Below are positions 1 through 64,000 of a stretch of DNA of 64,000 nucleotides, one piece after another. Numbering within the stretch: the stretch's first letter is position 1; every line of letters begins with the position of its first letter. Below the pieces are notes generated by a model. That model was not told where the DNA came from. It saw only the letters and a program-made list of their open reading frames with translations, and ran no database searches. The position numbers were made by a program, and so were the translations under genes. This stretch comes from Gallionella capsiferriformans ES-2 (GTDB taxonomy: Bacteria; Pseudomonadota; Gammaproteobacteria; Burkholderiales; Gallionellaceae), in NCBI RefSeq assembly GCF_000145255.1, contig NC_014394.1, positions 1,488,001 to 1,552,000 on the forward strand, given 5' to 3'.

Positions 1-613
1 TTTTCAATTGAGCCCACTGACGCGAAAAACACCACTGACAGAATTTCCAGAAACTGATCTTGACCTGAGAAACTTCGTCCAGCACCGCCAGGGCATGCGG
101 TGAGCGACGCGCATAGACTTCCGGCCATTCATTCCACCCGCGACCTTCTTGTTGTTCCAGTATCGTCATGAAACGGGCATAGTCTTCCAGCCATTCGCAC
201 TCCGCCAGACAAAAGTCGGCATAGGCTTCGTGCATGCTGCTCTGACTGCTTGCAAAAAATTGTCGGGCGGCACGACGCAAGCGCTCGAGCCTGAAAGGGG
301 CTTGCAAGGAGAAATCGACCCGATCTGCACAAAATCCCGGATCGGGAATCAAGTCTTCTGCTGTCAGCCATCCTTGCGTTGCCAGATCCTGCAGGTCGAT
401 CAGCAGCACGTTGCCCGCAAAAGCGGAACTGCTCATGTAAGGTGAATTGCCCGGCCCGATTTCTCCCAGCGGCAAGACCTGCCAATACGTCTGCCCTGCC
501 CCTTTTAGCCAGTCAACAAAAAGGTAGGCATTCGCGCCCAGATCTCCGGCGCCAAATGGCCCCGGTAAAGAGGTTGGGTGCAACAGAATACCGCTGGCTC
601 GATCTTTTATCAT
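1..613 (-). CDS. malQ: 4-alpha-glucanotransferase, N-terminal part (cut by window edge)
   Basis: Amylomaltase (GH77) moves glucan chains between maltodextrins and feeds glycogen breakdown and remodelling in the cytoplasm. The reverse strand reads open from ATG at 613 to the window edge (204 codons). It shows the family's N-terminal signature, SGILLHPTSLPGPFGAGDLG at residues 7-26, then GQTYWQVLPLGEIGPGNSPY, which is the typical 'Q-LP-G-G-SPY' substrate loop. The catalytic acids lie further on and are outside the window. The gene begins 43 nt after the GH57 stop on the same strand, so it is probably co-transcribed with glgC and GH57. Identification is by recognition of the family signature; the C-terminal two thirds cannot be checked. 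Confidence 0.9.
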   Translation of the reverse strand, partial: MIKDRASGILLHPTSLPGPFGAGDLGANAYLFVDWLKGAGQTYWQVLPLGEIGPGNSPYMSSSAFAGNVLLIDLQDLATQGWLTAEDLIPDPGFCADRVDFSLQAPFRLERLRRAARQFFASSQSSMHEAYADFCLAECEWLEDYARFMTILEQQEGRGWNEWPEVYARRSPHALAVLDEVSQVKISFWKFCQWCFSRQWAQLK

Positions 614-656
614 AAGCGATTCATTCTCTAAAAACAGTCTAAAGGCTGATTTTCAT

Positions 657-2366
657 CTACTCAGTTGCGCGGCGCATCGCTCCGTCAACTTCTGTTTCCC
701 CAAGGCAGCCTCGGCTGACGGGATCTGCCAGTGACAGCGGTGCCGGTAATTTGAGCAGCCGATACAATTCAGTCAAATTGTGACGGTACAGACGGTCGAA
801 ACTGGCAACCGAGTTGGCCGGATTGTAGTCGCCGAACCACCAGAACCAGTCCGAGCTCTCGCAAGAACATAATTGCTTATCTGCGGCCGCCTGCTCTGCT
901 TTACTCAGTCGTCCGCTGGACATGACCATGTCATAACTTTGTTTAGCAGCACACAGCAAATCCCAAGCACGGTTTTTGTCTTCACAGCCTATCCATGTTG
1001 AGAAATTTCCGTACACCCAGCTGCCTGCCGATATCGTCGGCAAACTGACTGCGCGTGCACTATCGGTGCGTATCGTACTGAGCTTAATGAAGTTTTCGTA
1101 GGTCGTCGTACGAATTCTGGCATGATTTTCCAGTAGCCCATATAGCTCGTCAAGGAAGTAAAAGCCGTTGTACGGGTAGTATTCCCATGCATTTTCGCCA
1201 TCGAGGATCACGCTGACGACCGGTGTCTCGCCTTCAGGTGCGTGGCGCGAGATGTTGTCCAGCTGGTCGATAAAATGTGTCGCCGCATCTTTGCCGTGCC
1301 AGCGGGAGTATTCGAAACCGATCAGATCCGATAGATGATCGTCGCGGAAGAAACACTGTACGCCTTCGGCACCTTTTTCCAGCGTATAGGGACGATATAG
1401 ATACTGGTTACGTTCAGGCACGGACTGATTCGAGCGGCGTATGCTGTTAACCAGTACGCCTTCACCGCTGGCAGCCCAGCCGCAGCCTTCTTCGGCAAAC
1501 ACTTCCAGCGTTTCTACAGAAATTGAGCCTTCCGCAGGCCACATACCGGCAGGCTCAGAACCAAAACGTGCCTTGTGGCTCGCTTTAGCCAGCTGAATAT
1601 GCTTGGATACGCGCAAACGCCCCTTAGGATAATGCGGCGCTTTGGGCATCGGTGCATCAGGCATCGCTTCCTTGGCACTGGCAAAATCGATCAGCAGGGG
1701 CGCTAACGGATGATAATGCGGTGTGGCCGAAATCTCGATCTGACCGGATTCGGCAAGCTTGCGGTAGCGAGGAATAATGTCGCTGGTTAGTTCGCCAATC
1801 AGATCGAATAATTGTTTTCGTTCATTGAGCGTAAAGCCCTCTGCTTTCGTCATCAGTTGCGCAACCAGCTCGTTCTCGCGACGCACGCTTTCACCGCACC
1901 AGGCTAAGTGATACCAGACCAGCAGATCGTCCATATACTGACCGGACAGATAAGATAACGCGTTTTCACCCTCGGTTTGCAACATCTGGAATAAATCCCA
2001 CAGACGCTTATAAACCGGGTACGGTGTAATCATCTTGGTGTGGCTGCTGCGGAAGCACGAGTCGAGCACTAATTGACGTTCCGCAATGGATAACGTGTCT
2101 TTGTGTACCAGAAGGCGCAGCAGTGGATCGCGAATTTTTCCAGTAGCAAACTGATCGGTGTAGTCCTCCAGTTGATCGAGTAAGATCGGCACAAAATTGA
2201 GTACCACGTGCATCCCGGGATGGCGCTCCAGATGATAGGCCATATCGGTGTAATCTTTGATGGCGTGCAAATAGACCCACGGCAATACGAAATCGCCGCT
2301 TGCATAATCACGGTAGTCCGGCTGATGCATGTGCCAGAGAAATACTAAGTCTAGGGATTTTTTCAT
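657..2366 (-). CDS. Glycoside hydrolase family 57 protein (alpha-amylase/glucanotransferase type)
   Basis: A 569-residue cytoplasmic alpha-glucan-acting enzyme without a signal peptide. Residues 7-18 (LVFLWHMHQPDY) are the GH57 first motif. WPAEGSISVETLEVF near residue 275 matches the fourth region, and VSVILDGENAWEYY near residue 380 matches the region with the catalytic Asp. GH57 members include amylases, 4-alpha-glucanotransferases and branching enzymes, and the sequence alone does not decide among them. Its place between glgC and malQ argues for a role in glycogen or maltodextrin turnover. The ATG at 2366 follows a GC hairpin at 2376-2396, and no separate Shine-Dalgarno sequence is visible; the only G-run lies in the hairpin arm. 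Confidence 0.88.
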   Translation of the reverse strand: MKKSLDLVFLWHMHQPDYRDYASGDFVLPWVYLHAIKDYTDMAYHLERHPGMHVVLNFVPILLDQLEDYTDQFATGKIRDPLLRLLVHKDTLSIAERQLVLDSCFRSSHTKMITPYPVYKRLWDLFQMLQTEGENALSYLSGQYMDDLLVWYHLAWCGESVRRENELVAQLMTKAEGFTLNERKQLFDLIGELTSDIIPRYRKLAESGQIEISATPHYHPLAPLLIDFASAKEAMPDAPMPKAPHYPKGRLRVSKHIQLAKASHKARFGSEPAGMWPAEGSISVETLEVFAEEGCGWAASGEGVLVNSIRRSNQSVPERNQYLYRPYTLEKGAEGVQCFFRDDHLSDLIGFEYSRWHGKDAATHFIDQLDNISRHAPEGETPVVSVILDGENAWEYYPYNGFYFLDELYGLLENHARIRTTTYENFIKLSTIRTDSARAVSLPTISAGSWVYGNFSTWIGCEDKNRAWDLLCAAKQSYDMVMSSGRLSKAEQAAADKQLCSCESSDWFWWFGDYNPANSVASFDRLYRHNLTELYRLLKLPAPLSLADPVSRGCLGETEVDGAMRRATE

Positions 2367-2375
2367 AGCTAAAAG

Positions 2376-2396
2376 CCCCGCTGTTTAGCAGCGGGG
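2376..2396 (-). terminator. GC-rich hairpin between glgC and GH57
   Basis: Perfect 8-bp arms CCCCGCTG and CAGCGGGG with a 5-nt loop. On the minus strand the hairpin is followed by CTTTTAG and then the GH57 start codon. The T-run is short, so it may be a weak terminator or attenuator, or an RNA element that hides the G-run preceding the GH57 ATG. Which of these it does is inference. Confidence 0.5.
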
Positions 2397-2411
2397 TGAT
2401 TGAGTTTAATC

Positions 2412-3737
2412 TTAACGGATACTGTGAACGATCTGCCCCAGCATTTCGGGGGTGATCAGGGTGATACCATTCTCGCTGACATGGAAACGCTTGCGATCTT
2501 CCTCGATATTGACACCCACTTCCATTCCATCTGGAATCTTGCAGTTTTTATCGACGATGACTCGCTTCAATACCACATGACGTCCGACATCGACATTCGG
2601 CAGCAATACGGAATCTTCGATCGAAGAATAGCTGTTTACGCGCACATCAGAAAACAACAGCGAGCGCTTAACCGTCGAACCGCTGACAATACAACCGCCT
2701 GATACCAGCGAATCAACCGCGTAACCGCGACGCTCTTCTTCATCGAAAACAAATTTGGCAGGCGGTAATTGCTCCTGATAGGTCCAGATTGGCCATTCCT
2801 GATCGTACATATTCAGATCGGGGATCACCTTGGTCATCTCCATGCTGGCTTCCCAGTAGGAATCGATGGTTCCTACATCGCGCCAGTAGGGCGTATTGTC
2901 ATCGCCCATCCCGACACAGCTTTGCTCAAAACTCTGCGCAAAAACGCGGTATTTCTCAACCATGTGCGGAATCAGATCTTTGCCGAAATCATGTGACGAA
3001 TTCGGGCTGTCGGCGTCACGGATCAACTGTTCGATCAGAAACTGAGTATTGAATACATAGATACCCATGCTGGCCAGCGATTTTTCCGGATTGTCCGGTA
3101 TGGAAGGCGGATTTGCCGGCTTTTCGACAAACTCAACCACGCGGGAGTTTTCATCGATGCCCATCACGCCAAACGCAAACGCTTCAGCAATCGGCACTTC
3201 CAGACAGGCAACCGTCATATCGGCTTTCTTTTCGACATGGAAGGCCAGTAATTTGCCGTAGTCCATCTTGTAGATATGATCGCCTGCCAGAATCACGATA
3301 AATTCGCATTTTGAGGCGCGGATGATATCCAGATTCTGGAACACGGCATCGGCGGTCCCTTGATACCACTGATCTTCACTAATGCGCTGTTGTGCGGGCA
3401 GCAAATCGAGATATTCGCCGAACTGACCGTTCAAGAATGACCATCCGCGCTGAATATGCTGAATCAGGCTGTGAGATTTGTATTGTGTGGCGACGCCGAT
3501 ACGGCGTATTCCAGAGTTAACACAGTTGGAGAGGACAAAATCGATGATGCGGAATTTTCCGCCAAAAGGGACGGCGGGCTTCGCTCGCCAGTTGGTCAGT
3601 TCATGCAGGCGACTGCCCCGGCCACCTGCCAGAACCATCGCATAAGTGTTTTTAGTTAGACGACTAACAAAACGCGGTTCAGGATCGCCAGAAGCTGCGT
3701 GGTAATTTTTTTTCAGATAACCCAACTCGACATTCAT
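2412..3737 (-). CDS. glgC: Glucose-1-phosphate adenylyltransferase (ADP-glucose pyrophosphorylase)
   Basis: Makes ADP-glucose from glucose-1-phosphate and ATP, the committed step of bacterial glycogen synthesis. The 441 residues match the family length. The nucleotide-binding loop [15 protein letters not shown] is at about residues 34-48, followed by [21 protein letters not shown]. The substrate motifs [10 protein letters not shown] and VEKP are present, and the C-terminal left-handed beta-helix segment contains [16 protein letters not shown]. The start at 3737 has a strong Shine-Dalgarno sequence (GAGGGGG, 5 nt upstream). It diverges from glgB across about 90 bp, so both arms of the cluster probably share a control region. 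No glgA is in the window. Confidence 0.97.
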
Positions 3738-3828
3738 CTTTACCCCCTCATGGTCACATTTACCTTAATTGACCAAGGCATTATCGTTTACAATTACCGC
3801 ACGACACAAGAACTAATGAGGAAATATA

Positions 3829-5985
3829 GTGAATATGTTAATCGAATCTTTGTTGCAAGCACGCCTCCACGATCCTTTTGCCTTACTTGGTCTGCACCGC
3901 GATGGCGCTGAGTGGGTTATTCGCTACTATGAACCTCATGCCACGCAAGTCACCCTGATCTACACTCAGGAAGAATTTACCAAAATCCATTCCGACGGCC
4001 TGTTCGAATGGCGCGGCCTATGTGAACCTAAACTCCCCTACCGCTTGAAAGTTAGCGAAGGGCTGACGTCCCGCGATATCTACGATCCTTATCAGTTCCC
4101 GTCTGACATCTCTGCACAGGACTTGCATTTATTCGGTGAAGGCAAGCTGCGTCAAGGCTACCGCATGCTGGGCTCGCATCCGGTGCAAATCAGCGGTGTC
4201 ACAGGCGTGCGTTTCGCCGTCTGGGCCCCTAACGCGGAACGCGTGAGCGTTGTCGGCGAATTTAATAACTGGGATGGCCGCATGTATCCGATGCGCCTGC
4301 ACGGCTCGTCCGGCGTTTGGGAAATTTTCATCCCGGAAATTAAGCAGCACGCGCTGTATCGCTATGAAATCCGCAATCGTGATACCGGCAATATCCTGAC
4401 CAAGACCGACCCCTATGCACAAGGCTTCGAATTGCGTCCGGGAACGGCCGCCTTAGCCGCACCTGCGAATTCACATAGCTGGCAAGATGATGCATGGATG
4501 GCCAAGCGCGGTCAGTGGGACTGGTTGCACGCTGCGGTGAATATCTATGAAGTGCATCCGGGATCCTGGAAGCGCCATCCGGACGGTCGCTTTTACAGCT
4601 ATAGCGAGCTGGCTCGCGATCTGGTGCCTTATGTTAAAAACATGGGCTACACGCACATCGAATTCATGCCGGTCACCGAGCATCCGCTCGATGAATCGTG
4701 GGGTTATCAGTGCACGGGCTATTTCGCACCGTCGAGCCGCTTCGGTTCTCCTGACGAACTGCGTCAGTTGATCGACGCATGCCATCAGGCTGACATCGGC
4801 GTGATCCTCGACTGGGTCCCTGCTCACTTTCCGCAGGACAGCTGGGCGCTGGCGCGTTTTGACGGCACCGCCCTGTTTGAGCACGAAGACCCGCGACTGG
4901 GTTTTCATCAGGACTGGGGCACCCATATATTCAATTTCGGCCGTAACGAAGTTAAAACCTTTTTGCTCTCCAGCGCGCACTACTGGTTATCCGAATTCCA
5001 CTTCGACGGCCTGCGTGTCGATGCGGTCGCATCAATGCTGTACCTTGATTATTCGCGCAAAGCCGGCGAATGGATCCCGAATAAGTACGGTGGCCGCGAA
5101 AACCTTGATGCGGTTGAGTTTTTGCGCGAAATGAATATCATGGTCCACGAGGAATTCCCCGGCGCCCTGACCATGGCTGAAGAATCCACCGCATGGCCCG
5201 GCGTCTCTCGCCCCGTATATCTGGGCGGCTTAGGCTTCTCGATGAAGTGGAACATGGGCTGGATGAACGACACGCTGGGCTATTTCGAACACGAATCGGT
5301 GCATCGCAGATACCACCACAACCAGCTGACCTTCGGCCAGATCTACGCCTACAGCGAAAACTTTATCATGCCTTTCTCGCACGATGAAGTCGTACACGGC
5401 AAAGGCTCGTTGCTCTCCAAAATGCCGGGCGATGCGTGGCAGAAATTCGCCAACTTGCGTCTGCTGCTGACTTACCAGATGACCAGCCCCGGTAAAAAAC
5501 TCAACTTCATGGGCAATGAAATCGCTCAGGGACGCGAATGGCAGTCAAAATGGGAACTCGAATGGTGGCAGCTGGGCGAAGAGTTGCATCGCGGTATGCA
5601 GAACCTGACGCACGATTTGAACAAGCTCTACAGTTCACTTCCCGCGCTGCATGAACTGGACTTCGAATCGGCGGGTTTTTCCTGGATAGACTGCAACGAT
5701 GCCGAAAAATCTGTGCTGTCGTTCCAGCGCAGTGCACGCAATGGTTCCAGCGTCGTCGTTGCGTTGAATCTGACCCCGTTGCCGCGCCAGCACTATCGTA
5801 TCGGTTTGCCGGCATTGGTAGAGTATCGCGAAGTATTGAACAGCGATTCCGCATATTATGCGGGTAGCAATCTGGGCAATGCCGGCCTGATCACGGCAGA
5901 GGCCATTCCCTGGATGGGGCTGCCTTATTCGGCGGAAATCTCCCTGCCACCGTTGGCCGGTGTGATTCTGGTACCCGAGGCATAA
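3829..5985 (+). CDS. glgB: 1,4-alpha-glucan branching enzyme
   Basis: Forms alpha-1,6 branches in glycogen. 718 residues, close to the usual bacterial GlgB length. The order is an N-terminal CBM48-like N1 domain, a second CBM48 (VRFAVWAPNAERVSVVGEFN at about 127-146), the GH13 barrel, and a C-terminal amylase domain. Barrel signatures visible are EFMPVTEHP, DWVPAHF, GLRVDAVASMLY (nucleophile Asp), MAEEST (acid/base Glu) and FSHDEVVHGK (transition-state Asp). GTG at 3829 is chosen because GAGG lies 7 nt upstream; an ATG two codons later is the alternative. pgi follows 79 nt later on the same strand. Confidence 0.97.
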   Translation: MNMLIESLLQARLHDPFALLGLHRDGAEWVIRYYEPHATQVTLIYTQEEFTKIHSDGLFEWRGLCEPKLPYRLKVSEGLTSRDIYDPYQFPSDISAQDLHLFGEGKLRQGYRMLGSHPVQISGVTGVRFAVWAPNAERVSVVGEFNNWDGRMYPMRLHGSSGVWEIFIPEIKQHALYRYEIRNRDTGNILTKTDPYAQGFELRPGTAALAAPANSHSWQDDAWMAKRGQWDWLHAAVNIYEVHPGSWKRHPDGRFYSYSELARDLVPYVKNMGYTHIEFMPVTEHPLDESWGYQCTGYFAPSSRFGSPDELRQLIDACHQADIGVILDWVPAHFPQDSWALARFDGTALFEHEDPRLGFHQDWGTHIFNFGRNEVKTFLLSSAHYWLSEFHFDGLRVDAVASMLYLDYSRKAGEWIPNKYGGRENLDAVEFLREMNIMVHEEFPGALTMAEESTAWPGVSRPVYLGGLGFSMKWNMGWMNDTLGYFEHESVHRRYHHNQLTFGQIYAYSENFIMPFSHDEVVHGKGSLLSKMPGDAWQKFANLRLLLTYQMTSPGKKLNFMGNEIAQGREWQSKWELEWWQLGEELHRGMQNLTHDLNKLYSSLPALHELDFESAGFSWIDCNDAEKSVLSFQRSARNGSSVVVALNLTPLPRQHYRIGLPALVEYREVLNSDSAYYAGSNLGNAGLITAEAIPWMGLPYSAEISLPPLAGVILVPEA

Positions 5986-6064
5986 GGTGCTTACCTCTCC
6001 CCGATACGGGAGGGGGCATCACTTAATATGTCCGTTAGTTGAACTTTGAACAAAGATCATTACC

Positions 6065-7705
6065 ATGTCAAAACTTACCCTCTCCACTGCCTGGCAAGCG
6101 CTGAGTGCACATTACGCCGAAATTGAGCCGCTGCACATGCGCGAGCTGTTTGCCGCTGATCCAGCCCGCTTTGACACTTTGTCGCTGAAATTTGGCAGTT
6201 TACTGCTGGACTACTCGAAAAACCGCATCACCGAACACACCCGAAAACTGTTGATTGATCTGGCCGTTCACGCCGGCTTACCCGCCAGTATTGAACGCCA
6301 GTTTAACGGCGAAAAAATTAACAACACTGAACAGCGCGCTGTATTGCACACCGCACTGCGCAACCGTTCAGATCGTCCGGTGCTGTTCAACGGGGTCGAT
6401 GTGATGCCTGACGTGCGGCGAGTGCTCTCGCTGATGCGGGTATTTTCCGACCAGGTTCGCAGTGGTGCGCATACCGGTTACACAGGCCGCGCGATCACCG
6501 ACATCGTCAATATCGGCATCGGCGGCTCGGATTTGGGCCCGCTAATGGTCTGCGAGGCCTTGAAGTGTTACGCAAGTCCTGCGCTGCGCGCGCATTTCGT
6601 CTCTAACGTCGATGCCAGCCAACTTACCGAGACGCTCAAAAAACTAGACGCCGAAACCACCCTATTCATTGTCAGTTCAAAAACCTTTACCACTCAAGAG
6701 ACTCTGACCAACGCCCGTTCTGCGCGCGCATGGCTGGTTGAAAAACTAGGTTCGGAGGATGCCGTTGCCAGCCACTTTGCCGCTGTCTCGACCAATCTTG
6801 CGGCGACCGCCTCGTTTGGCATCAATCCGGACAACGTGTTCGAATTCTGGGACTGGGTGGGCGGACGTTACTCACTATGGTCGGCGATCGGTTTGCCCAT
6901 CGCACTGTTTATCGGCATGGACAGGTTCGAAGAATTGCTGGCCGGTGCGCACGCGATGGATGAACATTTCCGCAGCGCGCCTTTAGAAGAGAACATGCCG
7001 GTATTGATGGGGATGTTAGGTATCTGGTACGGCAACTTTTTTGCGACCAGTTCAAATGCCGTGCTGCCTTACGATCAGTACTTGCATCGCTTTGCCGCCT
7101 ACTTGCAACAACTGGACATGGAGAGCAACGGCAAGGGCGTAGACCGCGACGGGCAGCCAGTCGATTACGATACCGGCATGGCAGTATGGGGCGAGGCGGG
7201 TACCAATGGCCAGCACGCCTTCTACCAGCTGATCCATCAGGGAACACGCATGATCCCGGCAGACTTTCTAGCGCCCGTACACAGCCAGAATCCATTAGGT
7301 GAGCATCACGCGATCTTGCTGGCTAATTGCTTTGCGCAAACCGAAGCGCTGATGATAGGCAAAACGTCAGACGAGGCGCGCACCGAACTGGTCGCGCAGG
7401 GACTGTCGGGTGCTGAACTTGAAGCGTTACTGCCGCACAAGGTTTTTTCCGGCAACAAACCGACCAATACCCTGCTGTTTGATCGCCTTGATCCGCACAC
7501 GCTGGGAATGTTGATTGCACTCTATGAGCAAAAGGTCTTTGTGCAGGGCATTGTGTGGAATATCAACTCATTCGATCAGTGGGGTGTGGAACTGGGCAAA
7601 CAACTAGCCAGTAAAATTCTGCCTGAATTGCAAGATGGCAAAATCGGCACGCAACACGATGATTCTACGCGCCACCTGATTGAATACTATCGTAAAAACA
7701 GGTAG
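6065..7705 (+). CDS. pgi: Glucose-6-phosphate isomerase
   Basis: Interconverts glucose-6-phosphate and fructose-6-phosphate, connecting gluconeogenesis with glycogen synthesis. 546 residues, the usual length of the long bacterial form. Phosphate-binding motifs GIGGSDLGP and [10 protein letters not shown] are present. The catalytic Glu lies in DMESNGKGV, the His in [15 protein letters not shown], and the Lys in the C-terminal [15 protein letters not shown] signature. It lies downstream of glgB on the same strand and is convergent with the MlaF-like gene across a perfect inverted repeat. Placement beside glg genes suggests that flux from fructose-6-phosphate into storage is co-expressed. Confidence 0.97.
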
Positions 7706-7721
7706 ATAGGTAATGATTGAT

Positions 7722-7753
7722 AATTGATAATTGATAACGATCAATTATCAATT
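7722..7753. terminator. Perfect AT-rich inverted repeat between convergent genes
   Basis: 14-bp arms (AATTGATAATTGAT and its exact complement) around a 4-nt loop, between the pgi and mlaF-like stop codons. Its position suits a bidirectional terminator, but it lacks the usual GC stem. The motif TTGATAA...AATTGATAACG recurs at about 31877-31905, so it may instead be a dispersed intergenic repeat. Confidence 0.5.
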
Positions 7754-7757
7754 GTTC

Positions 7758-8558
7758 TTACAAAAAATCTTCCGCATAGGGGGGAGCCGGATAGTGGAAT
7801 GCGACCGGGCCGTCAGGCTTCGCATGGATGAACTGATAAACAATCGGATCATTTGACGCCAGCATATCTGCCGCCTCCCCTTCTGCTACCACCACGCCAT
7901 CGTGAATAAAGTACACGTAGTCGGCAATTTTCAGGGATTCTGACATATCGTAGGTGACCACCACCGAGGTGATCCCCAGCGCATCGTTGAGTTTACGGAT
8001 CAAATTGGCGATGGTGCTGAGGGAGATCGGATCGAGGCCGGCAAAAGGTTCATCGTAAATAATCAGCGTAGGATCGAGTGCAATCGCCCGCGCGAGCGCC
8101 ACACGCCGCTCCATGCCACCGGAAAGATCCTTGGGCATCAGACCATGCGCATTACGCAATCCGACCGCCTGTAACTTCATCAGTACCAGATCGTGGATCA
8201 TTTCCTCCGACAGGTCGGTATGCTCGCGCATCGGAAATGCCAGATTGTCATATACCGTCAAGTCACTGAACAGGCCGCTGACCTGAAACATCATGCCCAT
8301 CTCGCGGCGTACCGCATACAGGTCGGTATTATCCAGTTCGTGGATGATCTGCCCCTGAAATTTAACACTGCCACTGTCGGGTTTGAGTTGCCCGCCGAAA
8401 TGATGCAGCAGCGTGCTCTTGCCGCAACCGCTTACGCCTAAGATAGCCACCACTTTACCGCGATGAATATTAAGATTGATCCCTCTTAGCACCTTGTTGT
8501 TGCCATAAGCGAAATGCAGATTGCTGACTTCGACCAGATTTTCCGATATTTGCTTCAA
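7758..8558 (-). CDS. MlaF-like ABC transporter ATP-binding protein
   Basis: A 266-residue ABC ATPase closest in appearance to MlaF, the cytoplasmic ATPase of the MlaFEDB phospholipid transporter of the Gram-negative envelope. Walker A is GVSGCGKSTLL (about residues 43-53), the Q-loop is in GMMFQVSGLFSDLTVYDN, the signature is LSGGMERRVALARAI, and Walker B is LIIYDEPFAGLDP. The H-loop histidine is replaced: the sequence reads VVVTYDMSES, with a TAC codon where ABC ATPases usually have His. No mlaE, mlaD or mlaB lies beside it, so its partners must be elsewhere. Activity is therefore uncertain. The gene stands alone between pgi and a histidine kinase. Confidence 0.85.
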   Translation of the reverse strand: MKQISENLVEVSNLHFAYGNNKVLRGINLNIHRGKVVAILGVSGCGKSTLLHHFGGQLKPDSGSVKFQGQIIHELDNTDLYAVRREMGMMFQVSGLFSDLTVYDNLAFPMREHTDLSEEMIHDLVLMKLQAVGLRNAHGLMPKDLSGGMERRVALARAIALDPTLIIYDEPFAGLDPISLSTIANLIRKLNDALGITSVVVTYDMSESLKIADYVYFIHDGVVVAEGEAADMLASNDPIVYQFIHAKPDGPVAFHYPAPPYAEDFL

Positions 8559-8635
8559 TCTCTACCCTTCATTAAACACGTCCGGCGCAACAGGCCAAAC
8601 TTGTCTCAAGGGTACTACAAGCGGCCGTGATTTGG

Positions 8636-9823
8636 CTAGCGGTTGTTCGCGACGGTATGCGCCGCGGCCTCGCGCTGCAGCAAAAACTGTATCAGCGATC
8701 TGAGCTTCGCGGGTTTGACCGGTTTGAGTAAAACCTGCGTATCTTCATCCTGCTCGAGGCTATCGGTGCTAATCCGGATGTACGGCGTCGATTTCCCCTG
8801 ATAACGCCGTACAGTTTGAATGACAGTGAGCCCGCCGCCCTTGCCTTCGCTCTGATCGTCGCTGATCACCAAATCCCAGCGCGAACCGGCCATTAAATGG
8901 CGCTGCACCGCTTTCATCGAGGATGCAGCGGTCACCTCCCCCCCCCAGGATTTAAGCATCATCTCGGTACTCGCCAGCAGTTGCGCATCGTGATCGACAA
9001 TCAAAAGTCGCTTGCCATTCAGATGACCCGGTGCAGGCTCTGCAGCCTGTTCAGGACGATGGGCGCGTTCCAACAAGATGCTAAAATTCGCCCCCCGATT
9101 GCGAACCGAACGCAACGTCAAGGGGTGTTCCAGTAAATCAGCCAACCGTTTAACAATCGCCAATCCCAGCCCCATTCCTTGCTTGTTTACTTGAGTATTC
9201 TGATTTAACTGTATGAACTCACGAAATATTTTTGACTGGAATGCTTTGTCGATACCGATGCCGTTATCCCTTATTTCGAGCAAAATCTGCCCGCCGCGCA
9301 GACGGCAGGCAAGCAGCACCGTGCCATTTTCGGGCGTGTAGCGCAGCGCATTGCTCAGTAGATTCGTGATGATGCGGTCGAGCAGCACAGGATCGCTGTT
9401 CACATAGCCTTCGATAGGATGCACTACCAGACGGATGTTCCGGCAGTCCGCCTCCTGTTGAAAACCCGCCGCGATGCGCGTCAACAGTTCCGCTAGATTA
9501 CAGGGGTGTTTTTGAGCGACGACGACACCGGCATCTAGCCGTGAGATATCCAGCAAGGAATTCACCAGCTGAGTGATGGAATCAATGGAGCGTTCAACTT
9601 TACCGACCAGTTGTTGTTGCTCCTGATCCAAAATTTTGCGACGCAGCTCGTCTATATACAGACCGAGTGCATGAATGGGTTGGCGCAGGTCGTGACTTGC
9701 TACCGCTAAAAAGCGACTTTTCTCATGATTGGCGCGCTCGGCCTGCGCTTTTTCCTCACGCAGTTCGAGTAGAGCGCCATCGGTTCGACGTCTGACCAGT
9801 GCACGTTCTTGTCTTTCTATCAT
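8636..9823 (-). CDS. Hybrid sensor histidine kinase (HisKA-HATPase-REC), no sensor domain
   Basis: A soluble 395-residue kinase. A short N-terminal coiled coil (residues 1-40) leads into the HisKA box FLAVASHDLRQPIHALGLY, with the phospho-accepting His at about residue 45. N-box LLSNALRYTP, G1 IRDNGIGID and G2 GMGLGLAIVKRLA follow. The C-terminal receiver (about 270-385) has acidic residues in LLIVDHDAQ, a likely phosphoacceptor Asp in LVISDDQSEG, and the conserved Lys in LLKPVKP. There is no transmembrane or PAS input domain, so it probably senses through a partner. It follows the cold-shock gene on the same strand, with a hairpin at 9835-9853 in its leader. The cognate output regulator is not evident. 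Confidence 0.85.
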   Translation of the reverse strand: MIERQERALVRRRTDGALLELREEKAQAERANHEKSRFLAVASHDLRQPIHALGLYIDELRRKILDQEQQQLVGKVERSIDSITQLVNSLLDISRLDAGVVVAQKHPCNLAELLTRIAAGFQQEADCRNIRLVVHPIEGYVNSDPVLLDRIITNLLSNALRYTPENGTVLLACRLRGGQILLEIRDNGIGIDKAFQSKIFREFIQLNQNTQVNKQGMGLGLAIVKRLADLLEHPLTLRSVRNRGANFSILLERAHRPEQAAEPAPGHLNGKRLLIVDHDAQLLASTEMMLKSWGGEVTAASSMKAVQRHLMAGSRWDLVISDDQSEGKGGGLTVIQTVRRYQGKSTPYIRISTDSLEQDEDTQVLLKPVKPAKLRSLIQFLLQREAAAHTVANNR

Positions 9824-9834
9824 GGTAGCTTTTC

Positions 9835-9853
9835 CCCCTGCATTATGCAGGGG
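9835..9853 (-). terminator. Hairpin between cold-shock gene and histidine kinase
   Basis: Arms CCCCTGCAT and ATGCAGGGG meet almost without a loop, between the csp stop and the kinase ATG. There is no U-run. The G-rich arm continues into the presumed Shine-Dalgarno sequence (GGGGG) of the kinase, so it may either end the csp transcript or mask kinase translation. Confidence 0.4.
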
Positions 9854-9867
9854 AAATCAGTATCTCA

Positions 9868-10074
9868 TCAGTGAACGATTTGAATGTTGGACGCTTGGCG
9901 TCCCTTTGGGCCCTGCGCCACATCAAAGCTGATTTTTTGTCCTTCTTTAAGCGACTTAAAACCGCTGATATTGATGGCAGAGAAATGCGCGAATAGATCG
10001 TCGCCACCATCATCAGGAGAAATAAAACCAAAACCCTTCTCGTCGTTAAACCATTTCACCGTACCTGTTGCCAT
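9868..10074 (-). CDS. Cold-shock protein (CspA family)
   Basis: A 68-residue single cold-shock domain. It is an OB-fold RNA chaperone that melts secondary structure in mRNA at low temperature or in stationary phase. RNP1 is [11 protein letters not shown] and RNP2 is DLFAHFSAI; the N-terminal [12 protein letters not shown] is the family hallmark. The start at 10074 has GGAGCTGCAA immediately upstream. It lies 104 nt downstream of hsp20 on the same strand, so stress-response genes are grouped here. The paralogue (CspA, CspC or CspD) cannot be assigned from sequence alone. Confidence 0.96.
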
Positions 10075-10178
10075 TTGCAGCTCCTATTGCGATTAAAAAA
10101 ATGAAAGTTACTACGACCTACGGACCTTGATGCTCCCCCCTCCACAGCCCCCCGGCAGCGGAAGGAGGCAAGGTATCG

Positions 10179-10616
10179 CTAAGCGATGCTGATATCGATA
10201 GAACGGCTCGCGATTTGCTTGGATTTAGGCAGCGTGAGATTCAGCATGCCGTTTTTAAATTCAGCGCTGATCGTACTGCCATCGGTATCCGGCGGCAGCC
10301 GAAAACTGCGTGAAAAACTGCCGTACGCGCGTTCTATACGATGGAACTTCTTGTTCGTTTCTTCTTTTTCCTGATGCCGTTCACCGGACAGCGTGAGCAT
10401 GTCGCCATGAAGTGAGACTTTGACATCCTTTTTTTCAACCTCGGGAATTTCCGCCTTGATCAGGTAGGCGTTATCGGTTTCGCTGATATCGACGACCGGT
10501 TGCCAGTCGGCCAGCGTTAACTGTCCTTGTTCAGACGGTAATCTGCCGAATAGCGTATTGAGCCGGTTGCTGACGTCTTCGAGTTCTCTGAACGGATTCC
10601 ATTTGACTAGATTCAT
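10179..10616 (-). CDS. Hsp20/alpha-crystallin small heat-shock protein
   Basis: A 145-residue ATP-independent holdase that binds unfolding proteins. The N-terminus MNLVKWNPFRELEDVSNRLN is typical of bacterial class A Hsp20. The alpha-crystallin domain spans about residues 37-140 (DISETDNAYLIKAEIPEVEK, then AYGSFSRSFRLP, then FKNGMLNLTLPK with the GxLxLxLPK signature). It starts one nucleotide after the stop of the SAP-domain gene, with AGGAG inside the end of that gene, so the two are translationally coupled. No CIRCE element or ROSE-like thermometer was recognised upstream. Confidence 0.95.
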   Translation of the reverse strand: MNLVKWNPFRELEDVSNRLNTLFGRLPSEQGQLTLADWQPVVDISETDNAYLIKAEIPEVEKKDVKVSLHGDMLTLSGERHQEKEETNKKFHRIERAYGSFSRSFRLPPDTDGSTISAEFKNGMLNLTLPKSKQIASRSIDISIA

Positions 10617-10617
10617 T

Positions 10618-10821
10618 TCATTCTCCTAGTTTAGCTGCGTCGATAAAACAGTCGTCACGCCACAGGCAGTTTCCCTGATCGCAGACAGCGCGTGTGGCCG
10701 TTGCATAGCAGGAAAAATTGCCTTCGTTAGATTGGATGGATTTAATCAGCGCGCTCTTTGAACGCCTTGCGGTCGATAGGCCCTGTGCTTTTGCAAACGT
10801 GCGGATTTCTTCTAGTTTCAT
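10618..10821 (-). CDS. Small SAP-domain protein, paired with Hsp20
   Basis: A 67-residue protein. Residues 1-35 (MKLEEIRTFAKAQGLSTARR followed by SKSALIKSIQ) look like a SAP or Rho-N-type helix-extended-loop-helix motif, which usually binds nucleic acid. The C-terminal half has four cysteines (C38, C47, C52, C58 approximately), in part as CDQGNCLWRDDC, which might bind metal. The gene ends 1 nt before the hsp20 start, so the two form a coupled pair. Function is not established. A link to protein or nucleic-acid protection under stress is inference from the neighbour. Confidence 0.75.
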   Translation of the reverse strand: MKLEEIRTFAKAQGLSTARRSKSALIKSIQSNEGNFSCYATATRAVCDQGNCLWRDDCFIDAAKLGE

Positions 10822-10851
10822 CGCATCCCCCCGGTGTTAATTTGCAGCGCA

Positions 10852-11133
10852 TCAGGCAACGCGCTGCACATCGTTGTTGAATAGCTGAAGTTTGATCGGG
10901 CTCCCTTTCTCAGTCAGCGCCGCCAATTCTTTCTTGGTGATCGCAAGCTTCCCGCACAAGTTGGTATTGCAAGATTCGAGTAAATCGATACGCCGTGTTA
11001 GATGTAAGGTTTTAAGATCAACATTGCGTTCTAAGTAATAACGGTGTTCTTCAAGTTCCGACTGCATCTGTTTCATGCGTCGCATGACCTTCAAAACAAA
11101 CAGTGTCGTATTTGTTCTTTTATATTTTTTCAT
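10852..11133 (-). CDS. Hypothetical small coiled-coil protein
   Basis: Not recognised. The chosen ATG at 11133 gives 93 residues, beginning MKKYKRTNTTLFVLKVMRR. A longer reading frame to 11217 exists, but its first 28 residues show no sign of being coding. The protein is basic and helical, with heptad-like spacing over about residues 15-75 (VLKVMRRMKQMQSELEEH, LKTLHLTRRIDLLES) and two cysteines in ESCNTNLCGK. It precedes the SAP-hsp20 pair by 30 nt on the same strand, so it may be the first gene of that operon. No signal peptide is seen. Confidence 0.55.
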   Translation of the reverse strand: MKKYKRTNTTLFVLKVMRRMKQMQSELEEHRYYLERNVDLKTLHLTRRIDLLESCNTNLCGKLAITKKELAALTEKGSPIKLQLFNNDVQRVA

Positions 11134-11347
11134 CAAGCTGTCCCCCCGGATCAATTGCTGCTCCAACTGATATATGACTGTTTTGGCAGAGGGGATTATG
11201 CCCAGTGTCCCCCTCATCCACCATCGGGCGATGCTGATTTTGGCATCCGATGAACCTGAGAATGGGACAGAAAATCCCTATGGATAGGGTGGAATTTAAC
11301 TAGGAGAGGGGGTAGAAGACAGGGGGTACGCGGCAAGCAGGTAAAAA

Positions 11348-11983
11348 TTATGCAAACAACTTGTGCTCTAGGGCATAGTGAACCAGATCGGCCGTGCTGT
11401 GCAGCTTCATTTTCGTTATCAGATTCAGTTTGTGGGTGCTGACGGTTTTGTTGCTGATATTGAGGATATAGGCGATATCATTGACGCGTTTTCCCGCTAC
11501 CAGCAGCGCAAAAATTTCCAGTTCCCGGCTAGACAGTATCGCGTGCGGCGCAGACTTGGGTGGCATTAAGGCATCGAATGCCATCTGTTCGGCCAGCGCC
11601 GGATCAATATAGTTTCGGCCAGCCGCGACCCTGCGTATCGCTTCGAGCAGGATTTCCGGATCGCTGTCCTTGGCGATAAAACCCGCTGCACCTGCTTTGA
11701 TCGCACGGGAGGCAATTTGAGCTTCGTTGTGCATACTGAATATCAGTATCGGGAACGCCGGATATTGCGCCTTGATCTGCGTAATCAACGACATTCCTGT
11801 TACGCCCGGCATACTAAGATCGAGCAGCAGCACATCGAAGGTGACGCCGTCATCTAAGTGTTTCATCACTTCAATGGCATCAACAGCCTCCGCTTCGACT
11901 TGAATGTCTTGGGCCAGCGCCAGTATTTTTTTGATGCCTTCGCGCACGATGGCGTGATCGTCGGCAATTAACAGTCTAATCAT
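11348..11983 (-). CDS. NarL/FixJ-type response regulator
   Basis: A 211-residue two-domain regulator. The receiver begins MIRLLIADDHAIVREG (acidic pair D9 and D10), carries the phosphoacceptor Asp in DVLLLDLSMPG, and has the conserved Lys in AAGFIAKDSD. The LuxR-type HTH is at about residues 145-205 (LSSRELEIFALLVAGKRV, then NISNKTVSTHKLNLITKM). The start is set at 11983 because the ATG overlaps the kinase stop by 8 nt in the arrangement usual for coupled kinase-regulator pairs; upstream codons have no family similarity. It is the last gene of the signalling operon and the probable partner of the HisKA_3 kinase upstream. Confidence 0.92.
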   Translation of the reverse strand: MIRLLIADDHAIVREGIKKILALAQDIQVEAEAVDAIEVMKHLDDGVTFDVLLLDLSMPGVTGMSLITQIKAQYPAFPILIFSMHNEAQIASRAIKAGAAGFIAKDSDPEILLEAIRRVAAGRNYIDPALAEQMAFDALMPPKSAPHAILSSRELEIFALLVAGKRVNDIAYILNISNKTVSTHKLNLITKMKLHSTADLVHYALEHKLFA

Positions 11984-14459
11984 TCTCTCTTCTCCGCGTA
12001 TGGGTTTTAAATAAAGGAATATGAACGGATACAACGGTACCCAGTCCGGGTTGACTGTTGATTTCAACCTTGCCGCTGACCGCCAGCGCACGCTCCTTCA
12101 TGCCCATCAGGCCAAAGGATTTTTTGGACGGCAGCAGGGTTTCATCAAACCCTGTGCCGTTGTCGGAAACGCGGAGAAAAATGAATTCATGGTTGCAATC
12201 TATCGTAATTTCCATACAGCTTGCGTTGGCATGACGCATGATGTTGGTCGTTGATTCTTGCAAAATCCGGAATAGTGTCAGCGTCAGCGCGTCTTCAATA
12301 ACCGGCGGCTCTTTGATCACATGTAAAGTGCACTTGATGTTGCTGCGCGAGGTCAACTCATCCTGAAGCCAGATTGTCGCAGGCACAATCCCCATATCGA
12401 GCGCGGGTGGATGCAAATTACGGGTGACATCGCGTGCGCCCTGTATCGCCTTGTCAACCAGTGTCAGCATATCCTTAATTTTTGGCATCAAAAGTGGAAT
12501 ATGATTTGCGAACTGAATACGTAGCAGCGAGATATCCATACGCAATGCGGTCAGTAACTGGCCGAGCTCATCGTGCACTTCACGCGCGATATGTTTGAGT
12601 TCAGCTTCGCGCGAGGCGACCCCCTGCGCTGCCAGATCGCGCAGCAGTTGCTGGAATTCTTTCAGCTCAAGTTCACGCAATCTGGCCAGTGTGATATCTC
12701 TGACGGTGGCTTGCAAAAACAACTCATCGCCGAGTTTCATACGGGTCAACAAGACATCGGCGCTAAACAACGTGCCGTCCAGCCGCCGGTGTTGCCATTC
12801 AAAGCTGCACAGCCCCGATTCGAGCGCCTGCTGTATGTTGTCCAAGGCCTTCTCGCTTGACAGCGTGCCGTCCGGTTGGCATTCCGGCGAGACATCCCAG
12901 GGCCTTAGCGCAATAAAATCCGCCAGACGGTCAGCCGCAAACAGGGTCAGCGTTTGCGCATTGGCGCTGGTAAACTGATAAGCGGGCACGGACAGCGTCA
13001 TCAAGGCATCGCGCGAATGGTCGAACAACAACTGATAGCGGCGCGCACTCATTTTCAGCTGGGCATCGGCCAGACGGCGCTGGGTGATATCGCGGAAGAT
13101 GCCGACCAGATAGCGCTTGCCGCTCAACATCACCCGCGCCGATTTGATATCGACAAAAAAGATCGAACCATCCGAGCGTTTGACGGGAATATCGGTGCTG
13201 AGAAACTGCTCGCCCTGAATATGCAGGGCAAGTTGCTCGGCTACCCGTGAAAACCCCTCCGCGGGATGTATATCATGCACGTTCAGTCGGTCAATTTCCT
13301 GCCGAGTGTATCCGGTCATGGTGCAAAATGCCGGATTGGCGCTGGCGAACTGCAATGTTTCCGGATCCAGCAGCACGATGCCATCGAGTGCCCCGTCGAC
13401 AATGGCGCGCATTTTCTCTTCCGATTCGCGCAGCCGCTTTTCCGCACGTTCGCGTTCGGTGATATCCATTGAAATACCCAGTAAATGGGTAGCTTGTCCG
13501 CATTCGTCGCGCAAGGCGATTTTCCACGTGTGCAGATAGCGTATTTCGCCCCCTGCGACGGTAATCTGCTCTTTGGCGATTTCCTTAACTTGATTGGAAG
13601 CTAACACCTCACGATCAGCCTCAATAAAGCCATCGGCCTGATCATGCGGCCAAAAATCACGATCTCCCAGACCTAACAGCGCGCTGCGCTCATAGCCCAG
13701 CAACGCTTCACCTGCGCGATTGAACAACTCGAAAGTCAAATCGCTGGCGCGTTTGACAAACACCATCACGGGAATATGTTCAACGATCGCTTCGAGCATC
13801 TGAGCCGAGCTGCGAAATTTTTCATTTGCAATCTTTAGATTGGACTCGATCAGTTTTTTTTGCGTAATGTCTGAGGAAACCCCCGTGGTGTTGATGACCT
13901 GCCCTGACGCGTCGCGGATTGCATAGCCGCGGTCACTGATCCAGCGCAATTCGCCATCGGGTCTGATGATGCGATATTCGATGTCGAAATTAACACCCAG
14001 GGCCAGATTGGCAATGGCACGGCCGACCCTCTCCCTGTCATCCGGATGCGCCATCTGGGTACAAAGTTCGGGTTGAGCATACAATTGCTCGCAGCGGACC
14101 CCCCAGATGCTTTCAAAGGCCGGACTGATGTACTGGATGGATTTACCATCCGGCGGCATCATCCAGAACACCTCATCGACGGCCTGTGCCATCTCGTGGA
14201 ATCGCGCTTCGCTCATCCGCAATGCCGCCGCCGCTTCGATCTGTGCTGAGATGTCTTCCACGATAGACCAGATGTATTGCTGGCCATCCGCTCCTGTCAT
14301 CAGCATGCCGTTCAATCGTATGGGAATCAGGCTGCCATCCTCGCGGATGTATTCCTTTTCATAAGGACCGTATCGTCCGGTGGATTGCAGGGACTCGAGC
14401 TGACAAGCCTCCTGTACCGCATAGCGTTCAGGCGTCAGTGCCCAGTAATCGAGCGCCAT
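11976..14459 (-). CDS. Multi-PAS sensor histidine kinase, C-terminal part (downstream of in-frame stop)
   Basis: An 827-residue reading frame with no transmembrane segment. Four complete PAS/PAC units follow one another (starts near ALRMSEARFHEM, ANEKFRSSAQML, LRESEEKMRAIV and KMSARRYQLLFD), after the tail of a PAS broken by the upstream stop. The NarX/DegS-type HisKA_3 box is IAREVHDELGQLLTALRMD. The ATPase domain has FRILQESTTNIMRHANA, VSDNGTGFDE and FGLMGMKERA. It lies in the same frame as the ORF at 14508-15116, separated only by TAA at 14508-14510. The ATG at 14459 is in the middle of a PAS fold and has no good ribosome site. The piece may be translated by reinitiation or read-through, or be a pseudogene fragment. 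Confidence 0.75.
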   Translation of the reverse strand: MALDYWALTPERYAVQEACQLESLQSTGRYGPYEKEYIREDGSLIPIRLNGMLMTGADGQQYIWSIVEDISAQIEAAAALRMSEARFHEMAQAVDEVFWMMPPDGKSIQYISPAFESIWGVRCEQLYAQPELCTQMAHPDDRERVGRAIANLALGVNFDIEYRIIRPDGELRWISDRGYAIRDASGQVINTTGVSSDITQKKLIESNLKIANEKFRSSAQMLEAIVEHIPVMVFVKRASDLTFELFNRAGEALLGYERSALLGLGDRDFWPHDQADGFIEADREVLASNQVKEIAKEQITVAGGEIRYLHTWKIALRDECGQATHLLGISMDITERERAEKRLRESEEKMRAIVDGALDGIVLLDPETLQFASANPAFCTMTGYTRQEIDRLNVHDIHPAEGFSRVAEQLALHIQGEQFLSTDIPVKRSDGSIFFVDIKSARVMLSGKRYLVGIFRDITQRRLADAQLKMSARRYQLLFDHSRDALMTLSVPAYQFTSANAQTLTLFAADRLADFIALRPWDVSPECQPDGTLSSEKALDNIQQALESGLCSFEWQHRRLDGTLFSADVLLTRMKLGDELFLQATVRDITLARLRELELKEFQQLLRDLAAQGVASREAELKHIAREVHDELGQLLTALRMDISLLRIQFANHIPLLMPKIKDMLTLVDKAIQGARDVTRNLHPPALDMGIVPATIWLQDELTSRSNIKCTLHVIKEPPVIEDALTLTLFRILQESTTNIMRHANASCMEITIDCNHEFIFLRVSDNGTGFDETLLPSKKSFGLMGMKERALAVSGKVEINSQPGLGTVVSVHIPLFKTHTRRREND

Positions 14460-14507
14460 CAGCGCCTCTTTAGAATAGCCGGTGATATCTACAAAGGACT
14501 GATTAAA

Positions 14508-14510
14508 TTA
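14508..14510 (-). other. In-frame TAA splitting one long sensor-kinase gene
   Basis: On the minus strand the frame that starts at 15116 reads ...TDMTGRYI, TAA, then FNQSFVDITGYSKEALMALD without any shift. GRYI-x-xNQSF-x-x-x-TGYS is a continuous PAS consensus in which the stop takes the place of one residue. The intact gene would be 11976-15116, about 1046 codons with six PAS domains. A single base change from GAA (Glu) would explain it; that original codon is inference. Confidence 0.9.
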
Positions 14511-15116
14511 GATATACCGGCCCGTCATGTCCGTCAGCGCAATACCCAGCGGGCACAGCTCGAACAGCCCGTGTAATTTTTGCTCTTTCACCCGCAGCAT
14601 CTGCTCCGCTAAACGTCGTTCTGTCACATCGGTCAGGGTGATCCGCACGGTTTTCTCAACGCCGTGAATAAAACGACTGTCCACCCCGGCGTAAAAGGTC
14701 GTGCCGTTTAGACGCTTGAAACTAAACTCATCGTGACACGCGCTGTCATGATTCATCATCTTTAAAAAACAACGGCACCAGCGTTCGTTGTCTTCCGCAG
14801 TAACAAATTGCGATAAACGCCGCCGCAGGATTTTTTTTCGTTCCATCCCAAGCAATAATGCGCCGGTATGATTGATTTCAATAATCATGCCTACTGCGTT
14901 AACTGTCAGGTAGGCGACCGGGGCAAAATCATACAAATCCAGATAGCGGTCACGCGATTCTTCAAGCTGAATCTGGTTCTGGCGCAGGGTTTCATTCTGC
15001 ATTTCAAGTTCAATCTGATACACCTGTAATTCATGCAGCAAGGAATCAAGGGGTTGATCGGATTTAATCCCCTTAAGCTGCGCTTCCGCTTTATCGCGCA
15101 GATCTTGACCGCTCAC
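14508..15116 (-). CDS. Multi-PAS sensor histidine kinase, N-terminal part (ends at in-frame stop)
   Basis: A 202-residue product. Residues 1-50 hold a coiled linker with HELQVYQIELEMQNETLRQ, followed by a PAS domain (about 55-165, DFAPVAYLTVNAVGMIIEIN) ending in the PAC-like RITLTDVTERRLAEQ, and the first part of a second PAS before TAA. It has no kinase domain, so alone it could at most bind a ligand or partner. Its start ATG overlaps the stop of the GGDEF gene by 4 nt (ATGA). The linker-PAS module is a close paralogue of the N-terminus of that GGDEF protein, which points to an internal duplication. It should be treated as the N-terminal half of an interrupted gene. Confidence 0.75.
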   Translation of the reverse strand: MSGQDLRDKAEAQLKGIKSDQPLDSLLHELQVYQIELEMQNETLRQNQIQLEESRDRYLDLYDFAPVAYLTVNAVGMIIEINHTGALLLGMERKKILRRRLSQFVTAEDNERWCRCFLKMMNHDSACHDEFSFKRLNGTTFYAGVDSRFIHGVEKTVRITLTDVTERRLAEQMLRVKEQKLHGLFELCPLGIALTDMTGRYI

Positions 15117-16237
15117 GGTGTCTCCCTGCTTGCCGTGCGTAAACCGGATGGCTTTTCCTGCTCAAAAAAAATGACCCGGTTGCGTCCGGCCGCCTTGGCC
15201 TGATACATCGCCATATCAGCCCATTTTAAAATATCATCCGGCCGCGTTTCATGATTGATAAACAGCACCACGCCGATACTCGAACTGCAATGATATTCAA
15301 GTTCCAGTTTCTCGTGCGATTTGAGTTTGTAGGGCTCGGCCAGCGCGTAGCGGATTTTTTCGGCGATGTGGCGTGCCTGTGTGACTGAGGCCTCTTTTCC
15401 GGTATCGAGCTCATTGAGCAGCACCACGAATTCATCACCGCCAAAACGCGCCACGGTATCCATTTCCCGCAAACAGCGCGTAATACGACGCGCTACCTCG
15501 ATCAGCAGTAAATCGCCGGTATCGTGACCGTATTGATCGTTGAGCGGTTTAAAATTATCCAGATCGATAAACATCAGCGCGCCAAAGCGCAGGCTGCGGC
15601 GACTGCCGGCCATGGCCTGATCCAGCCGGTCATTGAGCAGGCGGCGGTTAGGCAGTTGAGTGAGCGCATCGTAAAAAGCCAGCTTGCGAATTTCTTCCTC
15701 ATTGCGAATACGGTCGGTGATATCGGTCATCACAACGCGCACTTCGGGCTCGCTGCCCGCCTTGTGCTGGCGCATACAATCCATGCGGGCAAAAAAAGTT
15801 GAACCGTTGTCATGCATCATCGCCAGATCACAGGCTTGCGGTTCACGAGAGCCCAACACCGTCATAAAATGGCGCAGCCAGCGGTCGTGATAGTCGGTCG
15901 AAACAAAAGGGGTCAGACGGCGGTAGCGCAATTTGCTGCGTTCCACCCCCAGCATACCGGCACCGGTCAGATTGATTTCTAGTATCAGCCCTGATTCGCT
16001 GAGGGTGAGATAACCTACCGGCGCGAAGTCATAAAAATCCATGTAGCGGTCACGCGACTTTTCCAGCTCAAACTGCGACTGACGCAAATTTTCATTTTGC
16101 ATTTCAAGCTCGATTTGATGCACCTGAAGTTCGTGCAGCAAAGTTTCAAGTGGCATCTCAATGGCTGCAGGGGGCTTGCGTGCCAGCTTAGCTTCCGCGG
16201 CGCGCCGAAGTTGCTCAGCGTTGGGCTGATCGCTCAT
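15113..16237 (-). CDS. PAS-GGDEF diguanylate cyclase
   Basis: A 374-residue soluble protein that should make cyclic di-GMP from two GTP. The N-terminal coiled linker (HELQVHQIELEMQNENLRQ) and PAS (about 68-180) precede the cyclase domain (about 195-365). The active-site motif is intact (RFGGDEFVVLLNEL), and the substrate segment FIDLDNFKPLNDQYGHDTGD is complete. The inhibitory I-site RxxD is present as REMD, five residues before GGDEF, so product inhibition is expected. There is no EAL domain. The start overlaps the CheB-CheR stop by 4 nt, and the stop overlaps the kinase start by 4 nt. Translation of the operon is therefore tightly coupled. Confidence 0.93.
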   Translation of the reverse strand: MSDQPNAEQLRRAAEAKLARKPPAAIEMPLETLLHELQVHQIELEMQNENLRQSQFELEKSRDRYMDFYDFAPVGYLTLSESGLILEINLTGAGMLGVERSKLRYRRLTPFVSTDYHDRWLRHFMTVLGSREPQACDLAMMHDNGSTFFARMDCMRQHKAGSEPEVRVVMTDITDRIRNEEEIRKLAFYDALTQLPNRRLLNDRLDQAMAGSRRSLRFGALMFIDLDNFKPLNDQYGHDTGDLLLIEVARRITRCLREMDTVARFGGDEFVVLLNELDTGKEASVTQARHIAEKIRYALAEPYKLKSHEKLELEYHCSSSIGVVLFINHETRPDDILKWADMAMYQAKAAGRNRVIFFEQEKPSGLRTASRETP

Positions 16238-19125
16238 GCGACCTCCTCCATCGCCAGCAGGATCAACCCCCTCGTATTGTTGCCATCGGTGATGCTGCGG
16301 GCATTAAGCAACAATTTGCGCTGACCGATCAGGGGGAATTGATGCTCAACAACAAAATTCTCGATGACCTGATTGCCTGACACGAGCGTATCCAGCAGAT
16401 TTCTCAGTTCAGGAATATCCCATTGATTATTACCCAGCAGATAAATCGAACTGCCGAGGGTAGCTTTTTCCGTGGTATGAAAAAATTGATAAAAAGAACG
16501 ACTGGCCGACACGATGTTCAACTGGCTATCTAGCACCAGCAACGGTTCTCGGATGGTATTGACGATACCCTCCGCCATTTCACGTGCTTCGATAACGGCC
16601 TGTTCTACCTGTTTACGCTGCGTAATGTCGGTGAAAGTTAACACCACCCCGTCGATCACATTGTCCAGCGTACGGTAGGGCTGTATGCGCGCCAGATAAC
16701 AGGCGCCGTTGTTCGTGGTCACTTCACGCTCGAAGGGCACCAGCGTATCCAGCACACTCTGGGCATCCGTCAGCAATTCGACATTCTGAATATTCGATTT
16801 AATGTCTGAGAGCGGACGGCCAACATCGGTGGATACCAGACGAAACAGCTTCATCGCATCGCGGGTGATGCGTTTGATATGCAACTGGTTATCCAGAAAC
16901 AGCGTACCGATGTTGATGTTATCGAGCAGATTTTTCATGTCATTCTGCATCAGGGCCAGCAGCTCTATTTTCGACTGCAATTCGGCATTGACGGTGACCA
17001 GCTCTTCGTTGACCGACTGCAACTCCTCCTTAGAAGTTTCCAGCTCCTCGTTGGTTGACTGCAACTCCTCGTTGGTTGACTGTAACTCTTCGTTAGTCGA
17101 TTTTAGTTCTTCATTTGACGATTGCTGCTGTTCGATCGTCCCTTGTAAATTTTCCTTGGTATATGCTAACTCTCGTTCCAGTTCGTGGACGCGTGCAAGT
17201 TCCAGCATGCCGGGTTGCGCCCCCTTGTGCCGTTTTCCCGCTAGGGGTGCAATATCCTGAAAACTAACCAGAAACAGCCTTTGCTCTCGATTAGGGCCGT
17301 GCATCTGGCGCACACTGAGATTCATGTGCTGCATTTCACCGTCTCTCTTGATCGACACTTCATGATTCAAAGTGAGTTGAGCGTGACTGACCGCTGCGCT
17401 GAGCGCATTGCGCAAGTGCATTTGCAATCCATCGCGTGCCATTTCGATGATATTCAATGTGGCCTGTCCGGGTGCGGGTCGCAAGTAGTGTCCGGTATCT
17501 CCGTGCACATACAGTATCGTGCCTTTCTCATCTGTCACCACAGACGCCGGCGCGTACGATTGCAACAGCATGCTGCGGGTCAGTTCAGAAAAATTAGTTT
17601 CGCGCGGTTTGATAATCATCTCTTCAGGTTCTTTGAAATTGGTATTGCGTGCCCAGACCAGTCCGCCGGACATCACGGCCGTGGTTGAAGACACGATGCC
17701 GCTCGCGCGATAAAATTTCCACTTGCGATTTAACGGGGCAAACAGTTCAGGATAATTGCCTATGCTCTCCGACGGGGACAGGAACAACACACCGCCCGGC
17801 TTTAAAGCATAGTGAAATGCAGGAATCAAACGATTTTGCACCTCCGTTTCCAGATAGATCATCAGGTTGCGGCAACTGAGCAGGTCTAGTCGTGTAAACG
17901 GCGGGTCTTTAATCACGTTCTGAATTGCGAATACCACCATTTCGCGGATCGATTTTTTAACCCGGAAGCCGGACTCCTCCTTGAGGAAAAATCGACGCAA
18001 GCGTTCTGCACTCACATCTTGCGCGATATTAAGCGGATACAAACCCGTGCGTGCCACGGCAATCGCATCGTCGTCCAGATCGGTCGCAAACAAAAGCACT
18101 TTGAACACCTGGTGCGAATTTTCCATATATTCGCTGAGCAGCATCGCGATGGAATAGGCTTCCTCACCGGTTGCACAACCGGCAACCCAGATACGAAGTA
18201 CATAATCATCCGGCTTATCGACCAGCAACTGCGGCAGTACCTCATTTTGCAGCACATCAAACGCCTCTGCATCGCGGAAAAAACTGGTGACGTTGATCAG
18301 GAGTTCCTTAAATAGTTTGCCCGTCTCTTCAGGATGTTCCTTCAAATAGCGTCCGTACACTTCAAGGCTGTCGATGTCATGCATACTCATACGCCGTTCG
18401 ATGCGTCGTCCTATGGTACTTTTTTTATACTGGGAGAAATCATGGCCGGTGACGCTGCGCAACTGCATCAGGATGCGGTTTAATTCACCTGTTCTCGCAA
18501 CAGGTTCGACTACCGTGCCGATACTGATGCCTTTGATCAGCGCTGCCGGCATGCTCTCAACCGTCAGTACACGGCTGGCGAAACCTGACTTAATTGCACT
18601 CTGCGGCATACCGTCGTATTTCGCAGACGCCGGTTCCTGTACCAGTGAAACGCCGCCCGCCCCCAGAATGGCGCGTAGGCCCAGCGTTCCATCCGTGCCG
18701 GTACCGGACAATATGATGCCGACCGCCCGAGCGCCCATATCATCGGCCAGCGAGCGGAAAAAAGTATCAATGGGCAAACGCTGTGCGTGCGGCTGAACCG
18801 GCACGGACAACTGCAAGATACCATGAAAAATGGCCAGATCCCGGTTGGGAGGAATCACGTAAACCGTATTGGGTTCAACTTGAGTCTGATCTTCAATTTC
18901 AACGACCCGCATGGAGGTGGTGCGCTGCAAAATTTCCGTGAGGATGCTCGCGTGTCCCGGATATAAATGCGATATGACGACGAACGTCATACCGCTGTCC
19001 GGCGGCATATGGTGAAAGAACACCTCGAACGCTTCCAGTCCACCCGCTGACGCCCCCATACCTACAACATTAAAGGGGATGATCGGACTCACCGGAACAG
19101 GTGGTTCAATTGGATCAGCGTCCAC
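16234..19125 (-). CDS. CheB-CheR-PAS fusion (methylesterase/methyltransferase signalling protein)
   Basis: 963 residues. The CheB-like methylesterase domain (about 15-200) has no receiver but keeps the catalytic Ser in GMGASAGGLEAF, the His in VISHLYPGHAS and the Asp in LSGTGTDGTLG. The CheR domain (about 215-480) has the SAM loop RIWVAGCATGEEAYSIAMLL. PAS-like segments follow at about 535-630 and 730-835, with a long NEELxST heptad coiled coil (about 645-720) between them, and a final PAS begins near residue 850. No chemoreceptor or CheA lies nearby, so the target is unknown. This class often feeds kinase or c-di-GMP circuits; here it heads an operon with a cyclase, a kinase and a regulator. 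Confidence 0.92.
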   Translation of the reverse strand: MDADPIEPPVPVSPIIPFNVVGMGASAGGLEAFEVFFHHMPPDSGMTFVVISHLYPGHASILTEILQRTTSMRVVEIEDQTQVEPNTVYVIPPNRDLAIFHGILQLSVPVQPHAQRLPIDTFFRSLADDMGARAVGIILSGTGTDGTLGLRAILGAGGVSLVQEPASAKYDGMPQSAIKSGFASRVLTVESMPAALIKGISIGTVVEPVARTGELNRILMQLRSVTGHDFSQYKKSTIGRRIERRMSMHDIDSLEVYGRYLKEHPEETGKLFKELLINVTSFFRDAEAFDVLQNEVLPQLLVDKPDDYVLRIWVAGCATGEEAYSIAMLLSEYMENSHQVFKVLLFATDLDDDAIAVARTGLYPLNIAQDVSAERLRRFFLKEESGFRVKKSIREMVVFAIQNVIKDPPFTRLDLLSCRNLMIYLETEVQNRLIPAFHYALKPGGVLFLSPSESIGNYPELFAPLNRKWKFYRASGIVSSTTAVMSGGLVWARNTNFKEPEEMIIKPRETNFSELTRSMLLQSYAPASVVTDEKGTILYVHGDTGHYLRPAPGQATLNIIEMARDGLQMHLRNALSAAVSHAQLTLNHEVSIKRDGEMQHMNLSVRQMHGPNREQRLFLVSFQDIAPLAGKRHKGAQPGMLELARVHELERELAYTKENLQGTIEQQQSSNEELKSTNEELQSTNEELQSTNEELETSKEELQSVNEELVTVNAELQSKIELLALMQNDMKNLLDNINIGTLFLDNQLHIKRITRDAMKLFRLVSTDVGRPLSDIKSNIQNVELLTDAQSVLDTLVPFEREVTTNNGACYLARIQPYRTLDNVIDGVVLTFTDITQRKQVEQAVIEAREMAEGIVNTIREPLLVLDSQLNIVSASRSFYQFFHTTEKATLGSSIYLLGNNQWDIPELRNLLDTLVSGNQVIENFVVEHQFPLIGQRKLLLNARSITDGNNTRGLILLAMEEVA
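17003..17107 (-). repeat. 21-bp coding tandem repeats (NEELxST heptads)
   Basis: Five successive 21-bp units, the central ones nearly identical (17045-17065 and 17066-17086 differ at one base). Each encodes a seven-residue coiled-coil heptad such as NEELQST in the CheB-CheR-PAS protein. Such repeats can change in number by slippage without breaking the frame. Confidence 0.85.
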
Positions 19126-19259
19126 GCAATATCCTTAATAAAAATTTGAGTAATATCGCAAGATACAACCGTTGTTGCCCTGTGTCCATCGGACAATCCC
19201 CATTCTCAATTGAGATAATCCGACCCCGCCATTAAAATGACGGCAGATGTCGCGCCGGT

Positions 19260-20183
19260 TTAAAGTCCACTCAATTCTCTGATGTGCGCGGTAACGCTGC
19301 GTCCTAGCGCACTCAAGGAATAGCCGCCTTCAAGTACCGAGACGATGCGCTGTGCGGCGTGTTGCTCTGCGAGCGTTTTTAACTGCCCGGTAACCCATGC
19401 GTAATCGGCTTCGCGCAGTGCCAGTCCGCCCATATCGTCTTCCCGGTGTGCGTCAAATCCTGCCGAAATAATAAGCAGTTGCGGCGAAAAGGCGGCGAGC
19501 GCCGGCAGCCAGTGTTGCGTAACCGCAGCTTGAAAATCAACGCCCGAACTGCCCGCTGCGAGCGGCACGTTGATGATGTGCGAATTACTGCTGTCCGCAC
19601 CGCAATAGGGATAATAGGGGTGACGAAACGTCGAGCACAGCATCACGCGCGGCTCGTTGCGAAAAATAGCTTCTGTCCCGTCGCCGTGATGCACATCGAA
19701 GTCAACGATCGCCACGCGTTGCAGCCCATGCTGTTCGAGCGCATGGGCTGCCGCGATGGCGACATTGTTGAAGATGCAAAATCCTGCGGCACTCGCGGGT
19801 CCCGCATGATGGCCGGGCGGGCGAATATTGCAAAAGGCATTTTCTGCCTGTCCGCTCATCACAAGGTCAACCGCGCGCACCGCTGCACCCGCAGCATGCA
19901 GTGCCGCATCCAGTGTATAGGGATTCATCAGCGTATCGCCGTCGAGCTCAACGCGGCCCGTTTCGGGTGCGCGTTCAAATACGCTGTCGACGTAACTTGC
20001 CTGGTGCACCCGCAACAACTGCTCGCGGGTCACTTTGGGGGCATCAAAATGCGCCAGATAGTGAAACAAGCCTGACGCGATCAACTGATCCTCAATGGCG
20101 TGGATGCGTGCAGGACACTCCGGATGTTCGGCTCCCATGTCGTGTTTCAAGCAGACCGGATGCGTCAAATAGGCAGTTTGCAT
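19260..20183 (-). CDS. Histone deacetylase family protein (AcuC/HDAC-like)
   Basis: A 307-residue zinc-dependent deacylase of the arginase fold. The active-site segments are intact: RPPGHHAGP (His pair), VDFDVHHGDGTEAIF (metal Asp and His), SAGFDAHRED (second metal Asp) and LEGGYSL (transition-state Tyr). Known substrates in bacteria include acetylated lysines (acetyl-CoA synthetase), polyamines and acetoin-related targets. The next gene upstream on the same strand is a Pat-type protein acetyltransferase, so lysine deacetylation is the most economical guess. The 155-bp AT-rich gap before it probably contains its own promoter. No clear Shine-Dalgarno sequence precedes the ATG at 20183. Confidence 0.92.
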   Translation of the reverse strand: MQTAYLTHPVCLKHDMGAEHPECPARIHAIEDQLIASGLFHYLAHFDAPKVTREQLLRVHQASYVDSVFERAPETGRVELDGDTLMNPYTLDAALHAAGAAVRAVDLVMSGQAENAFCNIRPPGHHAGPASAAGFCIFNNVAIAAAHALEQHGLQRVAIVDFDVHHGDGTEAIFRNEPRVMLCSTFRHPYYPYCGADSSNSHIINVPLAAGSSGVDFQAAVTQHWLPALAAFSPQLLIISAGFDAHREDDMGGLALREADYAWVTGQLKTLAEQHAAQRIVSVLEGGYSLSALGRSVTAHIRELSGL

Positions 20184-20337
20184 AATAAAAATAGCGAAGT
20201 TAAAAACACACTAAAAATATTCTCACGCAGAGAATGCGGAGAAAAAACCTTTAAATAACAATTTAACACATTAGGGTTGTGATCTAATTCATTAAATTTA
20301 AAGTGTTTTTTCTCTTTAGCTTTGAATCATCCTGTTT

Positions 20338-23016
20338 TTACAGTACCTTCCTTACCGCCTTGATGCTGTCATCGTCTTCGCTGGTGCAGACATCAAAGCC
20401 CATTCTGTCCATCAGATGCAACATGTCGGTGTTGTTTTTGAGCACTTCGCCTTCAATGACCTTCAAGCCCTTGGCTTTGGCCGACTCCATCAGGGTTGTC
20501 ATCAGGCGCTGACCTAATCCTTTGCCGTGCATATTATCCGCGATCGCCAGCGCAAATTCGCAACTCTCGCCATCGGGATTGATTGCGAAGCGCGCGACCC
20601 CCAGCTCCACTTCCTTACCCTGTATCTCGGTCACCGCAATCAGCGCCATTTCGCGGCTGTAGTCGATCTGCGTGAAACGCACCAGCATCGCCTGACTGAG
20701 TTCCTGCACGCTGTTCATGAAACGGAAGAAACGCGATTGCTCGGAGAGGTTGCGGACGAACTCCTGCACCAGCTCTGCATCTTCGGGGCGAATCGGGCGG
20801 ATGGTGATGTCCATGCCGTCCGCCAACTGCCAGTGGTTGACCAGGTGAGTCGGGTACGGATAAATGGCCATATGCGAATAACGATCCGCACTCGGTTGCT
20901 TAAATTCGACCACCACGCGCGCATCGGCTGCCAGTACACCGTGCTCGTCCAGAATCAACGGATTGATGTCCATTTCGGTCAGCATCGGCAACTCGCACAC
21001 CATCTCGGAGACGCGCAGCAGCACCGATTCGAGCGCTTCCATGTTCACAGGCGGCATATGACGGAAGGCGCCCAGCAAACGCGACACATTGGTGCGATTA
21101 ATTAAATCGCGCGCTAAGAAGGAATTTAAAGGCGGCAGCGTCACTTGTGCATCGCCCATCACCTCGACCATCGTACCTCCTGCGCCGAAGGTAATCACAG
21201 GACCGAACACCGGGTCGCAGATGACGCCGACCATCAGTTCGCGACCATTAGCCTTGACGATCATCGGTTGAATCGAAATGCCGTCCATATGCGCGCCGGG
21301 ACGGTTTTTCTTGATATTCTCAGTGATCTCGTGATACGCCGCCCGCACCGCCTGCGCGTTGCCCAGATTGAGCTTGACGCCGCCGGCATCGCTTTTATGC
21401 GTGATGTCACGGGAATTGACCTTCATTGCGACCGGGAAACCCAGTTGTTGTGCGATCAGCAAAGCCTCATTCGGCGAACGGGCAACCATGGTTTGAGCGA
21501 CCGGAATATGGAACGCGGCCAGCACGGCCTTGGATTCCATCTCGCTTAATACCTTACGCTTATCCATCAGCGCGCCTTCAATCACCATGCGCGCGCCCTC
21601 GACGTCCGGTGCGACATGGTGTGACAAAGGCTCTGGCATCTGCATCAGCAGCTTCTGGTTGCTGTAGTAATCGGACAGGTAGGAGAACACTTCGACCGCA
21701 GGCTCAGGGGTGCGGAAGTTAGGTTTTTTCGAGTGGGCGAACAACTTGCGCGATTCGGCCACCTGTGTCTCGCCCATCCAGCAGGTCAAGAGCGGCTTGC
21801 TGTATTTATTGGCCAGTTCAATCACGACCTGGGCCGCTTCCAACGGTTTGGTCATCGCCTGCGGCGTCAGGATGGTCAGCACGCCATCGACATTGGGATC
21901 TTCCAGGCAGGCGGCCACCGCATGCTGATAACGATCGGCCTGCGCATCGCCTATGATATCCACTGGATTGCCGTGCGACCAGTTAGGCGGCAGCACTTCA
22001 TTGAGGCGCGTGATCGTCGTGTCCGACAAGTTAGCCATGACGAGTCCTAAATCGGATGCGCGATCGGTCGCCATGACACCCGGCCCTCCGCCATTCGTGA
22101 CGATCGCTAAGCGGTTGCCGGACGGATGAAAGCCGCAGGATAGCGCTTTAGCTGCTGAAAATAGTTGCGTGACGGTCTCAACCCGCACTACACCGGCACG
22201 GCGCACGGCGGCGTCAAACGCATCGTCAGAACCCACCAGCGATGCGGTATGTGACATCGCGGCTTTCGAACCTGCCTCGTGGCGACCGACCTTGATCAGA
22301 ATCACAGGTTTGACCCGCGCCGCGGCACGCAACGAACTCATGAAACGGCGCGACTCCCTGATTCCTTCGATGTACAGCAAAATGCTCTGAGTATTCGAAT
22401 CGGACACCAGATAGTCCAGCGTCTCGCCAAAATCGACGTCGGCAGATGAACCCATCGATACGACGCTGGAAAAACCGACATCGTTGATCTGCGCCCAGTC
22501 TAAAATCGCGGTACATAACGCGCCCGACTGAGAGACTAAGGCCAGATTGCCGGCATTCGCCCCGCCGTTGTTGAACGTCGCATTCAGGCCAATCGATGGC
22601 CGCATGACGCCAAGACAATTAGGGCCGATTAAGCGTATCCCGTAGCGCGCTGCATTGACCAGCACCTGACGCTCCAGTTCCTGTCCTTCCGCGCCGATTT
22701 CGCCAAAGCCTGCGGTGATAATCACTGCCGCTTTAACCCCGTGCTTTCCGCACTCTTCGATGATGTCCGGCACTGTTTTCGGCGGGGTTGCGATCACCAC
22801 CAGTTCAACCTCAGCTTCGATCTCGCTGATCGCAGCATACGCTTTGCAACCCTGTACTTCTGCAACGCGCGAATTAATCGGATAGAGCCCGCCCTTAAAG
22901 CCCCCCTCAAGCATATTGTGAAAGACGATTTGTCCGACGGAGTCGACCCGATCGCTGGCGCCGAATACAGCTACGGAACTAGGTGAGAAAAGTGATGTAA
23001 GATAGTGTTTTGACAT
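20338..23016 (-). CDS. Pat-type protein lysine acetyltransferase (ADP-forming acyl-CoA synthetase-like + GNAT)
   Basis: 892 residues in the standard order of the Pat/YfiQ family. A CoA-binding Rossmann domain (about 8-135, SVAVFGASDRVDSVG) is followed by succinyl-CoA-ligase-like domains (about 145-460, with GPNCLG and VSQSGAL). An ATP-grasp domain (about 480-700) contains GFPVAMKVNSRDITHKSDAG, and the GNAT acetyltransferase is at about 735-892 with the acetyl-CoA loop DNMHGKGLGQRLM. In enterobacteria Pat acetylates and inactivates acetyl-CoA synthetase, and its ligase part is thought to be catalytically dead. The last residues (EDDDSIKAVRKVL) are usual for the family. The neighbour downstream is a deacetylase. 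Confidence 0.93.
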   Translation of the reverse strand: MSKHYLTSLFSPSSVAVFGASDRVDSVGQIVFHNMLEGGFKGGLYPINSRVAEVQGCKAYAAISEIEAEVELVVIATPPKTVPDIIEECGKHGVKAAVIITAGFGEIGAEGQELERQVLVNAARYGIRLIGPNCLGVMRPSIGLNATFNNGGANAGNLALVSQSGALCTAILDWAQINDVGFSSVVSMGSSADVDFGETLDYLVSDSNTQSILLYIEGIRESRRFMSSLRAAARVKPVILIKVGRHEAGSKAAMSHTASLVGSDDAFDAAVRRAGVVRVETVTQLFSAAKALSCGFHPSGNRLAIVTNGGGPGVMATDRASDLGLVMANLSDTTITRLNEVLPPNWSHGNPVDIIGDAQADRYQHAVAACLEDPNVDGVLTILTPQAMTKPLEAAQVVIELANKYSKPLLTCWMGETQVAESRKLFAHSKKPNFRTPEPAVEVFSYLSDYYSNQKLLMQMPEPLSHHVAPDVEGARMVIEGALMDKRKVLSEMESKAVLAAFHIPVAQTMVARSPNEALLIAQQLGFPVAMKVNSRDITHKSDAGGVKLNLGNAQAVRAAYHEITENIKKNRPGAHMDGISIQPMIVKANGRELMVGVICDPVFGPVITFGAGGTMVEVMGDAQVTLPPLNSFLARDLINRTNVSRLLGAFRHMPPVNMEALESVLLRVSEMVCELPMLTEMDINPLILDEHGVLAADARVVVEFKQPSADRYSHMAIYPYPTHLVNHWQLADGMDITIRPIRPEDAELVQEFVRNLSEQSRFFRFMNSVQELSQAMLVRFTQIDYSREMALIAVTEIQGKEVELGVARFAINPDGESCEFALAIADNMHGKGLGQRLMTTLMESAKAKGLKVIEGEVLKNNTDMLHLMDRMGFDVCTSEDDDSIKAVRKVL

Positions 23017-23183
23017 GATATTTAAATTTTTATAAATTGAATTCTGGAATTAGGAACCGGGAAGTGTGCACGGTCGTAGAGGACATTTTATGGTAGACAT
23101 ATTACAAACTGATTAGCCAGTTGCATGAATGGCTTAATTATCCTCGCAGCGCAGCGATACTTCCATCTTTTTTTGCCTGCCTG

Positions 23184-24083
23184 TCAGCCCTTTTGCATAT
23201 ACCGTTCAAGATGACTGATAAAGGCACGCGTCTTGGCCGGCAAATAGCGGCGCATCGGCATTACCGCCCATGCGGGAACGGTCGGCAACGACCAGTCAGG
23301 CAGCACCTGTACCAGGCGCCCTTGCTGTAAATCCGCCCGGGCAAAGCTGCAAGGCAAGGCGGCGATCCCTGCGCCATCCAACAGCAATTGCTGAATCATG
23401 TCAGGTGAGTTGAGCGTCAGCCGTCCGGGCGGTATGGCCTCCCATAACGTTTTATCTGACTGTAAATTCCACGGCACGGCATTGCCCCGGTCGGATAGCA
23501 GGCGCACCGCCGTATGTTGCGCCAGTTCATCGGGGTGGTTGGGTGCCGGATGCAGCGCAAGATAGATCGGACTCGCATACAGCGCAAAATGCTGTTCGTC
23601 GATTTTTCTGGCCACCAGCGTCGCATCATCCGTCAGATCTCCCATGCGTATCGCCAGATCGTAGCGCTCGCCAATCAGATCGACGCGCCTTGAGGACAAA
23701 TCAAGATCGAGTTGAATCTCGGCATAGGCGTCGATAAAAGTGGCAATCGCGCGCGAAAAATGATGCCGCGCATAATCACCCGGCATCGAGACCCGCAAAC
23801 GACCATGCGGCTGTGCATCCTGACTGCGGACAAAATCCTGTACAGCAGCAACCTCATCGCTCACCCGCCGGCAGTGATCGAGAAACTCAAGTCCAAACTC
23901 AGTGAGGGTTAAACGACGCGTAGTGCGGATGAGCAGGCGCTGACCTAAGGCCGCCTCCATATTGGCCAGACGGCGCGAAACGGTTGCCTTAGGCATAACA
24001 AGGTGTTCTGCCGCACGAACCATGCTGTGAAATTCAGCGATAGTAGCGAACAGAATATAGTCATCAGCGGAGAGTTGTTTCAT
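23184..24083 (-). CDS. LysR family transcriptional regulator
   Basis: 299 residues. The winged HTH is at residues 1-65 (DYILFATIAEFHSMVRAAEH, then PKATVSRRLANMEAALGQRL), and the periplasmic-binding-protein-like effector domain occupies about 92-295. It is divergent from the pirin-b561-YceI-YceI genes with an 85-bp gap to the chosen pirin ATG. A perfect 17-bp palindrome starts three bases before its own ATG. LysR proteins commonly repress themselves and activate the divergent operon from such a site. The effector is unknown. The C-terminus ends HLERYMQKG, as is usual for the CrgA-like branch. Confidence 0.94.
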   Translation of the reverse strand: MKQLSADDYILFATIAEFHSMVRAAEHLVMPKATVSRRLANMEAALGQRLLIRTTRRLTLTEFGLEFLDHCRRVSDEVAAVQDFVRSQDAQPHGRLRVSMPGDYARHHFSRAIATFIDAYAEIQLDLDLSSRRVDLIGERYDLAIRMGDLTDDATLVARKIDEQHFALYASPIYLALHPAPNHPDELAQHTAVRLLSDRGNAVPWNLQSDKTLWEAIPPGRLTLNSPDMIQQLLLDGAGIAALPCSFARADLQQGRLVQVLPDWSLPTVPAWAVMPMRRYLPAKTRAFISHLERYMQKG

Positions 24084-24086
24084 TTA

Positions 24087-24103
24087 CGGGATAGTCTATC
24101 CCG
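24087..24103. promoter_or_regulatory. Perfect palindrome in the lysR-pirin divergent region (probable operator)
   Basis: CGGGATAGTCTATCCCG, 8-bp arms around a central T, three bases upstream of the lysR start codon. GATAG/CTATC half-sites recur toward pirin (CTATCG near 24119 and CTATCA near 24137 and 24151). This suits repression of lysR and control of the divergent operon. Confidence 0.6.
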
Positions 24104-24168
24104 AATTAACGGCTTTATCTATCGTTTTGCTTACCCTATCATGCGATGACTATCAAACAGAGGCCATC

Positions 24169-25011
24169 ATGAATACCCTAACATCGCGCAGCGTAGAACA
24201 AGTCATCGAAGGCGTATTAACCTCGGACGGCGCAGGCGTCAAACTCACCCGCGTGCTGACCGGGAAACTCCAGCGGCGTCTCGATCCCTTTTTGATGCTG
24301 GACGCCTTCGGCAGCGACATCCCGGGCGACTATATTGCAGGATTTCCCGATCACCCGCATCGCGGCTTCGAAACCGTGACCTATATGTTGTCAGGTCGCA
24401 TGCGTCACCGTGACAGTGCAGGTCATCAAGGCTTGCTGGAAAACGGCGGCGTGCAGTGGATGAATGCCGGGCGCGGCGTGATTCATTCGGAAATGCCCGA
24501 GCAGGAAGACGGTGTCATGGAAGGCTTCCAGTTATGGCTCAACCTGCCCGCTGGTCAAAAAATGGCTGCCCCCTGGTATCAGGACTATGCCAGTCATCAA
24601 ATTCCTGAATATCAGACCGCTGAGGGCGTGACGGTGCGCGTGATTGCAGGGCTTAGCGGCACCACACAGGGGCTTATCAGTCGGGAAGTCACCGAGCCCT
24701 TGTATCTGGATATCCATTTGCCGGCAGGTGCCCGTTTTGAGGCGGAGATTCCGGTTACGCACAACGCGTTTGTCTATGTCTACCGGGGGGCTGCGAGCGT
24801 CAATGATACCGAAATCAAAGCGCAGCGGATGGGGATATTGAACAATAGCGGTCAGGGCGTGGCGCTGGATGCGGCAAGCGATACGCGCCTGATACTGATT
24901 GCCGGCAAACCGTTGAATGAACCCATCGTGCAATACGGGCCGTTCGTGATGAACACGCAGGAAGAAATTCATCAGGCGCTGGATGACTTTCGCTCCGGCC
25001 GTTTTGCCTGA
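24169..25011 (+). CDS. Pirin family protein
   Basis: A 280-residue bicupin. The metal site is in the N-terminal cupin: FPDHPHRGFETVTYMLSG supplies two His, and MNAGRGVIHSEMP supplies the His and Glu. Bacterial pirins include quercetin dioxygenases and regulators of pyruvate metabolism or redox; the activity here is not defined. The ATG at 24169 is preferred over an in-frame ATG 14 codons earlier because AGAGG lies just before it and pirin similarity begins with the following SRSVEQVIEG. It is the first gene of an apparent operon with cytochrome b561 and YceI proteins, opposite a LysR regulator. Confidence 0.94.
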   Translation: MNTLTSRSVEQVIEGVLTSDGAGVKLTRVLTGKLQRRLDPFLMLDAFGSDIPGDYIAGFPDHPHRGFETVTYMLSGRMRHRDSAGHQGLLENGGVQWMNAGRGVIHSEMPEQEDGVMEGFQLWLNLPAGQKMAAPWYQDYASHQIPEYQTAEGVTVRVIAGLSGTTQGLISREVTEPLYLDIHLPAGARFEAEIPVTHNAFVYVYRGAASVNDTEIKAQRMGILNNSGQGVALDAASDTRLILIAGKPLNEPIVQYGPFVMNTQEEIHQALDDFRSGRFA

Positions 25012-25033
25012 ATGCGCTATGGGAACGAATATC

Positions 25034-25567
25034 ATGACGACACGCTATACCCCCACCGCAATGGTGCTGCACTGGCTGATGGCGCTACTGCTGACGGGAA
25101 CGTTTGTGCTGGGGCTTTATATGAGCGACTTGAAATTATCGCCTACTAAGTTGCAGCTCTACAGTTACCATAAATGGATAGGCATCACGCTGCTGGCACT
25201 GGCGGTATTTCGTGTGCTCTGGCGGCTCACCCACAGGCCGCCTGCAATTGTCTTGCCGCGCTGGCAGCAACGCGCAAGTAGCAGCGTCCACGGTATGCTG
25301 TATGTGCTGTTCATCGCCATCCCGCTCACCGGCTGGCTGATGAGTTCGGCCAAGGGTTTTCAGACCGTGCTGTTCGGCGTTTTGCCGCTGCCGGATTTGG
25401 TCGGCAAAGATAAGTCGCTGGGGGTGCTGTTCACCTCGGTACACGAAAACCTCAATTATCTGCTGCTGGTGCTGGTACTGCTGCACGTGGCGGCCGCCTT
25501 AAAACATCAATTGATCGACCGCGACGGCCTCATGGCCCGCATGTTACCCGGAGGGATTGCAAAATGA
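25034..25567 (+). CDS. Cytochrome b561 family membrane protein
   Basis: 177 residues with four predicted membrane helices (about 11-32, 46-66, 84-108 and 137-158). Haem-ligand histidines are in AMVLHWLMALLL, YSYHKWIGITLL, SSSVHGMLYVLF and LVLLHVAAALKH, two per side. It moves electrons, probably between the quinone pool and a periplasmic partner. It overlaps the following yceI by 4 nt; a b561-yceI pair is common in proteobacteria (yceJ-yceI). An upstream in-frame ATG at 25019 could extend it by five residues, but family similarity starts at MTTRYTPTAM. Confidence 0.93.
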   Translation: MTTRYTPTAMVLHWLMALLLTGTFVLGLYMSDLKLSPTKLQLYSYHKWIGITLLALAVFRVLWRLTHRPPAIVLPRWQQRASSSVHGMLYVLFIAIPLTGWLMSSAKGFQTVLFGVLPLPDLVGKDKSLGVLFTSVHENLNYLLLVLVLLHVAAALKHQLIDRDGLMARMLPGGIAK

Positions 25568-26121
25568 AGCTCGCTAAATTTTCCGTAATCGGCCTGCTGC
25601 TCAGTGTCAGCACGGCACAGGCCGTCGAATACAATCAAGTGGTACCCGCCCAAAGTGCCCTGAGCTTTGGCTACCGGCAGATGGGCGTTGCTATGGAGGG
25701 GAAATTTACCAAGTTTTCCGCACAACTCGCGTTTGATCCGGCCAAATTGACGAGCGCCCGCGCCAGCATTGATGTGAATCTGGCCAGCATAGACACGGGT
25801 TCCACTGACGCGGATGAGGAAGTTGCCGGCAAAAAATGGTTCAATGCCAAAACGTATCCGCTGGCCAGTTTTGTCTCCAGCGGCGTCAAATCTATCGGTG
25901 GAAATCGCTATCAGGCCACGGGAAAACTCACCATTAAAGGTAAAACGCTGGATGTGACAGCGCCTCTCACCTTTGATGGTCGCGCCTTCGACGGCAGTTT
26001 CACCCTTAAACGCTTAGCCTATGGCATCGGTACCGACGAATGGGCCGATTTAGGCACCGTCGCCGACGAGATTCAGATCAAATTTCACTTAGTTGTTTTA
26101 GCCTCACCTGCAAAAAAGTAA
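25564..26121 (+). CDS. YceI family periplasmic protein (first copy)
   Basis: 185 residues with a Sec signal peptide (MKLAKFSVIGLLLSVSTAQA, cleavage after AQA). The mature part is a YceI lipocalin-like barrel (GYRQMGVAMEGKFTKFSAQL, ATGKLTIKGKTLDVTAPLTF). YceI proteins bind long isoprenoids such as polyprenyl quinones in the periplasm. Its ATG overlaps the b561 stop (ATGA), so the two proteins are made together and may handle a shared quinone-type ligand. A second YceI follows 33 nt later with a different N-terminal sequence, so the pair is not a recent tandem duplication. Confidence 0.94.
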   Translation: MKLAKFSVIGLLLSVSTAQAVEYNQVVPAQSALSFGYRQMGVAMEGKFTKFSAQLAFDPAKLTSARASIDVNLASIDTGSTDADEEVAGKKWFNAKTYPLASFVSSGVKSIGGNRYQATGKLTIKGKTLDVTAPLTFDGRAFDGSFTLKRLAYGIGTDEWADLGTVADEIQIKFHLVVLASPAKK

Positions 26122-26154
26122 GCCCAACTCATCCAACTTAAAAGGAAATACATC

Positions 26155-26721
26155 ATGAAAAAACTGATCGCATTGACCCTCGCAACTACTTTCGCCACAG
26201 CTGCCTACGCCGCACCTGAAACCTATGTGCTGGAGCAAAACCACACTAAGCCGCGCTTCGAATACAGTCACATGGGCTACTCGACCCAGCAAAGCCGCTT
26301 TGACACCGTGACCGGAAAAATCATCATCGATCGCGCCGCTCACACAGGTTCAGTCGATGTCACGATCGATGCCAAATCGGTCAATACCGGCTCGACACCG
26401 TTCAATGCCCACATTCAGGGTGAAGATTTTTTCAACACTGAAAAATATCCGACCATTACCTACCAGTCTGATAAGTTCAAGTTTGACGGCGACAAACTGG
26501 TCAGCATCGAGGGCAATCTGACCATCAAGGGCGTGACTAAACCTGTCACCCTGACGGTGACGGCGCTCAAGTGTATGCCCCACCCGATGATGAAAAAGGA
26601 TGCCTGCGGTGCGGATGCAACCGCGCACATCAAGCGCTCTGATTTCAACATGGGCAAATATGCCCCGTTGGTTGGTGATGAGGTCACACTGACAATTCCG
26701 GTCGAATCGATCAAACAGTAA
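26155..26721 (+). CDS. YceI family periplasmic protein (second copy)
   Basis: 188 residues with a signal peptide (MKKLIALTLATTFATAAYAA) and a complete YceI barrel beginning YVLEQNHTKPRFEYSHMGYS and ending TLTIPVESIKQ. Two cysteines (CMPHPMMKKDAC, about residues 141-152) could form a disulfide and are absent from the first copy. AAAGGAAA precedes the ATG. An intrinsic terminator at 26735-26764 follows directly, which suggests the pirin-b561-yceI-yceI transcript ends here. The ligand is unknown; a polyprenyl quinone is the family expectation. Confidence 0.94.
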   Translation: MKKLIALTLATTFATAAYAAPETYVLEQNHTKPRFEYSHMGYSTQQSRFDTVTGKIIIDRAAHTGSVDVTIDAKSVNTGSTPFNAHIQGEDFFNTEKYPTITYQSDKFKFDGDKLVSIEGNLTIKGVTKPVTLTVTALKCMPHPMMKKDACGADATAHIKRSDFNMGKYAPLVGDEVTLTIPVESIKQ

Positions 26722-26734
26722 TTTTTGCATCATC

Positions 26735-26764
26735 CCCTCCGCCTCGCGGAGGGTTAACTTTTTT
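26735..26764 (+). terminator. Intrinsic terminator after yceI pair
   Basis: Stem CCCTCCG and CGGAGGG with a 5-nt loop, followed by TTAACTTTTTT. It lies 14 nt after the yceI stop. The next gene starts at 26775, so some read-through is possible. Confidence 0.8.
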
Positions 26765-26774
26765 GGAGCAAACA

Positions 26775-27842
26775 ATGACAACCACCCTATTCACCCCGAT
26801 CACGCTGGGACCGCTGCAACTGCCCAATCGCATCGCGATGGCGCCGATGACGCGCTGCCGTGCCATCGGCTCGGTACCGAATGCGCTGATGGAAGCGTAT
26901 TACCGCAATCGTGCGGATGCCGGACTTCTCATTAGCGAAGGAATTTCACCCTCAGTCAACGGTTTGGGTTACGCGCGTCAACCCGGCCTGTTCAACGCTG
27001 AACAAATTTCAGGCTGGCAGCGCGTCAATCAGGGCGTACATCAGGCGGGCGGCCACATTTTCGTTCAGCTGATGCACACCGGTCGCGTCAGCCATCCGGC
27101 CAACATGCAGTCCGGCAGTAAAATACTCGCACCCTCAGCGCTCGCCGCCCCCGGTGAAATGTGGACCGATAGCAGCGGCATGCAGCCCTACCCTGTCCCG
27201 TCTGCCATGACGGAAGCTGAAATCGAACAGACGATTGCAGAGTATGTGCAGGGCGCAAAAAATGCGCGTGAAGCGGGCTTCGATGGCGTAGAAATTCATG
27301 CGGCCAACGGCTATATGATCGACCAGTTTTTAAATACGGCAACCAATCAGCGTACCGATAACTGGGGGGGCAGCATCGCAAACCGCATCCGTTTCGCCGT
27401 CGAAATCGCCAAAGGCACGGCAGCCGCCATTGGCGCGGATCGCGTCGGCATGCGCATCTCACCCTACGGCGTATTCAACGGCACAGCCCCCGATGCTGAG
27501 ATGGATGCGATGTATCTTGCGCTGATTGAAGAATTGAACCGAATCGGTCTGGTGTACATCCACATCGTCGATCACAGCGCGATGGGCGCGCCGGAAGTGA
27601 GTCCGTCTTTAAAAGCGGCGATACGCGCAAACTTTAAGGGACGCTATATCTTGTCTGGCGGCTACGATCTGGCGCGTGCGAACAGCGATCTTGATGCGGG
27701 ACGCGGCGATCTGGTGGCCTTCGGTCGTCCGTTCATCTCGAACCCGGATCTGGTTGGAAAACTGCGCAGCGGTGCTGAGCTGACCGCAGCTGATTTTTCC
27801 ACGTTCTACACACCGGGCGAAAAGGGCTATTCAGACTACTGA
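26775..27842 (+). CDS. Old Yellow Enzyme family alkene reductase (NemA-like)
   Basis: A 355-residue FMN and NAD(P)H-dependent enzyme that reduces activated C=C bonds and often nitro compounds and electrophiles. The barrel starts with LFTPITLGPLQLPNRIAMAP. The substrate-binding His/Asn pair is in VEIHAANGYMIDQFLN, followed by NWGGSIANRIRF, and the phosphate-binding end is LVAFGRPFISNP. ATG at 26775 is chosen because GGAG lies 6 nt upstream; a TTG four codons earlier would remove that site. It follows the YceI terminator and may be partly co-expressed with the pirin operon, although a separate promoter is equally likely. Confidence 0.94.
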   Translation: MTTTLFTPITLGPLQLPNRIAMAPMTRCRAIGSVPNALMEAYYRNRADAGLLISEGISPSVNGLGYARQPGLFNAEQISGWQRVNQGVHQAGGHIFVQLMHTGRVSHPANMQSGSKILAPSALAAPGEMWTDSSGMQPYPVPSAMTEAEIEQTIAEYVQGAKNAREAGFDGVEIHAANGYMIDQFLNTATNQRTDNWGGSIANRIRFAVEIAKGTAAAIGADRVGMRISPYGVFNGTAPDAEMDAMYLALIEELNRIGLVYIHIVDHSAMGAPEVSPSLKAAIRANFKGRYILSGGYDLARANSDLDAGRGDLVAFGRPFISNPDLVGKLRSGAELTAADFSTFYTPGEKGYSDY

Positions 27843-27854
27843 TCACCCGCATCA

Positions 27855-27880
27855 CCCGCCCCGGTACAGACCGGGGCGGG
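27855..27880 (+). terminator. Strong GC hairpin after alkene reductase
   Basis: Perfect 11-bp arms CCCGCCCCGGT and ACCGGGGCGGG with a 4-nt loop, 12 nt after the reductase stop. No T-run follows, so it may be a 3'-protecting stem or a Rho-assisted end rather than a classical intrinsic terminator. Confidence 0.6.
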
Positions 27881-28033
27881 CCCCCGTTACCCCGCCAGTT
27901 GCACTCAAAAAAGATCAAGGAAATTTTCAGGCAAGTTAAAATGCCTGAATCATTTTATCCGGCAGCCCAGACGCTGAATAAGCTACCTACGCCAGCTCGC
28001 GGTATTTGCCAATTTTTATAAGGAGTTTCGCAA

Positions 28034-29455
28034 TTGAAAACCGTTGTCATTCTTGATGTAATGCAGCATAGCGGCGTGACCTTCGGTACCAGCGGTGCGC
28101 GCGGTCTGGTCAGTGCGATGACAGATGAGGTTTGCGCAGCCTACGCGGCGGCTTTCCTCAACGTGATCAGGCCGTCATTCAAGGTGACGCGCATTGCGCT
28201 TGGCATGGATCTGCGCCCCAGCAGTCCGCGCATCGTGGCCGCCTGTGCCGCAGCACTCAAAGAACAGGGCGTTCAGGTTGATTTTTGCGGCGCGCTGCCC
28301 ACACCGGCCCTCGCCCTTTATGCGCAGAACGAAGGCATTGCTGCTATCGTCGTAACCGGCAGTCACATTCCTTTTGATCGCAACGGCATCAAATTCTACC
28401 GGCCCGACGGCGAAATCACCAAGGCGGATGAACTGGCCATTAGCGAAGCGGTGGTGCAAATCGGCCAAGTGAGCGGTGATTTACCGGCGGTGAATCCCGC
28501 TGCACTCAACCAGTTCGTGCAGCGCTATCTCGACTTTTTCCCTAAAGACGCTTTCAAGGGGCTGCGTCTTGGCGTCTATGAACATTCGAGCGTTGCACGC
28601 GATGTGTTGCGTACCATACTGGAGGGCTTAGGCGCCGAGGTTACCTCGCTAGGACGGACCGAGCAATTCGTGCCGATCGACACCGAGGCTGTGGCGGAGA
28701 TCGATATTCAGCGCGGCAAAGACTGGTCTCAACAATATCATTTCGATGCCATCATTTCGACCGACGGCGACGGCGACCGTCCGCTGATCTCGGATGAAAC
28801 CGGAAACTGGCTGCGCGGCGATATCGTGGGGCTGATCTGCGCCCGTTATCTGAAGGCCAACAAGGTCGTAGTACCTGTCAGTTGCAACACCGCGATCGAG
28901 TTGTGCGGCGAATTTGCAACGGTGCTGCGCACAAAAATTGGTTCACCTTATGTGATCGCAGGGATGCAGCAGGTTGCAAGCGGTGAAGCCGATGCGATCG
29001 TAGGTTTCGAAGCCAACGGCGGATTTTTAGTCGGCTCCCGTTTTTCGCGTGACGGGAGCTATCTGGCGCCGCTACCGACTCGGGATTCGATTTTGCCCGC
29101 ACTGACTGTGCTGGCTGCAGCAGGCAGTGGCCGCGTATCCGATTTAATGCAGGGTCTGCCGGCGCGTTTTACCGCCAGTGACAGGCTGCAGGAATTCCCG
29201 GTAGCAAGTAGCCGCCAGTTGATTGAGACACTCACCAGCGATCCTGAAGCGCTGCTGCGCTATCTTGCACCCGAGGATGCACAGCCCGTCGATTGCGACA
29301 CCACGGACGGATTGCGCATACGCTTTAACAACGGCGAGATCGTGCACCTGCGCCCCTCAGGCAATGCACCTGAATTGCGCTGCTACTGTGAAGCCGGGAG
29401 TGAAGCGCGTGCGATGCAACTTGTGCAGCGGGTACTAGGCAAAATCAAAGGATAA
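28034..29455 (+). CDS. Phosphomannomutase/phosphoglucomutase family protein
   Basis: 473 residues of the alpha-D-phosphohexomutase family, converting hexose-6-phosphate and hexose-1-phosphate. The phosphoserine loop is VVTGSHIPFDRNGIKFY (catalytic Ser near residue 109). The metal loop is STDGDGDRPL, the sugar loop GFEANGGFLVGS, and the phosphate-binding loop LRPSGNAPELRCY. The serine loop reads TGSHIP where many members have TASHNP, so substrate preference is uncertain. A TTG start at 28034 is chosen because AAGGAG lies 8 nt upstream and the reading begins with family-like sequence. A source of mannose-1-phosphate or glucose-1-phosphate would serve polysaccharide or glycogen synthesis, but the gene is far from the glg cluster. 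Confidence 0.9.
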   Translation: MKTVVILDVMQHSGVTFGTSGARGLVSAMTDEVCAAYAAAFLNVIRPSFKVTRIALGMDLRPSSPRIVAACAAALKEQGVQVDFCGALPTPALALYAQNEGIAAIVVTGSHIPFDRNGIKFYRPDGEITKADELAISEAVVQIGQVSGDLPAVNPAALNQFVQRYLDFFPKDAFKGLRLGVYEHSSVARDVLRTILEGLGAEVTSLGRTEQFVPIDTEAVAEIDIQRGKDWSQQYHFDAIISTDGDGDRPLISDETGNWLRGDIVGLICARYLKANKVVVPVSCNTAIELCGEFATVLRTKIGSPYVIAGMQQVASGEADAIVGFEANGGFLVGSRFSRDGSYLAPLPTRDSILPALTVLAAAGSGRVSDLMQGLPARFTASDRLQEFPVASSRQLIETLTSDPEALLRYLAPEDAQPVDCDTTDGLRIRFNNGEIVHLRPSGNAPELRCYCEAGSEARAMQLVQRVLGKIKG

Positions 29456-29457
29456 TC

Positions 29458-29475
29458 AGCGGGCAGCTACCCGCT
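29458..29475. terminator. Hairpin between convergent genes
   Basis: Arms AGCGGG and CCCGCT with a 6-nt loop, followed by TTTAA, lying exactly between the phosphohexomutase stop and the stop of the minus-strand gene. Probably a short bidirectional terminator. Confidence 0.55.
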
Positions 29476-30417
29476 TTAACAGGTCAACATCCGGTAGCTG
29501 GCATCGAGTCGTGCGGCAAATTTTTCGCTTTGTACCGCGTGAAAATGCACCATGGTAACCGTCCAGTCGCGACGGTCAAAACCGGTTAATTCGTCAAAGA
29601 CCAGTGTATTGCCGGCTATCGCAGCATCAAGGGGCAACACGACGCCCATATTATCCAGTTTTATAGCAGACGGCGTCAGGCGCAAAGCTTGTTCCGGATT
29701 GCACAGCACAGCCTCAAAATCATCGGAATACTTCCTCAGGTCGAGCGAGCGCGCCGTGTCCTCCATGTCCTCCATCAATGCCGCTAATTGGGCTTGGAGC
29801 CCTGCGCGTTGATCATGCTCCGCGACACGCAACTTCGCAACCAGCAAATCCCTTTCTTGTCGCTGGACCTGAATTTTCTGTTTGCGCACCGACACGCGTT
29901 TTTCAACCCGGGCCAGCAAGCTATCCAAAAAAGTCCATGCCATTTTTTTGCGTGACAAGGCCTCACTAGAGGCCGGATTTTCCAGCGTGTGACTGCTGAA
30001 ATACACAAATTTTTGCATCACATCCTGCTGTAATAACTGGCCGGACAACTCCATTCCCAGCCCGATTTTTTCCATGCGCCGCATGCCCAGTAACGCATAC
30101 ACGTCACGACCCGAATAATCATTGTGAAAATAGTCCTGCATGGCGCGGCTACTTTTGAGTGCTTCAGCGAGGTAATCAAGCGAGGGGAAAATGGCATGCA
30201 CGTAAGCGTCCATCGCATATGCATCGGGATTGAGGGTGACCGGACCTGAGACTTTCGAGGCCAGTTCCTGTGCATATTGCAGCGCATTGACTACCGGGAT
30301 GCGAAAGTCCCCCGGATAGCCTGACGTTTGCCTGAGCAGCGGTTCGACCTTGTCTACCGCATAGTCAATGACGGCCAGCAGCTCAGGACTATCCTTTTTA
30401 TGAGAAAAGCCAAACAC
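29476..30417 (-). CDS. Hypothetical protein downstream of der
   Basis: Not recognised. 313 residues starting with GTG at 30417, directly after a purine-rich GGAGGCGGAGG. There is no signal peptide or membrane segment. The N-terminal two thirds look helical (LLAVIDYAVDKVEPLLRQ, IFPSLDYLAEALKSSRAM). Residues about 170-235 form a charged coiled coil (RVEKRVSVRKQKIQVQRQER), and the C-terminus is a beta-rich tail. It sits 42 nt downstream of der in the same direction, where related bacteria usually have hfq, so it appears to be a replacement at the end of the housekeeping operon. Regular codon use and absence of stops support a real protein. Confidence 0.7.
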   Translation of the reverse strand: MFGFSHKKDSPELLAVIDYAVDKVEPLLRQTSGYPGDFRIPVVNALQYAQELASKVSGPVTLNPDAYAMDAYVHAIFPSLDYLAEALKSSRAMQDYFHNDYSGRDVYALLGMRRMEKIGLGMELSGQLLQQDVMQKFVYFSSHTLENPASSEALSRKKMAWTFLDSLLARVEKRVSVRKQKIQVQRQERDLLVAKLRVAEHDQRAGLQAQLAALMEDMEDTARSLDLRKYSDDFEAVLCNPEQALRLTPSAIKLDNMGVVLPLDAAIAGNTLVFDELTGFDRRDWTVTMVHFHAVQSEKFAARLDASYRMLTC

Positions 30418-30459
30418 CCTCCGCCTCCTCCCTCGCCGCCACCATTACTTCATGGAAAA

Positions 30460-31872
30460 TTACTGTTTGCCGTACATTTTACGCCCGCGAATACGCGCAC
30501 GGTGAGCCGAACGCTGCTCGGCCTCCGTTAACGCACGCGGCTTCTTGCCCTCGAACGGATTTTTACTGGAATTAAACTGGATCTTTAACGGTGTGCCTTC
30601 CAGCTTGAAAATTTCGGCAAAAGAGCGCTCCAGATAACGTGCATAGCTGGCAGGAATATTGTCCAGACCGCTGCCGTGAATCACGATCAGCGGCGGATTG
30701 CTGCCGCCTTGATGGGCGTAACGCATCTTGGGCAGGAAGCGCCCGACCTTAGGCGGCGCTTGCTTTTCGGTCGCGCCAAGCAGCGCACGAGTCAGCTTAG
30801 GCGTAGACATCTTCGACATCGCCGCTGCATACGCGTCATCCGCAGATTTCAACACGTTGCTGATACCGTTGCCGTTCAGCGCAGAAATGTAGTGGCGCTT
30901 AGCAAAGCCTAAGAAATGCAATTTACGCTCGATATCGCTCTTGACCATCTCACGCTGGTGATTATCCAGACCATCCCATTTATTGACCGCCAGCACCAGT
31001 GCGCGCCCTGCCTGCAAGACGAAATCGGCCACATGCGCATCCTGTTCGGTGATCTGATCACGCGCATCGACGACCAGCACGACTACATTGGCGTCTTCGA
31101 TTGCCTGCATTGTCTTGATTACACTGAACTTTTCAATCGCTTCTTCGACCTTGCCACGGCGACGCACACCGGCCGTGTCGATGATGGTGTACTGCTTGCC
31201 ATCGCGCTCGAAGTCGATATAAATACTGTCGCGGGTCGTGCCAGGCTGGTCGAACGCAATCACGCGCTGCTCGCCCAGAATGGCATTCACCAGGGTGGAT
31301 TTACCCACGTTGGGGCGTCCCACAATCGCCAGTTTAGGCGGCTTATCCTCGACAACCGCATCCTCTTCAACGATTTCTTCAGGGAAGTTTTCCAGTGCGA
31401 TTTCAATGACTTCGACGACATTGTCGCCATGTGCAGAGGAAATCGGATACGGCTCTCCCAAGCCAAGTTCAAAAAACTCGGCGGTCACGCGCGCGCGCGC
31501 CATGCCCTCAGCCTTGTTAACCAGCAACAGAATTGGTTTGCCGGTTTTGCGCAACTGGGTCGCGATAATCAGATCCTGTGGCGTGCATCCGGCGCGTCCG
31601 TCGACCAGAAACAACACCACATCGGCTTCATCGACGGCCTGACGACTCTGCCTTGCCATCTCAAACATGATGCCGTCTTTGGCAACGGGCTCAAGACCGC
31701 CGGTGTCGACCACCAGATAAGGGCGTTCACCGACACGACCGCGGCCATAATGGCGATCACGGGTCAGCCCCGGTTGATCGGCGACCAGTGCATCGCGACT
31801 GCGGGTGAGACGATTGAACAAAGTGGACTTACCCACATTCGGACGACCAACTAATACAAGTGTGGGTAACAT
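30460..31872 (-). CDS. der: Ribosome biogenesis GTPase Der (EngA)
   Basis: An essential GTPase with two tandem G domains that helps 50S subunit maturation. 470 residues. First G domain: P-loop [20 protein letters not shown] and NKAE. Second: [24 protein letters not shown] and NKWD. A C-terminal KH-like domain ends with a basic tail ([15 protein letters not shown]). It starts 41 nt after bamB in the conserved hisS-yfgM-bamB-der order. The intervening sequence includes an AT-rich TTGATAATTAATAA motif resembling the inverted repeat at 7722. Confidence 0.97.
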
Positions 31873-31876
31873 TTTT

Positions 31877-31905
31877 TATTGATAATTAATAATGAATAAT
31901 TGATA
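31877..31905. repeat. AT-rich intergenic motif related to the repeat at 7722
   Basis: The gap between bamB and der carries ATTGATAATTAATAATG and then AATTGATAACG. The same words are found in the inverted repeat between pgi and the mlaF-like gene. This is a shared short motif rather than an established element. Confidence 0.35.
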
Positions 31906-31913
31906 ACGGTTAT

Positions 31914-33059
31914 CTAGTGTATAGATAACGAATAGATTCCGCCGCTGCGAGTTTGGACCAGAAAACCGCTATCCATTTCAACCGGAGGCGTTTGAATCGG
32001 GCTGCCATCGAGTTTGATGCGTGCTGCAAAACGGCCGTCTTCACGGCTCAGGGCATGCAGCACCCCCTGATAATCACCGACGATGACATACTGATCCTGA
32101 GCGCAGGGGGTCGAGGTGTCCCTGAGCTGTAACTGATCGTTCTTCCAGACGGTACTGCCGCTGTCTTTATCAAGCGCCATGACGCCGCCTGTAGAATCGC
32201 TCAGATAAAGCTGTTTGCGCAGAATTGACAATCCCTTATCGCTGCTGATCTCACGATTCCACAGCGGATTCCCTTGCACGGCTTCATAGCAGGCCAGACG
32301 CCCCTGAAAGGCGATCGCGCACACTTGCGCATCGCTTACGACGGGATTGCTGGTGATATCGCTGATGCGCTCCAGTTCCGTGTTACCGCGCGGTTGCGAA
32401 ACGCTATTTTCCCAAAGCAGAGAGCCGTCCGAAATTTTAATCGCAACAAGCTTGCCGCCGGCAAAACCCGCGTAGGCAATGCCGCGACGCAGTGTGACGC
32501 TGGCATGGCTTCTGACTACCAGCGCGGGTGTGCTGCGCTCATACACCCACAGACGGTGACCGTCGGCAACACTCAATCCCGCAATGTGGCCATCGCCGCT
32601 GCGAACGATGACGACGCCCTCACTCGCCTGCGGCACGCCTAACACTTCACTTGACACCGTCTGCTTCCAGCGCAGTTTTCCATCTTCGCCAAAGGCATGC
32701 AGCTCGCCCTTGTCACTGCCGATCAGCACCAGCCCCTCGCCCGCGCCGACCCCGGCGGATACTTGAATTTTGCTCTCTATGCTCCAGACCTGACGGCCGG
32801 TATCGCGCTGTAAACGGGTCAGCGTCCCCTTGCCGGAGACGCCGTATACGGCATCGGCGGTTAGCGCTGCATGTAACGGATTTTGCCCGGGATCGCCGAC
32901 ACTTGCATGCCAGCGTTCGGTAAATTTGGCTGATTCGTTGAAAGCGACCAAGGCTGCAGGTTCATCCACACCGTGCGTTTTACCCATCCAGCCCTTGACC
33001 GTATCGACCGTACCGCATCCGCCCAAAGCCAGCAGTATTAACAGCGGTAGTTTTTTCAT
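31914..33059 (-). CDS. bamB: Outer membrane protein assembly factor BamB
   Basis: Lipoprotein of the BAM complex that inserts beta-barrel proteins into the outer membrane. 381 residues. The lipoprotein signal ends in the lipobox LGGC (Cys at about 15), and the rest is an eight-bladed PQQ-like propeller with repeats such as DTGRQVWSIESK, DGKLRWKQTV, DGSLLWENSV and DSGSTVWKND. Its ATG overlaps the yfgM stop by 4 nt. The yfgM-bamB-der arrangement is conserved across beta- and gammaproteobacteria and supports the assignment. Confidence 0.96.
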   Translation of the reverse strand: MKKLPLLILLALGGCGTVDTVKGWMGKTHGVDEPAALVAFNESAKFTERWHASVGDPGQNPLHAALTADAVYGVSGKGTLTRLQRDTGRQVWSIESKIQVSAGVGAGEGLVLIGSDKGELHAFGEDGKLRWKQTVSSEVLGVPQASEGVVIVRSGDGHIAGLSVADGHRLWVYERSTPALVVRSHASVTLRRGIAYAGFAGGKLVAIKISDGSLLWENSVSQPRGNTELERISDITSNPVVSDAQVCAIAFQGRLACYEAVQGNPLWNREISSDKGLSILRKQLYLSDSTGGVMALDKDSGSTVWKNDQLQLRDTSTPCAQDQYVIVGDYQGVLHALSREDGRFAARIKLDGSPIQTPPVEMDSGFLVQTRSGGIYSLSIH

Positions 33060-33694
33060 TTTGCATCCCCTGCCGCATCGAGCTTCATTTGTACCAAGTT
33101 GCGATAGGCGCTTTTCTCGTCCAGCTTGTCATAGGCGAGCTTATAAGCTTGTTTGGCATCGCCAGGCTTGCCTTGCGCGGTCAGCACATCCCCTTTTAAA
33201 TCGGCATAAAGTGCATCGAATGAGGCTGCATGCTTCGCTTCGAGCAATTTGAGTGCGCCGGCGTAGTTCTTTTCATCGAGCAATAGCGACGCCATGCGCA
33301 GACTGGCAACGCTTTTTAGGCCGTCTTCAGACGCATGTTCAATCACCCATTGCAGTTGCGTCTTGGCACGCAGCGGCTCTTTACCTGATTCATTGACCTG
33401 CGCTGCAATTAGGGCCGCGCGCGCAGCATAGGGTGTACTGGCATATTTATCCATCACCGCAGCGGCCGCATCATTGACACGCTTAACGTCATTGCTGGCC
33501 AATTGTTCAGTGAATTGCTGATACAACGTTGCCGCCTCTGTCGTTTGCTTGTTCTGGTAATAATGATAGCCGCGCACGCCTGCCATCGCGAGGGTCGCAA
33601 TCAGCACAATGCCGACTATCCAGTTGCCGTTGTCTTTCCACCAAGATTTGAGCGTATCGAGCTGTTCCTGTTCCTGCAAATCCAAAGCTGCCAT
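33056..33694 (-). CDS. yfgM: YfgM family TPR protein (periplasmic ancillary chaperone)
   Basis: A 212-residue inner-membrane-anchored protein. A cytosolic N-terminus (DLQEQEQLDTLKSWWKDNGN) precedes one membrane helix (about 22-42, WIVGIVLIATLAMAGVRGYH), and a TPR-containing domain faces the periplasm. In E. coli YfgM associates with the SecYEG translocon and PpiD and aids outer-membrane protein biogenesis. Here it lies 3 nt after hisS and overlaps bamB by 4 nt, consistent with that envelope role. Length and topology match the family. Confidence 0.93.
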   Translation of the reverse strand: MAALDLQEQEQLDTLKSWWKDNGNWIVGIVLIATLAMAGVRGYHYYQNKQTTEAATLYQQFTEQLASNDVKRVNDAAAAVMDKYASTPYAARAALIAAQVNESGKEPLRAKTQLQWVIEHASEDGLKSVASLRMASLLLDEKNYAGALKLLEAKHAASFDALYADLKGDVLTAQGKPGDAKQAYKLAYDKLDEKSAYRNLVQMKLDAAGDAK

Positions 33695-33697
33695 GTT

Positions 33698-34972
33698 TTA
33701 CTCCTGCTTGATAAGTTTGTTAATGGTGGTGGCTAAATTTTGTACGCTCACCCGCTCCTGCGCACCGCCCTGCATGGGTTTGACACTCACCTCATTCGAT
33801 TGCGCTTCATCGTCGCCTATCACCACGGCAACGCATGCACCACTGGCATCCGCCTTTTTCATTTGCGACTTGAAGCTTCCTCCGCCGCAATGCATCACAA
33901 CGCGTAGTCCGTAATCGCGCAATTGTTCCGCTACGCTACTGGCTAATCTCGCAGCCAACTCGCCCTGATGCACGACATACACATCAACTTGCGGTTTGGG
34001 CAACGCCATACCCGCTTCCTGCAATAACACCAGTAGGCGCTCGATGCCCATCGCAAAACCCATCGCAGGTGCAGGCTTACCGCCGATTTGTTCGACTAAA
34101 CCATCGTAACGGCCACCGGCGCAAATCGTGCCCTGCGCGCCTAGTCGCGTCGTCACCCATTCGAACACAGTGCGATTGTAATAGTCGAGCCCGCGCACCA
34201 GGCGAGGGTTGATCTCAAAAGCAACGCCGTGCTGCGTCAAAATCGCCTGCACGGCCGCAAAGTGGCTAAGCGCCGCCTCATCGAGTTCATCCATCAAGCG
34301 AGGCGCAGCCTCGATCAATTCCTGCATCGCAGGATTTTTACTGTCCAGTATGCGCAACGGATTGCTGTGCAGACGGCGCACAGCTTCCGCGTCCATCAAT
34401 TCCTTGTTCTGTTCAAAATAGGCAATCAATTTGGCGCGATGGCGCTGACGCGATTCGACATCGCCCAGCGTATTCAGTTGCAGCGTCACATCGGTCAGCC
34501 CCAGCTTCTTCCAAAGTCTCGCGCACATCAAAATCTGCTCGGCATCGATATCGGGTCCCGCAAAACCCAGCGCTTCCACGCCTACCTGATGGAACTGACG
34601 ATAACGCCCCTTTTGCGGGCGTTCGTGACGGAACATCGGCCCGCTGTAATATAAACGCTGCGGCGCGTTATACAGCAAATTGTGCTGCAAGACCGCACGT
34701 ACACAGGACGCAGTGCCTTCAGGACGCAGCGTGAGTTGATCGCCATTCAGGCTATCTTCGAAACTGTACATCTCTTTTTCGACGATATCGGTGACCTCGC
34801 CGATCGCACGACAGAAAAGTGACGTGGGTTCAACCAGCGGCATGCGGATATTGCGATAACCGTAACTTGCCAGCCAATCGCGCACCACGCCTTCAAACCA
34901 CAACCAGAGTTCGGCCTCATCGGGCAGAATGTCGTTCATGCCGCGTACGGCTTGTAATGTTTCGTTGCTCAT
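33698..34972 (-). CDS. hisS: Histidyl-tRNA synthetase
   Basis: Class II synthetase that charges tRNA-His. 424 residues from ATG at 34972 (CAGGA upstream); a TTG two codons earlier is less likely. Motif 1 lies around [14 protein letters not shown]. Motif 2 is [21 protein letters not shown]. The HisA/HisB signature residues appear as [15 protein letters not shown] and CAGGRYDGL, and motif 3 is [10 protein letters not shown]. The C-terminal anticodon-binding domain occupies about 330-424. It is placed between ispG and yfgM as in most betaproteobacteria. A fragment of its substrate gene, tRNA-His, occurs at 57984. Confidence 0.97.
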
Positions 34973-35026
34973 GTTCAATCCTGGCGAGTAGGCAATAGTA
35001 AGTAGGAAGTGGGAAAACCCGACTTA

Positions 35027-36265
35027 CTACTTCTCACTTTCCACTTCCCGTTTAATGTATTTTCTAGCGACATATTCATCCACGATCGCGGTGAATTCTT
35101 CGGCGATATTGTCGCCACGCAGCGTCATTGCCTTTTCGCCATCGATATAAATCGGTGCGGCCGGCGTCTCACCAGTACCCGGCAGGCTGATGCCGATATT
35201 CGCTAATTTGCTCTCGCCGGGACCATTCACCACACATCCCATGACTGCGACAGTCATGTTCTCGACACCGTTATACTGTTCGCGCCAAAGCGGCATTTGC
35301 GTGCGCAAATGGGATTGTATGCTTTGCGCCAGCTCTTGAAAGAAGCTGCTGGTGGTGCGTCCGCAACCGGGACAGGCTGTCACCATCGGTGCGAAGGCGC
35401 GCATTCCCATGGTCTGCAATATCTCCTGACCTACCAGCACTTCCCTGGTACGATCACCGCCCGGTTCAGGCGTTAAGGATATGCGTATCGTATCGCCTAT
35501 GCCCTCTTGCAACAGCACGGCCAGAGCCGCGGTCGAGGCCACAATCCCTTTGGAACCCATGCCGGCTTCGGTCAACCCCAGATGCAATGCGTAGTCGCAC
35601 TGCTGCGTCAGGGAACGATAAACGGCAATTAAATCCTGTACTTCGCTGACCTTACAGGACAGCACAATACGGTTATGCGCCATGCCCAATTGTTCGGCAC
35701 GCTGCGCACTCTCGATAGCAGACGCAATCAGCGCGGCGCGCGTCACTTCTTTTACATCTTTTGGTTCTGCCAGACGCGCATTTTCATCCATCATGCGCAC
35801 CACTAATTTTTGATCCAGGCTACCCCAGTTCACCCCGATGCGCACCGGCTTGTCATACTTGATCGCGGTTTGAATCATGATGGTAAAAGGATCTTCTTCA
35901 GCGCGATTGCGTCCGACATTGCCCGGATTGATACGATACTTAGCAAGCGATTGCGCGCAATCGGGAAACTCTGTCAGCAGACGATGGCCGTTGTAGTGAA
36001 AGTCGCCCACTAAGGGTACGAAACAACCCAGCGCATCCAGCCTGCGACGAATATGCACCACCGCGGCGGCAGCTTCCGGCGTATTAACCGTGATGCGTAC
36101 CAGTTCAGATCCCGCTTTGGCCAACTCAAAAACTTGTTTAGTCGTACCATCGATATCGGCAGTGTCGGTGTTGGTCATGGATTGCACCACGATAGGCGCT
36201 CCGCCGCCCAGCAACACACTTCCGACCACAACCCGTTGCGACGGGCGACGCAAAATGACATTCAT
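35027..36265 (-). CDS. ispG: 4-hydroxy-3-methylbut-2-enyl diphosphate synthase (flavodoxin)
   Basis: A [4Fe-4S] enzyme of the MEP isoprenoid pathway that converts MEcPP to HMBPP. 412 residues. The N-terminal TIM barrel begins [21 protein letters not shown] and has [10 protein letters not shown]. The C-terminal reductase-like domain has the cluster cysteines in [13 protein letters not shown] and [12 protein letters not shown]. It follows rodZ by 4 nt and precedes hisS by 54 nt. The spacer and the very end of the coding region contain an imperfect inverted repeat (AAGTAGGAAGTGGG and its near complement). Confidence 0.97.
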
Positions 36266-36269
36266 ACAC

Positions 36270-37172
36270 TTACTCCAGCGTCACACGCGCCACATCGCTG
36301 CCGGCATTAACATAGGACGACAGATCGACCGGTTTTTCGCCATAAAACAAATGTACCGCTGAGGCATGGCCGATCACCATGGTATAGGGCGCAACGCCTT
36401 CAACCCGCAATTCACTGCCGGGCGCATTGACCTGTCTGGCCAGTACTTTTCCGGATTGATCCTTGATTTCCGCCCAGGATTCCTTATCAAAAACCAGACG
36501 CAACGCCGATACTGTTTTGGCAGCAGCTACGGTCGACGCCGACATGACCATCGATACAGGAGCGACGACAGGCGACGAAGCCGCCACATCGATAACCTCC
36601 GACACTTCCGAGGCGACCAGCATTTCAACTTGATCCGGCATCGGCAGCGATGCGACATCGGATGCGGCAAGATCAATCGTTGCGACCGGCTGTTGGGGCG
36701 TGCTGTTTTGCCAAGCTGCGAAGACTGCAATCAGTACCGTAACGAGTAAAGCTGCACTTAGCAAATTGATATTTTGACGACGACTGGTTTTTTCAGTCGG
36801 AAGCGGTTCTTCTACTTTTGCCTGAACTGTGTTAACAACGACCGCACCGGGCAGTGCATCGAGCAGCGGCTGCGCGTCCAGTTGTAACAATTTGGCATAG
36901 CTACGCACAAATCCGCGCAAAAAAGCCGTCTCCGGCAGCACCTGAAAATCATCGGCTTCGAGTGCAATGATTTGACGCGGTGCAAGCTTAATCTTGACCA
37001 CGACATCGTCTATGCTCATCCCCATACTTTCGCGCGCAGTCCGCAAAATACAGCCCACGGATGGTGAAGCCTGTTCTACAACGGCGGCCTCTTGAGATTC
37101 TGTGCCCGATGCCAGCGCTTGTTCCGGGACTCCGGTCTGCTCGGGTTCATTCTTTGCTAACGGTTCCATCAT
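36270..37172 (-). CDS. rodZ: RodZ-like cytoskeletal/cell-shape protein
   Basis: 300 residues. The N-terminal HTH_25 domain (about 38-105) includes [20 protein letters not shown] and [18 protein letters not shown]. One membrane helix lies at about 133-152 ([20 protein letters not shown]), followed by an Ala/Val/Ser-rich periplasmic linker and a C-terminal DUF4115 beta domain ([30 protein letters not shown]). RodZ binds MreB and keeps the rod shape; the domain order is diagnostic. It overlaps pilW by 4 nt and leads into ispG, as is standard in this lineage. Confidence 0.92.
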
Positions 37173-37909
37173 TCACCCTGAATCAATAATTGAGTTTCAC
37201 GCGAATCGGGGTAACGTTGACGCAAATGCATGGCATAACTCGCCTCTGCATTGACGTTCCCGGTACGGCGTTCGATACGTACGGCAAGCAATAGCTGTGC
37301 TGCCGTCAAATTTTCTTTCTTAAGCCCGGCAAAATATTGGCTGGCGGACGAATACTCGCCACCTGCAAATTTAAGTTCTGCCATGGCCAGCAGCGCCTGA
37401 TTCAATTCAGGCTGCAGGCGCAATGCGCGCTGTAAAAATTCTTCAGCATCCTGTGTCTTGCCCGCTTTTTGAAAACACAGGCCCGCATTTAAATAAGCAC
37501 GCTCAGGGGTGGTATACAACGGATTTTTAACCGCCGCCATAAAATGTGTGATCGATTCGGATTCACGCCCGCGCTGGCATAAAAACCAGCCGTAATTGTT
37601 GTGCGCTTCTGAATCCGTTTTATCCAGACGTAAGCTTTGTACAAAATCAGCCTCGGCCTCCGTGTCCTCGCGCAGCGACATGTGGATCAGCCCGCGCACA
37701 TTGTAGGCTGGCGCATAATTTTGATCGGCCCGCAACGCCAGATCGATTTCGGATAGCGCGATTCCCATCTGGATGCGCTCAAAATACATACCCGCCAGCT
37801 CAGTGTGGATCTTAGCGCTGTTTTGCGCACGCTCGTTGCTTTGCTGTTTTACCGCAGCGCCGCCACAGCCTGCCAGCAGCAACGCCAGTACCAATGCGAG
37901 GCGTTTCAT
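37169..37909 (-). CDS. pilW: Type IV pilus biogenesis lipoprotein PilW/PilF
   Basis: A 246-residue TPR lipoprotein. The signal peptide ends in lipobox LAGC (Cys 15), and the body is tandem TPRs ([60 protein letters not shown]). The family pilots the PilQ secretin to the outer membrane. No other pilus genes are adjacent, but its place between rlmN and rodZ is the conserved position of this gene. The start overlaps the rlmN stop by 4 nt, and the stop overlaps the rodZ start by 4 nt. Confidence 0.94.
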
Positions 37910-38997
37910 CGTGCTGCCTCATGAAATACTACCGGACGCGTCCCCGTGCGACGGGTTTTGTCCAGCACTTGACCGGCCAGTTGGCCGCAGGCCGCAGCGA
38001 TATCGTCGCCGCGCGTCTTGCGCGTGGTCGTGATGATATCTGCCTGCATCAGCACATCGCGAAAGCGCTGGATTGCGTCCGGTCTCGAACGCTTATAGGG
38101 CGATAGCGGAAACGGATTGAACGGAATCAGGTTAAATTTGCACGGCGTATCTTTCACCAGTCGCACCAGCTCATGTGCATGCTGCACCGTATCGTTCACG
38201 CCATCGAGCATGACGTATTCGAAGGTGATGAAATCGCGCGGCGCTTTTTCCAGATAACGCTGACAGGCGCCCAGCAATTCTTTAAGCGGATATTTTTGAT
38301 TGACAGGCACTAATTTATCGCGCAAGGCGTCATTCGGTGCATGCAAGGAGACCGCCAGCGCGACCGGACATTCTTCGCGCAATCTGTCCATGGCCGGCAC
38401 GATACCTGAAGTGGAAACCGTCACACGACGGCGTGACAGGCCATAAGCCTGATCATCCAGCATCAGTCGCAACGCGCTCACGGTATTGTCGAAATTGAGC
38501 AGCGGCTCGCCCATCCCCATCATCACCACATTGCTCACCGGCCAGTTACCCTCACTGTTCTTGCCCAGCTGATGATTGGCCCACCAAAGCTGACCAATGA
38601 TCTCTGCGACCGTCAGGTTACGGTTAAACCCCTGTTTGCCGGTCGAACAAAACGAGCAATCGAGTGCACAGCCAGCCTGAGATGAAATACACAGCGTGCC
38701 ACGCGCGGATTCGGGGATATACACCGCCTCCACCGCGTTGCCGCTACCGACGCTCAGCAGCCACTTACGTGTGCCGTCATCGGATAATTCTTCCCGAACA
38801 ATATCGGGTACGGTAATACAGGCGCTTTGCGCCAGCTTGTTGCGTAATACAGCTGCGATATCCGTCATCGCAGCAAAGTCAGACTCCCCGACCTGATAAA
38901 TCCAGCGCAGCAACTGCTTGGCACGAAACGGCTTTTCGCCCATTTCCGTGAAATAAGCGGTCAGCGCATGTGCATCCAGATCGAGGAGATTTTGCAT
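37906..38997 (-). CDS. rlmN: Dual-specificity 23S rRNA/tRNA adenine-C2 methyltransferase
   Basis: A radical SAM enzyme that methylates A2503 of 23S rRNA and A37 of some tRNAs. 363 residues. The cluster motif [20 protein letters not shown] has CxxxCxxC (Cys near 110, 114 and 117). [12 protein letters not shown] follows, and the C-terminal catalytic Cys lies in AACGQLAGQ. The N-terminal helical domain includes [12 protein letters not shown]. It begins 11 nt after ndk and overlaps pilW, matching the betaproteobacterial order. Confidence 0.97.
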
Positions 38998-39008
38998 CTT
39001 TAAAACGA

Positions 39009-39434
39009 TTAACGCGAGTAAACGTTCAATGCAGGGAAGAAATACGCGATTTCAACTGCGGCTGTTTCAGCTGCATCAGAACCGTGTACCGCATTCGCAT
39101 CGATACTGTCAGCGAAATCAGCACGGATCGTACCTTTGTCAGCCTTTTTAGGATCTGTCGCGCCCATCAGGTCACGATTCTTCAAAATGGCGCCTTCGCC
39201 TTCCAAAGCCTGGATCATCACAGGACCTGAGATCATGAATTCAACCAGATCATTGAAGAAAGGACGTGCAGCGTGCACAGCGTAAAAGCCTTCAGCTTCT
39301 TTGCGAGACAATTGCGTCATGCGTGCAGCGATAACCTTGAGGCCCGCACCTTCAAAACGCGAGTAGATTTGACCGATTACATTTTTTGCAACAGCATCAG
39401 GTTTGATAATTGACAGAGTACGTTCAACAGCCAT
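39009..39434 (-). CDS. ndk: Nucleoside diphosphate kinase
   Basis: Balances NTP pools by transferring the gamma phosphate through a phosphohistidine. 141 residues, the usual bacterial length. The start [20 protein letters not shown] is typical. The active-site His is in [20 protein letters not shown] (about residue 117). It is the first gene of the long minus-strand operon toward der, and it is divergent from the Sel1-repeat protein across about 290 bp that should contain both promoters. GGAGAATTTAGC precedes the ATG. Confidence 0.98.
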
Positions 39435-39723
39435 GCTAAATTCTCCAAACTGGGATTGATAAAATTACGACCGCTCATTCTAGCAGAGTTTGCCCCTGCT
39501 GTCGCTCGTCGAACTCCGCTATCCGCGCCGCTCGTCATCCGGGATTAAGCGCCGCACGCGCCAGAGAACTCCCCCGAACGAAGTAAAGTTTGTTCGACTG
39601 CTGCCGATATTATTAGCAATACCGATAAATATCGCCAATGAATGCAACACCTGCCTCGTTCTGACGGTAAAATCGAAGTGCGGCAACCGGAATACTTAAC
39701 TACATAATTCAACTCACACACTT

Positions 39724-41190
39724 ATGCCTATCTTGTTTGTATTGATGCTGCTGATTGCCTGCTCGTCGCAGGCGGCAACAGACAATCCGGCCTTAGCGAA
39801 ACGCGCGGAGGCACAACGGGCTCAAGAAGCCGGGGATTATGCCCGGGCTGCGACCCTTTTTTTGCCGTTAGCAGAAAAGGGAGATGCCATCGCCCAGTTC
39901 AATCTGGGGCTGCTGTATGCGCAAGGTCGGGTCATTTTGCAAGATTACCGGATTGCATTGCAGTGGTATCTGGCAGCGGCTGAACAAGGCCACCCTGAGG
40001 CGCAAAACAAATTGGGTGAACTCTATGTGTCAGGCAAAGGTGTGGCGCAAGATTTCAAAAAGGCCATGAACTGGTTTTTATTGTCGGCAAAACAGGACAA
40101 TGCAACAGCCCAACTGCATATTGGCGACATGTACGCCGAAGGACAGGGCGTGCCGCAGGATTACCGTGAAGTCTTTAAATGGTATCAGTTAGCTGCAAAA
40201 CAGGGAGACTCAGTCGCCCATGCCAGATTAGCCGAGTGTTATGAAAAAGGCTTAGGCAGCGCGCAAAACAGCCGTGTTGCGATTGACTGGCTCAACACGG
40301 CCATCACTAGCGCACCGGACATGAACCAGCGCAAAGCCTATATTGCCCGCCGCGATGAAATCGCCCAGTTGATTGACAGCCGTAAGCTGGCAATCGAACA
40401 AAAACTGGCACGCGAAGAAGCAGACCGCGTCAAAGCAGCAGAAGCGCTTCGCGCTGAAGCTGAACGGGTTGCTGCCGAAAATGCGGCGATCGCACAGGCG
40501 GCGGAACAGGCAAGACAGAAGGCCGTCGCTGACGCGGCGTTAGAAGTGCAAATTGCCGCCTATAAACAAGCCGCAGCTGAAGAAAAAGCCGCCAAACTGC
40601 TTGCTCAGCAGGAAGCCAAAGCTGAAAAAATTAAAGCGCTGCAGCAAGCCCGCGCTGAACGCGATGCGGCACGCGCGAATCAAAAAAACAATTACGCCAA
40701 CAGCATCAAGGCGCGTGAAGATCAACGCCGCGCCGAAATCAACGCGGAAGTGGCCAGACACCGTGCAGAAGATATTGCCCGGCACAAAAAGCCCAGCGAC
40801 AGCATGGCAACACGCAAGACGGCCAAAAAAGATGAGGATCCGGACCACCCGCTATTGAACGAGGAAAAGCCGCTCATTAAAGCGGCTGCGGCCAAAAAAC
40901 CCGCCAGACACGCGGCAACGCCAGAACCACAAAGCGACGCCAGCCGCAAACCTGCCGAGGCGGAACCTGTTCCGCAAGCAGCAGTACAAAAACCCGAGCC
41001 TAAGTTGCGCGACACGCCTGTTAAAAACATTAAGAAAGCAGATGTAAAAACCAAGCCTCGCTACCCTGCGAGAATTGAACTGACCGACGAAGAATTAGGG
41101 GTGCATGAACCGCAAAAGGCGGAGGGTGGCGAACCTGTCAAAACACCCGTCAAAAAAATCGAATGGTCCAAAAAACCCGCCACGCCGTAA
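39724..41190 (+). CDS. Exported Sel1-repeat protein with long Ala/Glu/Lys coiled coil
   Basis: 488 residues. The N-terminal signal (MPILFVLMLLIACSSQAA) could be a Sec signal or a lipoprotein signal (IAC at 11-13). Residues about 30-200 are Sel1-like repeats, for example GLLYAQGRVILQDYRIALQW, KLGELYVSGKGVAQDFKKAM and IGDMYAEGQGVPQDYREVFK. Residues about 215-370 form a highly charged Ala-rich coiled coil resembling TolA domain II, followed by a disordered Lys/Pro-rich tail. Sel1 proteins scaffold protein complexes. The function here is unknown, and the domain combination suggests a periplasm-spanning scaffold. It stands alone on the plus strand, convergent with tilS. Confidence 0.85.
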   Translation: MPILFVLMLLIACSSQAATDNPALAKRAEAQRAQEAGDYARAATLFLPLAEKGDAIAQFNLGLLYAQGRVILQDYRIALQWYLAAAEQGHPEAQNKLGELYVSGKGVAQDFKKAMNWFLLSAKQDNATAQLHIGDMYAEGQGVPQDYREVFKWYQLAAKQGDSVAHARLAECYEKGLGSAQNSRVAIDWLNTAITSAPDMNQRKAYIARRDEIAQLIDSRKLAIEQKLAREEADRVKAAEALRAEAERVAAENAAIAQAAEQARQKAVADAALEVQIAAYKQAAAEEKAAKLLAQQEAKAEKIKALQQARAERDAARANQKNNYANSIKAREDQRRAEINAEVARHRAEDIARHKKPSDSMATRKTAKKDEDPDHPLLNEEKPLIKAAAAKKPARHAATPEPQSDASRKPAEAEPVPQAAVQKPEPKLRDTPVKNIKKADVKTKPRYPARIELTDEELGVHEPQKAEGGEPVKTPVKKIEWSKKPATP

Positions 41191-41199
41191 GGTGTGATC

Positions 41200-42549
41200 T
41201 TAGCGCGGCGTCAAAGAGATCGAAACAGCCGCCTCGATCCCTGTCGCTTGAAACGCCGCCGCAATTGCAACACCGGGCACACAAACGAGGTCGTCACCGC
41301 AGTACAGCAAGGGTAAGCGCTCGCGCTGCCAGGGCGGGATGCCACATTCCTGAAACAAGTTTTTCAAGGTGCGCGTTGAACCTGCCGCTTGAGGTCGCAA
41401 CGACTCACCGCCCTGACGCTGCCGCAACGTCACCTCAGCGCCCTGTAACGTCGCAAGACTGATACCCTGCCCTTCGGTGTATTGAAATACGACTGAGGCG
41501 TTTAATGCGGGCCATGGCAATATCGCCTCGCCCTGCCACTGCAGCACCCCGTCAAACGAAGCAAAAGCCTGCAAGACATAGACGCGTCCCTGATGGCGCC
41601 GCACCTGCCAGCCGCCAAAATCGATGCAGAGCGCGGCATCCTCACGCGCGGAACAGAGCTGTTGCAACAGGTCATCGAGTTTCGCCGCGTGCGGCATGGG
41701 GGCACCTTGCTGATCGAAAAAATAGCGCAGCAGATTTTTGGCCCGCGCATGACTCAACGCCTGTAGTGCCGTGACACTCAGGCACGCATCGATCAGCGCA
41801 CCGGCCGCATCGATACGCGCCAGCTCGTCGAGCAAGCTAGCGGCTTCTGCAAAATGACTCGTGCTGCGCGTTAGGGTCTCCCGGTAGGAGGGAAATTGAG
41901 TGGCGAGTTCCGGCAGCAAGCGATGGCGCAAAAAATTGCGTGGATAGCGTTCATCCGCGTTGCTTTCGTCTTCTACCCATTCCAGACGCTGCTCAGCCGC
42001 ATAAGTTAAGATTTCATCACGGGTAAACTGCAGCAGCGGACGCACCAGCCGGTGAGTCCGCTGCGTTTTTTTGGGCTGACTCAAGACCGGCATTGCGCTT
42101 GCACCCTTCACGCCCGCACCGCGTAGCAGCTGCAAAAACAGGGTTTCAACCTGATCATCCGCATGGTGGGCCAGTGCGACAAAATCGCAGCGCTGCGCGT
42201 CAAACGCGGCATGGCGCAAACGACGTGCGGCAGCTTCTATCCCCTGCGAGCGTAACGGGGCGATATCCACCCGTTCGATGCAGAGCGGAATCTGATGGCG
42301 TTCGCACAGCAGCCTACAGAACTCCGCCCAGGAATCTGCATTGCGGCTGATCCCGTGATGAACATGCAGTGCGGAAAGTTTCCAAGAGAAACGCGGGGCG
42401 AGGTGATGCAGCAGATGCAGCAGCACGACAGAATCTACGCCGCCGCTCAGACCAAGCAGGATGGAACTACCCTCGGGCAGCTGCGGCCCGAGACTGATAG
42501 CCAGCCGCTCCGTGAGATTAAGTAAGCTCGACTTCCTTGAACTTGCCAT
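41200..42549 (-). CDS. tilS: tRNA(Ile)-lysidine synthetase
   Basis: Modifies C34 of the CAU-anticodon tRNA-Ile to lysidine, allowing AUA decoding. 449 residues. The PP-loop [20 protein letters not shown] is at about 30-50, and [20 protein letters not shown] supplies further conserved residues. The TilS substrate-binding and C-terminal domains follow. The start at 42549 lies inside the end of accA (32-nt overlap); no good later start exists before the PP-loop. The accA-tilS order is conserved in betaproteobacteria. Confidence 0.95.
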
Positions 42550-43489
42550 AACTCATCAGGCGATTGAAGCGGTCACGCAACAAGTCGTTGGTTGGTTTTT
42601 CCTGTGCGATTTTCAATGCATCTTGCAGCGCCTTTTTTACGCTTTGCATAGTCGCCGGATAATCGCGATGCGCGCCGCCCAGTGGTTCGCTGATGATTTT
42701 ATCGACGATGCCGAGCGATTTGAGTCGTGTTGCCGTGATACCGAGCGTTTCCGCTGCATCCTCGGCTTTGTCAGCGCTCTTCCATAAAATAGACGCACAG
42801 CCTTCAGGAGAAATCACAGAATAGGTGCTGTATTGCAGCATCAGCATCGCATCTCCTACCGCAATCGCCAGCGCACCGCCCGAACCGCCTTCACCGATGA
42901 TGGTGCAGATGACCGGTACACGCAATTCGCTCATTTCATACAGATTACGGCCGATCGCCTCAGACTGACCGCGCTCCTCCGCATTCACGCCGGGGTAGGC
43001 GCCCGGGGTGTCGACAAAAGTCATCACGGGAATGCCGAATTTTTCAGCCAGACGCATCAGGCGCATCGCCTTGCGATAGCCTTCAGGACGCGGCATGCCG
43101 AAATTGCGCGCAATTTTTTCTTTGGTATCGCGCCCCTTCTGATGACCGATCACCATGACGCTCTGACCGTTGAAACGTGCTAATCCACCGACAATCGCAC
43201 GGTCGTCGGCGAAATTGCGGTCGCCGTGCAATTCCTCAAAATCGGTAAACAAATGCTCGATGTAATCGAGCGTATACGGGCGCTGCGGATGACGCGACAC
43301 CTTGGATATTTGCCAAGGCGTGAGTTTTGCGTAGATATCGCGGGTCAAGGCTTCGCTTTTTTTCGATAACTGATCGATCTCATCGGTGATATCCAATGCC
43401 GCCGTATCGTCATGCACATCGCGCAATTGCTCGATTTTATCTTCCAGTTCCGCGATAGGGCTTTCAAAGTCTAAAAAGGTAATTTTCAT
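42518..43489 (-). CDS. accA: Acetyl-CoA carboxylase carboxyltransferase alpha subunit
   Basis: With AccD it forms the carboxyltransferase that makes malonyl-CoA for fatty-acid synthesis. 323 residues, the usual length. It begins [20 protein letters not shown] and shows the crotonase-like motifs [39 protein letters not shown] and [16 protein letters not shown]. It overlaps tilS by 32 nt. About 108 bp separate it from the mechanosensitive channel gene on the same strand, so it may have its own promoter. Confidence 0.98.
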
Positions 43490-43597
43490 ATTGTTCCAGG
43501 CTCTTAGCTTAACATCCAGCCGCTGGCAACTTAGGGCCCGCGGTGGCTTTTGATTAATTCTTCCGGCGTAAACCCGACCGGCTGCGGCGCGATGATA

Positions 43598-45127
43598 CTA
43601 CAAACCGAAGAAACGTTTGATATTCACCAGCAATTCGTTGCGTTGAGAGCTTTTTTCCTGCCGCCGGGTTTGCTCATCCAGATGATGCAACACGCTATCT
43701 AACTGCACTCGCCGTTCAATCAGAATATGGGTGATTTCATCAGCCAAACCGGGTCTTGCCTGCATGATGCCTGCAAATGCCTCCTTATCGAGCCGGTAGC
43801 ATTCCACATCGGTCGTCGCAATGACAGACGCTGAACGCGGTGCGCCGGTCATCATCCCCATTTCGCCGAAAAAGCTGCCGCGCCCGAGCACATTCACTGT
43901 GCGCCGCCCCCCATCGGGTGTTTCAAGATACACTTCGGCCTCGCCGTTGATGATGATATATAACCAGTGTGCAACGGCACCTTGCCTTGAAATAATGTTG
44001 CCTTTGGCAAACTGCGCGTATTTAAGCCGCTCGGCCAGCGCAATCAATTCGTCGTTGGTCATATTGGCGAACAGCTCAACATTCTTGAGCGTTTTAAGGC
44101 GTTGCTGGGCTTCCCGCTGATGGATTGCCCCTTCGTATTTTTCGTTTTCTTTAACGTAGTGAATGTTCTGCATTTCCACTGCCAGCGGTATGCCGGCACG
44201 TTCGAGCGAGGTATACACATGCCAGCGTACCGCTGCATCGGTCGGATCATCCAGCGCCATATCGGTCAGCCAGTAACGCAATGCATAACGCGCGACCCCC
44301 TTGTCAATTTCCATCAGCACGCAATTAGGGGCTGGCGATTTGGCAACATTGCTGATATCCGCCTGCGAAATGGTTTCTTCAACCGCACGCGTTACCTGAC
44401 GCGGCGTGGTGTTTAAGCCTACATTAAACCAGATACAACGGCGCCACTGAGACGGATGCCCGCTGCGCCGCCCCAGCACCAGAAATTTATTTTTCATTAA
44501 CTGACTATTGGGAAATACCACCGTCTCCCAGTTACGCGTCTCGACCAGCGTAGAGCGCCAGCGAATATCCACCACACGTCCGACCAGATCATCCACCTTG
44601 ATCCAGTCGCCGATCTCAATCGAGTTATCTAGTTGCAGCGCCAGACCACCTAAAATATTACCTAGCGTGTCTTGCATGGAAAAAGCCACCACAGCCGTGA
44701 TCATGGCCGATGTCGCGACAATACTGCCAAGATCGAGACCTGCATAACTCAACCTGACCAGACACCAGGCGAGATAAGCGATGATGACAAAAATATCTTC
44801 GGTGATGCGCGGCGGTTGCAGCCTCACCGAAGGCAATATAATGCGGAATGCCATTAAACCGCACAATCGGATGATCGCAATACCGGAACCAATCACCGCC
44901 GCCTCATGAAAAAGTGCTGCGGCGAAGGTGTAGTTCATGGCGTGGACCAGCCCGCTCAATAGCGCGATCACCTGACAGGCCGCAAAGAAAATCAGCGTAT
45001 TGGTGACGCTCTTGCGATCATCCTTGATGAAATAAATCAACCAGAATGACAGCAGTAGCACCGATATAAACACGACCAGCGATTCGTCGCGCCAAAAATA
45101 TTGTATCGCCGTCTGCCAAAAAACCAT
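43598..45127 (-). CDS. MscS-family channel with C-terminal cyclic-nucleotide-binding domain
   Basis: 509 residues. Four or five membrane helices lie in the first 160 residues. The MscS pore helix and beta domain follow (AMITAVVAFSMQDTLGNILG, then SIEIGDWIKVDDLVGRVVDI and FPNSQLMKNKFLV). After the MscS C-terminal part comes a CNB/CAP-type domain (about 350-470): LFANMTNDELIALAERL, a phosphate-cassette-like GSFFGEMGMMTGAPRSASV, and ATTDVECYRLDKEAF. The architecture matches the bacterial cyclic-nucleotide-gated MscS relatives. ATG at 45127 is used because GGAG lies 5 nt upstream; an ATG at 45145 has no ribosome site. It follows the RpfE-like gene directly. Confidence 0.92.
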   Translation of the reverse strand: MVFWQTAIQYFWRDESLVVFISVLLLSFWLIYFIKDDRKSVTNTLIFFAACQVIALLSGLVHAMNYTFAAALFHEAAVIGSGIAIIRLCGLMAFRIILPSVRLQPPRITEDIFVIIAYLAWCLVRLSYAGLDLGSIVATSAMITAVVAFSMQDTLGNILGGLALQLDNSIEIGDWIKVDDLVGRVVDIRWRSTLVETRNWETVVFPNSQLMKNKFLVLGRRSGHPSQWRRCIWFNVGLNTTPRQVTRAVEETISQADISNVAKSPAPNCVLMEIDKGVARYALRYWLTDMALDDPTDAAVRWHVYTSLERAGIPLAVEMQNIHYVKENEKYEGAIHQREAQQRLKTLKNVELFANMTNDELIALAERLKYAQFAKGNIISRQGAVAHWLYIIINGEAEVYLETPDGGRRTVNVLGRGSFFGEMGMMTGAPRSASVIATTDVECYRLDKEAFAGIMQARPGLADEITHILIERRVQLDSVLHHLDEQTRRQEKSSQRNELLVNIKRFFGL

Positions 45128-45144
45128 GATTTCTCCGCTATTCA

Positions 45145-46155
45145 TTAGGATGCCGATGCTTCAGAATAACCGGCTAACGTTTTGCTGCGCCGCCAGAATG
45201 CCCACGTATCAAAGCGCGTAAGACTCAGCTGTTGCAGGCTGCCCCCCCCCACCAGATCGACTGTTAATTGCTCTATTTTCCCGCTGCGCAAGGCCTGCCA
45301 CAAAGGCTTTGCATATCCCGTCTCAAACGACTGCAACGCATCGCGCCACCCGGCCAGATCGCCGCGCTGTAACGCACGGCGCAACCCTGTCCAGACCAGC
45401 AGCTGCCTGTCCTCACTTGCCTGCCACTCGGACGGCCAAGCCGAATAAGGGATGTCCGCTGCAGATGCGAGCATTTCGAGCAACACCTCATCAGAGCTGA
45501 CATGATCATATTCGCCCTGCACAGGCGCTGATTGGGGGCCATTCCCCCAGAACCACACGCTGTTGACGGGGACATCGCCGCGTGCTTCCCGTACCGCGTT
45601 GAGCGGATTAGCAAACAACAGCATCTGAATCTCATTGAACAGTTGATGCCAGCGGCGCGCTTCAGTGCCTTCAGGCAGATTGCCGTGAATATTGCGCCCG
45701 GCAGCCTGTGACAGCGGCATCGTTTGAATATCAGGATGTTCGTTCAGACACACATACCAGCGATTGGGGTGAGGCGCAAAAAATGTCACGCCCTGCTCTG
45801 AAAAATGGGCGTTCAGACTGATGCAAAATTGCATCGCCTCGTCGGGACTGACAGCGACATCGGGCAGCAACACCACCTGCTCGCGCTGCAGTCGTACATG
45901 GACTGGATCCGCACGCAGCCAGACGCCCGCGGGCAAACCGTCGAATGCAGCAGAAAGCGATGCGATTCCAGAGGATACGGAAAACAAGCCGCAAACACAC
46001 GCGTCCAGTGATAAGCTATCTGCGCGCGGTTGACCCGTGGACACCCCGCGCGCCAGCAGCTTTTCCAGTGCTGGCAGTTGCAGTCCCGCACACACCTCGG
46101 CGGCAAACTCTTTAGGCAGGCATAAATCGGTAATAACCAGATGTACTTTTTTCAT
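45145..46155 (-). CDS. RpfE-type regulatory protein / phosphoglycerate mutase-like protein
   Basis: 336 residues, similar by recognition to the RpfE-like proteins usually found beside recJ in betaproteobacteria (PHPNRWYVCL, RRWHQLFNEIQMLLFANP and PVNSVWFWGNGP are the recurring words). Some members are annotated as 2,3-bisphosphoglycerate-independent phosphoglycerate mutase-like because of a weak alkaline-phosphatase fold (HLVITDLCLP at the N-terminus), but catalytic residues are not convincing. recJ is not the next gene here; an MscS channel follows. Function is unknown beyond the historical name. The ATG at 46155 is the first codon of family similarity. Confidence 0.75.
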   Translation of the reverse strand: MKKVHLVITDLCLPKEFAAEVCAGLQLPALEKLLARGVSTGQPRADSLSLDACVCGLFSVSSGIASLSAAFDGLPAGVWLRADPVHVRLQREQVVLLPDVAVSPDEAMQFCISLNAHFSEQGVTFFAPHPNRWYVCLNEHPDIQTMPLSQAAGRNIHGNLPEGTEARRWHQLFNEIQMLLFANPLNAVREARGDVPVNSVWFWGNGPQSAPVQGEYDHVSSDEVLLEMLASAADIPYSAWPSEWQASEDRQLLVWTGLRRALQRGDLAGWRDALQSFETGYAKPLWQALRSGKIEQLTVDLVGGGSLQQLSLTRFDTWAFWRRSKTLAGYSEASAS

Positions 46156-46310
46156 GGGCGCGATTTTAACCCAGATTAGCGCTCAGACAGCCCTGCGCTT
46201 ATTCGCGACACTACTTTTAGCCACAACAAAAATGAGGGGGTTGCCCCGATTTACAACTGAGCCTGCTGATGTAAACTGCCCCCAAATAATATTCCTTGAT
46301 TTGATGCACT

Positions 46311-46637
46311 ATGGTTCTCCGAAATCACTACCACGTTTACGTCATAGAGTTGTCCAAAGACGTACTCTTCGAGGCTAAATTTAAAAAATGCAATCCCGGT
46401 TACGTCACAGGCAAGCTCTGTGTCTATGTCGGCATGACAGGCCTTGATCCAGATGTCCGTTTTGACAAGCACAAGGCCGGCATTCAATCAAATAGGTACG
46501 TGAAGCAATACGGGCTGCGTTTGCTACCGGATCTTTACGAAGGGTTCAATCCGATGGGATACGGGGAAGCGTGTGACACAGAAATCGAAATTGGTATTGA
46601 TTTGCGTAGCGCAGGATTTGGGGTCTGGCAGGCGTAG
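46311..46637 (+). CDS. Small GIY-YIG-like protein
   Basis: 108 residues. HVYVIELS near residue 8 and CVYVGMTGLDPDVRFDKHKAG at about 37-57 resemble the two-strand core of GIY-YIG nucleases, in which a Tyr pair, Gly and a downstream Arg are conserved (here YVIEL, YVGMT, R and H). The catalytic Glu could lie in AEACDTEIEI-like sequence near residue 90 (GEACDTEIEIGI). GIY-YIG folds occur in repair, restriction and intron endonucleases; the role here is unknown. No clear ribosome site precedes the ATG. It marks the start of the accessory region and is flanked by intergenic DNA on both sides. Confidence 0.6.
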   Translation: MVLRNHYHVYVIELSKDVLFEAKFKKCNPGYVTGKLCVYVGMTGLDPDVRFDKHKAGIQSNRYVKQYGLRLLPDLYEGFNPMGYGEACDTEIEIGIDLRSAGFGVWQA

Positions 46638-46890
46638 GGATTTTTGCGGGATGATTGAATATGCGTATCAGTGGCCAACCAAAACAATAGATTTATGGAT
46701 ATAACTTTACATCTACGATAAATTAATCAAGCACCTAGAGTTTTGGTTATGACACATAGTCATACGCTACTCACCTTGCCAAGCCCTGAAATTCAGTTCC
46801 CGAGACTGAGCTGCACTTTGAATTTACAGGTCAATATTCAATCTCGCCGGCGCGCCAATAGCGTGCAGTTCTTCAGCCTAGTCTGACGAT

Positions 46891-47067
46891 TTAATCCAAA
46901 AACTCGAACTCCGCCACAAGCATGTGGTGATCCGAGGCATTTGTCAGTTTCACGGCGTAGCGTACAAATGCTGGTGTCGACTGTAGAAAATGTGAGCGGG
47001 CACGTAGGGGCGTCTGCGCCACGTACTGGTTGATGAGATGCATTCTGGGATAATAACGAACATACAT
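46891..47067 (-). pseudogene. Short ORF resembling the C-terminus of an endonuclease/exonuclease/phosphatase protein
   Basis: A 58-codon minus-strand frame beginning MYVRYYPRMHLINQYVAQTP and ending NASDHHMLVAEFEFLD, then TAA. The end matches the closing strand of the EEP (DNase I-like) fold, where a conserved SDH is followed by a hydrophobic strand. The rest of such a gene is absent, as the phhB coding region begins at once upstream. It is most likely a remnant. Alternatively it is a tiny real gene, since GGGGA lies 8 nt before the ATG. Confidence 0.35.
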
Positions 47068-47096
47068 TTATCATTCCCCTGTCTTCACTGCAAAAT

Positions 47097-47435
47097 TCAA
47101 ATCTTGAAGAATGCGTCCACCTTGGCGGCGCAAATGAAATCGTTTTCTGACAAGCCATTGATGGCATGAGTGGAGTATTCAATCTGGCACCTGTTGTAAC
47201 TCACCTTCAGATCGGGATGATGATCTTCTCGATGGGATATCCAGGCCACCACATTAACGAAGGCCATGGTCTGGTAATAGTTTTTGAATTCGAAAGTTTT
47301 ACCGATCAGCTGGTTATATTGAACCCAGTCGTCGAGTTGCTTCATCAGCGTGATAATTTCATCCTGCGTTAGCGGAGGTGTACCGACCTCGCAGGGCTTG
47401 CATTGCTTGTGGGTTAGGTCGAAAACGTTGTCCAT
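47097..47435 (-). CDS. phhB: Pterin-4-alpha-carbinolamine dehydratase
   Basis: Recycles the 4a-carbinolamine pterin formed by phenylalanine hydroxylase. 112 residues from ATG at 47435, preceded by GAGGAC; a longer frame upstream has no family similarity. The PCD fold is visible as FEFKNYYQTMAFVNVVAWIS followed by the active-site EDHHPDLKVSYNRCQIEYST and GLSENDFICAAKVD. No phenylalanine hydroxylase gene is nearby, and many bacteria carry PCD without one. The N-terminal C-x-x-C (KQCKPCEVG) is found in several environmental homologues. Confidence 0.93.
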   Translation of the reverse strand: MDNVFDLTHKQCKPCEVGTPPLTQDEIITLMKQLDDWVQYNQLIGKTFEFKNYYQTMAFVNVVAWISHREDHHPDLKVSYNRCQIEYSTHAINGLSENDFICAAKVDAFFKI

Positions 47436-47805
47436 GATGTCCTCACTTAAACTAGTAAAGGTTGGTTCGAGATACATGTTGATTGCATTCCATCTATTTG
47501 TATTCGCTAACAAAAATTACTACAGCGGCTCAGATGGACCGTTAAAAATTCTATTCATCCGTTTCTGTTGAGCAATTAAAAGCAGCCACTGTTTTTTTGT
47601 TCATTGCCTCTTAAAGGCTACAGCGTTTTATGCTCTGATGATATAGGACAAATACCGATGGGTTTTTACTGATTTTACTTAATGCATATCGAGCAAAACA
47701 CCGATAGTTTAAAAACGGCCATCCCATCAAAATCACATCGCGATAATCGCTACAGGTAGCCGTGTCGCGCAAATATCTTTTCTCATAAGCTCAATGGAGG
47801 TTTAT

Positions 47806-48099
47806 ATGTTGCAAACGATTAAAATGCCTGTCGTTTCAGAATGCGCTATTGCCGAATGCGCTTACAACTCAAACAAGTCCTGCCATGCCATCGCTATAAC
47901 GATAGGCGACGGTAATCGCCCTATGTGCGACACCTTCTTTAAGTCGTCAAGACATGGCGAATTAAATAGCATAGCGGGGGTTGGGGCGTGCAAGGTTTTT
48001 ATATGTCGTCATAACAACAATCTTGAGTGTAGTATGGAGAGTATCCGGGTTGGCTCTGAGCAAGATCATGGGAAATGCATGACGTTTGTTGCGGCCTAG
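47806..48099 (+). CDS. DUF1540 cysteine-rich protein (two domains)
   Basis: A 97-residue cytoplasmic protein. Two Cys-rich units follow each other: residues about 9-48 (VSECAIAECAYNSNKSCHAI ending MCDTF) and about 55-95 (VGACKVFICRHNNNLECSM ending CMTF). The spacing of four cysteines per unit is that of DUF1540, a presumed zinc- or metal-binding domain of unknown role. ATG at 47806 is chosen because GGAGG lies 5 nt before it. The 290-bp upstream gap is free of other genes. It precedes the broken sodB and katG on the same strand. Confidence 0.85.
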   Translation: MLQTIKMPVVSECAIAECAYNSNKSCHAIAITIGDGNRPMCDTFFKSSRHGELNSIAGVGACKVFICRHNNNLECSMESIRVGSEQDHGKCMTFVAA

Positions 48100-48214
48100 C
48101 CTTCGAGCATCAGCGCACGGGCTGCCAATAGCCGCTTAACAAACAGGGGGCTGTTCTACTGTAGATATGGCCGCACTTCACGCCCCCTTTAGGTTTTTAC
48201 CGAGGAGAAAATAG

Positions 48215-48530
48215 ATGAAGCATACCCTGCCCCCGCTGCCTTATGCGATGGACGCGCTGCAACCCACATATCCAAGGAAATGTTCAAGTAGCACTACGGC
48301 AAGCATCATCACGTGACCAATCTCAATCATCTGATCATGCGAGCGTGCTGCACTGGACGACATTATCAGGAAATCTTCCGGCGGCATTTATAATAATTCC
48401 GCGCAAGTGTAGAGCCACACCTTTTCTGGAACTGCATGAAGCCGAACGGCTGCGGTGCTCCTTCCGGTGAACTGGCTGCTGCTATCAACAAGTAGTGGGG
48501 CCGCCACGATGAGTTCAAGAAGGTGAAGCC
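48215..48530 (+). pseudogene. sodB: Decayed superoxide dismutase (Fe/Mn SodB) gene
   Basis: The ATG at 48215 follows GAGGAG and reads MKHTLPPLPYAMDALQP, the SodB N-terminus. After a frameshift come HISKEMFK, a one-base extra, then HYGKHHHVTNLNHLI (the metal-ligand His segment). Further on are RKSSGGIYNNSAQV, a TAG where the family has Trp, SHTF, then after another shift WNCMKPNGCGAPSGELAAAI and DEFKK. All follow the SodB order, but at least three frameshifts and two stops break them, and the last third with the C-terminal metal ligands is missing. It is non-functional. It lies 110 bp before an intact katG. Confidence 0.85.
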
Positions 48531-48636
48531 GCGCGATGGATACAATTCATCGGCAGTGTAAAAAATATATTGTACAAATCGCTATTCACGCCCGATGCTG
48601 ACCGTGCACTTTACTGATAACCACGAGGAGTAATAA

Positions 48637-50811
<2,175 letters not shown>

Positions 50812-50853
50812 TCTTCTAAGATTAGGTCTTAATAAGTCCGTACCGTAAAGCCT

Positions 50854-50886
50854 CTACTTGCATCTGGTTTTCCCGGATGCAGGTAG
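50854..50886 (+). terminator. Hairpin after katG
   Basis: Arms CTACTTGCATC and GATGCAGGTAG (one mismatch-type pair) with extra pairing near the loop, 42 nt after the katG stop and before the convergent hsdR. No T-run follows. It is a probable transcription end between the convergent genes. Confidence 0.5.
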
Positions 50887-51003
50887 CGTCTGGGCGGCTC
50901 TTCACGTCTTACTTTCACCTGATTTTATGCAAGCAGCAACTCATGGTATAGCGATAGATATAGGTGACCTAAGCACTGCCACCAGATGAATGACACACGC
51001 CTC

Positions 51004-53898
51004 TTAAACGCTCCCGCCCATGCCTTCAACATACGTATGGATGAATTCCTGAATCTTGTCCCCGATACGCTCCAGAATGCTTTTCCTTTCCAGTATCTTC
51101 GGCTTGAAACTCAGCGACTCCACGATCTCCTGATCTCTGGGCAGGCGATTGGCAAACACATAGTTCTGTAGCAGCTTTTCAAATTGAGCAGGTTCGATCT
51201 GCTCGTCGCGACATAGCTGCACGAATGCGCTTTGTCTTTGCCGCATCCAGTAACTTTCAAACTCGGCAATCACATTGTCATCCGGTTTAAGTTTCGGCAG
51301 GTTGTCCTCGATGAACGCTTCGATCAGTTTGCGCTTGCTGCGCAGCTGCACCTCGCCTGCCAGCATGTCGAGAATCGCCTTCTGTCGCTTCCTGGCCTCC
51401 TCGGGCGGCAGATTTTTCAGGTTGACCAAGAGATTCAGAATATACGCCACATTGATTTCATCACGGTGAATCAGGCTCAATTCAAAATCCACCTCTTCCA
51501 GCACAGAGACCTTTTCAGGATCGGTTTGCTTCTTCACCTTGTCGTGGATGTCGAGATATTTGCTCTTGAAATCCTCAAATAACTGTTCTGCCATTGCCAG
51601 GTCAGTCTCGCTGAATTCGGCAAAGCTGGTGATAATGTTTTTCAGGCGCAGGAGGGCGCGGAATTTGGTGACGAATTCCAGCTCGGCTTTTTCATCAGGC
51701 AATGCATCTACACTGGCGACGGTCGGTGTCAGCGCTAGTAGTGCTTCGGTTGCCTCGTTGAACTGCGTCACGTAATCCTCATACGGCTCCAGCAGTACGG
51801 TTTCCTTGGCATCCTTGTTGGAGAAAAGCGCAATGGCTTCATCCGTGGCTTCCTTCAAATTGCGGAAGCAGATGATGTTTCCCTGCGATTTCTTGTCGTT
51901 GAGGATGCGATTGGTGCGCGAGAATGCTTGTACCAGCCCGTGAAACTTGAGATTTTTGTCCACGTACAGCGTATTCAGACGTGGGCTATCGAAGCCTGTC
52001 AGGAACATGTTCACGACCAGCAGAATATCCACCTGTCCGGCTCTTACGCGCTTGGCGATGTCCTGATAATAGTTGTAGTAGGACTGGCTATCGCGAGTGG
52101 AATACTTCGTGCCAAACATCCCGTTGTAGTCTTCGATGAACTCATCCAGTTTGTCGCGGCTGCGCTGGTTGATTTTTCCTTCCGGTATGGGATTCTCTTC
52201 AGGGATCAGTCCACTGGTCAGGCCGTTGGCATTCGGGTCTTCTTCGTTGGCTGCATAGCTGAAGATGGTGGCGATCTTGAGCGGTTTGGCAGCGCCGACC
52301 TGCTTCTGTTTGAACAGGTCGTAATACTTGATGAGTGTTTCAACGCTGCTCACACAGAACATCGCGGTGAAGTCCGGTGACTTGGTTTTCTGGGGATGAT
52401 AGGCCAGGATGTAATCGGTAATCTTGCCAAGCCGTATCGGACTATCCAGCAATTCCTTGGTGTCTATGGCTTCAACGTCAATATCTATCTCGTTGGCGTT
52501 GTCCACACGTTTGTATTTTCCCACGTACTCGACGGCAAAGCGCAGCACGTTCTCATCCTTGATGGCATCCACGATGACATATTTGTGCAGGCACTCACCG
52601 AATAAATCCTTGGTGGTTTTCTGCTGTCCGATACTGCCGGTCGCGTTATCGGCAAAGATCGGTGTACCGGTAAAACCGAACATTTGCGCGTTTCGGAAAA
52701 ACTGTTTGATGTTCTGGTGGGTGTCGCCAAACTGGCTGCGATGGCATTCGTCGAAGATGAACACGAATTTCTTGTCTTGCAGATGGGTGACGCGGCTCAG
52801 GTAATGCTCTTTGACGATGGCGTTGTTGAGCTTCTGGATGGTGGTGAGGATCAGCTTGGTGCTGTCATCATTCAGTTGCTTGACCAGCGTATGCGTATTG
52901 GTGGTTTCGTCCACGCTGCCTTTGCAGAAGCCGTTAAACTCCTTGGCAGTCTGATAATCGAGGTCTTTGCGATCCACACAGAACACGACCTTATGCACCT
53001 TGGGCATACGCTGGATAATCTGGGCAGCCTTGAATGAGGTGAGCGTTTTACCGGAACCTGTCGTATGCCAAATATAGGCATTGTGCGAGCTTTGAGCGTC
53101 GCTCAAATGCCTGCGAGAGGCGAATTCGTTGCTGTTCTTCACCCGATCCACCAGGGCTTCCGTGGCATAGAACTGATACGGACGCAGTACCTTGATGACC
53201 TGCTCCTCCGTCATCACCATGTAGTGCGTCATCATCTTGGCGATGTGGCAAGGCTTCAGGAATTCGGCGCTGAACTCAAGCAGGTCGGACAGGCGTTTGT
53301 TTTCCTTATCCGTCCAATAGAAGGTTTGCTTGAATGACTGCTGTTTGTTGTTGGAGAAATACTTGGTATTTACGCCGTTGCTGATGATGAACAGTTGCAC
53401 GTACTGGAACAAGCCAAAGCCTGCATCGTAGGAATCATGCTGGTAGCGGTTGATCTGGTGGAATGCGACCTTGAGTTCTGCGCCTCTGCGTTTCAGCTCG
53501 ATCTGCACCAGCGGCAGGCCATTGATGATGAGCGTGACGTCATAGCGGTTCTTGCGTTTGCCCTGCATCGAGACCTGATTCGTGACCTGAAACTCATTCA
53601 TGCACCAGTCATCGCAATTCAGGAAACTGATATAGGCGGTCTCGTCGTTGTCGCGCTTGAGGGCAAACTTATCACGCAGAATTTTGGCACGTTCAAATAC
53701 ACTGCCAGTGTTCAGGTGATTGAGGATGCGGTCAAACTCGGTCGGCGTGAACTGGATGTCCTTGTTGTGGATCTGCAACTGCTGCTTGAGGTTCGCCAGC
53801 ATCGCGGTTTCATCGTCCAGCGTCACGCTGTCGTACTCCATGCCCTTGAGTTGAGCGATCAGCGCGGCTTCTAAAGCGTATTCGGATTGCGTACTCAA
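51004..53898 (-). CDS. hsdR: Type I restriction enzyme, R (restriction/translocase) subunit
   Basis: 964 residues. The N-terminal PD-(D/E)xK nuclease has Asp120, Glu134 and Lys136 (RYDVTLIINGLPL followed by QIELKRRG). The superfamily 2 motor has Walker A HTTGSGKTLTSFK at about 278-290, the DECH box FIFDECHRSQFG at about 380-390, and later motifs GFTGTPIF and QAFSRTNRIL. A C-terminal helical region for binding the methylase completes it. It is the last gene of the hsdM-rhuM-hsdS-hsdR operon, 22 nt after hsdS. All motifs are intact, so restriction activity is expected. Confidence 0.96.
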   Translation of the reverse strand: MSTQSEYALEAALIAQLKGMEYDSVTLDDETAMLANLKQQLQIHNKDIQFTPTEFDRILNHLNTGSVFERAKILRDKFALKRDNDETAYISFLNCDDWCMNEFQVTNQVSMQGKRKNRYDVTLIINGLPLVQIELKRRGAELKVAFHQINRYQHDSYDAGFGLFQYVQLFIISNGVNTKYFSNNKQQSFKQTFYWTDKENKRLSDLLEFSAEFLKPCHIAKMMTHYMVMTEEQVIKVLRPYQFYATEALVDRVKNSNEFASRRHLSDAQSSHNAYIWHTTGSGKTLTSFKAAQIIQRMPKVHKVVFCVDRKDLDYQTAKEFNGFCKGSVDETTNTHTLVKQLNDDSTKLILTTIQKLNNAIVKEHYLSRVTHLQDKKFVFIFDECHRSQFGDTHQNIKQFFRNAQMFGFTGTPIFADNATGSIGQQKTTKDLFGECLHKYVIVDAIKDENVLRFAVEYVGKYKRVDNANEIDIDVEAIDTKELLDSPIRLGKITDYILAYHPQKTKSPDFTAMFCVSSVETLIKYYDLFKQKQVGAAKPLKIATIFSYAANEEDPNANGLTSGLIPEENPIPEGKINQRSRDKLDEFIEDYNGMFGTKYSTRDSQSYYNYYQDIAKRVRAGQVDILLVVNMFLTGFDSPRLNTLYVDKNLKFHGLVQAFSRTNRILNDKKSQGNIICFRNLKEATDEAIALFSNKDAKETVLLEPYEDYVTQFNEATEALLALTPTVASVDALPDEKAELEFVTKFRALLRLKNIITSFAEFSETDLAMAEQLFEDFKSKYLDIHDKVKKQTDPEKVSVLEEVDFELSLIHRDEINVAYILNLLVNLKNLPPEEARKRQKAILDMLAGEVQLRSKRKLIEAFIEDNLPKLKPDDNVIAEFESYWMRQRQSAFVQLCRDEQIEPAQFEKLLQNYVFANRLPRDQEIVESLSFKPKILERKSILERIGDKIQEFIHTYVEGMGGSV

Positions 53899-53920
53899 GG
53901 TGATCTGCCTTTCTGTTGAA

Positions 53921-55153
53921 CTACACGAACATCTGCTGTAATAAGCCTTGCTTGTACTGCTTCACGGCTTCAAGCTGGGTTTTAGCGGTAGTAATCTTCT
54001 CGTCAATAGCGGTCAGGAAATTGGCGATTTTAGTTTGCTCTTTCAAACATGGGTAAGGAATAGGCAATCCTAAAAAGCTCTCGTTTGTGATATTCATACG
54101 ATCATGACGAGCGCCAGAATTTGAAACGCTCTTCATGTAGTCATGCCAATGGGTTGTGTGAAAGTATTGCTCTATAAAATTCAAATTTCCTGCTTTGAAT
54201 CTGAATACGTTATAGAGAGGTGACATAACACCAACAGCCAAGTTATTCCTCTTGATTGGGCCGACCAAAGCATTAGCAGAAATTCTTGGGTTGTACACAA
54301 AATCATCAATCTCAACGATGTAATAGCCACCCAAGTTGTTTTGATTAGCAATGTCTCTTTCAAAATAGTCTGATTGACTGACAATCCCTTGCGTAGCTGA
54401 ATTGGTCAAAACATTGTTGATTGCCGAGTCTTTATTCTTCTTATTTACCTTGGCTGCGATTTTCTCAAGCTCAACCACATCCCACTCTGGAAAATCACAC
54501 CCATCGTCATCCTTAAATCTCAGCTCCTGGCTGAAAATCTGCTGCATCACGCCTTTTTTGTATTGGGTAAGCAGGTCGTGCTTGCGGGTGAGCTGGGTAA
54601 GCTTTTGATCGACAGCGGTGAGGAAATTGGCGATTTTGGTTTGCTCTGCAAGCGACGGAAACATAACCATTACAGCGGCGATGTCTGCCTGACCAATTGT
54701 AGTCATCGTGGCAGTTTTACCTCTCGCTACCAACTGTTTTCTTGCCTTCGATGTGCGTAATAGGTAGTTAGCGAATACCGAATTTAGCACGTCCTTCCTT
54801 GGACGCATCCTTATCAGATGCCCATCAAAGGTTATATCTTGAGAGTGTCCGAGATAGATGTTTGAGAATGCGATTCCCTCTTTAACTAACGACGAACGGG
54901 TAAAAAAGATTTCACCATGCTCAACCTTGTTTTTCTTGAATTCAGCATCACTCAGTTCGACCAGAGACAATCTATTTTCATCAATGGTTGTCTCGATGTA
55001 CATATCCAGCACATTGATTAGCTTGTAGCCTCGCCCAGTTTTCTTTGGGTCATTAAACACGCCATTGGTAAAGCCTGACTCACTTAGATTTATTAGACTT
55101 TCTTCGCTCCATGCAGCTTGTCCCTTATCAAACCTCAAAGCTGGCGCACTCAT
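53921..55153 (-). CDS. hsdS: Type I restriction enzyme, S (specificity) subunit
   Basis: 410 residues that set the recognition sequence of the complex. Two target-recognition domains (about 5-145 and 215-360) are each followed by a conserved helical repeat: EQTKIANFLTAVDQKLTQLT, then YKKGVMQQIF, and EQTKIANFLTAIDEKITTAK, then YKQGLLQQMF. Its start overlaps the rhuM stop by 4 nt (ATGA). The first target domain is more AT-rich than hsdM and hsdR, as often seen where S subunits are reshuffled. The target sequence cannot be deduced. Confidence 0.95.
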   Translation of the reverse strand: MSAPALRFDKGQAAWSEESLINLSESGFTNGVFNDPKKTGRGYKLINVLDMYIETTIDENRLSLVELSDAEFKKNKVEHGEIFFTRSSLVKEGIAFSNIYLGHSQDITFDGHLIRMRPRKDVLNSVFANYLLRTSKARKQLVARGKTATMTTIGQADIAAVMVMFPSLAEQTKIANFLTAVDQKLTQLTRKHDLLTQYKKGVMQQIFSQELRFKDDDGCDFPEWDVVELEKIAAKVNKKNKDSAINNVLTNSATQGIVSQSDYFERDIANQNNLGGYYIVEIDDFVYNPRISANALVGPIKRNNLAVGVMSPLYNVFRFKAGNLNFIEQYFHTTHWHDYMKSVSNSGARHDRMNITNESFLGLPIPYPCLKEQTKIANFLTAIDEKITTAKTQLEAVKQYKQGLLQQMFV

Positions 55154-56169
55154 TTACCACCTCGCTTCTTCACGACTTCAGCCACTGCATTCAACTCTTC
55201 CAGTTCTTGAGCGTCAGCGGCAAGGGCTTGTTCGGTTTTGCGTCGTGCATCGAATTTCGCGTACTGGCTATTCACCTGTTTTTCCATTTGCGCGTGGCTG
55301 ATGCGTCCTGCACTGGATAGCACAGGTTTGTCGTTAAAGGTGAGCAGTTTATCTACGTTATCGCGCCAGTAGGGCAAGGTAAGGTCTTTACGCTCTTTCA
55401 CACGCAGCTCTGCTGTTTCCAGAAAGATGACGGTCAGCCGGTTCAGACTGTCCACCTCGTCAGCATTCAGATAGTTCTTGGCAACGGTGATGTCGCCCTT
55501 GCGCACTACGCTCCCCTTGAATGATTGCAGGTTCATATTGGGCGCGCTGGCATCGGCGCGCTGCACGATGATCTCGGCGGCAGTGTGTTGGGTAACGGCG
55601 TACAGCAGTTTGTTTTGCGTTTCGGCAAAAAACATCTGCGTGGCTTTGTCGCTGGCATCGTAATCACTGGATAAGGCGAGCAGGTCACGCACCTTTTGGT
55701 AGAAGCGCAGTTCGGAGGTGCGGATCTCGCGGATGCGTTCGAGCAGCTCATCAAAGTAGTCGGCTCTGCCATCTGGATTCTTGAGCCGTTCGTCATCCAT
55801 CACAAAACCTTTAATCAGGTATTGCTTGAGATGGGCATTCGCCCATTTTCTGAATTCAGTGCCGCGTGGACTGCGCACTCTAAAACCGATTGCCAGGATC
55901 ATGTCCAGCGCATAAAAGGTGACGCGGTAATCCTTGCCATCGGCGGCAGTTGTCAAGTAATCCTTGATAACTGAATCTGACTGTAGTTCCTTTTCTTTCA
56001 ATATGTTATTGATGTGAAGGCTAACATTTTGCTTAGAGGTGGAAAAAAGTTCTGCCAGCTGGTTCTGGTTCATCCATATATTGCCATCGCGTGCATACAG
56101 CGAGACGGCCGCTTGACCGTCAGCGGTGTGGTAAATGATGAGGTTTTGTTGATTGGCTTGGCTAGGCAT
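55150..56169 (-). CDS. rhuM: RhuM family protein within type I restriction operon
   Basis: A 339-residue protein of the RhuM/'virulence protein' family, named from a Salmonella pathogenicity-island gene and very frequent in restriction-modification and toxin-like loci. The N-terminal wHTH-like part contains IWMNQNQLAELFSTSKQNVS, followed by the signature FYALDMILAIGFRVRSPRGT and FRKWANAHLKQYLIKGF. The C-terminal half includes a Fic/Doc-like fold segment suggestion (LTVIFLETAELRVKE), which is uncertain. The ATG at 56169 is 4 nt after the hsdM stop. It overlaps hsdS, so it is embedded in the operon. Function is unknown; the position suggests modulation of the restriction system. Confidence 0.88.
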   Translation of the reverse strand: MPSQANQQNLIIYHTADGQAAVSLYARDGNIWMNQNQLAELFSTSKQNVSLHINNILKEKELQSDSVIKDYLTTAADGKDYRVTFYALDMILAIGFRVRSPRGTEFRKWANAHLKQYLIKGFVMDDERLKNPDGRADYFDELLERIREIRTSELRFYQKVRDLLALSSDYDASDKATQMFFAETQNKLLYAVTQHTAAEIIVQRADASAPNMNLQSFKGSVVRKGDITVAKNYLNADEVDSLNRLTVIFLETAELRVKERKDLTLPYWRDNVDKLLTFNDKPVLSSAGRISHAQMEKQVNSQYAKFDARRKTEQALAADAQELEELNAVAEVVKKRGGK

Positions 56170-56173
56170 CGGA

Positions 56174-57769
56174 TTAAACCTGAGCAAAAGGCGGTGCAAT
56201 GCCTAATTCTTTGCAGAACGCTGCAATGGTGGCATCGGTCGTCAGGCTGGCTTTGTCTAGTTCGATCAATTGGGCAGAGATAACTGCCAGATCAATCGCT
56301 TCTTCTGCCTCGAAGGTGTCCACATAACGCGGAATGTTCAGGTTGTAGTCGTTGGCCTTGATGCTCTCGATACTCGCCACATGACTATACTTCTCTTCGT
56401 TGCTCCGCGCCTTGTAAGTATCAACGATTTTTTGGATATGCTCAGGACGCATCACATTGGTCGTTTTGACCTTGTCAAAGTGCTGGCTGGCATCAATGAA
56501 CAGAATGTTGTCAGGATTCTTGCGGCATTTCTTGAATACCAGCACGCAGGTCGGAATGGATGTGCCGTAGAAGATATTGGCAGGCAGGCCAATCACCGCA
56601 TCGAGACAGTTCAACTGCTCAATCAGGTATTGGCGGATATGCCCTTCAGCAGCGCCACGAAACAGCACGCCATGGGGCAACACCACCGCCATCGTGCCTT
56701 CTTCGGCCAGTTGATAGACCATGTGCTGCACAAAGGCCATATCGGCTTTGCTGGCAGGCGCGAGTTTGCCATATACCGAAAAGCGGTCATCGCTCATGTG
56801 CAACTGGCTGGCGCTCCACTGGGCGGAAAACGGCGGATTAGCGACGATGGCATCGAAGCGCAACTCACGATGTTGAGGGCGCTCCAGCGTGTCTTCCTGC
56901 TTGATATCGAAATCAGCGTAATGAACATCATGCAGAATCATGTTCATCCGCGCCAAGTTGTAGGTGGTGCGGTTCAGCTCTTGGCCGTAAATTTTATCGA
57001 CCTGCTTGGCCTCGCGTTTGACGCGCAGCAACAGCGATCCGCTGCCACAGGTCGGGTCGTACACACTCTTGAGCGTTTGCTTTTGTGCTGTAACCAGCTT
57101 GGCAAGCAAGGTTGAAACAGGCTGAGGGGTGTAGAACTCCCCCGCCTTTTTACCTGCGCCACTGGCAAACTCACCGATCAGGTATTCGTAGGCATCGCCC
57201 AGCACGTCGGCAGTTGAATCCGACAGATTGAAGTCGATCTTGTCCAGATGGGTCAGCACCTTCGCGACCAGCGCATTCTTCTCCTTCTCGCTGTTACCCA
57301 GCTTAGATGATGTCAAATCCAAGTCTTCAAACAGGTTCACGAAGTCGTCGGCGCTCTCCGTACCCAAGGTGCTTTGCTCGATGTTCTTCAGTATCCGGGT
57401 CAGGTCAGCGAGAATGAAATTGTGACTGTCGCCCAGCTTGTGTTCATCTTCCTGATTGCTGCCCTTCATGGCGATGGCATGGAACAGCTCGGATGGCTTC
57501 AGGAAATACCCAAGTTCACCCAGAGCAGCTTCTTCCAGCGCGGCGATATAGGCACGGCCTTCTTCGGTGGATTCCTTGAGCGCAGCGAAGTGCAGATTTT
57601 CCTGCGCCAGCTCGGCATCGGCAAAGCGTTGGATTTTCTCGGACAGGTATTTGTAGAAGATGAAGCCCAGAATGTAATCCCTGAATTCATCTGCCCCCAT
57701 CTTGCCGCGCAGGGTATTGGCGATATTCCATAGCTGTTGCTGTAACTGACGGCGCTGTTCTTCTGACAT
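56174..57769 (-). CDS. hsdM: Type I restriction enzyme, M (methyltransferase) subunit
   Basis: N6-adenine methyltransferase that protects the host sites and forms the core with HsdS. 531 residues from MSEEQRRQLQQQLWNIANTL; an extension to 57835 gives no family similarity. The N-terminal helical domain includes FRDYILGFIFYKYLSEKIQ. SAM motif I is YDPTCGSGSLLLRVK, and the catalytic motif IV is IVANPPFSAQW. VLPHGVLFRGAAEGHIRQYL and GLPANIFYGTSIPTCVLVF follow. It is the first gene of the operon, with a promoter-like sequence about 150 nt upstream. Confidence 0.96.
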   Translation of the reverse strand: MSEEQRRQLQQQLWNIANTLRGKMGADEFRDYILGFIFYKYLSEKIQRFADAELAQENLHFAALKESTEEGRAYIAALEEAALGELGYFLKPSELFHAIAMKGSNQEDEHKLGDSHNFILADLTRILKNIEQSTLGTESADDFVNLFEDLDLTSSKLGNSEKEKNALVAKVLTHLDKIDFNLSDSTADVLGDAYEYLIGEFASGAGKKAGEFYTPQPVSTLLAKLVTAQKQTLKSVYDPTCGSGSLLLRVKREAKQVDKIYGQELNRTTYNLARMNMILHDVHYADFDIKQEDTLERPQHRELRFDAIVANPPFSAQWSASQLHMSDDRFSVYGKLAPASKADMAFVQHMVYQLAEEGTMAVVLPHGVLFRGAAEGHIRQYLIEQLNCLDAVIGLPANIFYGTSIPTCVLVFKKCRKNPDNILFIDASQHFDKVKTTNVMRPEHIQKIVDTYKARSNEEKYSHVASIESIKANDYNLNIPRYVDTFEAEEAIDLAVISAQLIELDKASLTTDATIAAFCKELGIAPPFAQV

Positions 57770-57915
57770 GGCATATAGGATGGTTTGTGAGTGCGGCATG
57801 ATAAAGCGAAACACGCACAAAAACACGACAGTCATCCAATAACTTCAGAATGACCCCGCCAGCATCCGACAGGGCAAGCAATTCCATCGCAGTGAGATAT
57901 TTGATTTAGGTATAA

Positions 57916-57944
57916 ATTAGACAATTTTGCAAAAATTTGCACAA
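57916..57944 (-). promoter_or_regulatory. Candidate sigma-70 promoter of the hsd operon
   Basis: On the minus strand TTGTGC and TCTAAT are separated by 17 nt, directly after the tRNA-His terminator and about 145 nt before hsdM. The match is moderate, and the surroundings are AT-rich. Confidence 0.4.
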
Positions 57945-57979
57945 GAAAAAAGCCGCTAACTCATTGAATTAGCGGCTTT
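57945..57979 (-). terminator. Intrinsic terminator of the tRNA-His remnant
   Basis: Perfect 11-bp stem AAAGCCGCTAA and TTAGCGGCTTT with a 9-nt loop, followed on the minus strand by six T. It begins 5 nt after the CCA end of the tRNA-His fragment, the normal place for a tRNA gene's terminator. Confidence 0.9.
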
Positions 57980-57983
57980 AATT

Positions 57984-58031
57984 TGGGGTGGCTGATGGGG
58001 CTCGAACCCACGACAACAGGAATCACAATCC
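57984..58031 (-). other. tRNA-His 3' fragment (attachment-site remnant)
   Basis: On the minus strand the sequence runs from GGATTGTGATTCC (anticodon GTG at 58026-58024) through GTTGTCGTGGGTTCGAGCCC (T-arm) to CAGCCACCCCA, with the encoded CCA and the C73 discriminator specific to tRNA-His. The 5' half (acceptor 5' strand, D-arm and 5' anticodon stem) is missing, and similarity stops within the anticodon stem. This is the typical product of integration at the 3' end of a tRNA gene. By the usual geometry the inserted DNA lies on its 5' side, at higher coordinates. Confidence 0.85.
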
Positions 58032-58324
58032 AAAATTCAAACAAACCTAGCGCGTTGTTTTATAAGAATTTATTATATAATAATTGTCTAATAAATCCAT
58101 GAACCAAGGTTAATAAAGCCCATTTAAATACTCAAGTCGACAATCGGTATTAGACATCAAATCAGCCGACTGACTCAAAGATACACTGAAAAAATATCCG
58201 TCTTAGCTATGCGCCACATCGACGAATTACAGCCCATCAAACCAGCTGCTTAAATCAAATCAAGTACGTCCTAACGGTAACAAATCAACCAATTCAATTG
58301 AGGCGATCAACATCTCCTGACGGA

Positions 58325-58781
58325 TAGGAATTGCGGTCGAGGCCGATGGAAGTCACCCACTGCTCAACAATTATGGCATATTGCCGAGTCGAAATGTGTG
58401 GCGAGTCATATATGCGGCTTGGGAACAAAAACTGTTCTGATTTAAGCTGCGCCTGGGCAATCCATGCGGTGACCGCATCGCGTTTTTGTTCGGATATTTT
58501 AAACTACACAGGCCGATGCGTTTTCGCTGCATGACGATAGCGCGTTGTAAAACCTGCCCGCCTTGTGAAATGTCACGCACTTGCAACTAAACCAAATCAC
58601 AGCCGCGCAATTTACTGTCAATGGCCAGATTGAATAGAGCAAGCTCCCGAACCTGATGCGCCAACTGAAGCCGGATGCGAATTGCCCATATCATCTTCAG
58701 CTTCAGCGACATCTTCTGACCAACCTGCTTACCTTTGTTCCACTGCACGCGGTGGGAGTTGATGTGGATATCGGTGTTCAG
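58325..58781 (-). pseudogene. Decayed tyrosine recombinase (integrase)
   Basis: The minus strand reads VQWNKGKQVGQK, then AIRIRLQLAHQVRELALFNL and IDSKLRGCDLV, a TAG, LQVRDISQGGQVLQRAIVMQ, and after a further TAG FKISEQKRDAVTAWIAQAQL, EQFLFPSRIYDSPHISTRQY and VTSIGLD. This is the core of the short site-specific integrase family found with many proteobacterial islands. AAGGAG is followed 6 nt later by CTG at 58781 where an ATG would be expected. The C-terminal catalytic HxxR...Tyr part is gone. Two internal stops, a lost start codon and the truncation make it inactive. It lies 290 bp from the tRNA-His fragment. Confidence 0.8.
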
Positions 58782-58871
58782 GTCGTTCTCCTTGTCTTGA
58801 AAGGAAAACAATTGTCACCCCTTTACGGTCGTTATGTGCTGATTTACACCAGTGCGAAAATAGCGGGTAAC

Positions 58872-59204
58872 TTATGCCGTGGCAGGATGTTCCGATTCAA
58901 CTGAAAGTTTCATGCCGACGGCCTTCAATACAGCCAGCAATGTTTTCAGGGTCGGATTACCTTTAGCTGACAGCGTGCGATAAAGCGTCTCTCGGCTGAT
59001 GCCTGCTTCAGCAGCAACCGCACCCAGTCCGCCGTAAGCTTCTGCGACCGTGCGTAATGCAAGCAGTCCGGCAGCGCGATCATCAGGATTATCGAGCGAC
59101 TCCATGGCGGCTTTCATGTATTCGACGGCCAGTTCGCGATCCGCACGCAACTCTGCAATTTCGCGCTCATGATGTGATACCGCCGCGCTAATTTTTTTAC
59201 TCAT
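58872..59204 (-). CDS. HI1420-type addiction-module antitoxin (HTH)
   Basis: 110 residues from ATG at 59204, which overlaps the toxin stop by 4 nt. A helix-turn-helix at about 50-90 (GLGAVAAEAGISRETLYRTL, then GNPTLKTLLAVLKAVGMKLS) identifies the putative DNA-binding antidote of the HI1419/HI1420 pair. The toxin-first gene order is usual for this family. It should bind the toxin and repress its own promoter upstream of the toxin gene. The reading frame extends upstream of this ATG without family similarity, so the shorter start is preferred. Confidence 0.9.
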   Translation of the reverse strand: MSKKISAAVSHHEREIAELRADRELAVEYMKAAMESLDNPDDRAAGLLALRTVAEAYGGLGAVAAEAGISRETLYRTLSAKGNPTLKTLLAVLKAVGMKLSVESEHPATA

Positions 59205-59524
59205 TCTTGTCTCCGTTTCCAATCTTCCCAATACAGCTTGGCAGTCTTGATGTCGGCTGGCTGTGTTTTCTTGGATCCTCCACACAGCAAAATAACAACC
59301 GTCTGACCATGACGACCAAAGTAAACCCGATAACCCGCACCAAGATGTTCCCGTAATTCCTGTACGCCTTCACCAACGGGGTCGCAGTCACCGAAATTCC
59401 CCAACTCCAGACGTTTAAGCCGCATTCGAAACTTGGCTTGCGCCTGCTTGTCGCGCAGCGACTGAAGCCATTCGGTTAAAGGCTCTTTACCATCCTCAGT
59501 TTTGTATCGGAAAATTTCAATCAT
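59201..59524 (-). CDS. HI1419-type RelE/ParE superfamily toxin
   Basis: 107 residues. Family features are the N-terminal IEIFRYKTEDGKEPLTEWLQ, RMRLKRLELGNFGD in the helical part, and the core strand motif ELREHLGAGYRVYFGRHGQT followed by LLCGGSKKTQPADI. RelE-superfamily toxins of this branch are thought to cleave mRNA on the ribosome; that activity is a family expectation. It forms a type II toxin-antitoxin pair with the overlapping downstream antitoxin. Several palindromic stretches (TAGCTTATAAGCTA at 59533-59546) just upstream of the ATG could be the antitoxin operator. Confidence 0.92.
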   Translation of the reverse strand: MIEIFRYKTEDGKEPLTEWLQSLRDKQAQAKFRMRLKRLELGNFGDCDPVGEGVQELREHLGAGYRVYFGRHGQTVVILLCGGSKKTQPADIKTAKLYWEDWKRRQE

Positions 59525-59532
59525 GGAAATAA

Positions 59533-59546
59533 ATGTAGCTTATAAG
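59533..59546. promoter_or_regulatory. Palindrome upstream of the toxin-antitoxin pair
   Basis: TAGCTTATAAGCTA is a perfect 14-bp palindrome 9 nt upstream of the toxin start, where autoregulatory antitoxin operators are usually found. Confidence 0.5.
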
Positions 59547-59635
59547 CTACCAAATGACAAGCCATTAAATTGGGAATAACCAAGAGAGTTGCCGAAATGG
59601 GGGAAAAATTCGGGGGGGGGAGAATAGTGGTGTGC

Positions 59636-59761
59636 TTAGCTTTTACGTTGCGCAGATAAAAAACAACACAGGCAGAATCCCCTGTTGCGCTGATTATGGG
59701 TGAGGCGAATCAGGTGATCGGCAATCTCCACATTTTCGGCGGACAGCTTTTCCTCATTCAT
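59636..59761 (-). pseudogene. Remnant of an IS3-family transposase (OrfB fragment)
   Basis: 41 codons from ATG 59761 to TAA: EKLSAENVEIADHLIRLTHN, then QRNRGFCLCCFL. This resembles the segment before the YLRNVKG and WNHKRVYRIY motifs of IS3-family OrfB proteins, in which 'IAD-L--LT--Q--WGFGLCFLYLRN' is typical. Only this piece remains, and no terminal inverted repeats are evident. Recognition is by eye. Confidence 0.5.
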
Positions 59762-61251
59762 TTATTCACCTCACCTTTTGATAATCAATAGCCTAAGTAT
59801 CAAATCGGTACAACCAAAGTTTTTTTCGCCGATCAGTCTAATCAGCAGCGATATCCGCATCGCCACGGGATGAAATTGTAGTCATCACTAAGAGTTCGTT
59901 TGGCATAAGCCTGGCTTGTACGTAAGTTACTCGGGTAGGTATGGCACAGACCACATTTCTGCCAAATCTGCACAACATGATAAACATCATCACTAAAACC
60001 TTATGCCGCTACGAACGGCCTTCCCAAAGGGTTAATTCAACAACCTTTTACAACACACGCCGGGTCACTCTTGGTGCATCTAGCTACCACCACTAAACAC
60101 AATCGCATAAAATCACGACCCCCTTTTTTCCCCAATCCCGATACCGCATCCTCACCAGCTCTGCTGGCTCCGCTAATGATATTCGAGCACAATCTGGCAC
60201 TTTTGAAGTGACAGAGGGGTGCATGTGAAGCTATGAAACGTGAAGCATGAAACAACTGCAATACAACAAACTACTTAGTCCTAATGAACATCCATGTAAC
60301 TTCATCCTCCAGATTTCAATACAAATTTCCCACTCTACGTCTGTTTGTCCTGACCATAGATCAGACAGAACGACGAACAGCAATACAGCGCTGACCAACA
60401 TGCCACCAACCCAACTGCTAAAAAGCCCATCGGGCTTCGTGCATGTAGGTTCTGGATGTAGTGCGCCCGCATCGAGGGTACTTATTGCTTTACTTTCTTT
60501 TGATTTATTACAGATTGAATGTCCTGCCTAGACAAAGGCAGATCAAGGGTTCGCTGGACGTTGTCCGCTACTAACTTTAGTTGTGATATCCATAAATCCC
60601 GTAGGAATTCAGGACGGATTTGTAGCGAGAAGCTACATGAGAATTGGTGACTAACCAATGTGAAACGTCGAGATTCGTACACTTATCCTAAACCTAAATA
60701 GGGCAACAGTACGCCGTCGCAGCCAATTTACCGTTGGCCAGTCGTACTCCACACTTAAGTGAAAGTGCGCGAATTAAATCATGAAAAAACTTGAGGTGTC
60801 AAATTTTCAAGTACCTGTCTCTGCTATATCACTCTTGTTTTTCATCAACGAATCCTTTTTCGCGCAATATCTCTCAATCACTCTCTATTTACTGAAAAGA
60901 TGACTTTCAAATAAAAATTCTCTTTAAAGCGCCTGAAGGCCACCACAAAATTACAAACGGACTAGAACATTTTTTCTCTAACCCGTTGTTTTTTGAAGGA
61001 ACGAGCAGATTACCCCTTGGATGTCGAAATAGCATTCAATTTGTAACATGTCGATTTAATTAGTTATACGTTGCGGTCTTCCGTTACAACCATGCACTAC
61101 ATCGCACAACGACGCATAACCAAATCCGGCAAAAGTCCGGCAAGTGATTAGTGACATGAGCTAAATTCTTTGTAACGTTTTCTATTGTCACCTTCTTCAG
61201 ATTTGCTATTATGGTATGAATTATTCCTACCATAAGCTCAAAGGAACACCA
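59762..61251. other. Gene-poor stretch with decayed coding traces
   Basis: I see no convincing gene here. Weak traces are a minus-strand GTG frame of 66 codons at 60482-60682 (ends LDLPLSRQDIQSVINQKK) with AGGA close to its start, and a minus-strand frame at about 59836-59985 without a start codon that is rich in Trp and Cys (IWQKCGLCHTYPSNL ... IPWRCGYRC). Composition is more AT-rich than in the housekeeping part. It probably holds debris of former island genes. Confidence 0.4.
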
Positions 61252-61539
61252 ATGGCTACCGCCGAAAAAATCAGTATTGCCTTGCCACCTGAAATGGTTC
61301 ATATCGTCCGTGGTGCCGTTGCTACCGGCGAATATGCATCAAGCAGCGAAGTCATTCGTGATGCGCTACGCGACTGGACATACAAACGCAACTTGCGCCA
61401 GCAAGGCGTTACCGAATTGCGTCGTGTCTGGCAAGAAGCCGTAAATGACAAAACTCCAGGCATTTCTCCGGACGACGTGCTAGATCGCCTTGAATGCAAG
61501 TATCAGGCTATCGCCGAGAGTACAAGTATCGAAAAATGA
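61252..61539 (+). CDS. parD: ParD-family antitoxin
   Basis: 95 residues from ATG 61252, with AAGGA 7 nt upstream. The N-terminal ribbon-helix-helix is EKISIALPPEMVHIVRGAVA followed by GEYASSSEVIRDALRDW, the hallmark of ParD/CopG-type antitoxins. The C-terminal part (about 55-95) should wrap the toxin. An in-frame ATG 12 codons earlier has no ribosome site. It overlaps parE by 4 nt. It would repress its own promoter in the AT-rich DNA upstream. Confidence 0.93.
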   Translation: MATAEKISIALPPEMVHIVRGAVATGEYASSSEVIRDALRDWTYKRNLRQQGVTELRRVWQEAVNDKTPGISPDDVLDRLECKYQAIAESTSIEK

Positions 61540-61829
61540 TGAAACTGGAACTATCACGCTATATTGAAGGTGATCTGGATAACATCTCATACTATATTGC
61601 CCAGGATAATCCACGTCGAGCCGTTACATTCATTCAGGACATTCGTGCGAAATTTTTCGACATCCAGCGTAACCCGCTAATCTATCAGCTTCGTCCCGAC
61701 ATTGGCGAGGAAGCACGTATGGCAACCGTTGGAAACTATGCCATTCTCTTCCGTCTCATGGGAGAGGTCATCAGGATTGAACGCATAGTTTACGGTGGTC
61801 GTGATTTACCAAACATTTTCGATCTATAA
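61536..61829 (+). CDS. parE: ParE-family toxin
   Basis: 97 residues from ATG 61536, overlapping the parD stop as ATGA. Family words are ELSRYIEGDLDNISYYIAQD, NPRRAVTFIQDIRAKFFDIQ, then ATVGNYAILFRLMGEVIRIE and IVYGGRDLPNIF at the C-terminus. ParE toxins typically poison DNA gyrase, though RelE-like action occurs in the superfamily. The pair is intact and is the second toxin-antitoxin module of the presumed island. Confidence 0.93.
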   Translation: MMKLELSRYIEGDLDNISYYIAQDNPRRAVTFIQDIRAKFFDIQRNPLIYQLRPDIGEEARMATVGNYAILFRLMGEVIRIERIVYGGRDLPNIFDL

Positions 61830-62198
61830 GAATCATCTGCAGCCAGCTCGCGATTAGTGGCTGAAAACTGTTCGGCCAATTTAATCATCATTCCTTGAAT
61901 ATCTGCTATATTTAGTACAGCAGATACTCTTCCCGAAGTGGCGTGAGGTGCAGTTCCAGAGACTAACCAGACCATCAAGGTCAAACAACTGATTGGCCGC
62001 TTTACTGCTGACAGCAGGCCGTCAACCTAATGCGAATTTGTGAAATTGAATGACTCTAGTTCGGCCTTTGCAGCCATTTGGGTATACCGCCACCAACGGC
62101 TGCAACGTGTCTGTCAGCGGTCATTGTCCCCAATGGCAGCTTCGTCGGACAGGTTACAGCCGGACTAGACCCATAGCTGCGTCTCGCCAGTATTTCAG
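61830..62198. other. Non-coding stretch between parE and the b561 fragment
   Basis: Nothing recognisable as a gene. A minus-strand frame at 61790-61984 overlaps parE and has no ribosome site. ATATCTGCTATATTTAG (61899-61915) and CAGCAGATA (61919-61927) form a partial inverted repeat. Confidence 0.35.
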
Positions 62199-62279
62199 TA
62201 CGACCTTCTGCCGCGTTTGATCCAGCACTGGCTGATGGCTCTCATGCTCCTTGTCGCTACGGGATTGATGATATATTGA
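62199..62279 (+). pseudogene. Fragment of a cytochrome b561 N-terminus
   Basis: The open frame from 62199 reads YDLLPRLIQHWLMALMLL and continues hydrophobic to a TGA at 62277. The 'YD---RL-HWLMAL' word and the following helix are the first membrane segment of cytochrome b561, as in the intact copy at 25034 (VLHWLMALLL). There is no start codon and no further helix. It ends 5 bp before the SIR2 gene, so it is probably a deletion scar. Confidence 0.4.
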
Positions 62280-62283
62280 GCAC

Positions 62284-64000
62284 ATGAGATTCCATCACGA
62301 TAGCCCTTCCATACCAGATATTCTTCTAGATCGCTGTGATGCTGGTCGCGTTGTGTTTTTGTGCGGCGCCGGGGTTTCCGTGCCCTCTGGAATGCCGAAC
62401 TTTGTCGACCTCACTCGGTACGTAATAGAATTCTTTGACCCGCCAGCCGATTCCGAAATTATGGTCGCGTTTCGGCCATGGTTGGTTGATCAATCTGCAG
62501 CGAATGTCCCACTCGACCAAATCTTCAACCTCCTCCACCTTGAATACGGTAAGGATGAAGTTAACGCTCTGGTCACAGAGCGGCTGAATGTTCCTCTAGA
62601 AACTACAAATTTTGGACGTGAGCACGGTCTGATCAAGCGAATTTCTTCGAGCCAGGGCGGCGTACCACAGATTGTCACGACCAACTTCGACCGGTTGTTC
62701 GAGGTGGGGCCGAAGGGAGGGGATCTGGACAAGCACGTGCCGCCTGCTTTTCCCGATCTGCACTTCGGATCGAAGATAGAGGGGATCACGTATCTACACG
62801 GGCGACTGGTGGATGCCGCCTCTGAAAATCATTCCTACGTACTGAGCAGCGCGGACTTCGGACGTGCCTACCTCTCAGAAGGATGGGCCACCAACTTCAT
62901 CAGGCATCTCCTCGAACGATATACTGTCGTGTTGGTCGGCTATCAGGCGGAAGACCCGCCAATCAAATATCTGCTTCAAGGTCTCAACCATGACGGCCAG
63001 TATGACCGGTCTAGACTCTATGCCTTTGACCTTGGGCTTCCTGAGGAGATCGAGGCCAAGTGGCGTGACCGAGGCGTCACAGCCATAGCCTATTCCGATC
63101 ATCCGGTGTTGTGGAAGAGCATGGAAGCCTGGGCAGACCGGGCCGACGATCCGCGCAGGTGGCGTGCATCCATAATCGCAAAAAGCCAGCATGACCCGAA
63201 GGGTCTGGCCACTCATGAGCGTGGCCAAGTTGCTCATGTCCTTCGCACAGTGCAGGGGGCGAAATTATTCTCGGAGGCTGATCCGGCACCTCATCCGGAA
63301 TGGGTGTGTGTAATGGATGCAAATATCCGGTCAGCCAAACAGAACAGCGGCTATGGTGACGATTCTGAAGTATTCGATCCTGGGGTCGCTTATGGACTCG
63401 ATGACGATCTGAGAGATATCTCTGAGGATGATCGCAGACAGGGTGTCAGCAATGACGACCTGCTTGCCTGGCGCGACGAAGACGACAATCCACATGAGTT
63501 TCATCGGTTGGGTGGGCGACAGGCCGACGGCTTCGAGGCGACCCCGATAAGGCTTGGCCATCTCATCACCTGGATCAGCAAATCCATCGACAGCCCTGTG
63601 CTGGCCTGGTGGGCCATTCGGCAGAACGGACTGCATCCGCGACTGCTGCAACAGTTCGAGTGGCAAGTGGAGCATTCGAAGACACTTAACGAGCGTGCTC
63701 GTCATATCTGGAGCCTCATCCTCGAACACCATCGAGACCCTCGCAATCGTCAATGGAATGGCGGATGGTTCGACTTGAAGAAACGAATCAATGCGGAGGG
63801 TTGGACGGCCAGTGCTCTACGAGAATTCCGGAGGGTTGTGACGCCGCGATTGGGGATCAAGCCACCGTTTGGCTTGGGGCAGTCCAGACCGCCGAGTGTG
63901 CCTTGGGAGAAAATTCATCTCGGCGACCTAGGGCAGTGGGAAGTTGTGTTCCTCGAACGGCACAACGAAGACTTAGACGTCCCCGACGATCTATTACCGC
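62284..64000 (+). CDS. Large SIR2-domain protein, N-terminal part (runs off window)
   Basis: 572 codons are visible without a stop. Residues about 20-250 are a SIR2-like NAD-binding fold: RVVFLCGAGVSVPSGMPNFV (glycine loop), VTTNFDRLFEVG, YLHGRLVD, and VLVGYQAEDPPIKYLLQGL, the order seen in prokaryotic SIR2 defence effectors. The catalytic-type residues Asn and Asp are in TTNFD and the His in LHG. From about residue 290 the protein is an unrecognised, largely helical extension rich in Trp and charged residues. It could correspond to the long C-terminal domains of SIR2-DUF4020-type proteins, but this is a guess. Such proteins usually deplete NAD during phage infection. It lies next to toxin-antitoxin and restriction genes. 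Confidence 0.85.
   Translation, partial: MRFHHDSPSIPDILLDRCDAGRVVFLCGAGVSVPSGMPNFVDLTRYVIEFFDPPADSEIMVAFRPWLVDQSAANVPLDQIFNLLHLEYGKDEVNALVTERLNVPLETTNFGREHGLIKRISSSQGGVPQIVTTNFDRLFEVGPKGGDLDKHVPPAFPDLHFGSKIEGITYLHGRLVDAASENHSYVLSSADFGRAYLSEGWATNFIRHLLERYTVVLVGYQAEDPPIKYLLQGLNHDGQYDRSRLYAFDLGLPEEIEAKWRDRGVTAIAYSDHPVLWKSMEAWADRADDPRRWRASIIAKSQHDPKGLATHERGQVAHVLRTVQGAKLFSEADPAPHPEWVCVMDANIRSAKQNSGYGDDSEVFDPGVAYGLDDDLRDISEDDRRQGVSNDDLLAWRDEDDNPHEFHRLGGRQADGFEATPIRLGHLITWISKSIDSPVLAWWAIRQNGLHPRLLQQFEWQVEHSKTLNERARHIWSLILEHHRDPRNRQWNGGWFDLKKRINAEGWTASALREFRRVVTPRLGIKPPFGLGQSRPPSVPWEKIHLGDLGQWEVVFLERHNEDLDVPDDLLP

Follow-up and report, generated by a model that had tools for sequence, protein, structure and literature searches.

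The window analysed here is a stretch of 64,000 nucleotides corresponding to positions 1488001-1552000 of the Gallionella capsiferriformans ES-2 genome, which is a single contig of 3,162,471 bases. Near its right end lies a displaced 3' half of a tRNA-His gene with a terminator (T1) beside it, and this pair recurs outside the window at the borders of two islands, A and B. The features, including those of a stretch that we call element C and a comparison with a relative (G061) described below, are as follows.

46729..46740, minus strand: surviving arm of another terminator, T0, placed by its sequence and by the end of the alignment with G061
46741..57942, no strand: element C, probably what remains of a third element of A type; G061 lacks it at this site
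48640..50811, plus strand, in C: catalase-peroxidase-like gene with an open frame of 723 aa, presumably katG
51004..53898, minus strand, in C: hsdR, type I restriction subunit (PADLOC REase_I, E=0)
53921..55153, minus strand, in C: hsdS, type I specificity subunit (PADLOC Specificity_I, 7.3e-109)
56174..57835, minus strand, in C: hsdM, type I methyltransferase subunit (PADLOC MTase_I, 7e-164)
57916..57924, minus strand: probable arm-site TTGTCTAAT at a distance of 60 nt to the half, the spacing also seen at the integrase end of A
57943..58031, no strand: 89-bp direct repeat (half plus T1), delimited by invariant alignment columns; two more copies have their ends at genome 1649250 and 1677882
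57949..57979, minus strand: terminator T1, identical at all three copies
57984..58031, minus strand: displaced 3' half of tRNA-His (nt 29 to CCA), an att copy between C and A, equal to the intact gene at 48/48 nt (0 mismatches)
58084..58092, plus strand: probable arm-site TTGTCTAAT at the left end of A, from a motif count
58148..58156, minus strand: probable arm-site TGTCTAATA at the left end of A, from a motif count
58303..58760, minus strand: decayed small tyrosine recombinase, from a tblastn alignment with stops and a frameshift; broken in G061 too

Further features, mostly to the right of the window, are given in genome coordinates.

1546032-1649161, no strand: island A (103 kb), beginning at window 58032, recognised from the second and third att copies and from its left 3 kb (dead recombinase included), 91.4% identical to the G061 island
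1648047-1649120: intA, tyrosine integrase, open frame about 80 nt from the middle copy (PF00589 above cut-off)
1649251-1677793, no strand: island B (28.5 kb), bounded by att copies
1649313-1650488: intB, tyrosine integrase, open frame about 60 nt from the middle copy (PF00589 above cut-off)

A whole-genome DNA search with the half gave three good matches, the other 13 rows being short or weak and 3 of these 13 representing the hairpin on the opposite strand. Half and terminator stand together, always in direct orientation, in the window, at genome 1649135-1649256 and at the intact tRNA-His (genome 1677835-1677910), which ARAGORN recognised on its locus and which is the one tRNA-His that DNA searches found in the genome. 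The alignment is invariant over 89 bp across all three copies, and this identical repeat rules out a chance match or a stand-alone tRNA fragment; the second-best match to the 48-mer within the window has 20 mismatches (at 28185). Neither ARAGORN nor Rfam called a tRNA in the window, as expected where there is half a gene only. The earlier note had predicted an island extending rightward from 58032 with an intact tRNA-His of identical 3' half at its far end; further att copies were indeed found in that direction, and the intact gene lies 131.8 kb to the right of the window half. Its description of the fragment as running exactly from the anticodon loop to CCA was nearly correct, in that C73 and the CCA end are present but the start is at nt 29, 3 nt before the loop.

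Since a third copy stands between the window half and the intact gene, the interval holds two islands in tandem. This middle copy is flanked on both sides by intact integrase genes, intA and intB, whose products have no mutual match (blastp, 1e-3). The G+C content is 0.495 in A, 0.492 in B and 0.514 in C, compared with 0.534 and 0.526 in the flanks.

Island B carries a type I BREX set at genome 1651741-1666045 in which BrxA, BrxB, BrxC, PglX, PglZ and BrxL all match PADLOC models. It thus resembles known type I BREX islands, although the best NCBIfam match of PglX, the BREX-1 model, falls below the curated cut-off, and otherwise B is distinguished by its carriage at tRNA-His. Between BrxC and PglX lie genes of 107 aa and 429 aa, the latter HipA-like by eye and without a PADLOC match. 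Integrative and mobilizable elements (IMEs) are elements with integration and mobilisation genes and no full conjugation apparatus. B has an integrase, a RepB-type primase, an AAA_25 ATPase and a TraD/TraG-like coupling-protein match, and may be an element of this kind.

Searches covering part of the genes on the islands found in island A a Dsr1 match and TIR-like proteins (PADLOC-type defence searches), ABC-transporter and HlyD-like genes, and a weak NACHT antiphage match below its curated cut-off. This island also contains 12 attC-like sites beside small ORFs on the minus strand (genome 1627703-1636904; L049:3703-12904). The attC model was built from 6 of these and found the 6 others, at E 1.7e-12 to 3.7e-4; a scan of 320,000 bases gave nothing else at E up to 1. 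No integron-integrase was seen beside the sites among the recombinases searched, so that they are perhaps a cassette array without its integrase. Two small tyrosine recombinases of island A (204 aa, genome 1637728-1638342; 217 aa, genome 1609766-1610419) match the catalytic Pfam domain only, and their mutual match is weak (29% over 48 aa).

The first of these small recombinases also clarifies the nature of the pseudogene in the window, which the earlier note had described as a dead integrase beside the fragment. A decayed tyrosine recombinase is real: its alignment to the intact 204-aa protein falls into two pieces covering residues 4-156 at 62-69% identity, nothing aligns past residue 156, and the last quarter is without a counterpart here or in G061. 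However, it belongs to another recombinase type and is matched by neither intA nor intB (tblastn, 1e-3), and it is therefore unlikely to be island A's own integrase and probably not island A's enzyme. Two in-frame stops occupy identical places here and in G061, which has one extra stop of its own, and the frameshift is found here only. The recombinase was probably dead before the lineages of ES-2 and G061 separated.

A relative for comparison at this site came from a search of genome contigs with intA, which returned three loci, the best (94% identity) in Gallionellales GWA2_54_124 (G061; the same coordinates were carried as G073 in the family scan). In G061, the intA-like integrase directly adjoins an intact tRNA-His with terminator T1, and the displaced half lies 78 kb further. 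The integrase end of island A is 93.0% identical to its counterpart, and the flanking chromosome 87-94%. Because the end identities are much like that of the flanking chromosome, A's ends were probably inherited along with it, to judge from the alignments. Of island A as a whole, 13,041 of 103,103 bases have a match in the G061 island; in this comparison the bulk of its cargo was probably not inherited together with the chromosome, and related elements may thus have entered the site independently in both genomes. For B, none of 28,526 bases aligns (1e-10, G061 island only), and as the integrase there stands directly at tRNA-His, the site in G061 can serve as a natural 'before' picture for B.

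The comparison also alters the left side of the locus. The half in G061 is followed by T0 and then by the counterpart of window 46740 leftwards, at 87.3% over 512 bp and then at 87-90% for about 20 kb, and none of the 11,200 bases of window 46741-57940 aligns to the G061 island (1e-10). Consequently, the 11.2 kb to the left of the fragment are also extra, and 57984 is not the island/chromosome boundary that the earlier note had made it. Its proposed comparison with a relative lacking the island could be made in part: B and C are absent at the site in G061, whereas for A no empty site was identified in 99 family genomes.

We consider it very likely that the fragment is an att copy produced by repeated site-specific integration of mobile elements into tRNA-His, first A and then B, with C as an element remnant. 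Each element would carry a tRNA 3' half plus the terminator beside it, and its tyrosine integrase would cross over in or near the anticodon arm, such that the element restores the tRNA gene and the former 3' half is pushed away. Island A, whose ends are common to G061, would have entered first, and B would later have entered the restored tRNA gene beside A's integrase. Element C, on the chromosome side, would be of A type and would no longer have an integrase or an outer half.

A short motif is consistent with this kinship of A and C. The 9-mer TTGTCTAAT was chosen by eye from the flanks before counting; in 212 kb, all four of its occurrences are beside att copies, within about 100 nt (two at the intA end, one at A's left end and one left of the window half), and in 100 kb of G061, all three are at its two att copies. 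Island B has no TTGTCTAAT site. Such a distribution suggests that TTGTCTAAT represents integrase arm sites. Element C, which also holds a pterin-4a-carbinolamine dehydratase match, gave no convincing integrase remnant (best E 0.11), and no second tRNA half was found to its left near 46741 when the whole window was searched at up to 20 mismatches (the known copy and 28185 only). Since it has neither an integrase remnant nor an outer half, C would be a remnant, and its status as an element rests on T1 and one arm motif; from these, it is probably what is left of a third, A-type element. Its loss from G061 and its gain here are equally possible.

The terminators bear on how the left side is to be read. 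T1 is a hairpin with a T-run 4 nt past CCA, and its RNA fold of -19.7 kcal/mol (z -6.1) was equalled by 0 of 200 shuffles. T0, beside the displaced half of G061, is a different hairpin (-21.0 kcal/mol), and its remaining arm in the window no longer folds as a terminator (z 0.64). By eye, a T0-like terminator follows the half in G029 and, more weakly, in G011, and the intact gene in G028 and G023. In the usual scheme, the terminator at the intact gene is that of the last element, and the one at the outermost half is the chromosome's. The terminator that the earlier note saw beside the fragment is real but, being the same as at the other two copies and differing from T0 of G061, T1 beside the window half is probably element-borne.

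Three other explanations could be considered. First, 57984 could be the true boundary between chromosome and island, with T1 chromosomal and katG and the restriction genes old and lost by G061. The G+C content of C, intermediate between core and islands, would fit this, as would katG-like DNA elsewhere in three of six relatives searched (G001, G010 and G029) and restriction-gene pieces on another G061 contig. However, the G061 half carries T0 and joins the counterpart of window 46740, where an arm of T0 remains, T0-like terminators recur in the relatives just named, and the end of C carries the A-type arm motif at equal spacing. We regard this explanation as unlikely.

Second, T1 at the window copy could have arrived by gene conversion from another copy, C then being a separate insertion and not an element. 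Identity past CCA extends for 41 and 44 nt within the ES-2 genome, against an unbroken 0-6 nt in 16/16 comparisons of intact and displaced pairs in 15 relatives, and conversion would account for T1 being identical in all three copies. Some likeness past CCA does remain in the relatives, in a shared A/T-rich start and the hairpin: over 45 nt, 7/16 comparisons exceed the 95% shuffle level, and G061 exceeds all 300 shuffles. However, the sequence past T1 at the window copy is still a variant of its own (nearer to the flank of A in G061 at CTTGTG), and the arm motif is retained, so that conversion would have had to stop and restart, which makes this quite unlikely. Finally, a single composite island with the middle copy duplicated inside one element, although compatible with three repeats identical over 89 bp, is very improbable given that A's integrase in G061 is directly at the tRNA without B DNA in its island and that an integrase, a primase and a coupling-protein-like gene belong to B itself.

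Serial integration, the explanation we prefer, still leaves one observation unaccounted for in its simple form, namely that B, without TTGTCTAAT and with an unrelated integrase, has the same T1. This terminator is the one beside the intact gene in G061, whose integrase is 94% identical to intA, in G029 (32%) and here at the end of B (a third integrase), and it is therefore common to elements with unrelated integrases. It is not universal, as a Gallionella contig (L104) with a 77% identical intA has another sequence there. Given that T1 is found on A, B and the G029 element despite their unrelated integrases, the tRNA 3' half and its terminator could, within this family, form a portable attachment module that is exchanged among elements, probably via recombination in tandem arrays, with tRNA-His gaining a new terminator at each integration. 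We offer this tentatively and hold it to be somewhat doubtful, but the shared terminator module is the point of wider interest in this locus, and the comparison of terminators suggests a simple way to tell the element-borne side of a tRNA-island joint.

The same site is also used elsewhere in the family. Among 99 family genomes at least 90% complete, our own included, 88 gave a tRNA-His match and 21 a truncated copy; excluding two whose copy ended at a contig end (G066 and G002), 19 of the 99 have a displaced tRNA-His half. In all 19, the half is cut off somewhere from nt 23 to nt 32 of the tRNA, which places the break on the 5' side of the anticodon arm or close to it. An integrase-like frame lies within 150 bp of a copy in 17 of the 19 (weakly in G090, 5.5e-6), and none was found near the copy in G089 and G101, with a profile (E 1e-4 or better) built from the 7 of 20 own-genome integrase domains that passed a check for stops and length and that may miss some. 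There are two recurrent layouts: 10 genomes, counting A of ES-2, have the integrase on the terminator side of a copy, and 8, counting B of ES-2, have it 5' of the displaced half. No fully empty site, with both flanks and no insertion, was identified in the 99 genomes: where the core gene (window 45145-46155) and tRNA-His were both seen on one contig, they are about 11.5 kb (G011) or more apart. The tRNA-His half is thus a known kind of system at a busy site.

Genomic islands in tRNA genes are catalogued in Islander, whose published table has 3919 islands alongside 125 tandems with at least two members and 4 with at least three (PMC4383910). As described there, such islands share with the array studied here the regenerated tRNA gene, the direct displaced 3' fragment, the tyrosine integrase and the site in the anticodon region, and the present array differs in consisting of two, probably three, members. 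Matched against the Islander definition, ES-2 has on a single replicon both an intact tRNA-His and, in direct orientation, a displaced 3' fragment, as well as a tyrosine integrase inside A (intA) and inside B (intB) but not C, and absence of B and C at the site in G061. A and B each have the fragment and integrase of their own that the tandem rule asks of every member; C has neither. In the literature searched, we saw no report of this array, which may yet be included in Islander's own island lists. The mechanism is ordinary and well documented in general, and this is an unusually rich instance, in which a single tRNA gene has collected two well-supported elements and probably a third.

The ES-2 genome paper gives one chromosome of 3.16 Mb with 53% G+C. 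It states that large blocks of horizontally acquired DNA are not evident in the genome of either of its two strains, reports no pseudogenes for ES-2 and counts 21 integrases there, and it sees more plasticity in ES-2 (PMC3770913). The present region contradicts the statements on large acquired blocks and pseudogenes. Starting within the window, about 143 kb (genome 1534741-1677793) are probably mobile DNA in stacked form, and they carry BREX, restriction-modification, Dsr1-like and TIR-like genes as well as a decayed recombinase.

Several smaller likenesses were also observed. A gene cluster of the window at 24970-27053 has a diverged second copy in island A (genome 1625491-1627632; 67% over 2160 bp). 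On another G061 contig (G061:C6:19081-20530), three short segments that match the window restriction-modification genes at 83-90% are placed next to each other, as if after internal deletions. Window 61114-61963, which contains a parDE-like toxin-antitoxin pair, is 98% identical to G061 as against 91% for the neighbouring 3 kb, and a recent exchange is possible; G061 has a second copy of part of this stretch (95%).
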